A stretch of DNA of 38,233 nt, from the NCBI GenBank assembly GCA_021811105.1, contig JAJZPM010000005.1, positions 1 through 38,233 of the forward strand, in the 5' to 3' direction. Under the pieces are notes generated by a model that did no database searches, was not told the DNA's origin, and worked only from the letters and a program-made list of their open reading frames with translations. This DNA comes from Nitrospirota bacterium. GTDB lineage: Bacteria; Nitrospirota; Thermodesulfovibrionia; Thermodesulfovibrionales; UBA6898. Below, in pieces: positions 1-38,233 of this stretch. A program made the translations under genes and the position numbers. Position 1 is the stretch's first letter. Every line of letters starts with the position of its first letter.

Positions 1-120
1 AGAGAAAACAACAATTTGCCGTAAAATTTCGGGGCACCATCGAGGTGATTGGTACATTCAGGAGTTTTCTCTTTTTTTTTCAACTCTGTGCCTCCGAGTC
101 TCTGTGGTTAACTGCTTTTT
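1..120. repeat. MITE-like intergenic repeat, copy 1 (cut by window edge)
   Basis: This stretch matches the reverse complement of 19370-19520 almost base for base. Shared blocks include the part around GGAGTTTTCTCT, the part around GGTGATTGGTACATTC, and the end CTCTGTGGTTAACTGCTTTTT. The left terminus lies outside the window. It has no ORF. The terminal motif (ACCACAGAGAC on the other strand) is also found in fragments at 23637 and 37798, so this is a dispersed family. Confidence 0.8.
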
Positions 121-152
121 CCAGGATTACCTATCTCTTGCGCGGATAGTCC

Positions 153-692
153 CTATTTTCTTCCCAGTATGTCGCAGATCGCCTTGCCGAGTTCCTTTTC
201 GATCATGAATGCGGCGTCGAGGTGAAGTTCCACGATTGCGTCTATCTTTTCGATCAGACCGGACATATACTTCATGCAGCCGACGATCTGGATGACCCTG
301 ATGTTAGGCATATCGAGCAGTCTGCTGATCCGGGCCAACTCAGCATCGCTTCTGCCGTAGATTTCATCGATGATTAGTATGATTTCCTCCGATACAGAGA
401 AGAGCGCTTCCATGTCTTTGACGATACTGATGTCGTTCTTCAGAGAAAGGATGTAGGTTATATACTTATCATAGCTCCCAGGCCGCTTCTTGCCCTCGTA
501 ATCGACAGGGTTGCCGACATAATAAACATTGGGCCTGTCCCTGACCGCCTGGACCGTATTCGTGATCTTGCCGACCCCTTTCACGCCGCAAACAAGGACG
601 TTTTTATAACAATGTATGACCTTTTTCAGGTTTTCCGCGCTGTCTTCCGTGAGAAGGATGTTGTTGCAGTCGGGTTCCCTATTCTCCACCAC
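153..692 (-). CDS. Small P-loop ATPase, orphan
   Basis: This is a 179-residue protein with a Walker A motif (G36-V-K-G-V-G-K42-I-T44) and a hydrophobic Walker B strand ending in D109-E110 (ILIIDE). It is therefore a nucleotide-binding P-loop/AAA-like protein, but it has only about one minimal domain, and I see no sensor or arginine-finger motif with certainty. The start is GTG at 690-692 with AAGAAGG about 5 bases upstream on the minus strand. No signal peptide or membrane segment is visible, so it is probably cytoplasmic. It stands alone between two repeat elements, with no partner gene in the window. It could be a remnant of a larger STAND/AAA protein or an ATPase of a two-gene module whose partner lies outside the window. 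The function is unknown. Confidence 0.7.
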   Translation of the reverse strand: MVENREPDCNNILLTEDSAENLKKVIHCYKNVLVCGVKGVGKITNTVQAVRDRPNVYYVGNPVDYEGKKRPGSYDKYITYILSLKNDISIVKDMEALFSVSEEIILIIDEIYGRSDAELARISRLLDMPNIRVIQIVGCMKYMSGLIEKIDAIVELHLDAAFMIEKELGKAICDILGRK

Positions 693-1108
693 GCCGCCTT
701 CTTATTGCTCCGGCAATTAGATACCCTAATGTCATTCCCGCAAGTGAAACGCGCCGGGAATCCTTCTGACAACGGTAGTACGAACAGAAAGATGCGAAGA
801 AAGATTCTTCACAAGCCGGGATGACAGATCGTGAATGTTTCATCTCTTTGACTGCAGAAGTAAATAATAACATCATGCTATCAGTATATACGCAAGGGCA
901 AGAATTCTTCAAAGGCCCTGGGGAGGCCGGCCCTGGGGGAGAGGAGCGACATCTCATCCCCCTTCCGTATCGAAATGGAGACTACCTTCGGTTCCATCCA
1001 GCGGCGCCCGGTCTGCCCGCGATGTCTCGGATGACCCCGCCGCCGGATGCCGGTATGGCCGTGCGCGTCTTGGACAGAAGCGATAATAATAGAATATTAT
1101 AGTATGGC
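693..1108. other. Non-coding stretch with an inverted-repeat element
   Basis: I see no convincing gene in these 416 bases. The stretch holds the short inverted-repeat element at 731-825 and then the leader of the aminotransferase gene at 1109. I found no convincing sigma-70 or sigma-54 core promoter. ORFs on both strands here are translations of the repeat. Confidence 0.6.
731..825. repeat. GTCATTCCCG-type short inverted-repeat element
   Basis: The element begins GTCATTCCCGC and ends GCCGGGATGAC, giving imperfect 11-base terminal inverted repeats about 95 bases apart. A related element with the same ends lies at 16050-16143. Such elements are common dispersed non-autonomous repeats in intergenic DNA of environmental bacteria. 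It encodes nothing recognisable. Confidence 0.65.
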
Positions 1109-2251
1109 ATGATGAAGGTGGAATTTTTCAGACACAACATAGACGAACAGGACATCGCGCGGGTCGAAGACGTCCTGAAGTCTCTCTTCCTGACGACAGG
1201 GAAGGAGGTCGCGGAGTTCGAGCGGAAATTTTCCGCATATACCGGGATGAGCCAGACGGTCGGTCTCACGAGTTGCACCGCTGCCCTCCACCTGAGCCTG
1301 CTTGCCTTCGGGATCGGCCGCGGTGATGAAGTGATCACCACGCCGTTGAGCTTTTGCGCGACCGCAAACGCCGTGATCCACGCCGGCGCCAGGCCGGTCT
1401 TCGTGGATGTGGAGCCGGAGACCGGAAACCTCGACGCGGGACGGATCGAAAAGGCGGTCACTGGAAAGACGAAGGCGATCATCCCGGTCCACCTCTACGG
1501 CCAGATGTGCGACATGAAAAAGCTCAGGGAGATCGCGGACAGGCGCGGGCTCGTGGTGATCGAAGACGCGGCGCATGCGATCGAAGCCGAGAGAGATGGC
1601 GTCAGGGTCGGCCGGCTCGGCGACGCCGCGTGTTACAGCTTCTATGCGACGAAAAACATAGCGTCGGGCGAAGGCGGTGCGGTCAGTACGGACAACGGCG
1701 ATGCGGCCGAATTGCTGAGGATGCTCAGGTTGCACGGTATCGACAAGTCGGCGATCGACAGATATACCAAGCGGTACCGGCACTGGGACATGCCGGTACT
1801 CGGCTGGAAATACAACATGGACAATATCCACGCCGCGCTCTTGGTCCACCAACTCGACCGGATCGATGGACTCTGGAAGAGGCGGGACCGCCTCTGGGGG
1901 ATATACGAGGAAGAGCTCTCGGGGCTGAAGGACATCGAACTCTTGAAGACCGTGCCGGGATCGCGCCATGCTCGCCACCTTTTCACTATACTCGTTGCGC
2001 CGGAAAAAAGGGACGCGGTCCTTCTGTCCCTGCAGGAAAATGGGGTAGGCGTTGCGGTGAACTACCGGCCGATCCACCTTCTCATATATTACCGCAGGGA
2101 ATTCGGCTTCCGGGAGGGCGACTTTCCCCGTGCTGAAGAAATCGGAGCCCGAACGATATCTCTGCCGCTCTATCCGAAGCTCGGCGAAGACGAAGTGCGG
2201 ACGGTCGTAAGCGTAGTCAAAAAGGCACTCTCGGGCCGGGGTGGTAATTGA
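1109..2251 (+). CDS. DegT/DnrJ/EryC1/StrS-family sugar aminotransferase
   Basis: This is a 380-residue PLP-dependent transaminase of full family length. The PLP lysine is K182 in YATKNIASGEGG. The cofactor-contacting D153 and H156 lie in EDAAH, and the N-terminal THE-type loop is present (TSCTAAL at 54-60). Family members aminate the 4-keto group of NDP-4-keto-6-deoxy sugars, using glutamate or glutamine as donor, in the cytoplasm. The neighbours (glycosyltransferase, N-acyltransferase, 4,6-dehydratase-like SDR) fit formation of an NDP-4-acylamino-4,6-dideoxyhexose, as in WecE/RffA-type pathways. The exact sugar cannot be read from the sequence. There are two adjacent ATG codons (1109, 1112), and the ribosome binding site is weak. 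Confidence 0.92.
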   Translation: MMKVEFFRHNIDEQDIARVEDVLKSLFLTTGKEVAEFERKFSAYTGMSQTVGLTSCTAALHLSLLAFGIGRGDEVITTPLSFCATANAVIHAGARPVFVDVEPETGNLDAGRIEKAVTGKTKAIIPVHLYGQMCDMKKLREIADRRGLVVIEDAAHAIEAERDGVRVGRLGDAACYSFYATKNIASGEGGAVSTDNGDAAELLRMLRLHGIDKSAIDRYTKRYRHWDMPVLGWKYNMDNIHAALLVHQLDRIDGLWKRRDRLWGIYEEELSGLKDIELLKTVPGSRHARHLFTILVAPEKRDAVLLSLQENGVGVAVNYRPIHLLIYYRREFGFREGDFPRAEEIGARTISLPLYPKLGEDEVRTVVSVVKKALSGRGGN

Positions 2252-2285
2252 CCTGCCGCAAAAAGGACTGGTATAGTACGGCACT

Positions 2286-3242
2286 ATGCTCAGCGCCGAG
2301 GATATGCTCATTTTTTCAGTAGTCATCCCCATCTGCAACGAAGAGGAAAACATCCCCGAACTCTCAAGCCGGCTCACCGCCGTGATGGAGAAGCTCTGCG
2401 CCGAAGAGGGTAACGCGCGGGACGGCTACGAGATCGTCATGGTGGACGACGGCAGCAGGGACCGTTCCTGGGAGCTGATCAAGGGACTCCACGCAAGGGA
2501 CTCGAGAATAAAGGGTATACGCTTTTCGAGAAATTTCGGCCATCATATCGCGCTCACCGCCGGTCTCGATAGCTCCGAAGGCAGGACTGTGGTCCTCATG
2601 GACGGGGACCTTCAGGACCCGCCGGAGGAGATCCCAAAGCTGTACGCGAAGTACCGCGAAGGCTTCGAGCTGGTTTACGGGATCAGAAGGGAGCGGAAGG
2701 ACCCTCTCTCCAAGAGGGCGACGTCGTCTCTTTTCTGGTGGATGCTGCGGCGGTTCACCGGGGTGCAGATGCCCGCGGGTCAGACGATGCTCAGGGTCCT
2801 CGACCGCAGTGTAGTCGACGCGCTGAATGGGATGCGGGAATTTGCGAGGTTTGTCCACGGCATGATGGCCTGGACGGGGTTTAGGACGGCGACCGTCGAG
2901 ATAGAGCACGCCGCGAGAAAAAAAGGGACGAGCAAATACAATATCCCTCGGCTCTTCAAGCTCGCCTTCCACGCGATCACCTCGTTTTCGACCGTGCCGT
3001 TGAGGCTCGCGATTTATCTGGGGCTGATGAGCTCGCTCTTCAGCCTTCTCATCGGAGGTTACTTCCTCTATAAGCGGCTGTTTTACAATATCCCCGTCCT
3101 CGGCTATGCATCGATCATCGTCTCGATTTTTTTCGTGGGGGGCATCCAGCTCCTGATGCTCGGCATATTCGGCGAGTATCTCGGCAGGACGTATCAGGAG
3201 GTCCAGAGGAGGCCGCTCTATATCGTCAGGGAACGGCTGTGA
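2286..3242 (+). CDS. Polyprenyl-phosphate glycosyltransferase (GT2, DPM1/GtrB/ArnC-like)
   Basis: This 318-residue protein has a GT2 (GT-A) domain at about 8-240. The nucleotide-sugar motifs are VDDGSRD and the metal-binding DGDLQDPPEE. Two C-terminal membrane segments follow (about 240-265 and 275-300), ending in the FGEYLGRTYQEVQRRP tail typical of GtrB/DPM1-like enzymes. Family members move a sugar from a nucleotide donor onto undecaprenyl phosphate at the inner face of the membrane, feeding GT-C transferases that use the lipid-linked sugar outside. It sits 34 bases after the aminotransferase and overlaps the GNAT gene by 4 bases (GTGA), so the genes are probably co-translated. An alternative ATG at 2304 is possible. 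The substrate is inferred from context to be the amino sugar made by the neighbours. Confidence 0.9.
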   Translation: MLSAEDMLIFSVVIPICNEEENIPELSSRLTAVMEKLCAEEGNARDGYEIVMVDDGSRDRSWELIKGLHARDSRIKGIRFSRNFGHHIALTAGLDSSEGRTVVLMDGDLQDPPEEIPKLYAKYREGFELVYGIRRERKDPLSKRATSSLFWWMLRRFTGVQMPAGQTMLRVLDRSVVDALNGMREFARFVHGMMAWTGFRTATVEIEHAARKKGTSKYNIPRLFKLAFHAITSFSTVPLRLAIYLGLMSSLFSLLIGGYFLYKRLFYNIPVLGYASIIVSIFFVGGIQLLMLGIFGEYLGRTYQEVQRRPLYIVRERL

Positions 3243-3934
3243 TCGAGGAGGTTGTCTGGGACACTGCGTTTTTCGGCAGAAAGATCGGCAGGGTCCTGCC
3301 GGGAACTTCCGGGACGGAGATAGGTGAAGCGCTTGCCCTGGCGCTGAAAGAGAATTTTTCGTACCTAACCTGCAGGCTGGATGCGGCCGACATCGGCACG
3401 GTCCAAATGCTCGAACGGGAAGGGTTCTATCTGACTGACTTCGGCCTCGTCTTTGGGAGGGGTGTCGAAGGACTGGAGCGGCCCCCGCAGGCCGCGCGCC
3501 CTGCCACTCCGGAGGACGCGGAAGCGGTCGGGAAGATCGCCGGGGGCCTCTTCGGGACCGGGAGGTTTTATCATGATCCGTTCTTTACTGCTTCGGAGGC
3601 GGAGAGGTTGTACCGGGTGTGGGCCGAAAACTCGGTGAAGGGGGCGGCCGACAAGGTCTTTCTGATAGACGGAGAAGGGTTCGTCACCTGTACGATGTCC
3701 GGCGGAGAGGGAGAGGTCCCGCTGATCGGGGTCTCGGCAGGCAGCTGGGGGAAAGGCACGGGATCGGCGCTCATGCTTGGCGCACTCGCCTGGTTCAGGG
3801 AGAGAGGCGCGGCAAACGTGAAGGTGAGGACGCAGGCGGGGAACCTGCCGGCGATCAGGTTCTATGAGCGTCTTGGATTCAGGGTCGTGTCGGCGGACAT
3901 TACGATGGGCAAGGTGCTCGTGCCGCCGCGGTGA
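3239..3934 (+). CDS. GNAT N-acyltransferase, WecD/RffC-like
   Basis: This is a 231-residue GNAT-fold protein. The acetyl-CoA loop is visible as SWGKGTGSAL, followed by the conserved C-terminal NLPAIRFYERLGFR motif. The N-terminal half contains the GRFYHDPFF...LYRVWAENS pattern that resembles WecD/RffC, the dTDP-4-amino-4,6-dideoxygalactose acetyltransferase. The likely role is acylation of the 4-amino group of the nucleotide sugar made by the aminotransferase. The start is GTG at 3239, overlapping the glycosyltransferase stop. It is cytoplasmic, with no signal peptide. The exact amino-sugar substrate and acyl group are inferred. Protein or peptide acetylation is less likely given the cassette. 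Confidence 0.82.
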   Translation: MIEEVVWDTAFFGRKIGRVLPGTSGTEIGEALALALKENFSYLTCRLDAADIGTVQMLEREGFYLTDFGLVFGRGVEGLERPPQAARPATPEDAEAVGKIAGGLFGTGRFYHDPFFTASEAERLYRVWAENSVKGAADKVFLIDGEGFVTCTMSGGEGEVPLIGVSAGSWGKGTGSALMLGALAWFRERGAANVKVRTQAGNLPAIRFYERLGFRVVSADITMGKVLVPPR

Positions 3935-4005
3935 GCGCGGGGAGGCGGGCTGTTCCAGTGCAGTAGCTTGGCATTGATAATTTCGAAAGATTGCAGAGGT
4001 GGCTC

Positions 4006-5031
4006 ATGAAAACGCTTCTCGTTACGGGCGGTGCAGGTTTTATAGGCAGTAATTTCGTAAATTACATCTTCCGTAGATATCCGGACTACCGGCTGATCGT
4101 ACTCGACGCGCTTACATACGCCGGCGACGTCGAGAATATCCTTCCGGAGGTGAGGAACTCGGGACGGTTCGAATTCTGGTACGGGGACATCAACAACCTC
4201 GACCTCGTCAGCGACCTTGTCGGCAGGTCCGATGTCGTCGCTCATTTCGCGGCCGAGACGCACGTGGCGCGCTCCCTTTACTCGCATCGCGTCTTCTTCG
4301 TCACGGATGTCCTAGGTACCCAGTCGGTCGCTAACGCTGTTCTCAAACACCAGGAGAGGATCGAGCGTTTCATCCATGTCTCGACCTCAGAGGTCTACGG
4401 CACTGCCGCATATGAGCCGATGGACGAGTACCATCCGCTCAACCCTACCAGCCCGTATGCCTCGGCGAAGACCGGCGCCGACCGGCTCATCTATTCCTAC
4501 ATAGCCGCGCACGACATCCCCGGAGTGATCATCCGGCCCTTCAACAACTACGGCCCCCGCCAGCACCTTGAAAAAGTGGTGCCGCGGTTCATCACGAGCT
4601 GCATCGTGAGCGAGCCGCTTACGATCCACGGCGACGGCTCGGCTGCGCGGGACTGGGTCTATACCGAGGACACCGCCAGGGCGATCGACCTCGCGATCCA
4701 TGCCCCTCTCGAAAAGGTCAAAGGCGAGGTCTTCAATGTCGGGACCGGTAGGGCGATCAGTGTAAAGGAGATCGCGGCGATGATCTCGGAAAGATTCGGG
4801 AACGCCCGGGAGATCGATTACATGCCCGACAGGTTCGGACAGGTGCAGAAGCATCTCTCCTCGACGAGAAAAGCGGAGGAGGTCCTCGGGTTCAGGGCTT
4901 CCGTGACGTTCGAAGACGGCATCGGCAGGACGATGGGGTGGTACGAGGAAAACCGGGGTGTCTGGGAAAAACAGATCATGTTGAGGAAGGTCCCGGTGAA
5001 GACCAGGGACGGCTCCGTGATCTGGTATTAG
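4006..5031 (+). CDS. Extended SDR: NDP-sugar 4,6-dehydratase/epimerase-like
   Basis: This is a 341-residue protein. The start at 4006 is chosen because AGAGGTGG lies just upstream; the longer TTG-started reading from 3991 has no such site. The Rossmann motif TGGAGFIG is at 7-14 and the catalytic pair is Y151/K155 (YASAK). The active-site triad reads T127-S128-E129 (STSEVYG), whereas classical RmlB dTDP-glucose 4,6-dehydratases have T-D-E. STSEVYGTA, GPRQ and VPRFI resemble LegB-like and other NDP-hexose dehydratases or epimerases. It probably supplies the keto sugar for the aminotransferase, but a 4-epimerase role is possible. Its stop overlaps the tail of the minus-strand gene that follows by 4 bases. 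Confidence 0.85.
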   Translation: MKTLLVTGGAGFIGSNFVNYIFRRYPDYRLIVLDALTYAGDVENILPEVRNSGRFEFWYGDINNLDLVSDLVGRSDVVAHFAAETHVARSLYSHRVFFVTDVLGTQSVANAVLKHQERIERFIHVSTSEVYGTAAYEPMDEYHPLNPTSPYASAKTGADRLIYSYIAAHDIPGVIIRPFNNYGPRQHLEKVVPRFITSCIVSEPLTIHGDGSAARDWVYTEDTARAIDLAIHAPLEKVKGEVFNVGTGRAISVKEIAAMISERFGNAREIDYMPDRFGQVQKHLSSTRKAEEVLGFRASVTFEDGIGRTMGWYEENRGVWEKQIMLRKVPVKTRDGSVIWY

Positions 5032-6770
5032 CGGCCCCGTAATCCGGACTTCCGCTGTTCCAGCTCCCGCACCTTCTCCTGCAGCGAGGGAGTAAGCTGC
5101 GTTGCGAGGCCGAGGCAGGCCCGGTAATACCTCAGAGCGCTATTCAGGTCTCCCTTTTTTTCATAGGCGAGGGCCAGATTGAAGGAGGCCTCGTAGTTCG
5201 ACGGATCAAGCCCCGCCGCCTTCTGCCACGCCTTCAACGCGTCACCGTAGTGCCCCCCGAGCGCATAGATATTGCCGATGTTGTTGTAAACCGCCGACTG
5301 CTCAGGTCGGACCGAGAGCGACTTTTCATACTCCTTCATCGCCTCTTCGTAACGGCCGGCTGAGGCGTACTCATAACCTTTTTCGTTATAGAGGTCGCTG
5401 ATGTAACCGCCGGCGAACGACAGGTCCGGCTTCAGCGCCAGCGTCTTTCCGTATTCCTGTATTGCACCGTCGTACCGTTTCTGCGACGCGTGCTCGTTTC
5501 CGAGCGCATAGTGGCCGAGATAGAAATCGGGCGCAAATTCCAGCGCCTTTTCGAGATAGGTCGCGGTGTCGGTCCAAAAGAGCGTGCGGTGAAACGTCAC
5601 CCCGAAGTGCAAAACGGCGAAAAGCGCGACCAGACCGGCGCCAAGGCGTTTTCCGCCGATGCTTTCGAGAAGCCCGGCGATGACGACGCAGAGGCCGATA
5701 GAGGCGACGTACAACATTTTTTCGGCCATGAGGTAATCGCCGAACCTGCCGACGTTGAACGAGGCCGAGATGAAGACGAAGAACCAGAGATACCAGAAAA
5801 AGAGCGGCCTTTTTTTCAGCCAGAGGAACAGTCCGAAGCCCGAGAGCAAGGCGGCGGCGGCATAAGAGAGCATGACTTCCCCGTTCAGCGAGGCAAACAT
5901 CCCCGGCCGATACTGGTAGATCGTGACAGGGGCATCCGGAAGAAAAAATATTTTGACGTATCTATTGACGAGTACGACGGCTGCATTGGCGAGTGTGAAA
6001 GGGCCGAGGTCGGTGACCGGCATCGGCCCGGCGACCGAGCGTCGCAGGAGAAGGAAGATGCCGGCCAAAAGGAAAAAACCGGAGAGCCGTCCGACAGGGG
6101 CGAAGGTCCTATCCCTTCGGATGAGGAGTTCGTAAGAAAGGAGAATGAACGGCACGAGGACCGCCGTCTCATGTGACAGAAGGGCAAGCCCGAAGGACAG
6201 GAGCGAAAGGAGATACCGTCTCCTGTCATAGAGCAGGAATGCCGAAAGTGAGAAAATCGCGCCGACGATGTAGGGGTCGGAATAAGACCAGCTGACGACC
6301 TCGGCCCGCGCCGGGTTCACCGCATAAAGGAGCGACGAGAGGAACGCAACCTTCGGATTTCCGGTTACCGACCGAACGACGCTAAAACAGAGCGCCACGA
6401 CGAGGGCGTTCAGAAGAATGTCGACCGCATTGTACGGAATGGGGTTTGTCCCGAACACGGCGTGTTCGGCAAGGTGGACGACCTTCATAAGCGGCCGGTA
6501 GTAGGGAATGCTCGTCACCGATACACCGGCCGGCGCAGTGCGCCGTGAAGGGTCTCCGAGAGCGGAGACTTCGGTGAAGTAGCGGGGGAGGTATTTCAGC
6601 TCGCGTATCGTGGGGTCGTCCACGAAAACGCCTTTTGCGTCCCAGACGAAGCCGTTCCCGAAGGAGTGGGAATACTGGAGGACCGAAACGAGTACCAGGA
6701 CGAGCAGGAAGAGGCGCGTCTGTTTCTCCGCGGCGGGCAGGGAATGCGTCTCTCCGGGCTTCGTGCTCAT
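5028..6770 (-). CDS. Polytopic membrane protein with C-terminal TPRs (GT-C/TMTC-like)
   Basis: This 580-residue protein has roughly ten to twelve hydrophobic segments from residue 20 to about 400, then at least three TPR units (about 415-560) with the usual W/G/Y-A-P spacing. The first extracytoplasmic loop has the acidic WDAKGVFVDDP region, followed by YYRPL. This resembles the acidic catalytic loop and RPL motif of PMT/TMTC-type GT-C glycosyltransferases. Such enzymes move a sugar from a polyprenyl carrier to protein on the outer side of the membrane. The start ATG is at 6768-6770 with no clear ribosome binding site. It converges with the sugar cassette, a plausible source of its donor. Catalytic function is inferred; a structural TPR membrane protein is possible. 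Confidence 0.8.
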   Translation of the reverse strand: MSTKPGETHSLPAAEKQTRLFLLVLVLVSVLQYSHSFGNGFVWDAKGVFVDDPTIRELKYLPRYFTEVSALGDPSRRTAPAGVSVTSIPYYRPLMKVVHLAEHAVFGTNPIPYNAVDILLNALVVALCFSVVRSVTGNPKVAFLSSLLYAVNPARAEVVSWSYSDPYIVGAIFSLSAFLLYDRRRYLLSLLSFGLALLSHETAVLVPFILLSYELLIRRDRTFAPVGRLSGFFLLAGIFLLLRRSVAGPMPVTDLGPFTLANAAVVLVNRYVKIFFLPDAPVTIYQYRPGMFASLNGEVMLSYAAAALLSGFGLFLWLKKRPLFFWYLWFFVFISASFNVGRFGDYLMAEKMLYVASIGLCVVIAGLLESIGGKRLGAGLVALFAVLHFGVTFHRTLFWTDTATYLEKALEFAPDFYLGHYALGNEHASQKRYDGAIQEYGKTLALKPDLSFAGGYISDLYNEKGYEYASAGRYEEAMKEYEKSLSVRPEQSAVYNNIGNIYALGGHYGDALKAWQKAAGLDPSNYEASFNLALAYEKKGDLNSALRYYRACLGLATQLTPSLQEKVRELEQRKSGLRGR

Positions 6771-6857
6771 CGTCGTATTTTTTCACAGCGCAGCGGCGCA
6801 TTGCAAGCGCGGAGGCGGTGTTCTTGCCTGTGCGGGGTTTTTTTGTTAGCATAAACG

Positions 6858-7847
6858 GTGCGCGTGTTCAAAACATCGGTCCTCTTAATCCTCGCAATCC
6901 TTTCCCTGGCTTCATGCGTTTCTGCGCCTGAGATGGAAAAGCCCCCCGAAATGGTATGGCCGCTTCCGCCGGAGAAGCCGCGCATCAAGTTCGTCAATAT
7001 CATCCTTGGAAGCGCAGATGCGAACATCAAGATCGGGAAGTTGAAGTCCGTCCTCTTTGGTGTCGAAGCGGACACGCGGTTTATAAAGCCCTTTGGGGTT
7101 GCGGTTACAGACCAGACAGTTTATGTGACAGACGTTGGCGCCGTGTTGGAGTTCGATCTGAAGAATGCCTCTTTCAGGGTTATCGGCAGCAGTGAACTCG
7201 CGGTCCCGGCGGGAATCGCGGCGACCGGCGACAGGGTATATGTGGGAGACGTGGCGCGGAAGATGGTCTTCGTCTACAGCAAAGAGGGCAAGAGGCTTCT
7301 CGAATTCGGGAAGGGCGAGCTCGAAGTGCCCGCAGGCGTAGCCATTGACGAGCAGAGAAAGAGGGTCATCGTTTCCGACGCCAGGAAGCATGAAGTATTC
7401 ATATACGGGCTGGACGGCCGGCTGCTTTCGAAGTTCGGGAGGCGGGGCACAGGGCCGGGAGAGTTCAATTTCCCGTACGGGGTGGCGGTCGACCGGCAGG
7501 GAAGGATCTACGTCGTGGATTCGATGAATTTCCGGGTGGAGATATTCGATGAGAAAGGCGGTTTCCTGAAGTCGATAGGGAAGGTCGGGACGTCCCCCGG
7601 AACCTTCGCCCGCCCGAAAGGGGTGGCGGTCGATTCCGAAGGCCATATCTACGTCCTCGACGCCGCCTTCGGCAACTTCCAGATCTTCGACTTCGAGGGT
7701 AATACGCTTCTTGCGGTGGGGAATACGGGGACAGGGCCTGCAGAGTTTATGCTCCCGTCTTCGATTTATATCGACGAAAACGACGAGATCTACGTGGTGG
7801 ACCAGATAAACAGGCGGGTCCAGATCTTTCAGTACCTCAAAGAGTAA
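6858..7847 (+). CDS. NHL-repeat six-bladed beta-propeller lipoprotein 1
   Basis: This is a 329-residue protein with a lipoprotein signal peptide (LASC, lipidation at C20). It then has a VWPLPPEKPRIKF motif shared with the other two NHL lipoproteins, and consecutive NHL units such as GPGEFNFPYGVAVDRQGRIYVVD, spaced about 45 residues. NHL propellers are binding scaffolds. Close relatives are found beside OmcS/OmcE-type cytochrome genes, where their exact role is not settled. The start is GTG at 6858; the -10-like TAGCAT (6847-6852) is so near that the message could be almost leaderless. It is probably in one operon with the TPR gene, which starts 5 bases after its stop. Confidence 0.9.
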   Translation: MRVFKTSVLLILAILSLASCVSAPEMEKPPEMVWPLPPEKPRIKFVNIILGSADANIKIGKLKSVLFGVEADTRFIKPFGVAVTDQTVYVTDVGAVLEFDLKNASFRVIGSSELAVPAGIAATGDRVYVGDVARKMVFVYSKEGKRLLEFGKGELEVPAGVAIDEQRKRVIVSDARKHEVFIYGLDGRLLSKFGRRGTGPGEFNFPYGVAVDRQGRIYVVDSMNFRVEIFDEKGGFLKSIGKVGTSPGTFARPKGVAVDSEGHIYVLDAAFGNFQIFDFEGNTLLAVGNTGTGPAEFMLPSSIYIDENDEIYVVDQINRRVQIFQYLKE

Positions 7848-7852
7848 GAAAC

Positions 7853-8824
7853 ATGAAACTTGTTTTTTTTATCGCGAGTCTTTCCATTGCGGCGACTGCA
7901 TTTGCGGGCCAGGCCGTAAAAAAGGACCTGTTTTATTATTACGATGTAGGAGAGTGGCGAAGGGTGATTGAGGATTATCGCGCACATGCCGCGGATTACG
8001 TTTCCGCCGCGGCGCTGGGCAGGGTCGCCGATGCCTATTACCAGACGGGCGATCTTGACGCTGCGGCGGGGATGGTGAAAAGCCCGCTGTTGAAGGGCGA
8101 CCCCGACGCCGCGATCGTGGCCGCGCTGGTAAAGGCAAAAAAGGGAGATCGCGGCTCCGCGATGCAGGACCTCTCCTCGCTTGCCGCCGGCGGCGCTGAC
8201 GCAGCGCGCATTTACACGGCGATGGGGATTGTGCGGAGGCCGGTCAGCGTCAAGGAGGCGCTTGCCTGTTTCGAGAAGGCGGCGGCCGCTTCGCCGGGGG
8301 ACTACCGGCCATGGTTTCAGATGGGGCTTATCTACGAGGAGAAGGAGATGTTCGAAGAGGCCACTCGGGCATACAGCAAGGCCGTCGAGGCCGATCCGCT
8401 CTTCGCCCAGGCGGTGAACAACCTCGGGTACAGCTTCAAGGAGCGGCGTTTCTACCAATATGCGGTAGAACAATACCGGAAGGCGATCGGGCTTGTGCCG
8501 GACAACGCCGGGTATTACTACAACCTGGGAAACGCCTATACCTATCAGGAGAAGATCGACGACGCATTTCAGGCTTATAAAAAAGCGCTGGAACTTGACC
8601 CGACCTTTGCTAAGGCGCATTACAACATGGCGAGGACATACCTGAGGAAGGACATGGCGAGGGAGGCGATTGCCGAATTCAGGCTCTATCTTAAATACGG
8701 CAACCGGGCCGTTTTCAGCTTTGTCGCCCCTGAGGAATCGGTGGAAGACGAGATCGAGGAACTCGAGGTATATCTCGATCAGAACCCGCCTGTCAGACCG
8801 GCTGCCGGGAGCATGGCGCGATGA
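7853..8824 (+). CDS. Periplasmic TPR protein
   Basis: This 323-residue protein has a short Sec signal peptide (cleavage after AFA, about residue 18). A helical N-terminal part resembles degenerate TPRs. Four clear TPR units follow at about 150-285, each with the W/Y-x2-G-Y/N-x-A...P consensus (for example NNLGYSFKERRFYQYAVEQY). TPR arrays are protein-protein docking scaffolds. Here the protein is exported and lies between an NHL lipoprotein and an unknown lipoprotein upstream of a 13-heme cytochrome, which suggests an assembly or docking role in the cell envelope. Its stop overlaps the next start (ATGA), so translation is coupled. No heme motif is present. Confidence 0.88.
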   Translation: MKLVFFIASLSIAATAFAGQAVKKDLFYYYDVGEWRRVIEDYRAHAADYVSAAALGRVADAYYQTGDLDAAAGMVKSPLLKGDPDAAIVAALVKAKKGDRGSAMQDLSSLAAGGADAARIYTAMGIVRRPVSVKEALACFEKAAAASPGDYRPWFQMGLIYEEKEMFEEATRAYSKAVEADPLFAQAVNNLGYSFKERRFYQYAVEQYRKAIGLVPDNAGYYYNLGNAYTYQEKIDDAFQAYKKALELDPTFAKAHYNMARTYLRKDMAREAIAEFRLYLKYGNRAVFSFVAPEESVEDEIEELEVYLDQNPPVRPAAGSMAR

Positions 8825-9834
8825 GTTCCGGGACCCTCAGCAGGCGACATGCGGCATGGTTCGTCGTCCTTCTCCTTGTCGCAGTGCTGACCGCGGGATG
8901 CGCCGGACGTCCGATGCCGGTAGCGATCCAGCCGCCGTTCGAGGTGCCGAAGGACAGTCCGGAGGCCGAGAAAAAGCATGTGCAGGACGTGATCGCCGAG
9001 ATCGAAAAGAGGAACAAGGAGGTCGAAACCGACCCGCAATGGGTCGCGAAGGCGTACAGCGATTTCATGATAAAAAGCCTGCAGGATGTCGACGAGTCCG
9101 ATTACGGCCGCTACGGGCAGTACCTCGACCACGGGGCGGTTTATATCGTCGTCCATCCCGCATACTACACCTTCTTCCACGAGGGCGGAGGCCCGAACGA
9201 CCCTCTCGCGACGCCGTCCCAAAACGCAGTCGATCTCCTTCTCCGGGAGCCTGCCTATTCGTCGAAGACGAGGCTGCAGCTGGCGCAGGAAAAGACGCTC
9301 AGGGACTTTCTCGAATATATGTCGACCGACAGGAAGCTCGTTATCCTCGTCCTGCCGAGGTATTATAAAAAATACGAGGGATATAAATTCCGGCGGGGCA
9401 ACGACGAGTTCATGCGGTATATCAACGAGGTGACGAACGGGTCCGATTCCGTCCTCTATCTCTATTCCAAGAGGCCGAACCGGGGGACCCTCGCCGGGAT
9501 GGACCGCAGAAGGCTGCTGAAGTTTCTCTATTCGGTCAAGGCGAAGGAAATCCTTCTCGGCGGCGGATACATCGGCAGGTGTCTGGAGGACCTGTATAAG
9601 GACATGGAGCAATATTACAGCGACGACAAGCTGTATGTCGTCCCGGAGATCACCTCAATATCTCCGTCGGACATGAGCTCGGGCGCGGCTTCCGATGTGC
9701 TTGACGCCGACGGTATGGTCGACGTCGGGAAGCTGTCGAAGAGCATACAGTCGAATTCGCTCGGGAACCAGGAGATTACGCCGAGGATCAGGAACCTCAG
9801 GGTGGTCACGGGGTCCCCCGTGGGGACAAAATGA
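8821..9834 (+). CDS. Lipoprotein of unknown function
   Basis: This is a 337-residue protein with a clear lipobox (LTAGC, lipidation at C27). A charged region at about 40-75, rich in Glu, Lys and Val, is likely helical and possibly coiled-coil. After it, alternating hydrophobic strands and helices appear (YIVVHPAYYTFF, LVILVLPRYY, VLYLYS, KEILLGGGYIGRCLEDLY), suggesting an alpha/beta Rossmann-like domain at about 95-270. The last 60 residues look disordered. I do not recognise the family. It overlaps the TPR gene by 4 bases and precedes the 13-heme cytochrome, so it is most likely a component of the same envelope system. Confidence 0.85.
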   Translation: MSSGTLSRRHAAWFVVLLLVAVLTAGCAGRPMPVAIQPPFEVPKDSPEAEKKHVQDVIAEIEKRNKEVETDPQWVAKAYSDFMIKSLQDVDESDYGRYGQYLDHGAVYIVVHPAYYTFFHEGGGPNDPLATPSQNAVDLLLREPAYSSKTRLQLAQEKTLRDFLEYMSTDRKLVILVLPRYYKKYEGYKFRRGNDEFMRYINEVTNGSDSVLYLYSKRPNRGTLAGMDRRRLLKFLYSVKAKEILLGGGYIGRCLEDLYKDMEQYYSDDKLYVVPEITSISPSDMSSGAASDVLDADGMVDVGKLSKSIQSNSLGNQEITPRIRNLRVVTGSPVGTK

Positions 9835-9869
9835 GCATTCTGCCGCGCATGGTCGGCTTCCCGCCCTGC

Positions 9870-9933
9870 TTGACAGTAGCGAGAGGACTTTGATAGTGTA
9901 ATTTTGACAGTGTAATCAAGTTTTGCATTCAAT
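9870..9933 (+). promoter_or_regulatory. Candidate sigma-70-like promoters before the 13-heme cytochrome
   Basis: Two TTGACA hexamers are visible at 9870-9875 and 9904-9909. The second has TTCAAT at 9928-9933 after an 18-base spacer. The octamer AGTGTAAT is directly repeated (around 9895-9902 and 9909-9916) and could be a regulator site. The match is only moderate and no transcription start is known. Confidence 0.35.
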
Positions 9934-9958
9934 TTTAGGACAGACGACCTAAATTGAA
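9928..9958. promoter_or_regulatory. Inverted repeat in the 13-heme cytochrome leader
   Basis: The arms TTCAATTTTAGG (9928-9939) and CCTAAATTGAA (9948-9958) are inverted repeats with one unpaired base and an 8-base loop. The repeat ends 31 bases before the ATG at 9990. It could be an operator or an RNA hairpin in the leader. It lacks a U-run, so a simple terminator is unlikely. Confidence 0.5.
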
Positions 9959-9989
9959 GATATGGAGTTATCCCAAGGAGACCTGCAAA

Positions 9990-11066
9990 ATGAAGACGGT
10001 CGTTTCTCATCGCAATTCCAGCTCTTTTTTCACCCCATACGCGGCCACGCTTTTGTTCGCGGGCGTCCTCTCGGCCCTTCTCCTGAGAGCGCCGGCTGCT
10101 GCTGCGGACATCGACTGCCTCAAGTGCCACAAGGCGCTGACCGAGGCGAAGGTCGTCCATCCTGCGGTCCAGATGGGCTGCACGGTCTGTCATACCGGGA
10201 TCGACGCGAGCAAGGTGCCCCACAGGAAGACCAACAAGATAGCGAAGGGGCTCTCTGCGGAGCAGCCGGAGCTCTGCTTCGGCTGCCATGACAAGAAGAT
10301 GTTCCAGAAGAAGACCGTCCATCCCGCGATAAGCATGGGATGCACGGGGTGCCATAACCCCCACTCGTCGAATAACGCCAAGCTTCTCATCGCCGAGCCG
10401 CCGGGGCTATGCTTCAATTGTCACGACAAAGCCGCCTTCAGCGGAAAGAAGGACGTCCACGCGCCGGTGGCGGGGGGCATGTGTACGTCCTGCCATAGCC
10501 CCCATTCGACCGACACGCAGAAACTGCTCGTCTCGGAACTGCCCGATCTCTGTTATACGTGCCACGACAAGCAGAAATTCACCGGCAAGTACATCCATGC
10601 GCCGGTCGGCATCGGGATGTGCACGAGTTGCCATGCGCCCCATCAGTCCGACAAGGAAAAGCTCCTCGTGAGCGCTCCTCCCGATCTGTGTTATACCTGC
10701 CACGACAAGGCGGCCTTCACCAGGAAAAATGTTCACCCGCCTGTTGCGGCGGGCATGTGTATGGACTGCCATATGCCGCATGCCGCGCCGGAAACGGCAC
10801 TGCTCAAGAAAGAGCCGGTCCAGGTCTGTCTGGGGTGCCATGCCGACGTGAGGAAGAGTCCGCATGCGATTGCAGGCTTCTCCGCTGTCGGCCACCCTAT
10901 CGGCCTTCCCGTCAGGCACAAGAAGCCCCCGGACGACCCTGCGCGTCCGGGCAAGAAGTTCTACTGCGGAAGTTGTCACAACCCGCACAGTTCCGACAGC
11001 ATCTATCTCTTCAGGTACCCCGCAAAGTCCACGATGGGATTGTGCTCGCACTGTCATAAGATGTAG
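9990..11066 (+). CDS. Periplasmic-type 13-heme c cytochrome, paired-CXXCH family
   Basis: This is a 358-residue protein. The ATG at 9990 is chosen because AAGGAG (9975-9980) precedes it. A Sec signal peptide ends near residue 39. I count 13 CXXCH motifs (first at C43) and no noncanonical one. Most form a repeating unit of about 40 residues: VH-P-x(3)-G-C-x2-CH-x-PH-S, then LL, then P-x-LCxxCHDK. This is the doubled-CXXCH pattern of the paired-CXXCH (DmsE/NrfB-like) group. Such proteins carry electrons across the periplasm. Next to NHL lipoproteins and upstream of filament-type cytochromes, it is a good candidate for the periplasmic feeder. It has no transmembrane anchor or lipobox. Confidence 0.93.
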   Translation: MKTVVSHRNSSSFFTPYAATLLFAGVLSALLLRAPAAAADIDCLKCHKALTEAKVVHPAVQMGCTVCHTGIDASKVPHRKTNKIAKGLSAEQPELCFGCHDKKMFQKKTVHPAISMGCTGCHNPHSSNNAKLLIAEPPGLCFNCHDKAAFSGKKDVHAPVAGGMCTSCHSPHSTDTQKLLVSELPDLCYTCHDKQKFTGKYIHAPVGIGMCTSCHAPHQSDKEKLLVSAPPDLCYTCHDKAAFTRKNVHPPVAAGMCMDCHMPHAAPETALLKKEPVQVCLGCHADVRKSPHAIAGFSAVGHPIGLPVRHKKPPDDPARPGKKFYCGSCHNPHSSDSIYLFRYPAKSTMGLCSHCHKM

Positions 11067-11143
11067 AGGGCGGAGAGCGGGTTTACAGACGAAGAAAAAG
11101 CAATGAAAACGATCATGATTTTATACTGTGCGGAGGTTATGAA

Positions 11144-12202
11144 ATGATACCGTATAAAAGGTTTACCGTTGTCCTCGGCGCGGTCCTGCTGGCGATGAGC
11201 GCAGCGGCCTGCGGCGGCCCCCAGGTCAAGCCCCAAACCGAGCTTGTCTGGCCCCTTCCGCCGGACCAGCCGAGGGTCAGGTTCGTCCAGACAACAAGCA
11301 AGCCCGGGGACCTCGGTCTCGGGCAGGGCTCGCTCTCCGAGGCGATCTTCGGGGAAGAGACCGAGTTCAACTTCAGAAAACCATTCGGCGTCGTCTCGGA
11401 CGGGGAAGGCCGCATCTTTGTTTCCGACATAGGCAGGGTGGTCGTATTCGACCAGGTCCGGAAGAAACTCTACGAATTCGGCACCATCGGGCAGGGCCAG
11501 CTGAGGGTGCCGATGGGACTTGCCGTTTCCTCCGACGGGACCCTGTTCGTGGCCGATATCACGCTCGACAAGGTCCTTGCATTCGACAGAAAGGGCAACG
11601 TGCTGATGACGTACGGCCATCCGGGGGACCTGACGAACCCCGTCGGGGTCGCCGTGGACGATGCGAGGAAAAGGCTCTACGTGGTGGATTCGAAGAAGCA
11701 CTGCGTGAAGGCCTATTCCAGGTCCGGGGAGTCCCTCTTCACGATCGGGCAGAGAGGAAAGGAAGAAGGCGCGTTTAATTTCCCCTCGGCGATCGCCCTC
11801 GACAGAGAGGGGGATATCTACGTCGCCGATATGGGCAATTTCAGGGTCCAGATCTTCGACAGCAACGGGAAGTTTATCAGGGCCTTCGGCCAGGTCGGCA
11901 GCGGGGGCGGGACATTCAACAGACCGAAGGGCATTGCGGTCGACTCGGAGGGGCATATCTACGTGAGCGACTCGTCCTTTAACAATATTCAGATCTTCGA
12001 CAAGAAAGGCCAGCTCCTCCTGTTCTTCGGCGGGACCGGCTCCGACCCCGGCTTTTTCACCCTGATAGAAGGCATTGCGATAGACAAGAACGACAGGATA
12101 TACGCCGTAGACCAGCTCGGCTATAGGCTCAATGTCTATCAATATCTGAGCGAACAGTACAGGAAGACGCATCCGGAAGCGGCTTCCGCCGAAGCGAAAT
12201 AA
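11144..12202 (+). CDS. NHL-repeat beta-propeller lipoprotein 2
   Basis: This 352-residue protein starts at ATG 11144, with GGAGG at 11132-11136. The signal peptide ends in SAAAC (C23), an atypical lipobox because position -3 is Ala rather than Leu. The VWPLPPDQPRVRF motif follows, matching NHL lipoprotein 1. At least five NHL units follow (for example EGAFNFPSAIALDREGDIYVAD), which fits a six-bladed propeller. It lies 77 bases after the 13-heme cytochrome and probably belongs to the same transcription unit. Similar propellers accompany extracellular cytochrome genes; a role in capture or maturation of the cytochrome is an inference. Confidence 0.9.
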   Translation: MIPYKRFTVVLGAVLLAMSAAACGGPQVKPQTELVWPLPPDQPRVRFVQTTSKPGDLGLGQGSLSEAIFGEETEFNFRKPFGVVSDGEGRIFVSDIGRVVVFDQVRKKLYEFGTIGQGQLRVPMGLAVSSDGTLFVADITLDKVLAFDRKGNVLMTYGHPGDLTNPVGVAVDDARKRLYVVDSKKHCVKAYSRSGESLFTIGQRGKEEGAFNFPSAIALDREGDIYVADMGNFRVQIFDSNGKFIRAFGQVGSGGGTFNRPKGIAVDSEGHIYVSDSSFNNIQIFDKKGQLLLFFGGTGSDPGFFTLIEGIAIDKNDRIYAVDQLGYRLNVYQYLSEQYRKTHPEAASAEAK

Positions 12203-12212
12203 CCGGCTGCCC

Positions 12213-12238
12213 GGGGGCCCATTCTCAATGGGCCCGGG
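12213..12238. terminator. Hairpin between convergent genes
   Basis: GGGCCCATT (12215-12223) pairs with AATGGGCCC (12227-12235) around a 3-base loop, with further C-G pairs outside. It lies where the NHL gene and the minus-strand membrane gene meet and overlaps the latter's stop codon. It has no U-run, so it may act as a weak bidirectional terminator or as an RNA 3'-end stabiliser. Confidence 0.5.
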
Positions 12239-13970
12239 TGCGCTGACTTGCCAGGTAATCATGCAGGGCCTTCAGGTCGCTCAGGGCCGTGGCGTTGCCG
12301 GGCGCGAGTTGGAGCGACCTGCCATATGCCTGTTCGGCTTCCTCATACCTTCCGAGGTACCAGAGCGATTCTCCTATCGCGATATAAATCCTGAAATCAG
12401 GCGCGGCGGCCGACCGGTAGAGAAGGGTCCTCAGTAATTTTTCCTTGAAGAGCTGTTTGTTGCAGCCGTACCGGGCGATGATATCATGGTTTACGGAGGA
12501 GTCTTTTACGAAAATGAAGGCGGCGGTGTCGATATACACGGGACACCATTTCTCTTCCCTCATAAGCTTCAGCATGAGCGGCTGGAGTTGTCCCGTGATC
12601 GGCTCATAGTCCGGCATGATCACGAAGTCGACCTGGAAGGCGTCGAGCGAGGCCTTCCAGGCCGGCAAGCCCGCCACGAGGTCTGTCTCGCCCCGCGCGA
12701 TGATGAGGTACTGGGTGAAGATGGATTCGTAGATCCCCCTGCCGTCGATGAAGACCTGATAGTCCGGGTAGAGCCTCCAGATCAGATACCCTCCCCAGCC
12801 GTACGAGTTGAACATGTTGCCAGAGATGCCGGCGCTTCGGATGAAGTCCGTCGCGCTCACTGGATAGTAGTCGTCCACCTCCCGCCGCATGCTTCCCTCC
12901 GCGACCGCCTCTTTGGAGTAGTGCCAGAGTGATATCAAGAGAAGGACGACCGCGGTCAGCCTGGCGAGGCCGGAAGGAAGCCGGCGCGGAGCCGAAAGCT
13001 TCAGAAGACCTTCGAGCCCGACAGCGGCGAGCGGGGCGAGACCGACGCTCAGAAAGGCGATGTTTCTGATGTACAGGAATGAGATGGACCCGACGAAGAG
13101 GACGACGGCGGTCCGCCAGAGAGGACGCCCCTTGCTGAAAAAGAGAGATGCGATCGTCAGCGCCAGGAGTATCCAGTAAAAGACGACCTGGACGTCGCCG
13201 TTTTCCGTAAAGGCGGCGTAGCTGCTGAAATACTCCGTGATAAACCGGGAGAAGACCTGGTTTTGCATCGCAAAGGCGACGGTAAAGAGGTGGTAGGTGT
13301 TGGGATTCAGCAGGGACGCGGCGATGCCGGCGCCTGCCCAAAGAAGGACCGGCAAGGCTTTTTTCAGGTCGCCCCGCTGCCCGATCGAAAAGAAGACCGC
13401 AAAGAGGCCGAGCACGGCGTCGCCGACGATGACCCCGCCGTGCATGTTCGCCCAGAGGACCATGAGCGGGACGATGAGCCATGACCGCCGTTTCCCCGGT
13501 CCCCCGGACTCTATCATCCCCAGGAGGACCGAAAAGAAGAGGAACGAAAAGGTCTGGGGCCTCTCGGGCTTGAAGTAGCTGAAGAAGGAAAGGAGGCTCA
13601 GGCACAGGACAAGGAGCATGACGGTCCTGTCGGCGACGAATTTTTTCATGCGTCCGAGCACCGACCAGTACATCAAGGCAACGACGATCGCCCGGAGCAG
13701 GATTATCCCACCGGCCCCGGCTGCAGAGAATGCCGCATAGTAGAGGATCTGGGCAAGCCAGTAACCTGATATAATGACGCGCTCTCGCGGCTCCGCAATG
13801 TTGGGATTGGTGTAGGCGAAAGGGTCGCGGTCGGGAAACCCGTGATGCAGGATATATTCGCCGGTCCTGAGGTGCCACCAGAAATCAGGGTCGCCTATCG
13901 GTTTCAGCGCCGAGAGGAGGGCGAAGGCGAGCATGCCGATGAGCAGGACGGTCTTCAGGGATCTTTCCAT
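12225..13970 (-). CDS. Polytopic membrane protein with C-terminal TPR (GT-C-like)
   Basis: This is a 581-residue protein from the ATG at 13968-13970, which has AAGG close upstream. A longer reading to 14144 adds 58 residues without signal-peptide character and would cross the divergent regulatory region. About ten membrane segments (residues 5-390) are followed by a soluble region and a TPR near the C-terminus (YIAIGESLWYLGRYEEAEQAY). The first loop contains GDPDFWWHLRTGEY with further Asp (FPDRDPFAY), like the acidic loop of GT-C transferases. It is almost exactly as long as the other minus-strand membrane-TPR protein (580 residues) and has the same architecture. Lipid-linked-sugar glycosyltransferase activity is likely but unproven. 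Confidence 0.8.
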   Translation of the reverse strand: MERSLKTVLLIGMLAFALLSALKPIGDPDFWWHLRTGEYILHHGFPDRDPFAYTNPNIAEPRERVIISGYWLAQILYYAAFSAAGAGGIILLRAIVVALMYWSVLGRMKKFVADRTVMLLVLCLSLLSFFSYFKPERPQTFSFLFFSVLLGMIESGGPGKRRSWLIVPLMVLWANMHGGVIVGDAVLGLFAVFFSIGQRGDLKKALPVLLWAGAGIAASLLNPNTYHLFTVAFAMQNQVFSRFITEYFSSYAAFTENGDVQVVFYWILLALTIASLFFSKGRPLWRTAVVLFVGSISFLYIRNIAFLSVGLAPLAAVGLEGLLKLSAPRRLPSGLARLTAVVLLLISLWHYSKEAVAEGSMRREVDDYYPVSATDFIRSAGISGNMFNSYGWGGYLIWRLYPDYQVFIDGRGIYESIFTQYLIIARGETDLVAGLPAWKASLDAFQVDFVIMPDYEPITGQLQPLMLKLMREEKWCPVYIDTAAFIFVKDSSVNHDIIARYGCNKQLFKEKLLRTLLYRSAAAPDFRIYIAIGESLWYLGRYEEAEQAYGRSLQLAPGNATALSDLKALHDYLASQRTRAH

Positions 13971-14203
13971 GGCCTTTATTATAGTACAATCTTTTCGCCC
14001 GAAAAAGGCTGGAAAGAGCACAAGGACGACCATGCATCGCTGCTCCCGCACTGCGCATAATAACGGTTGTTGTGTGAAAATGCGCATCGCCTCCGGAGGC
14101 ACTCTGCCGGCCCAGTCCGGGTTACAGAGGGAATCTGTTTCCAATATATTGATTTCACGGTTTTATTTGGCTTATCTGAATTTCCTGAAGCAGTCTGAAG
14201 ATA

Positions 14204-14219
14204 TGGCATATCTATTGCA
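14204..14219 (+). promoter_or_regulatory. Sigma-54-type (-24/-12) promoter
   Basis: TGGCATATCTATTGCA has the GG and GC elements separated by exactly 10 bases, as required for the RpoN holoenzyme, and matches TGGC-N8-TTGC-like consensus positions. It lies 75 bases before the ATG of the OmcE-like cytochrome. The site at 23680-23695 is nearly identical. ACAGA-N5-TCTGT at 14125-14139 is a possible upstream activator dyad. Confidence 0.8.
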
Positions 14220-14294
14220 ACTTTATGACAGAAGATTCATAAAAGCTGACAGTTTGTTAGCACAAATTTCTTACGGAAGGAGGTGAAAAGAAGA

Positions 14295-14981
14295 ATGAAG
14301 AAAGTCTTAATACTGGTAGTAGCACTTACCCTCGTGACGGCCGGCGTTGCGTTTGCGGGCATCGCAAACACCAAGCACAACCTGTCGACGACCAACCATC
14401 CGGCAACGAACACATATTTCTCGACCACTGAAGACGAGATCTGCGTGTTCTGCCATACGCCTCACGCGGCAACGGCGGTTCCTCTCTGGAACAGAAATAC
14501 GCCGGCGGGGCCTTTCACCGGCTACTCGTCGAACACGTTCAACGGCGGTACGATCGCTCTTGGAGCCGGCTCGCTTAACTGCATGAGCTGCCATGACGGC
14601 GTATCCGGTCTGAACGTTGTCATCAACGGAGTAGGCCCGGGCGCAGGCAGGGCGATCACGATGAATGCCAACGGCAACATCATCGGGGCGGGTCCGACCA
14701 ACCTCGGCACCGACCTTTCGAACGACCATCCGGTCGGCTTCGTGTATGCGACGTCTAAAGCTGCGGATACTGGCATCGCAGCCGACACGACGGCCCTTAA
14801 CGCGAACTGGATTAACGCCAGCGGCGCGACCACCATCGCGGGTCTCATGAGAAATACGCAGATGGAGTGCGCATCGTGCCACGAGCCTCACGTGGAGAAC
14901 ACCTATGATGCAACCAAGGTGTCCTTCCTGAGGAACGCAAACGCGGGCTCGAACATGTGCCTTACGTGCCACCTGAAGTAA
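14295..14981 (+). CDS. OmcE-like tetraheme extracellular cytochrome A
   Basis: This 228-residue protein starts at ATG 14295 behind a strong GGAGGT (14279-14284); a GTG at 14283 overlaps that site and is less likely. The Sec signal peptide is cut after AFA (residue 21). Four CXXCH motifs lie at C50, C96, C192 and C222. Four further His (H28 in KHNLS, H57 in CHTPH, H145 in NDHP, H199 in CHEPH) are conserved in all three paralogs and can be the distal ligands. Length, four hemes and the KHNLS/CVFCHTPH/PLWNR/CxSCHDG/DHPV order match OmcE, whose subunits polymerise into conductive extracellular filaments. It is monocistronic between a sigma-54-type promoter and a strong terminator. Confidence 0.92.
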   Translation: MKKVLILVVALTLVTAGVAFAGIANTKHNLSTTNHPATNTYFSTTEDEICVFCHTPHAATAVPLWNRNTPAGPFTGYSSNTFNGGTIALGAGSLNCMSCHDGVSGLNVVINGVGPGAGRAITMNANGNIIGAGPTNLGTDLSNDHPVGFVYATSKAADTGIAADTTALNANWINASGATTIAGLMRNTQMECASCHEPHVENTYDATKVSFLRNANAGSNMCLTCHLK

Positions 14982-15012
14982 TTTCCCTCCAAAAGGGAGA
15001 TTTTTTACACGC

Positions 15013-15041
15013 AAGGGGCGAGAGCAATCTCGCCCCTTTTT
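15013..15041 (+). terminator. Rho-independent terminator of cytochrome A
   Basis: AAGGGGCGAGA (15013-15023) pairs perfectly with TCTCGCCCCTT (15028-15038) around a GCAA loop and is followed by a T-run. A second, weaker hairpin (CTCC/GGAG followed by TTTTTT, about 14987-15006) lies just before it. Together they isolate the cytochrome A transcript from the convergent gene. Confidence 0.93.
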
Positions 15042-15066
15042 CTTGTGCGCCCGGCACGGAGCGGAA

Positions 15067-15963
15067 CTACTCTGATGCGCCCTTGACGCAGCGGAACCCC
15101 ACGCCGCTTTGGAGACTCCCGGGACTGCTGCTGTTCCGGTATGCGACCCTCAGAAAGGGCGCGGTATTGGCCCAGGATCCGCCCCTGATGACCTTTTGGA
15201 GGCCCGTTTCGGGCCCCCTGGGGTCTTTCGAGGGGGAGGACCTGCGGTAGTAGTCGCGGTCATACCAGTCGGAACACCACTCAGAGACATTCCCGGCCAT
15301 GTCGTATAGCCCATACCCGTTGGGGTAATAATTCCCGACCTTTCCTACAGGCGCCGGGTATGCATTGTTCTGCCATGACCGTTTGAAGATGACGCCACCC
15401 GTGGGGATTTCGTTCCCCCACGGATAGTCCTTTTTCGCTGGCCCGCCCCGGGCGGCCTTTTCCCATTCCGCCTCCGTCGGCAGCCTCTTGCCGGCCCAGC
15501 GACAGTAAGCATCGGCTGCGTACCAGCTCACGCTTAGAACCGGGTACCGCTCAAACCCCGGCACAGGTCTGTACGAGCCGCCGTCCCGCTCGATCTCCGT
15601 CGGCCACCAGTCGGCCTTTTCCTGCTTTTCGAGGTCGTTCCTTATAACGACCCATTTCTCCCTCTTTTCCTCGAAACCGGCCGAGTGTTTTTCCGCATCC
15701 AGGAATTCGGCGAACTCCTTGTTCGTAACTTCGTATTTGTCGATAAGGAAGGCGTCGAGGTATACCTCATGACGGGGGGTCTCTCCTTTCGGATAGGCTT
15801 CGAGCGGTTTGTTCTCGATCCGGGGACTTCCCATAAGAAAACTTCCGGCCGGGATGAGCACCATGCCTGCAGGTCTGTTCCGGCCGGCCCCGGCCGCCGC
15901 AGGCACATTCGCGAATGAAGCGACGGCAAACAGGAGTAGGGATAAAAGATAATTAAAGCGCAT
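15067..15963 (-). CDS. Secreted SUMF1-fold (formylglycine-enzyme-like) protein
   Basis: This is a 298-residue protein from the ATG at 15961-15963, with a signal peptide ending near AAAGA (residue 26). The SUMF1/FGE-sulfatase domain fills the rest: MVLIPAGSFLMGS, EVTNKEFAEFL, RLPTEAEWEKAARGG, GNVSEWCSDWY, RGGSW and the final GVGFRC. In true formylglycine-generating enzymes two Cys lie between RGGSW and GFRC and bind copper. Here that segment (ANTAPFLRVAYRNSSSPGS) has no Cys, so sulfatase activation is unlikely. Such secreted SUMF1-domain proteins are often binding or scaffold proteins. It is convergent with cytochrome A. Its role is unknown. Confidence 0.88.
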   Translation of the reverse strand: MRFNYLLSLLLFAVASFANVPAAAGAGRNRPAGMVLIPAGSFLMGSPRIENKPLEAYPKGETPRHEVYLDAFLIDKYEVTNKEFAEFLDAEKHSAGFEEKREKWVVIRNDLEKQEKADWWPTEIERDGGSYRPVPGFERYPVLSVSWYAADAYCRWAGKRLPTEAEWEKAARGGPAKKDYPWGNEIPTGGVIFKRSWQNNAYPAPVGKVGNYYPNGYGLYDMAGNVSEWCSDWYDRDYYRRSSPSKDPRGPETGLQKVIRGGSWANTAPFLRVAYRNSSSPGSLQSGVGFRCVKGASE

Positions 15964-16049
15964 GAAAGTTATTCTAAAAAAAATCTGCCGCAGTCTGCAA
16001 GGGGTTCGAATTTCTGGTAGTGGGTCAATATGCAATCATCTCAAATGCC

Positions 16050-16143
16050 GTCATACTCCGGCTTGACCGGAGTATCCAGAGAAGACTACTGGATTCCCCG
16101 ATCAAGTCGGGGAATGACAATCCTTAAGGACTGCGGGAATGAC
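16050..16143. repeat. GTCAT...ATGAC inverted-repeat element with two hairpins
   Basis: The element starts GTCATACTCCGG. It contains two internal palindromes, ACTCCGG-CTTGA-CCGGAGT and ATTCCCCGA-TCAAG-TCGGGGAAT. One ATGAC end is at 16118 and a second GCGGGAATGAC end is at 16143. It resembles the element at 731-825. Two nested copies are possible. Confidence 0.6.
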
Positions 16144-16412
16144 GAGCAGGAAAAGAAAGTCTACACGCAGATTCTCTCCAAGAGGCGTTGCATCGAGAAA
16201 CGCGGCACCCCTTACGCGGGCACGATAATTGAAAGAATAAGCATAGAATTTTATTCCGAATCCTGCCGCGTGTCAAGAAGACATTTAGAAGTCCGCTTCC
16301 TGAGGTGGGGCCATATGAGCCTTTTCCTGACGCTTTTAACTTCATTCTTCCGGGTATAGCTCACATTCCTGCAACAGACAAAAAAATCTTCTGAAACAAG
16401 AAACTCGACGCA

Positions 16413-16428
16413 TGGCACGGTAATTGAA
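16413..16428 (+). promoter_or_regulatory. Sigma-54-like promoter before the beta-barrel gene group
   Basis: TGGCACGGTAATTGAA has a perfect -24 block (TGGCACG) and the right spacing, but the -12 element reads TTGAA instead of TTGCA. It lies 220 bases before the first DUF1670-like gene and 47 bases before the possible mini-protein. The mismatch lowers confidence. Confidence 0.5.
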
Positions 16429-16474
16429 TCATTCCTGTTTGGACAAGGTTTTTTTGGGACGCGGCAGGGCTCAA

Positions 16475-16612
16475 ATGAGCTTGATTAAAGACAAATTACG
16501 GGATCGCCCTGAAAGGCCTGGGACATCGCGTGTGCGGCAAATAGCGCATTATTGCGTTAAATGGCTCTATTGGGGCGGTGTTATATGCGGTTTCATAGTG
16601 CCCGTTAGTTGA
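16475..16612 (+). CDS. Possible 45-residue membrane mini-protein
   Basis: The short reading frame starts at ATG 16475, with a basic, charged N-terminal half (KDKLRDRPERPG) and a hydrophobic C-terminal half (WLYWGGVICGFIVPVS) that could span a membrane. It lies just after the sigma-54-like site, and its TGA overlaps a possible TTG start of the next gene (TTGA at 16609-16612). That is the same coupling style seen elsewhere in the locus. No good ribosome binding site is visible, and the family is not recognised. It may be chance. Confidence 0.3.
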   Translation: MSLIKDKLRDRPERPGTSRVRQIAHYCVKWLYWGGVICGFIVPVS

Positions 16613-16632
16613 CAACGGAGGACATTCGAAAG

Positions 16633-16887
16633 ATGGAGTGCAGTCTGGTCTACTGGATGAGGGAGAGCCGGGAGAGGCTGAAGAGCCTCAAGTTCACCTA
16701 CTGCTGCGATAACGACCTCGCCGTTCTGAGCAGGTCCGGACTTGCGGAGTTGAGAAGACAAAAGGCTTTGAGGCTGATGGAGGAGGCGGAAAAGCAGGGG
16801 GCGACGCTTTCCTACAGGGACCTCAGCCTGATCCTGCTCACTTCCAGATCTACTCTGAAGCGGGACATGAGGAACAGGGAGCGGTAA
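16633..16887 (+). CDS. Small HTH protein, DUF1670-like N-terminal region (first)
   Basis: This 84-residue protein starts at ATG 16633, with GGAGG at 16617-16621; a TTG at 16609 would add 8 residues. The core (RRQKALRLMEEAEKQGATLSY, then DLSLILLTSRSTLKRD) looks like a helix-turn-helix unit. It resembles the N-terminal part of DUF1670 proteins, which are normally longer. It is paralogous to the next gene (shared EQG..L.Y.DLS..L.TS..TLKRD). No signal peptide is seen, so it is likely cytoplasmic and DNA-binding. Two such genes run straight into the beta-barrel gene, so local regulation of that gene is a reasonable guess. Confidence 0.65.
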   Translation: MECSLVYWMRESRERLKSLKFTYCCDNDLAVLSRSGLAELRRQKALRLMEEAEKQGATLSYRDLSLILLTSRSTLKRDMRNRER

Positions 16888-16891
16888 ACGG

Positions 16892-17251
16892 GTGGAATTC
16901 GGCAAAGTCGAATACAGATGCGTTGTTCAGAAGAACGGAAAACCTTTCTTCAGGACGTTGCATCTCACCCTGATCGGACTTGAGGACAAGAAGCTGCTCT
17001 CCAAAAAGGGGGTAAGGGCGCTGAGACTCAACAGGATCATGAGGCTTACGGCCGAGGCGATGGAACAGGGCTGTCCTCTCGGATACGAAGACCTTTCGAA
17101 TCTTCTTATGACCTCGCTTGCGACTCTCAAAAGGGACGTTACGTATCTCGAATCCCAGGACACGAAGGTCCTCATAAGGGGCAGGAGAAACGGGAGAAAA
17201 AGCCCGGATGCGGCCATTTTCTGCCATGCCGCGAAGGAAGTCGGCGCATGA
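16892..17251 (+). CDS. Small HTH protein, DUF1670-like N-terminal region (second)
   Basis: This 119-residue protein starts at GTG 16892, with GGGAG about 10 bases upstream. Residues 40-85 repeat the helix-turn-helix core of the preceding protein (AMEQGCPLGYEDLSNLLMTSLATLKRD), followed by a strand-rich tail (DTKVLIRGRRNGRK). It starts 4 bases after the previous stop. Its own stop overlaps the ATG of the beta-barrel gene (ATGA), so production is probably coupled to the barrel. The C-terminal half usual for DUF1670 is missing. The pair may be a split regulator or two monomers of a heterodimer. Function is inferred. Confidence 0.68.
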   Translation: MEFGKVEYRCVVQKNGKPFFRTLHLTLIGLEDKKLLSKKGVRALRLNRIMRLTAEAMEQGCPLGYEDLSNLLMTSLATLKRDVTYLESQDTKVLIRGRRNGRKSPDAAIFCHAAKEVGA

Positions 17252-19356
17252 GAGAATCTCTGCGGAAAACTGCGGGAGGAGGAAGCGGTACCGTCATTCG
17301 CCGTCTCGTCTCTTTTGTCCTGGTGCTCGCCGGATTTGTTGTTCCTTTATTTTTCGCAGTCCGCGGCGCCGAGGCGAAGAGGGGCAGCGACCTCCCCAGA
17401 CAATACATCCTGACCGGCGTGGTAGGCCTCGAATACGAAAGGCGCTGGGGGACCGCCTCGGGTTCCGATTTGGACCCTATATCGTCTTTTACCCAGAGCT
17501 ATTCTCTCGGGGTGCGCGGACCTATTATCGATCCCCGCCTTGCCATATTCAACGTGAAGGGAGATTTTATCGACAAGTCTGGCAGGGAAGGTTACCGTAC
17601 CAAAGGGTTTTCGGTCGAGCTGGATTTGCTGAACGAGATGCGGGAGATAAAGAGCCCCAAGTACAATTTCCTCAACTATATGCCGAAGCCGATTATCCTG
17701 CGATATTCTTTCTATTCCGGCGACGATTATACCAACACCAATTACGGGTTCAGCATGTCCTATTACCTGCCGGTCTACTTCCACTTCTTCAGCGACGGCA
17801 AGTTCGTGAGCGTCAAAAGCAATAGCGAATTGCCGGGCCGGCTGAAGTTCAACCAGCTTAGCAACAACATTAATAACAGGAACGGCAATGGTAACGGTAA
17901 CGGTAATGGCAATGGCAATGGCAATGGCAATGGCAATGGCAATGGCAATGGCAATGGCAATGGCAATGGCAATGGCAATGGCAATGGCAATGGCAATGGC
18001 AATGGCAATGGTAACGGTAATGGTAACGATTCACAGAATAATAATCAGAACGATAACCAAAACCAGAATCAGAACCAAAACCAGCAATATCGATATATCG
18101 AGCCCTCCGGCGTCATCGTTCCCTTTCCCTTCTTCTCCGTTGATTACGACAAAAATATTTACAAGTCCGGCGGCGACGAGACAGACATGACGCAGTTCGA
18201 CACCAGGGCCCATTTCTTGGGCCAAAAATACCGGTACAGCTTCGATTACAGCAACACCACCACGGATAGTTCCAAAGGTCTGAACAACAGCCGCGACCGG
18301 AAGTTTACCGTCGATACATGGAATTTGATCCGCGGCTTCGAGCTTCAGAATCTGGCCGAGATCGAATCCCTCGACAATACTTCCTCGGTGAGGGTGAACT
18401 CCCGGGCAACGTCCCGTTTCAGCAAGGGGCCGAATACCGAGTTTTTCATTAACCTGGGCGGGGACTACCAGAAGACCGGGGACTTCGCCGTATACTCGTT
18501 GAACGGGACCGGGACGATGCAGTACAAAATAAACCCGGCATTGCTGACGCTTACGACCGCAGGCGCCGGGTTCCAGCATTCCAATAACTCTCCTTCTACC
18601 GATCCCTTTGCGCCGATCGATCCGAACCGGAACCCCCTGCTGGGCGAGCCGAAATCGACCGAGTACAGCCTGACTCTTGCGGAGACGCTTCAGTATAGCG
18701 GCATTAAGAACGTGGTGCTCCAGGGAGGGGCCTCTCTGGGCGTTGCCAGCGGCGGGATACCTTACGCGGTCTTTGGCGGCTTTACGGCCTCCCCGCTCAA
18801 GTGGCTGTCATTCAACGGAAACTACTCCTACAACGTGACGTTCATAAACGGAGAGGACACGCAGTCGAGCCATGATATGCGCTTCGGCGCGGTCGCCTAT
18901 ATCATGAACGGCCTGAACGTTGAGGTACAGGGTGACCGCCAGACCACGAACGTGCATGACGATATTTCCTACGACGTGACCTATGACCGCCTGGACTTCA
19001 GGCTCAACTGGTTTTACCGGAGCCAGAGCCTCAATGTCAACGGCTATATCGCCCGGAACGAAAGCACGAATCCGGGCCTGGGTCTTGGCACGGGGAGAAG
19101 CAGTCTTTGGGGATACGGGGTCCAGTACGGGGCCTCTCTGATGAGGAACCTTTCCCTCGTAGTGAGATATAACTATGATAAGGACCGGGACTCTGACACG
19201 ACCCGGTCACAACTGAATCCGCGGCTTGTCTGGTATTACGGGAAGGTGGTGCTTACTGCAGAGTACAGGGAGGACAAAAACGAGGAACTGGGCGCAAGCA
19301 GGACCGACCGCAGGATCTACGTCAGCCTCATGAGGTATTTCCGGAAGAGATTGTGA
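17248..19356 (+). CDS. Outer-membrane beta-barrel protein with Asn-Gly repeat loop
   Basis: This is a 702-residue protein with a signal peptide ending at AEA (residue 43). The rest has the alternating-hydrophobic, aromatic-ended strands of an outer-membrane barrel (for example WLSFNGNYSYNVTF, LVVRYNYDKDRD, VVLTAEYREDK). Residues 212-261 contain 24 consecutive Asn-Gly dipeptides followed by an Asn/Gln-rich stretch, so a flexible loop of about 75 residues divides the chain. Barrels of this kind occur next to OmcS/OmcE-type cytochromes and in porin-cytochrome conduits. Here it could be the conduit sheath or the export pore for filament subunits. The C-terminal residue is Leu rather than the usual Phe. 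It is translationally coupled to the DUF1670-like gene. Confidence 0.85.
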   Translation: MRESLRKTAGGGSGTVIRRLVSFVLVLAGFVVPLFFAVRGAEAKRGSDLPRQYILTGVVGLEYERRWGTASGSDLDPISSFTQSYSLGVRGPIIDPRLAIFNVKGDFIDKSGREGYRTKGFSVELDLLNEMREIKSPKYNFLNYMPKPIILRYSFYSGDDYTNTNYGFSMSYYLPVYFHFFSDGKFVSVKSNSELPGRLKFNQLSNNINNRNGNGNGNGNGNGNGNGNGNGNGNGNGNGNGNGNGNGNGNGNGNGNGNGNDSQNNNQNDNQNQNQNQNQQYRYIEPSGVIVPFPFFSVDYDKNIYKSGGDETDMTQFDTRAHFLGQKYRYSFDYSNTTTDSSKGLNNSRDRKFTVDTWNLIRGFELQNLAEIESLDNTSSVRVNSRATSRFSKGPNTEFFINLGGDYQKTGDFAVYSLNGTGTMQYKINPALLTLTTAGAGFQHSNNSPSTDPFAPIDPNRNPLLGEPKSTEYSLTLAETLQYSGIKNVVLQGGASLGVASGGIPYAVFGGFTASPLKWLSFNGNYSYNVTFINGEDTQSSHDMRFGAVAYIMNGLNVEVQGDRQTTNVHDDISYDVTYDRLDFRLNWFYRSQSLNVNGYIARNESTNPGLGLGTGRSSLWGYGVQYGASLMRNLSLVVRYNYDKDRDSDTTRSQLNPRLVWYYGKVVLTAEYREDKNEELGASRTDRRIYVSLMRYFRKRL
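17881..18030 (+). repeat. In-frame hexanucleotide tandem repeat (AATGGC)n
   Basis: There are 17 perfect AATGGC copies (17905-18006), flanked by degenerate AACGGT/AATGGT copies on both sides, giving 24 Asn-Gly dipeptides in the beta-barrel protein. Because the unit is 6 bases, gain or loss of copies changes loop length without a frameshift. The perfect core with degenerate edges is typical of recent slipped-strand expansion. Confidence 0.95.
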
Positions 19357-19369
19357 TGTATGAACATAG

Positions 19370-19520
19370 AAAAAGCAGTTAACCACAGAGACTCAGAGGC
19401 ACAGAGTTGAAAGAAGAGAGAAAACTCCTGAATGTACCAATCACCTCGATGGTGACACGAAATTTTCCGGCAAACCGTTGTTTTCTCTGTGTCTCCGTGG
19501 TAAATGATCTGCCTTTTTTA
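19370..19520. repeat. MITE-like element, complete copy 2
   Basis: The element is about 150 bases with imperfect terminal inverted repeats: AAAAAGCAGTTAACCACAGA at the left, and the complement of AAAAAGGCAG...ACCACGGAGACAC at the right. It lies in inverted orientation relative to 1-120, between the barrel gene and the PpiC gene. It has no ORF. It separates two likely operons and may affect read-through. Confidence 0.8.
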
Positions 19521-19552
19521 GGATGAATGAATATGTACGGAGGTGTGAGAAG

Positions 19553-20572
19553 ATGTATCGGGCAGTAAAGATGTTCCAGGCAATTCTTTGGGTGATCATG
19601 ATCGTGTTCGTTCCCGCTACGGCTGTGCAGGCTGAAGAGGTCGGCTCCGATGCGGTGATCGCACGCGTGAACGGCGTAGGCCTGACCGAGGGCCAGATCG
19701 AAAGGGTATTGGACGAGATGATCCCGCGCGCCTTTTTCCACGGCAACATCACCCGCGATAAAAGGGCTGAATACAGACCGAAGGCCTTTGAAGAGCTGAT
19801 AAAGAGGGAGCTCTATTATCAGGAGGCGAAAAGGACCGGCATTGAGGTGACGGCTGCCGATATCGACAAGACCGTGAAAGAAATAGAAGAGGGCTACAAA
19901 CCGCAGGGCGGCCTGGAAAAGGTGATGAAGGCCGGCGGCTTTACGATGGAGACGCTGAGGAAAGCGATCGCGCGTGACCTGACGATAAACAGGTTCGCCG
20001 AGCGCGAAATCAGTGCGAAGGCGAAGGTCTCGGATGAATTCCTGCGGCAGTATTATGAACAACACAAGGCCGAATTCCTGAGGCCGGAGGCGGTGAGACT
20101 GAGAATGGTCTCGATTTTCGTCGACCCGGCGGCCACCAAAGAGGAACGGGCTGAGAAAAAAAAGCATGCCGAAGAGATACTGGCGAAGTCGAAGGCCGGC
20201 GAAGACTTTGCGGACCTTGCCGCCAAGTACTCCAACGACGACTGGCGTGTGAAGGGCGGCGACTTCGGGATCAGACACCGGGGCCAGTTCGACCCCGAGA
20301 TAGAAAAGGCCGCTTTTGCGCTGAAGCCCGGAGAGATAAGCGGGCTCGTCGAGACGATCTACGGCTATCATTTCATAAAACTCGAGGAGAGGCTCCCACG
20401 GACCCAGCTGTCGTTTGAGGAGATGAAGGACAAGCTCCGGAAAAAACTCGAAGACGACCGCACGAAGGAACTCGCCGAGTCTCTCCTGAAGAGGCTGAAG
20501 GAGAATGCGAAGATCGAGATCGTGGCGGAGATGAACAAGCCTGCCGTCCCTGCGCAGAACGGCGCGAAGTGA
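19553..20572 (+). CDS. PpiC/SurA-type periplasmic peptidyl-prolyl isomerase
   Basis: This is a 339-residue protein. ATG 19553 is chosen because GGAGGTG (19539-19545) precedes it; the ATG at 19523 would add 10 residues. The signal peptide ends at VQA (27). A SurA-N-like chaperone region (about 35-175: INRFAEREI, DEFLRQYYEQHKAEF) is followed by a parvulin domain (about 180-280: RMVSIFVDP, ILAKSKAGEDFADLAAKYS, GGDFG, GYHFIKLEE) and a charged helical tail. Parvulins speed X-Pro isomerisation and chaperone exported proteins. A PpiC gene is a recognised neighbour of OmcS/OmcE-type nanowire genes, where it is thought to aid subunit folding or polymerisation. Here it leads NHL protein 3 and cytochrome B. 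Confidence 0.93.
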   Translation: MYRAVKMFQAILWVIMIVFVPATAVQAEEVGSDAVIARVNGVGLTEGQIERVLDEMIPRAFFHGNITRDKRAEYRPKAFEELIKRELYYQEAKRTGIEVTAADIDKTVKEIEEGYKPQGGLEKVMKAGGFTMETLRKAIARDLTINRFAEREISAKAKVSDEFLRQYYEQHKAEFLRPEAVRLRMVSIFVDPAATKEERAEKKKHAEEILAKSKAGEDFADLAAKYSNDDWRVKGGDFGIRHRGQFDPEIEKAAFALKPGEISGLVETIYGYHFIKLEERLPRTQLSFEEMKDKLRKKLEDDRTKELAESLLKRLKENAKIEIVAEMNKPAVPAQNGAK

Positions 20573-21624
20573 TGACCCCGAAACTGAAATTATGCGGATG
20601 GAAAGGTTGGGCACTGGTGGCTGCGGCGTTCTTGACGGCATCATGCGCTCCCGCATACAAGGCGCGCTTCGACATGACATCCTCCCGGGGGATCGTTTGG
20701 CCGGGCAAACCGGAAAAGCCGCGCGTAGTCTATCTCTGGAGCCTGCAGGACGTCGCCGGCGAGCAGGGAAAAGGCGGTCTTCTCGCCGCCGCAGCCGGCG
20801 AAGAGGAGGTATCCGACCCGCAAAGATCGCCGGTTCTTCTCAGGCCGCAGGGGGTCTACGCCGACGAAGAGAGGCTGTATGTCGCCGATCCGGGGGCGGG
20901 CAGGGTGACCGTGGTCGACCGGAAGACTATGGACGTGATGCAGATACTCGATACGGATACGGTGAGTCTTTCATATCCCCTGAGTGTCGTGGCCTCGCAG
21001 GACGGTACCATCTTCGTGTCCGACGCCGACCTCGGAAAGGTGATCGCCTATTCCCCGGGCGGCAAATTCCTGCGCTATTTCGAGGGCGAGATACAGCGGC
21101 CCGCCGGGCTCGCGATCGACAGGCGGCGGGGCATCGTTTATGTCGTCGACACGATGGGCCATACGGTATACCGGTACGGGACCGACGGAAAGAGGCTCGG
21201 CAGCATCGGCCGGAGGGGTGAAGGCGACGGGGAGTTCAATTATCCGACGTATGCCTTCGCCGACCGAAAGGGGCAGCTGTACGTGACCGATTTCCTTAAT
21301 TTCAGGGTCCAGATGTTTCATCCGGACGGTACGTTTGCGGGCAAGCTCGGACTTCAGGGGGACAGCTACGACGCGCTGGACAAGCCGAAAGGCGTTGCCG
21401 CCGACAGCGAAGGAAACATATATATAGTGGACGACGGCAAGGACATGGTAAAGATATTCGATCGTGAGGGCAGGCTGCTCCTTTTCTTCGGCGGCACCGG
21501 ACACGGGTATGGCGATTTTTACCTGCCGACTGGTATATTTATCGATGACAAAAACATGATCTATGTCGCCGATACGGTGAACATGAGGATACAGGCGTTT
21601 CAATTATTGGGCGGCAATCAGTGA
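20572..21624 (+). CDS. NHL-repeat beta-propeller lipoprotein 3
   Basis: This is a 350-residue protein from the ATG at 20572, overlapping the PpiC stop (a GTG at 20569 would add one residue). The lipobox is LTASC (C25). The VWPGKPEKPRVVY motif corresponds to the WPLPP..PR..F motif of the other two NHL lipoproteins, and NHL units continue to the C-terminus (for example GDGEFNYPTYAFADRKGQLYVTD). An insert of about 30 residues (AGEQGKGGLLAAAAGEEE) precedes the first blade, which the others lack. It is co-transcribed with the PpiC and OmcE-like B genes and probably works with them at the envelope. Confidence 0.9.
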   Translation: MTPKLKLCGWKGWALVAAAFLTASCAPAYKARFDMTSSRGIVWPGKPEKPRVVYLWSLQDVAGEQGKGGLLAAAAGEEEVSDPQRSPVLLRPQGVYADEERLYVADPGAGRVTVVDRKTMDVMQILDTDTVSLSYPLSVVASQDGTIFVSDADLGKVIAYSPGGKFLRYFEGEIQRPAGLAIDRRRGIVYVVDTMGHTVYRYGTDGKRLGSIGRRGEGDGEFNYPTYAFADRKGQLYVTDFLNFRVQMFHPDGTFAGKLGLQGDSYDALDKPKGVAADSEGNIYIVDDGKDMVKIFDREGRLLLFFGGTGHGYGDFYLPTGIFIDDKNMIYVADTVNMRIQAFQLLGGNQ

Positions 21625-21638
21625 CGGAGGTTTGACGT

Positions 21639-22439
21639 ATGAGAAACAGGCTTTACGCCGTAGTGATCGCATTGTTCTCTTGCGCGCTGCTCCTTGTTGC
21701 GGGTAATTCCTTCTCGCAGGGCATCGGGAATCTGCAGACGGCGGGGAATAAACATAATCTTTCGATAAGCGGTACGGGGTCGATCAAGGCCCTTACGGAG
21801 ACCAGGCTATGCGTGTTTTGCCACACGCCGCACAGGGCATACCCGGGGACGCCGCTCTGGAACCATACCATGTCGGCGGCGTCCTATACCGTCTCGACTC
21901 CGCCGGGCGTCACCGGGACGCAGCTCTCTACGCCCCAGAATCCGCCCGACGGCGATTCCAAGCTCTGCCTGAGCTGCCACGACGGCACGGTCCCCATAGG
22001 CGCGGTGCAGAATATAGACAGCCACTCAGCCACGATAGCGATGACCGGGACGCTGCCGGCCGTCGGTAACGGCTCGACGAACCTCGGCACCAATCTGAGC
22101 GGCCACCACCTCGTTTCGATAGAGTATAACCAGGCGCTGAAAAATGCGAAGGACCTGCAGTGTCCCTCCATAGGGTATTCCCTGCTGAGCCCCGGCGCGA
22201 CGCCGGCCGCGTATCTACGGGAGACGAATAATTCATATGCGGGCGGGGCCACGCAGAAGGGCGTCCAGTGCTCTTCCTGCCATGACCCGCATTACGATCC
22301 GATACCGGGCACGACCAAATTCCTGCGCGGCGCAGCGGGCGCGCCCACTCCGCAGCCTACGTACCCCCCGCCGACGCAATGGGTCTATGGAGATAATCTC
22401 TGTCTTGCCTGTCATTGCCTGTGCGGGTCATGTCCGTAA
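21639..22439 (+). CDS. OmcE-like tetraheme extracellular cytochrome B
   Basis: This 266-residue protein has GGAGG about 10 bases before ATG 21639 and a signal peptide ending near FSQ (27). CXXCH motifs start at C58, C110, C211 and C255. The conserved non-motif His are H39 (KHNLS), H65 (CHTPH), H157 (GHHL, where the paralogs have DHP) and H218 (CHDPH). The order of motifs is the same as in cytochromes A and C. It differs in having an extra Cys at 175 and a C-terminus CHCLCGSCP after the last heme, with three extra Cys; paralogs stop two residues after the last CH. It lies 14 bases after NHL lipoprotein 3, downstream of PpiC. It is a likely filament subunit, or a variant that caps or anchors one. 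Confidence 0.9.
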   Translation: MRNRLYAVVIALFSCALLLVAGNSFSQGIGNLQTAGNKHNLSISGTGSIKALTETRLCVFCHTPHRAYPGTPLWNHTMSAASYTVSTPPGVTGTQLSTPQNPPDGDSKLCLSCHDGTVPIGAVQNIDSHSATIAMTGTLPAVGNGSTNLGTNLSGHHLVSIEYNQALKNAKDLQCPSIGYSLLSPGATPAAYLRETNNSYAGGATQKGVQCSSCHDPHYDPIPGTTKFLRGAAGAPTPQPTYPPPTQWVYGDNLCLACHCLCGSCP

Positions 22440-22498
22440 CGATATGGAATGCGGGCGTGGGGGGCGGAGAAGGTGAAGGAATATAAAAGGAATCAACA

Positions 22499-23611
22499 AT
22501 GAGGAATGGAGAATACAGAATGAAATTCCTTAAGATGCGTATCGATACAGGCATGAAATATGCCGGCGCCGGCCTTGTTCTTCTGCTGTTCCTGGCCGTT
22601 TCCTCCGTCTGCCTGGGGGCCCAACTCTCGATTGTCCAGCCCACCCATACTGACAGGTCGAAGAACCCCTTCGGCTGCGCGGGGTGCCACAAGGGGCACG
22701 GCAAGACCGGGACCGCGATGCTCGCTTCATCCAAGAATCAGATATGCTTCACCTGCCACGGGTTTTCGGTTGCGGCAGGGAAAATGAAGGCGAAGGACGA
22801 CATGGAGAGCGTATTCCGGAAACGTTACCGGCATCCAGTCCTCGAAACCTCACAGTACCACCGGCCGGACGAGCAGTTCCCGGAAAAAAATCCGTCGGTT
22901 CCCCGCCATGTCGCCTGTCAGGACTGTCACGTGGTCCATGTATCGACGCAGGATAATCCTCTTGCGGGCGTACAGGGATATGCGAGAGGGGTGGTGCGCG
23001 ACATTGAGCCGGGCAAGAAATATATGCTCTGCTACAAGTGCCATTCGGACAGCGCGAATCTGCCTTCCACCTCGACGAACAAGGCGCTTGAATTCGACAC
23101 CGGCAACGCTTCTTACCACCCCGTGGAGGGGCGCGGGAAAAACCCTTCGGTCCCGAGCCTCATCAGTCCGCTGAATTCAAGCTCCACCATCACATGTACC
23201 GACTGCCACGGCAATGACGACAAATACGGCCCCGCGGGACCGCACGGTTCGAATTACGAGTTCATTCTGAAGGCGGAATATCTGCAGACGGAGTCGGCGG
23301 AGTCGGCCAAGGCGTATGAGCTCTGTTATTCCTGCCACGACCGCCGGAGCATTCTCGGCAACGTCAGCTTCCAGAAGCACAAGGAGCATATTGTCTATAA
23401 CCGCGTTCCCTGCTCCGCGTGCCATACCCCCCACGGTTCGAGGAGAAACCCTCACCTGATCGAATTCGATACGATATTCGTAGGGATCGGCCAGCTGCCC
23501 AACTATGCGCCGTCTTCCGATGGCAGGCCGGTCTGCCTTTTGAGATGCCACATAGGCAACAGGGATGTCGTCCATGACAATGCATTCTATGCGGCGAAGA
23601 GATGGCCCTAA
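22499..23611 (+). CDS. Exported multiheme cytochrome: seven CXXCH plus one CX3CH
   Basis: This is a 370-residue protein; an ATG at 22520 with GGAG 8 bases upstream is an equally good start (363 residues). A signal peptide ends near CLGA. Seven CXXCH motifs are seen (CAGCH, CFTCH, CQDCH, CYKCH, CTDCH, CYSCH, CSACH), plus C-LLR-CH near the C-terminus (bases 23534-23551), a possible eighth site with three spacer residues. His-rich segments such as KHKEH supply distal ligands. The size and heme number suit a periplasmic or surface electron carrier linked to cytochrome B, 59 bases upstream. No lipobox or membrane anchor is seen. Confidence 0.9.
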   Translation: MRNGEYRMKFLKMRIDTGMKYAGAGLVLLLFLAVSSVCLGAQLSIVQPTHTDRSKNPFGCAGCHKGHGKTGTAMLASSKNQICFTCHGFSVAAGKMKAKDDMESVFRKRYRHPVLETSQYHRPDEQFPEKNPSVPRHVACQDCHVVHVSTQDNPLAGVQGYARGVVRDIEPGKKYMLCYKCHSDSANLPSTSTNKALEFDTGNASYHPVEGRGKNPSVPSLISPLNSSSTITCTDCHGNDDKYGPAGPHGSNYEFILKAEYLQTESAESAKAYELCYSCHDRRSILGNVSFQKHKEHIVYNRVPCSACHTPHGSRRNPHLIEFDTIFVGIGQLPNYAPSSDGRPVCLLRCHIGNRDVVHDNAFYAAKRWP

Positions 23612-23636
23612 AAGCGCGACAAGCCCCCTTTTCCCC

Positions 23637-23653
23637 GGTTAACTGCTTTTTAT
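23637..23653. repeat. Fragment of the MITE-like repeat end
   Basis: GGTTAACTGCTTTTTA equals the terminal part of the elements at 1-120 and 19370-19520. Only the end is present, just upstream of a sigma-54-type promoter. Confidence 0.5.
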
Positions 23654-23679
23654 AGGTTCATTCAGTCGGTGATTACAAT

Positions 23680-23695
23680 TGGCATAGACATTGCA
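23680..23695 (+). promoter_or_regulatory. Sigma-54-type (-24/-12) promoter
   Basis: TGGCATAGACATTGCA has the correct 10-base gap between GG and GC. It differs from the site before cytochrome A (14204-14219) at only three positions, all in the non-conserved spacer. It lies 56 bases before the GTG of cytochrome C and is probably the promoter for the 23751-36217 gene set. Confidence 0.8.
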
Positions 23696-23750
23696 TTTTT
23701 GATAGTAATTTTTTGCAACCAGAAGAAGCTAAAACGGATAGGAGGTTTAA

Positions 23751-24554
23751 GTGCGTAATAAATATATTATTTTTGGCTTCATATCAACGCTGATTGTTGT
23801 GGTATTTCTCGCACTTGATGCGCGATATGCCGCAGCTACCGTCGTGGGAGGAAAGCACGATCTTTCCTTTTCTGGAAGCGCCAACTTCCAGTATGCCACT
23901 GACGAGCCGTGCATCTTCTGTCATACCCCTCACGCTGCAAACGTAAATACCGTCTATTCGACCGACCCTGCAAGCTCATCGAACACGGGATCGGGCAACA
24001 GCGCCCCCGGCGGACAGTTCCTCTGGAACAGGGCACTGCCCCAGCGCACCTGGAACGTCTATTCGAGCTCGACCCTGAATGCCAATACCAGCGGCGGCCC
24101 TGGCACCCTGTCTCTGCTCTGCCTCAGTTGCCATGACGGCGTCGGGGCGATGAACGTGCTCCTTAATTATGCGAGTGGCCAGCCTGCTTCGATGGGCTTT
24201 CTCCAGAACCAGTTCGGCGATTTCAGCACGAGTGATCCGAATATCGGGCCTTTGAACATCGGGGGCGGGCAATGCGACGGCGGCGCCGGCACCGGATGTG
24301 TAGGAGGAGGAGGGGACCTCCAGAACGACCACCCGATCGGGTTTGTGTACGATAACGCGCTTGCGACGGCCGACGGCGGCCTTAATCCCCCCGCCAGCCT
24401 CAATACGGCCCTGAAGAGCAGGATGACCGTCACCGGAAACAGGATGGAATGCTCCACCTGCCATGATCCGCATATTACGAACCTTGGCGGAAACGCCTTC
24501 CTGGTCATGAGCAATACCGGCAGTGCACTTTGCCTGCAGTGCCACAACAAATAA
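23751..24554 (+). CDS. OmcE-like tetraheme extracellular cytochrome C
   Basis: This 267-residue protein starts at GTG 23751, with AGGAGGT at 23740-23746. A signal peptide ends near residue 29. CXXCH motifs start at C54, C124, C234 and C261. The whole protein contains exactly eight His: four in the motifs and four others (H36 in KHDLS, H61 in CHTPH, H194 in NDHP, H241 in CHDPH), which is just enough for bis-His ligation of four hemes. An extra Cys pair, C175 and C183 in a Gly-rich loop, could form a disulfide. The motif order matches OmcE. It heads the group with the giant cytochromes under a sigma-54-type promoter. Confidence 0.92.
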   Translation: MRNKYIIFGFISTLIVVVFLALDARYAAATVVGGKHDLSFSGSANFQYATDEPCIFCHTPHAANVNTVYSTDPASSSNTGSGNSAPGGQFLWNRALPQRTWNVYSSSTLNANTSGGPGTLSLLCLSCHDGVGAMNVLLNYASGQPASMGFLQNQFGDFSTSDPNIGPLNIGGGQCDGGAGTGCVGGGGDLQNDHPIGFVYDNALATADGGLNPPASLNTALKSRMTVTGNRMECSTCHDPHITNLGGNAFLVMSNTGSALCLQCHNK

Positions 24555-24605
24555 ACGATATTCATGAACTTATCGGTTTTATAAGGACAAGAGGAGGAGA
24601 TCGAA

Positions 24606-27323
24606 ATGGCTACAAATATGAGGGGGAAAACGGCAGTCCTATTGACATCAGTAGTTATGACGGTCATATTTCTCGTCCCGATGCAGGCTCAGGGGGCGAC
24701 TGCGCCAGCCGTGACGAGGCTGCTGACGATACCCGACCAGAGCTTTGCTGGTAAGGTCATCTCCGACTCCAATGGCAATATCTATGTTGCGGACATTTTT
24801 TATAAGACGGTCAGAATTTATGACTCAAGCGGCCAATTCAAAAAGAGCATCGGCCTTTCTTATGTACCTGCCGCAATAGCACTTTCTCCCGACAACCTCC
24901 TCTACGTCGGGGAAGACGCACAGGACGGCCATTACTATATTGATGTCTATACCTTAAGCGGTGCGAAGGTCAGGACGATGGCCGCTACGGGCCCTGCTGC
25001 CATGGCCTTCCTGAGCACCGGAGAACTCTACTTAGTCGACGGATACAAGGTCAGGAAATTCAACGCCTCTATGGCCCAGATGATGGAATTCGGCGGGTAC
25101 ACAATGTTCCGTGATCCTTCCTCGATCGCCGTCAACGAGCAAAAAGGCGAGCTGTATATCCTCGACATGGGTGGCGTGGGGACGGAAGGCTCCTATACGA
25201 ATACCCCGGTATGGAGGGTCCAGGCATTCGACCTGAACGGCACTCTGCTGAGAAGCTTTTCGAGTTATGGCTACGGAGCGGACGGGATGGTCGGATCTGC
25301 TTCCGCCGTCGCCGTCGACAAGGACGGCAGAATTTATGTGTCGGACAACGTGCAGCCGATCATCGCGGTCTTCGATGAAAACGGCGCATACCTGAAGACT
25401 ATCTTCGATACGACAAATCCCCTCACCAATCCTGCGAATATCTCTTACAGGAACGACAGGCTCTACATGGCTTCGCTGGCGGGCAATTTCGTCACGGCCT
25501 TTGGAATAGACGCATACGGCCTTTTGGAAGTGACGCCCCCTGTTATCGATACGAAATGGCAGAGCGGCATGCCTGCCCCCGCAAAGCTGCTTTCTCTTTC
25601 AAACAAGGGGACAGGTCCGCTTACCTGGCAGGCGACAGTGGACGCCGCAAGTTCCTCCTGGCTTTCGGTTTCCCAAGTCTCCGGAACGCTGGCCGCGAAT
25701 TCTGCGCAGGATGTAACGGTCGCAATAAATACGACGGGCTTTACTGCGGGACAGACGCATACCGGCTCGATCGATATCACCTCCAACGGAGGTTCTCAGG
25801 CGGTCGCGGTCAAAGTGACCGTGGCCGATCAGCCCATATTGACGGTGAACCCTTCTGTGATCACGGTGACCCGTAAGTCGAACGAAAAGACTAACCCGAT
25901 GCCTCTGAATATCACGATCGGTAATGACATAAGCGGCGGCTTGCTGACCTGGCATGCGGCGGCCGTATCCGATACGGGGTGGCTCGGCATGAACCCGACC
26001 GAGGGGACGAGCGGTCTCGCCTCGGCGCCTCTTGTTACGTTTGCGGACGCAGTCGCGCCCGGTACATACGGCGGAAGCATCACTGTGACGCTGGAAGGCG
26101 CGGCAGGCAGCCCCGTGACCGTACCGGTTACGCTCGAGGTCGTCTCGGCGAACCGGATTGTGGTTACAACAAACACGGCGGAGGCCTCCTTTACGGTAGA
26201 CGGCCCGGACGGCGCCACCTTCAGCGGCACGGGAGAGAGCTATACCGCGGACAGCGTCGCCCCCGGCTCCTATACCATTACGTACAAGAGTGTGCCCGGA
26301 TTCAAGACGCCGCCATCCGAAACGAAGAGCATTGGCATTGGTGAAGATGCTACATTCGTCGGCACGTACACCGACTTGAGACAAAGAATGAACATCGTGG
26401 CCAGCCACGGTTTCCGCAAGAACGAGTCGAACGAAGTGGCGATATTCAAGGGAGACGGAACCTTCGTCACCAGCTTTGTGCCTGCCCTGCCTTATTCCTA
26501 CGGGGTAAGCACGACTGTCGGCGATGTGGACGGCGATGGCGTTATGGATATCGTGGTGGGCGGTGCGCCTTCGATTGTCAAGGGATATAAGCGCGACGGC
26601 AGCCCGATCTCAGGACTTGAATTCTCGGCATTCGAAACGCCGCGACGCAGCAGCGTCGGCGGCATTAATCTCTCCACTGCGGACTTCGACGGCGACGGCA
26701 GGGACGAGATCATAACAGGCGACGCGAAGAACTCGAGCGTCGTGCGGGTCTTTTCCTTTGGCGGCACTTCGGTCACCGACACCGGTCTCTACATAGAACC
26801 GTTCAAAGACCTCGGCGAGGGTGTAAACGCGGTCGGCGCCGACGTGGACGGCGACGGATCGCCGGAACTGATTGTACTTCAGGCCGACAGCGACGTTGTC
26901 CCGGAAGTGAAGATTTACAAGGTGAATACGGCGGCAGGAGCCGGGCGCTGGACAGCCGATATGAGCGGCCGCTTCAAGGTCTGCAGCAGGCCGGTGGAAA
27001 CCGGTCTGGCCGCGGCTGACGTGGACGGAGACGGCGTTGCGGACATTATCGTGATGTGCAAAGGCGACAGGACCTCGGAAGTGCGCGAGTTCAACGGCAG
27101 CGGAAATCTCATCGCCAGCTTCACGGCGGCGGCAGATGCGGGTTCAGTAGCAGCGGGCGACACCAACTTCGACGCTGTGGCCGAGATCATATTGGGAGAC
27201 GCAGCATCGACCGGCGGCAAAATGTTCAACATACTCAAGTCTCAGGGCTCGACGTTGAATACAGTACCGGCTTTTACAAAGAGTTATGGCGTGAGAGTAT
27301 CCGTCGGTAATTTGGGTTATTAG
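24606..27323 (+). CDS. Secreted NHL / BACON-like / PEGA-like / FG-GAP multidomain protein
   Basis: This is a 905-residue protein; ATG 24606 follows AGGAGGAG. A signal peptide ends near AQG (31). Residues 35-300 are an NHL-type propeller (DSNGNIYVAD, DKDGRIYVSD). Residues about 310-510 are two BACON-like Ig domains (GPLTWQATV, SWLSVSQVSGTL; GWLGMNPTEGT). Residues 515-590 are PEGA-like (TVDGPDGATFSGTG, YTITYKSVPGF). Residues 600-905 are FG-GAP/VCBS propeller repeats with calcium loops (DVDGDGVMD, DFDGDGRDE, DVDGDGSPE, DVDGDGVAD). No heme motif or lipobox is present. It sits between OmcE-like C and the giant cytochrome, so it may be an extracellular scaffold or adhesion partner for them. Confidence 0.88.
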   Translation: MATNMRGKTAVLLTSVVMTVIFLVPMQAQGATAPAVTRLLTIPDQSFAGKVISDSNGNIYVADIFYKTVRIYDSSGQFKKSIGLSYVPAAIALSPDNLLYVGEDAQDGHYYIDVYTLSGAKVRTMAATGPAAMAFLSTGELYLVDGYKVRKFNASMAQMMEFGGYTMFRDPSSIAVNEQKGELYILDMGGVGTEGSYTNTPVWRVQAFDLNGTLLRSFSSYGYGADGMVGSASAVAVDKDGRIYVSDNVQPIIAVFDENGAYLKTIFDTTNPLTNPANISYRNDRLYMASLAGNFVTAFGIDAYGLLEVTPPVIDTKWQSGMPAPAKLLSLSNKGTGPLTWQATVDAASSSWLSVSQVSGTLAANSAQDVTVAINTTGFTAGQTHTGSIDITSNGGSQAVAVKVTVADQPILTVNPSVITVTRKSNEKTNPMPLNITIGNDISGGLLTWHAAAVSDTGWLGMNPTEGTSGLASAPLVTFADAVAPGTYGGSITVTLEGAAGSPVTVPVTLEVVSANRIVVTTNTAEASFTVDGPDGATFSGTGESYTADSVAPGSYTITYKSVPGFKTPPSETKSIGIGEDATFVGTYTDLRQRMNIVASHGFRKNESNEVAIFKGDGTFVTSFVPALPYSYGVSTTVGDVDGDGVMDIVVGGAPSIVKGYKRDGSPISGLEFSAFETPRRSSVGGINLSTADFDGDGRDEIITGDAKNSSVVRVFSFGGTSVTDTGLYIEPFKDLGEGVNAVGADVDGDGSPELIVLQADSDVVPEVKIYKVNTAAGAGRWTADMSGRFKVCSRPVETGLAAADVDGDGVADIIVMCKGDRTSEVREFNGSGNLIASFTAAADAGSVAAGDTNFDAVAEIILGDAASTGGKMFNILKSQGSTLNTVPAFTKSYGVRVSVGNLGY

Positions 27324-27332
27324 GGGGGCTTT

Positions 27333-30300
27333 ATGCAAATGGCAAAGAAATTAATAATTCTTGTTGCAATCGCTGCGTTGTTGATACCCGCAATGGGTTG
27401 GTCGCTTGACGCTCCGCATACGAATATTCCCGGGTATGGTATCGACTGCGGCAGCTGTCACTGGACCAATAGTTCCGCAACACCCCCATGGGAGAATGCG
27501 CAAGTGCCCGATGCCCCTGACAATACGATCAACAACAGAAGATGCTATGCATGCCATGACGGCAACAAGCCTCTGACGCCTGCGGCAAAGACCCATTCTA
27601 CTTCTACAACTTCGAATACATATTGGACAACGCAGGGCGGGTGGAAGACCGAGTGCGTGACCTGTCATAACCCCCATCAGCAGAGACAGACAAGGGTGTG
27701 GGGCTCTGCCAGCTATGTGACGCAGGGTACGGCCCCCCAAAGCGTAGTGGTCGACACCGTCAATAACGTATCGACGATTACTCTGCCGGCCAGTCTCGGG
27801 CCCAATTACTTCGGCTATTATATCCTGCCTGACATTCGATATCCTTTTTACTACGAGATCACGAACGACACAACCAATACCGCAGCCGTGACGGTTAAGG
27901 GACAGGTCAACAAGACCTATGTCGGCACAGGCGGCTATGCGATCGTCTATGCAAGAAACGTCAAGGAATCCATCACCTATATAAACCCAGCTAATCAGCC
28001 AGTCGGCGGCTCGGTAAAATTGTTCGGCCCCTCGGGAGTGAATGGACCGGCTGACCCCGTGGCGACGGGCGTCTGTTACGTCTGCCATACGCAGACGAAC
28101 CATTACAGCTCGAAGACGGGTGCGGACTCTACCCATCATGCCGGCGAAGTCTGCACCAGTTGCCATGCGCATCTTCAGGGCTTCAAGCCTGCCTGCGACG
28201 GCTGCCACGGCAATCCGCCGACTGTCTCGAGCCAAACCCCTCCCAACGGTCTCGTTTGGGTCACTCTGCAGGGAGGTTCCGGAACGGGAACAGGCTCGAC
28301 TACCGCAGGCGCCCACGGCACCCATGTCAATTCAAAGTCTATTTCCTGCGACGCCTGCCATCTGAACAGCGTCGGAACAGGCGCTACGCATAACGCCGGC
28401 AGCGTAACACTCGGATTCAAGGGCTTCGGCGGCTCCAGCGGGGGCGGGGCATATAACGGCCAGTCGGGTGTCACCTACAATGCAACTGTGACTACACCGG
28501 CGACGAGCGCATCCAGCGGCGGCCTGAAGCAGTGCAGCAACGTCTACTGTCATGGCGCGACGATGGCGACAAACAACGGTACCAACCGGGCTCCCACCTG
28601 GGACAATGCGGCCACCGGCGCGTGCGGGACCTGCCACGGCGCTGACTCGGCAAACCCGCCGCAACTGGGCAGTCATGACAGACATACAAGCGCTTCGACG
28701 GGCTACTCTTTCACGTGCACGCTTTGTCACAACAATGCTGCCGGCACTCATGTAAACGGCAAAGTCGAGTGGGCTTTCAACACCGCCGACACAAGGACGA
28801 ACGGCGGCAAATACAACAGCGCAGCCAGCGGGTCTACAAATGCCCCGGCGCCGAGCGGGACGTATCAATCCTGTTCGAATCTCTATTGCCACAGCTCGGG
28901 CGAGGCAGCGCCTTCTACCTATGCAACGCCCGCCTGGGGCAATGCTTCAACCGGCGCATGCGGCACCTGCCACGGAACCGTGGCGGCTGCCCCTCCTGCA
29001 TCCGTGCCCCATACCAAGCACGTGGGTACCGCGGCCGCCTATCAATTCTCCTGCTCCAAGTGCCATAACACTACCGTGACCGCGACTGCGGATTCGACGG
29101 TCCAGCCTTCTATTGCAGACAAGACCCTTCATGTAAACGGCAACCGCGACGTCAGCTTCGATGCCTTCAATAGCGGCGGAAGCTACAACGGAACGAACTG
29201 CAGCAACATCTATTGCCACAGCCAGGGCACGGGCGGCACGGGACAGACCGGCGATACGCGTCCGATTGCAGCCCCTGCCACTGCGCCGACGTGGACTACC
29301 GGAAGCATAAATTGCGGCTCCTGCCACGGCGGGGACAGCACCGGCCGGCCGGCATATGTCAGCGGCACGCCGAAGGCAAACAGCCATATGCTTACGACCC
29401 ACTCGCAAAAAACGTGCGACCTTTGCCACAATCAGACGACTACGACTGGCAACACAATAACAAACCCAGCAAAGCACGTCAACAAAACATACGACATTAC
29501 TACCAGCTTTAACTACAGCTATGCTGCAGACGGCGGAACATGCTCGACGACGTACTGCCACGGCTCCTCGACGATCAAGTGGGGGGCGTCCGGTACGCTC
29601 ACCTGCGATTCCTGCCATTCCGGGCAGGGTGCGGGCACTGCGGTGACGAAGGGCTATACGACGGCGCACAGCACAAAGCACACGCAAAGCTACCTGCTCG
29701 CCTGCGAGAACTGTCATACTCAGCTGAACTCGAACACTGCCAACCGCATCAGCCATGCAGGCGGAGACGTGAACCCGTCTACTCCGCAGACCGCGGAAGT
29801 GAAGTTCACCGATCAGAGCGGCTCGACGCAGTACGGCGGAGGCGGCTCCACCTTCCGCTATTCGAACCTGTATGCGAACCCTTACGGTGTCGTGGCGCCG
29901 ACGCCGGTATATACTCCGGGCCTGACTTCGGCCGGTTCCGATCCGAAAAATGCGTTGATCACCTGGACGGCCGGCAGCTGCTCGAACGTATGGTGTCACT
30001 CCAATGCCAATCCCGCGGGCGGGACGAACTCATATTCCAGCCCTGCATGGAACAGCGTAATCGATTGTGGTTCGTGCCACCGCAAACCCGACACGGCGGC
30101 CAACATGGCGGCGGCCGGAACGCCCGAGAAGATGAGCGTTTCGCACGTGAAACATATCGCGACCGACCAGTACGGACAGAATACTAACTTCACCTGCAAT
30201 ACTTGTCACAGTAATACGGCTTCGGACAGCTCGACGATCTCTAATACCGCTAACCATGTAAACGGCGCGAAAGATGTTGCGCTGAACGCCTGGGCCGGCG

Positions 30301-33290
30301 GCTCGTTCGCCACAAACCAGTGCTCCAACGTATACTGCCACAGCCAGGGCACCTCCGCTACGGCGCCTTTTACTCCCAATGTTGCTCCTACCTGGGGCGG
30401 CTCTCTCGACCCGAATGCCACGGGAACGAACTGCGAAGGCTGCCACGGCGCAAAATATGGCGGTGGATATGTGAATACGATGAATACAAACGCGCACGGT
30501 GCACATATCAACACGGTGGACATAAACAAGAGAGGCTATCAAATCGGATGCAGCGTGTGCCACAGTGCAACCATGTCCGGCACCGGCATGTCGATCGGCA
30601 ATTATGCGAACCACGTCAATAAGCAGGTCAACGTGAAGTTCGACAATGCCGGCATCAACAAGGACGCCGACCTTCCGACGTACAACGGTGCGTCGACGAC
30701 CGGTGCGAACGGTTCCACCAAGGCCTCGGGCTCGGTGGTGGGCAGCTGTGCAAACGTCTACTGCCACAGCACGGGCAACGTCAACAATGCGGGTGTAGCG
30801 GTGGCCCCGACGACGTTCAGGACGATAGCATGGAACGGAGCGGCGATCGGCTGCGACGGCTGCCACGGTGACCAGGCGGGCAGGGCGCATCCGACGTACA
30901 CAACGGGCGCGGCGGGCTCCAACACGGCCAACAGCCATGTCAAGCACGTAGAGAGCAGCTCATTCAGCTGCGACTTCTGTCACAATACGACAACGACGGA
31001 CACGACGATACCTCCGACCGCGGTAGTTGTGGGAGGGACACACCTGAACAGGACCGACGACATATCGTTCAAGCTCAACGCGGGCAAGACCGGCACGTAC
31101 AATGCGACGGCAAAGACCTGCTCGGCGACTTACTGTCACGGGACGGGTGCAAGTCCGCAGTGGGGTGGTGCGACGACCTGTACGAGCTGCCATGATGCAT
31201 CCGGGCAGACGACGACGCTGTCGACAAGGCATGACAAGCATTACAACACCGCGACGGCGGCAACAGTGCTGGCGGGCGGAACGGACTCGCATACGGCGAC
31301 AGGGTATGTTTTTGCCTGTCTGAACTGCCATCCGACGGACCAGCATGCAACGGGTCCGGCGAGCGGCGTTGAGGACGCAGCGATCGGCGGCACGAAGCAG
31401 CTTGCCGTGAACTATACCCCGGCAGTGACCAACCTGACGGACGGCAAGGGGTTCAAGTACACCAACTACGGCACCTGCTCGACGGTCTGTCATACGAAGG
31501 ACGGCGCGACGCTGGGCAGCGCGGTGATGGGCAACCCGACCTGGAACAGCAGCAACGCGGTGGGCTGCGGGTTCTGCCACAACAAGGCAGGGGACGCGAC
31601 TCCGGCATGGTCTGCGCCGCACACCAAGCACATTAATACGTACAGCGTGGCGGGCAATCCGATCATATCGTGTAACTCCTGCCATAGCGGCACTGCATCG
31701 GATAATGCAACGATCAACGGAATAACGGGCAGGAACCAGCACCCCAACGGCACGAAAGACGTTGCTTTCAACGCGACGGTGGGCGGCAGCTGGTCCGGCA
31801 CGCAGTGTTCCAACACCTACTGCCATAGCAACGGCACGAGCTTTACCGCGCCGACGCAGACGGCCATGTCGTGGTCCGGAAACATCACCGCGTGCAACGT
31901 CTGCCACGGTGACATTTCGAGGACCGACGGCATGCCGGGCTACACTACCGGCAAGGCGAACAGCCACGTGGCCCACGTGCAGAATAACAGCTATACGTGC
32001 AATAACTGCCATAACGATACAACTACCACGGGCAACACTATTACCAATTATGCAAACCATGTGAACAAGGCTTACAATCTCCAGGCGGGCGGCGCCGGCA
32101 TCTCCTTCACGCCGACCGTCGGGAATCCGACAACGCCGAGCAGTTGCTCCAACATTTCCTGTCACGGCGGGAACACTGCTACGTGGGGTGCGACCCTCTC
32201 CTGTCAGGATTGTCACCTCGGCGCGGGCGACACCGATGACTACACATATGGCAACGGCACCACGGCAAAGATAGACTCGACGGAATGGACGACAAAAGGC
32301 CATGGACAGGCGGCAATCGCGCTGACCTGCGATTTGTGCCACGACAACACCGTGGGACACGGTGTGAGCACGAATCCGTTCAGACTGGCAAATATCGGCA
32401 CGGCCCTGAACTATAACTGTCTTGCCTGCCACGCGACCGGCTCTCTCGGTTACAAGGGCAAGAACTCCACGGTCAAGGTGGACAAGTACCATGCCGGCGC
32501 CGGCCATGACCTCACGAGAAACGGCGGCCAGTACTGCTGGGACTGCCACGACCCGCATGGCGATGCGAACATAAAGATGGTCCAGGCGAAACCCGCCAGA
32601 AAGTCTAACGCTTATGGCGTGCCGACTGAACTGCCGATCAATCCTGTCGTATTTACGAACAACACTATCGGCGCGGGAGCGGGAGGCTTCGCAATGACCA
32701 GCGGGACCTTCGAAAACGGCGTCTGCAATACCTGCCATACGGCCGCCAACACTCCTCATTATAATAGTACCGGGGTTGACGGCACGCACTATACAGCGGT
32801 TTGCACGAGCTGCCACAACCACAGCAAGGATACGACCTATGACGGAAATGCCTTCCAGGGCGCGGGCGACTGTAATGCCTGCCATGACTACGACGTCCGG
32901 GGCGCGACTTACGTCGGCGGCGTATGGACAGGCGGCACATGGGGCCTGAATAATCAGGATGCGCCTGTCAATCAGGGCTGGGGCGCCCATGCGAAACATA
33001 TCAACCACTTAAAGACACGTTTGGCCATTGCGACGCTTCTCGATCCGGTCAGCCAGACCTACGGCGTCGGAACACCGGCGAACGTCTGCGGCGTATGCCA
33101 TAGCAATACGGGCGCCGATCACGGGTCCGGAGGAAGGAACATTAACTTCAACGGCAGCGCTACATATCAGTTCGGGCCGAATCCGCCGACGTACAACGGT
33201 GTCTCCGGCACGTCTTCGAGCGTGAACCCGAAGAGCTGCTCGAACATAAGCTGTCACTTCACCACGACCCCTGTGTGGTCGGCCTACTGA
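27333..33290 (+). CDS. Giant modular multiheme cytochrome, 47 candidate heme sites
   Basis: This is a 1985-residue protein with a signal peptide (residues 1-24) starting at ATG 27333, 9 bases after the previous stop. I count 35 CXXCH, 11 CX4CH (mostly CSNxYCH) and one CX3CH (C1382-STV-CH). CX4CH followed by CXXCH is the signature of the Geobacter-type CxxxxCH...CXXCH domain. From about residue 390 a module repeats: CX4CH, a Trp, CGxCHG, SHxxHV, CxxCHN, HVNG. The N-terminal 300 residues hold a heme-poor beta-rich insert (about 125-245). The protein ends ten residues after the last CX4CH. No membrane anchor or sortase-like tail is seen. It is probably secreted or surface-bound, giving long-range electron transfer. 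Confidence 0.93.
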   Translation: MQMAKKLIILVAIAALLIPAMGWSLDAPHTNIPGYGIDCGSCHWTNSSATPPWENAQVPDAPDNTINNRRCYACHDGNKPLTPAAKTHSTSTTSNTYWTTQGGWKTECVTCHNPHQQRQTRVWGSASYVTQGTAPQSVVVDTVNNVSTITLPASLGPNYFGYYILPDIRYPFYYEITNDTTNTAAVTVKGQVNKTYVGTGGYAIVYARNVKESITYINPANQPVGGSVKLFGPSGVNGPADPVATGVCYVCHTQTNHYSSKTGADSTHHAGEVCTSCHAHLQGFKPACDGCHGNPPTVSSQTPPNGLVWVTLQGGSGTGTGSTTAGAHGTHVNSKSISCDACHLNSVGTGATHNAGSVTLGFKGFGGSSGGGAYNGQSGVTYNATVTTPATSASSGGLKQCSNVYCHGATMATNNGTNRAPTWDNAATGACGTCHGADSANPPQLGSHDRHTSASTGYSFTCTLCHNNAAGTHVNGKVEWAFNTADTRTNGGKYNSAASGSTNAPAPSGTYQSCSNLYCHSSGEAAPSTYATPAWGNASTGACGTCHGTVAAAPPASVPHTKHVGTAAAYQFSCSKCHNTTVTATADSTVQPSIADKTLHVNGNRDVSFDAFNSGGSYNGTNCSNIYCHSQGTGGTGQTGDTRPIAAPATAPTWTTGSINCGSCHGGDSTGRPAYVSGTPKANSHMLTTHSQKTCDLCHNQTTTTGNTITNPAKHVNKTYDITTSFNYSYAADGGTCSTTYCHGSSTIKWGASGTLTCDSCHSGQGAGTAVTKGYTTAHSTKHTQSYLLACENCHTQLNSNTANRISHAGGDVNPSTPQTAEVKFTDQSGSTQYGGGGSTFRYSNLYANPYGVVAPTPVYTPGLTSAGSDPKNALITWTAGSCSNVWCHSNANPAGGTNSYSSPAWNSVIDCGSCHRKPDTAANMAAAGTPEKMSVSHVKHIATDQYGQNTNFTCNTCHSNTASDSSTISNTANHVNGAKDVALNAWAGGSFATNQCSNVYCHSQGTSATAPFTPNVAPTWGGSLDPNATGTNCEGCHGAKYGGGYVNTMNTNAHGAHINTVDINKRGYQIGCSVCHSATMSGTGMSIGNYANHVNKQVNVKFDNAGINKDADLPTYNGASTTGANGSTKASGSVVGSCANVYCHSTGNVNNAGVAVAPTTFRTIAWNGAAIGCDGCHGDQAGRAHPTYTTGAAGSNTANSHVKHVESSSFSCDFCHNTTTTDTTIPPTAVVVGGTHLNRTDDISFKLNAGKTGTYNATAKTCSATYCHGTGASPQWGGATTCTSCHDASGQTTTLSTRHDKHYNTATAATVLAGGTDSHTATGYVFACLNCHPTDQHATGPASGVEDAAIGGTKQLAVNYTPAVTNLTDGKGFKYTNYGTCSTVCHTKDGATLGSAVMGNPTWNSSNAVGCGFCHNKAGDATPAWSAPHTKHINTYSVAGNPIISCNSCHSGTASDNATINGITGRNQHPNGTKDVAFNATVGGSWSGTQCSNTYCHSNGTSFTAPTQTAMSWSGNITACNVCHGDISRTDGMPGYTTGKANSHVAHVQNNSYTCNNCHNDTTTTGNTITNYANHVNKAYNLQAGGAGISFTPTVGNPTTPSSCSNISCHGGNTATWGATLSCQDCHLGAGDTDDYTYGNGTTAKIDSTEWTTKGHGQAAIALTCDLCHDNTVGHGVSTNPFRLANIGTALNYNCLACHATGSLGYKGKNSTVKVDKYHAGAGHDLTRNGGQYCWDCHDPHGDANIKMVQAKPARKSNAYGVPTELPINPVVFTNNTIGAGAGGFAMTSGTFENGVCNTCHTAANTPHYNSTGVDGTHYTAVCTSCHNHSKDTTYDGNAFQGAGDCNACHDYDVRGATYVGGVWTGGTWGLNNQDAPVNQGWGAHAKHINHLKTRLAIATLLDPVSQTYGVGTPANVCGVCHSNTGADHGSGGRNINFNGSATYQFGPNPPTYNGVSGTSSSVNPKSCSNISCHFTTTPVWSAY

Positions 33291-33397
33291 TGGGGGTGGA
33301 TGATGAGGATATTGAGAATGTATAATACGGAAATTGAAAATATGGAGAGCGAGGTGAGATCGGCATGGGAGAGATAATCGTGAGGAAGGTAAGAGGC

Positions 33398-36217
33398 ATG
33401 AACTGGAAGGCGAAGATCAGTCTCGTGCTGATCTTCACCCTGGTCATAATTTTTGCTGCCCTGAACGGCGCACAGGCTGCAACGCGGTTTTATCTGCAGA
33501 ATGCGAATTCTGCTGTCACCACCACAAATCAGGGCGCGTGGAGTTACACCACCGGCGCGCCGACACTCGTTATGTCCACTGCGAAATCAGGGACAATAAC
33601 ATCCCGCGCGGTTTCCGAGACAAATAACACCAATACATATGATGTAATGATTCTCAAGTTCGTGAGTGCTCCCATACCTGCGCAGACGATCGCAGCTGGA
33701 TCAACACTTACCTGGGCAATCGGTGCTCAGGAAAGCAGTACCGCCGCAAATGACTACTGGACGATTCACGCTTATGTTGTCAGTAACAACGGAGCAACCA
33801 TTCGGGGGACGCTACTTTCTAACAACCAGGAGAATACGACAAATGAGTGGCCTACTACTGCGCAAGGATGGGGTCCACAGGCTGCCAAGTCTTTGACAGC
33901 CGTAACTGCTCAGGCCAATGACAGGATCGTTATAGAGATTGGATATATCGCAAGAAATACCTCTACTACATCCTATACCGGGACCCTTTGGTACGGGGGC
34001 ACTGGTAGCGACCTGACTGTAGCGGGCGACGAAACGACTCTTACCGGCTGGTTCGAGTTTAGCGGCGTGGATGCCACGCCTCCTAATGCCGGCACTGTGA
34101 ATGTTTCACCAACCAGCAGCACGTACACGTCAGGTTCACCGACGATTACCACTGTATTTACGGATAGCGAGTCTGCCGTTACTTCGTGTGAATATACAAC
34201 AAATAACGGCACGAACTGGTATGCGGGTGTTGTGAGCGGCTCTTCGCCAAACTACACCTGTACGGCGAACCCAACAGGGCTTACCGGCTCATTGACAATA
34301 AACATGAGGGCAACATCGACCGGCGGAACAGGGACAGCGACAGCCATCACTCGCACAGTTGATACCACTGGACCGACAACCGGGACGCTTACCGTAACGG
34401 CTGGATTGGAACAGAATGTCCTTTCCTGGACGGCATCCACTGATGCAGGCAGTGGTTTGAGGACCGGCAGCATATATGATGTTCGTTTTCTTGCCGGCGC
34501 TACGCCGCCGGGCTGCACGACAGGCACATCGGTCTATACAGGGGACTTACTGACTTTTACCCATACGGGTTTGAGCGGCAATCAACAGTATTCCTATCGT
34601 GTGTGCGCTTATGACAATGTCAGCAACGCATCGGCAGGCGCTACAGGCACCTCTGGTCTCGTAAAGTGGGGATCAACGATCACCTCATGCGACCGTTGCC
34701 ATGCCTATCCGCCACTTGATGGAACGAGGGATGGTGCCACAGGCGCGGTTGTCGGTGATCATCAGTTGCATCTTTATGTATGCTCAACGTGTCACGTTGC
34801 GCCCGGCGCTACGGACTATGCCCACAGAACCGGCAACATCCAGATGCAGGCGAGCATCTCAGGTGGAACTTACAGCAGGGGCACAAGTTTTGCCCAATCG
34901 AACAACGCAATACCGCAAACAGGGACCTGCTCCAACGTGAGCTGCCACGGCGGGACGGGAACGACAACTCCCCAGTGGGGCGTCGGAACCGTAGGGTGCG
35001 TGGATTGTCATGCTATTGCCGTAAGTTCACCGACCGCGCAAGGTCTCGGCGGACCGGCAACGCGCGATGCAGTAGTTGGAGAATTCGGCCTGGCTTGGGG
35101 GCATAAGAAGACGGGTCGCGGCGCCGTGACCAATTCCGACTGCATCGTCTGCCACCTTGAAGGTAATTTCTCCACCCAACACACGTCCTCTTACCATATG
35201 GACGGTTATATAGATCTGCGTGACCCGGATGGCGCGGGTGAAACGGAGATTACCAATATAAGCGGCGCAACATTCAGATTTGTGCAGTTTTCAACTTCTT
35301 ATGCAGCCGGATCGAGAACGTCGACGGGCCAAACATCGAATAATACCGATAACGTTTTAACGCAGAAATTCTGCCTTGCCTGCCACGATAGCAACGGTGC
35401 GGCCAATCTAACGGCGCGAAGCACGTATGGCACGCCTACCCAGTACATGCCCTTTGGGGGAGTCAATCTCGGAGCTAACTATACTGTTGCCAACGGCGCT
35501 GCAGCTGTCGGCGGGCTTGTCAATGTAAAGGATCAGTTAGCGTCGACGAATTCGTCATGGCATCCAGTCAGACAGCCGAAGAACAGGGACTTCCCGATTA
35601 ACACGGCAAGGCTGAATGATCCTTACAAATATTCTGGAACAAGGTCTTCCGGTAATCCTACGCTTAGCGTTGTTTTGAACTGCTTTGACTGCCATAACGT
35701 TTCCGGAGCGAGCCCGCTCACAACGCGAACCGTTGCAGCTCATGGAAATGCGGAAACCGTTCGCGGCATTGTAACTATTTCAGGAAGTCCGGGCACGGCG
35801 AACAAAGTAACTCTTTGTGTTGTATGCCATGCGGGCTATGATACGAGCACTGCTGCCAATCACAGCTCAGGATCGGCGTTTAGCGCTAACGGAAACGGCG
35901 GCATGACCAATTATTTGCGATATGGCTGTAACGTCTGCCACGGCAGTGATTATGCTACGGCGGTGGTCCGGCCTGTCCGGGCCATGGATGTCCACGGCGT
36001 AGACGTGCTGCCGACGGGTGGAACAACGCCGGATGGCAGATGGGCTACTGACCCGAGGCCATATGCGTTTATCAGGAACAATCATGAGTTACAGGATCAT
36101 CAGCCTCGGGTGGCCGGTGGTACAACCTATTCACCACAGTGTAGTCTGTCATCTGGCGGACCGACTTGCAGCAATCAAGGTAGTGGTTTGGGCTACACTG
36201 TCGGCGGAACGTATTAA
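33398..36217 (+). CDS. Exported cytochrome with Ig/Fn3-like N-terminal half and nine heme sites
   Basis: This 939-residue protein starts at ATG 33398, preceded by GAGGAAGG (33382-33389); the ATG at 33365 would add 11 residues. A signal peptide ends at AQA. Residues 30-425 carry no heme motif and look like a beta-sandwich followed by Ig/fibronectin-III-like domains (TPPNAGTVNVSPTSSTYTSG, VLSWTASTDAGSGL, YSYRVCAYDNVSN). The first heme motif is CDRCH at 431. In all there are eight CXXCH and one CX4CH (CSNVSCH), the same noncanonical type as in the giant cytochrome. The last 130 residues have no heme motif. It follows the giant gene by 107 bases and ends at a terminator. A surface electron-transfer protein with a binding domain is the likely role. 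Confidence 0.9.
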   Translation: MNWKAKISLVLIFTLVIIFAALNGAQAATRFYLQNANSAVTTTNQGAWSYTTGAPTLVMSTAKSGTITSRAVSETNNTNTYDVMILKFVSAPIPAQTIAAGSTLTWAIGAQESSTAANDYWTIHAYVVSNNGATIRGTLLSNNQENTTNEWPTTAQGWGPQAAKSLTAVTAQANDRIVIEIGYIARNTSTTSYTGTLWYGGTGSDLTVAGDETTLTGWFEFSGVDATPPNAGTVNVSPTSSTYTSGSPTITTVFTDSESAVTSCEYTTNNGTNWYAGVVSGSSPNYTCTANPTGLTGSLTINMRATSTGGTGTATAITRTVDTTGPTTGTLTVTAGLEQNVLSWTASTDAGSGLRTGSIYDVRFLAGATPPGCTTGTSVYTGDLLTFTHTGLSGNQQYSYRVCAYDNVSNASAGATGTSGLVKWGSTITSCDRCHAYPPLDGTRDGATGAVVGDHQLHLYVCSTCHVAPGATDYAHRTGNIQMQASISGGTYSRGTSFAQSNNAIPQTGTCSNVSCHGGTGTTTPQWGVGTVGCVDCHAIAVSSPTAQGLGGPATRDAVVGEFGLAWGHKKTGRGAVTNSDCIVCHLEGNFSTQHTSSYHMDGYIDLRDPDGAGETEITNISGATFRFVQFSTSYAAGSRTSTGQTSNNTDNVLTQKFCLACHDSNGAANLTARSTYGTPTQYMPFGGVNLGANYTVANGAAAVGGLVNVKDQLASTNSSWHPVRQPKNRDFPINTARLNDPYKYSGTRSSGNPTLSVVLNCFDCHNVSGASPLTTRTVAAHGNAETVRGIVTISGSPGTANKVTLCVVCHAGYDTSTAANHSSGSAFSANGNGGMTNYLRYGCNVCHGSDYATAVVRPVRAMDVHGVDVLPTGGTTPDGRWATDPRPYAFIRNNHELQDHQPRVAGGTTYSPQCSLSSGGPTCSNQGSGLGYTVGGTY

Positions 36218-36242
36218 GAAAGTTTAGGCCGAAATGATCGGA

Positions 36243-36277
36243 TAAAGCCCCTCCTGCAAGGGCGGGGCTTTATTTTG
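36243..36277 (+). terminator. Rho-independent terminator
   Basis: TAAAGCCCC (36243-36251) pairs with GGGGCTTTA (36264-36272) around a 12-base loop, followed by TTTT. It closes the cytochrome gene group 26 bases after its last stop. Confidence 0.85.
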
Positions 36278-36313
36278 GGTCGATATGTTTGGTGGTTTGA
36301 TACAATAATCATA

Positions 36314-37738
36314 ATGAAGCGAATTGCCGTTATATCTCCATCGCGTCTGCTTTATATGGCTGCAAGTTGTGCCTTAATGCCTATCCTGCTGCTCACGGGG
36401 TGTGACCGAGCCAAGCAGCAAAGCAGTACACAAACATCATCTGTTCGACCTGATCTCCTCTCGGCGACAACCGTTTTAGCGACGATCGGAGATGACGAAA
36501 GACCCCAGTCCTTCATACCTATCCCCGGGCATGTGATGCCGTCCGCGTCAGAGAACCAACAGGCCTTATTTCAGGTTATATTCAGCGAAACAGGCAAGGG
36601 TGCTGCCTATCTCGCTGAAGAAGACGGCAAAACCTATGTTGTCCATAACGGCAGCGCCGGCAAACAGTATGCGACTGTCGGCGCAGTATCGCTCAGTGCC
36701 GATGGCAGGCGTATAGCATACGGGGCTCTTGAAGACGGGAAGTGGCGCATGGTCTCAGACGGCAAGGAGGGAGAAGTTTTTAACACTGTCAAATCCCCTG
36801 TGTTCAGTCCGGACGGAAAGCATCTTGCTTATCTGGCAATGAAAGGAGAGAAATGGTACGTTGTCGTGGACGATATGCCAAACTCCGGCACGAGCGGAAA
36901 TTATAGCAATCTGCAGTTTAACGCTGACTCAAACTTGATTGCTTATGTTGAAAATCAGGCTGTCAATAAGAGAGTGAGATTAATTATAAGCGATCTGAGA
37001 TTCGGCAGTCAGCATGTCAAGCAGTCTGCCGGAAATCTGCTGGTTGCAAGTAATGACAAAACCAGGCTGGCGGCAACGCAGATTGTCAATAATAAACTTC
37101 GGGTAATCGATTTTAGTTTTGCCGAGCCTGAAGTTGTTAATGAGGGCCAGCTGTATGACGGGGTCGACCTATTGGCGGTTGGCGATGATGGTGCGTCTGT
37201 ATCTTATGTTGCTGTAAAAAGCACAACTCGCTTTCTGGTACTGAACAATAGGGAAGAGCCGCTGCCTGAAGGAGACCTGCCTGGCCTGCCGGTCGTTCGG
37301 CCCGACAAGAAGGGGGCCGGCATCCTCATGGCACGCCCAAATGGTGTTTTCCTGCGTCAGGCTTTTTTTCACAGCACGGAGAAAGGAAAGATGTATGATG
37401 AGGCGGCGAACCTTGTTTACAGCCCGGACAGTCGCTTCTATGCTTTAGCTGCGAGGAAAGGGCAGGGCTGGTTCATAGTGGTGAACGGGAAGGAAGGCCC
37501 TGGGTTTGATCGCGTAGTCTCCCCGATTTTCAGTCCTGACGGAAAGAAGGTTGTCTATCGTGCTCGCAAGGCCGGGAAACGCTTTGTTGTCGTAGCGGAT
37601 ACAAACGGCAAAACGATAAAACAACACCCTGAATATGAACAGGTCTTTCAGCCTGTATTTTCTCCCGACGGAAAGTCAGTCGCCTATGGTGTGAAGGACG
37701 GGCGGAAACTTATCTGTGAGGTGGAGAAACTGGATTGA
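36314..37738 (+). CDS. Lipoprotein with PD40/WD40-like beta-propeller repeats
   Basis: This is a 474-residue protein. ATG 36314 is chosen because it puts a good signal peptide and lipobox (LLTGC, C30) at the N-terminus; a TTG at 36275 would lie in the terminator tail. Repeats of the form FSPDGKxxAYxAxKxGKWxVVVDG occur at least six times (SADGRRIAY, FSPDGKHLAY, YSPDSRFYAL, FSPDGKKVVY, FSPDGKSVAY), as in TolB/PD40 propellers. It is likely an envelope binding scaffold. It lies beyond the terminator, so it is a separate unit, and its base composition is more AT-rich than the cytochrome genes. Function is unknown. Confidence 0.85.
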   Translation: MKRIAVISPSRLLYMAASCALMPILLLTGCDRAKQQSSTQTSSVRPDLLSATTVLATIGDDERPQSFIPIPGHVMPSASENQQALFQVIFSETGKGAAYLAEEDGKTYVVHNGSAGKQYATVGAVSLSADGRRIAYGALEDGKWRMVSDGKEGEVFNTVKSPVFSPDGKHLAYLAMKGEKWYVVVDDMPNSGTSGNYSNLQFNADSNLIAYVENQAVNKRVRLIISDLRFGSQHVKQSAGNLLVASNDKTRLAATQIVNNKLRVIDFSFAEPEVVNEGQLYDGVDLLAVGDDGASVSYVAVKSTTRFLVLNNREEPLPEGDLPGLPVVRPDKKGAGILMARPNGVFLRQAFFHSTEKGKMYDEAANLVYSPDSRFYALAARKGQGWFIVVNGKEGPGFDRVVSPIFSPDGKKVVYRARKAGKRFVVVADTNGKTIKQHPEYEQVFQPVFSPDGKSVAYGVKDGRKLICEVEKLD

Positions 37739-37797
37739 TTGCGACCGTCAATCAGCTCTCAGCAATCAGCCGGCAAGCTGAACAGCGTAGGGCTCTC

Positions 37798-37828
37798 ACC
37801 ACAGAGACACGGGGCGCAGAGAAACGGC
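37798..37828. repeat. Fragment of the ACCACAGAGAC repeat
   Basis: ACCACAGAGACACGGGGCGCAGAGAAAC resembles the end of the MITE-like element (19381 onward). It lies among AGC-rich short repeats (CAGCTCTCAGCAATCAGC, CATCAGCTTTCGGCTTT) between two genes. It is only a partial copy. Confidence 0.5.
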
Positions 37829-37879
37829 GAGCAGCCATCAGCTTTCGGCTTTAGCGGGCAGAGGATTGCAGGAAGATAT

Positions 37880-38233
37880 ATGATTATCAAACGAATATTG
37901 GCTGTACTCGCGACTGTGATGCTTGGGACTACGCAAGTCTGTTACGCAGAATTGCCTTTATGCAGCAACCGCATTATCAACGAAGTGACAACGCGGGTGG
38001 GATGTACTGTCGGCGACTCTAAATGTTGGCTCACAAAAGGCGGGATGTGTACCGACTATATACAGAAAATGATAAGCCGCGGACAACCCGGAAAGACCCT
38101 TCAGCTGGCCAGGCAAGTCAGGCCGGAAGACGTCAGAAAGGGCGATGTGGCGCAATTTAATGCCCGCGTCCATTATGCATATGTTGAAAGCGTTGTCAGG
38201 GATAAGAGCGGAAAGCCGGTTGCGGTCAACGTG
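37880..38233 (+). CDS. Secreted CHAP/NlpC-like protein, 3' end outside window
   Basis: An open frame of 118 codons runs off the window end. ATG 37880 has AGGAAG about 5 bases upstream. The signal peptide MIIKRILAVLATVMLGTTQVCYA is cut near residue 23. The mature part has LTKGGMCTDYIQKMI, where the Cys fits the catalytic Cys of CHAP/NlpC-P60 cysteine peptidases or amidases. It also has VRKGDVAQFNARVHYAYVE, fitting the GDV...H...Y-V-E catalytic His strand. Three more Cys (GCTVGDSKC, PLCSN) could form disulfides. It may be a cell-wall hydrolase or a non-enzymatic relative. The missing C-terminal part prevents certainty. Confidence 0.65.
   Translation, partial: MIIKRILAVLATVMLGTTQVCYAELPLCSNRIINEVTTRVGCTVGDSKCWLTKGGMCTDYIQKMISRGQPGKTLQLARQVRPEDVRKGDVAQFNARVHYAYVESVVRDKSGKPVAVNV

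Follow-up and report, generated by a model that had tools for sequence, protein, structure and literature searches.

A Uet-like locus with three OmcE-type tetrahaem cytochrome paralogs in a member of the Nitrospirota

The stretch of DNA analysed here (38,233 nucleotides of contig JAJZPM010000005.1 from Nitrospirota assembly GCA_021811105.1, hereafter the window) encodes three tetrahaem cytochromes, A, B, and C, whose membership in the OmcE family is supported and which, judged by phylogeny and gene order, are ancient paralogs, each within its own conserved module (Table 1). With moderate confidence, we read the window as a Uet-type locus in which A would be a filament subunit, B and an adjacent octahaem cytochrome (Oct) would together form a conduit or dock equivalent to a split UetJ, and C would act either as an adaptor or as the subunit of a second filament. 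The parts of this reading with direct support are the homology, the conservation of haem ligands, the predicted fold of A, synteny, the fusion link between B and Oct, the similarity between Oct and MtrA, and the pattern in which a single histidine is lost.

Table 1. Coordinates of the genes and haem-ligand residues discussed in the text
Feature	Coordinates	Strand	Description	Basis
Dec	9954..11066	+	13-CXXCH cytochrome, module of A	
NHL2	11144..12202	+	NHL-repeat lipoprotein, partner gene of A in relatives	synteny
Cytochrome A	14295..14981	+	tetrahaem cytochrome of OmcE type with Sec signal peptide; probable filament subunit	7tfs homology, AF2 model, synteny
A, His of CVFCHTPH	14463..14465	+	OmcE precursor H58, putative inter-subunit ligand	sequence, loss pattern
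UetC-position protein	17248..19356	+	candidate outer-membrane barrel, (Asn-Gly)n stretch	iterated HMM family
PPIase	19523..20572	+	SurA/PpiC-type peptidyl-prolyl isomerase, UetB position	Pfam Rotamase and SurA_N
NHL3	20569..21624	+	NHL-repeat lipoprotein, directly upstream of B	synteny
Cytochrome B	21639..22439	+	OmcE-type domain of split UetJ, with HH motif and a C-terminal Cys tail, CHCLCGSCP	homology, clade, tail
B, His	21831..21833	+	equivalent to OmcE H58	sequence, alignment
Oct	22499..23611	+	MtrA-like octahaem cytochrome, other half of split UetJ	HMM, profile, AF2 model
Cytochrome C	23751..24554	+	tetrahaem OmcE-type paralog in a lineage-specific clade; insertions follow TPH and precede DH	homology, clade
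C, His	23931..23933	+	equivalent to OmcE H58	sequence, alignment
NHL/BACON/FG-GAP protein	24606..27323	+	downstream of C	synteny
Giant cytochrome	27333..33290	+	1985 aa, 35 CXXCH	

The three cytochromes and their haem ligands

An earlier note on this DNA had picked out three tetrahaem cytochrome ORFs and described them as OmcE-like. All three are present, with four CXXCH motifs each, and homology searches bear out the likeness. By phmmer against the PDB, A, B, and C match OmcE of Geobacter sulfurreducens, a tetrahaem filament (PDB 7tfs), with E values of 8.8e-40, 3e-19, and 3.4e-16, a similarity far beyond chance; the alignment of A spans residues 5–232 of 232 (full length). A second solved OmcE homolog, a putative multihaem cytochrome c with 16 chains (PDB 9yuq), is matched at 8.1e-27, 2.2e-14, and 3.8e-20, respectively, and C is the protein closest to it. 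An AlphaFold2 model of A (pLDDT 81.8, pTM 0.77), built from 94 window and locus sequences, resembles 7tfs in Foldseek (E 4.2e-15, TM 0.62/0.69), and this single-chain model superposes on OmcE in VIA-align with a Z of 15.2 and an rmsd of 2.7 Å over 178 residues. Membership in the OmcE family is supported for A by sequence and predicted fold, and for B and C by sequence. Searched with A as the query (E < 1e-6), the host genome (3.94 Mb, 93 contigs) contains only A, B, and C as OmcE-like genes. The best start of A is the ATG at 14295, with AGGAGG ahead of it.

The proteins also share the ordered motif set that the note had listed. Eight ligand-type histidines, those of KH, CxFCH-TPH, CxSCH, (D/H)H, CxxCH-xPH, and CxxCH, are invariant in an alignment of A, B, C, OmcE 7tfs, and 9yuq, with HH in B where A and C carry DH. 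Counted in the translations, the histidines number nine in A, eleven in B, and exactly eight in C; four of the eight in C lie in CXXCH, and the alignment agrees with the note that the other four are conserved in A and B. The histidine of TPH corresponds to H58 of the OmcE precursor (His61 in A when numbered from the GTG at 14283), and both it and the PLWN motif are kept in all three proteins. By dN/dS against one same-genus genome (0.16 for A, 0.09 for B, and 0.07 for C), A, B, and C are all under purifying selection. At their C-terminal ends, A and C finish in CH-x-K, and B and most of its split orthologs carry an extra Cys tail beyond the last CXXCH, often ...C..CP.

A, B, and C thus share with OmcE four CXXCH motifs and eight conserved histidines in the same order, and A also shares its fold. 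Unlike in OmcE, three ancient paralogs occur in one locus; B appears to belong to a conduit, and C carries large insertions.

Ancient paralogs in separate modules

A recent local triplication yielding A, B, and C is ruled out, as the AU test rejects the three as a single clade (p-AU 5e-9). A grouping of A with OmcE and 9yuq is neither supported nor rejected (p-AU 0.27), and C forms its own clade in the maximum-likelihood tree (support 99/95). Gene order within the host's taxonomic order is conserved in three modules, namely Dec-NHL2-A, barrel candidate-PPIase-NHL3-B-Oct, and C-NHL/FG-GAP-giant cytochrome, in which the PPIase, NHL, and cytochrome parts were assigned by Pfam.

The module of A has a parallel among genomes of the Geothermobacter class, which carry OmcE orthologs at 53–63% identity; G. 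sulfurreducens itself was not among the matches of this class-level search. In all four of these genomes whose flanks were inspected, the order is Dec-Dec-NHL2-OmcE. Because Dec and NHL2 precede the OmcE orthologs there as they precede A in the window, A is the counterpart of OmcE by synteny too.

Further large cytochromes and variants of the family occur in the window and in other loci. A second large cytochrome of 950 aa with 8 CXXCH lies at 33365-36217 of the window. In two other loci (L052 and L095), an OmcE-like gene stands immediately ahead of cytochromes of 2754 and 3297 aa with 57 and 54 CXXCH, and the OmcE-like proteins of L140, L143, L144, L146, L149, and L182 contain five CXXCH, not four. 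On the minus strand of the window, two TPR-ended membrane proteins (5028-6770 and 12225-14144) lie amid the extracellular electron transfer genes, the first of which shows a weak PMT_2 match. Glycosylation has been reported for the filaments of both OmcE and OmcS (PMC9473688), and a link of the two TPR-ended proteins to this modification is possible.

Cytochrome B, Oct, and the Uet complex

The undecahaem electron transfer (Uet) complex, UetA-J, occurs in Tenderiales and Gallionella and, as described in PMC10734462, which cites Eddie et al. 2022, comprises the undecahaem UetJ, the extracellular tetrahaem UetA, the trihaem UetDEG, the PPIase UetB, the NHL proteins UetHI, and the barrel UetC. 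A tetrahaem OmcE-like gene, a PPIase, NHL genes, and a UetJ-type protein in split form occur together in the window; UetA, UetB, UetHI, and UetJ are each matched in both content and position, and the barrel candidate is the putative counterpart of UetC. The window differs from Uet in lacking a single-chain undecahaem UetJ, B and Oct being separate ORFs, and in adding paralog C and the giant-cytochrome module; no genes recognisable as the trihaem UetDEG were found in it. On a Candidatus Tenderia contig (L054), an A-like gene, a PPIase, a 620-aa protein, and a trihaem gene follow one another in this order. Iterating an HMM from the barrel candidate recovers members of its family in most loci, often right after the PPIase and near OmcE-like genes. 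The match in gene set, the Tenderia gene order, and the position of the barrel-candidate family beside the PPIase together indicate that the window is a Uet-like locus with a split UetJ. The UetC-position protein itself is a barrel candidate for which searches of the PDB and Pfam detected no porin homology (low-complexity matches only) and whose amphipathicity (z 1.2) is not significant. Its (Asn-Gly)n stretch is long, and an N-rich region is kept in the family profile.

The relationship between B and Oct is visible in fusion proteins. In many phyla, including Bacteroidota, Calditrichota, Planctomycetota, Nitrospirota, Gammaproteobacteria, and others, the OmcE domain is fused to about 320 more residues with seven or so additional CXXCH, a form that matches the published undecahaem UetJ. 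An HMM built on 20 split Oct proteins matches the C-terminal part of these fusions at up to 313 bits, over residues 55-357 of Oct. Seven of the haem motifs of Oct, whose start may be the ATG at 22520, are CXXCH and one is a conserved CX3CH (CLLRCH), which is found in 20/20 split Oct proteins and falls within the HMM match to the fusions. In the maximum-likelihood tree, the split B genes and the OmcE-Oct fusions group into a clade of 46 with no other members (support 99/97). In the loci of relatives, the B-type gene adjoins Oct or is fused with it, with an NHL gene before. Since B falls in a clade of OmcE domains fused to or adjoining an MtrA-like octahaem protein, it is more likely to serve in a conduit than as a free subunit of a filament, and membership in the conduit is its most likely role.

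Both the profile and the predicted fold of Oct point to similarity with MtrA, a component of the Mtr conduit (PDB 6r2q chain A). The Oct profile matches MtrA with an E value of 6.7e-10 and aligns in order with its residues 149-333. By Foldseek alone, the AlphaFold2 model of Oct (pLDDT 82.5, pTM 0.82) gave no significant match; MtrA surfaced in a second look with VIA-align, at a Z of 7.9 over 165 residues, which is middling according to the tool's note, with the next chain at 2.6. Unlike MtrA, Oct has eight haems, including that of the CX3CH motif, and has an OmcE-type domain as its partner; nothing homologous to MtrB or MtrC was detected beside it. The N-terminal side of MtrA is periplasmic; as B comes before Oct, it could therefore face the periplasm and not the outside.

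These observations bear on the earlier note's suggestion that the locus may encode three different filament subunits, of which the family assignment holds for all three proteins and the equivalence does not: B belongs to the clade of fused or adjacent octahaem proteins, and C to a separate module with an NHL/FG-GAP protein and a giant cytochrome. In its fullest form, with A, B, and C as three homopolymeric filament subunits used under different conditions, this suggestion appears unlikely to us. Retention of the full ligand set in all three, including H58 and PLWN, would suit it, as would the purifying selection on each and the production of three distinct cytochrome filaments by G. sulfurreducens (PMC12307469). 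However, phylogeny and synteny make B the equivalent of the N-terminal domain of UetJ-like fusions, and homopolymerisation through both ends is unlikely for a domain within a larger chain; moreover, a different module surrounds each paralog.

A putative inter-subunit histidine and a possible division of labour

Across 230 OmcE-like domains, the histidines of KH, DH, and xPH are present in 228, 230, and 228, respectively, the four gaps at KH and xPH being sequences cut by contig ends; hence the distal histidines equivalent to OmcE H31, H149, and H208 are never substituted. The TPH histidine, H58, is kept in 213 of the 230 domains and substituted in 17. These losses amount to about five changes on the tree, a modest number, and all 17 loci contain, in addition, a paralog with H58 intact. 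Copies without H58 tend to lack L66 and N68 of PLWN as well. In the tree, every B sequence, whether fused or split, retains H58. Betaproteobacterial H58-less paralogs (L041:7536-8579, with similar copies in L051, L057, L061, L068-L070, L089, L091, L108, and L113) each lie upstream of an H58-keeping copy.

One of the twelve axial ligands of OmcS comes from a neighbouring molecule (PMC6584659), and inter-subunit coordination is common to OmcE and OmcS, although the OmcS filament, unlike that of OmcE, is hexahaem and its subunit has no sequence similarity to OmcE (PMC9473688). Loss of just one of the four distal histidines, always beside a paralog that keeps it, fits an inter-subunit ligand and suggests end-capping subunits. 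From this pattern we infer that H58 is the ligand shared between subunits, and paralogs without it could end a filament.

Two further readings seem improbable to us, each somewhat more so than that of three separate filaments. Many tetrahaem cytochromes act as monomeric carriers, and A, B, and C might likewise be monomers of the periplasm or surface with all bis-His ligation within the chain, but A shares its fold and ligand set with a protein solved as a filament, and recurrent loss of one distal histidine while the other three are never substituted is hard to explain if that histidine ligates a haem of its own chain. Alternatively, A, B, and C might alternate in one filament or form segments of it through a shared His-haem joint, the chemistry of which is identical in the three co-located genes, but the paralogs are very diverged (36–43% pairwise identity) with different partners, and all cytochrome nanowires found to date are homopolymers (PMC11936953).

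The division of labour that we favour would instead give three ancient OmcE-type paralogs separate jobs in a Uet-type extracellular electron transfer locus. A, as the counterpart of OmcE, probably polymerises head-to-tail, most likely as OmcE does; each chain would ligate three of its own haems, and one haem would take its distal histidine, that of CxFCHTP-H, from the neighbouring subunit. B and the adjacent Oct would be the split form of undecahaem UetJ, in which Oct may act as an MtrA-like wire crossing the outer membrane with the barrel candidate, and B as its OmcE-type docking domain, presenting the same joint of histidine and acceptor haem to the terminal subunit of the filament formed by A. 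The third paralog, C, tied to the giant-cytochrome module, would serve as an adaptor or else build a second filament. Polymerisation, the choice of the histidine that crosses the interface, docking, location, and direction are the parts of this scheme that we infer.

A more tentative extension, possible but in our view rather doubtful, is that the UetJ-type OmcE domain represented by B anchors nanowires to the outer-membrane conduit through the His-haem joint of the filament, and that the H58-less paralogs are end caps. If so, the start and the stop of a filament would be written in one residue.

The anchoring of cytochrome nanowires to the cell has been described as still speculative (PMC12307469). 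In the papers covered here, OmcE nanowires and the Uet conduit have so far been kept apart, and no link is drawn between the undecahaem UetJ and OmcE. Should the OmcE-type domain found in UetJ serve for docking, these two published systems would become one, and the roles proposed for the three paralogs hint at how nanowires of this kind may begin and terminate.
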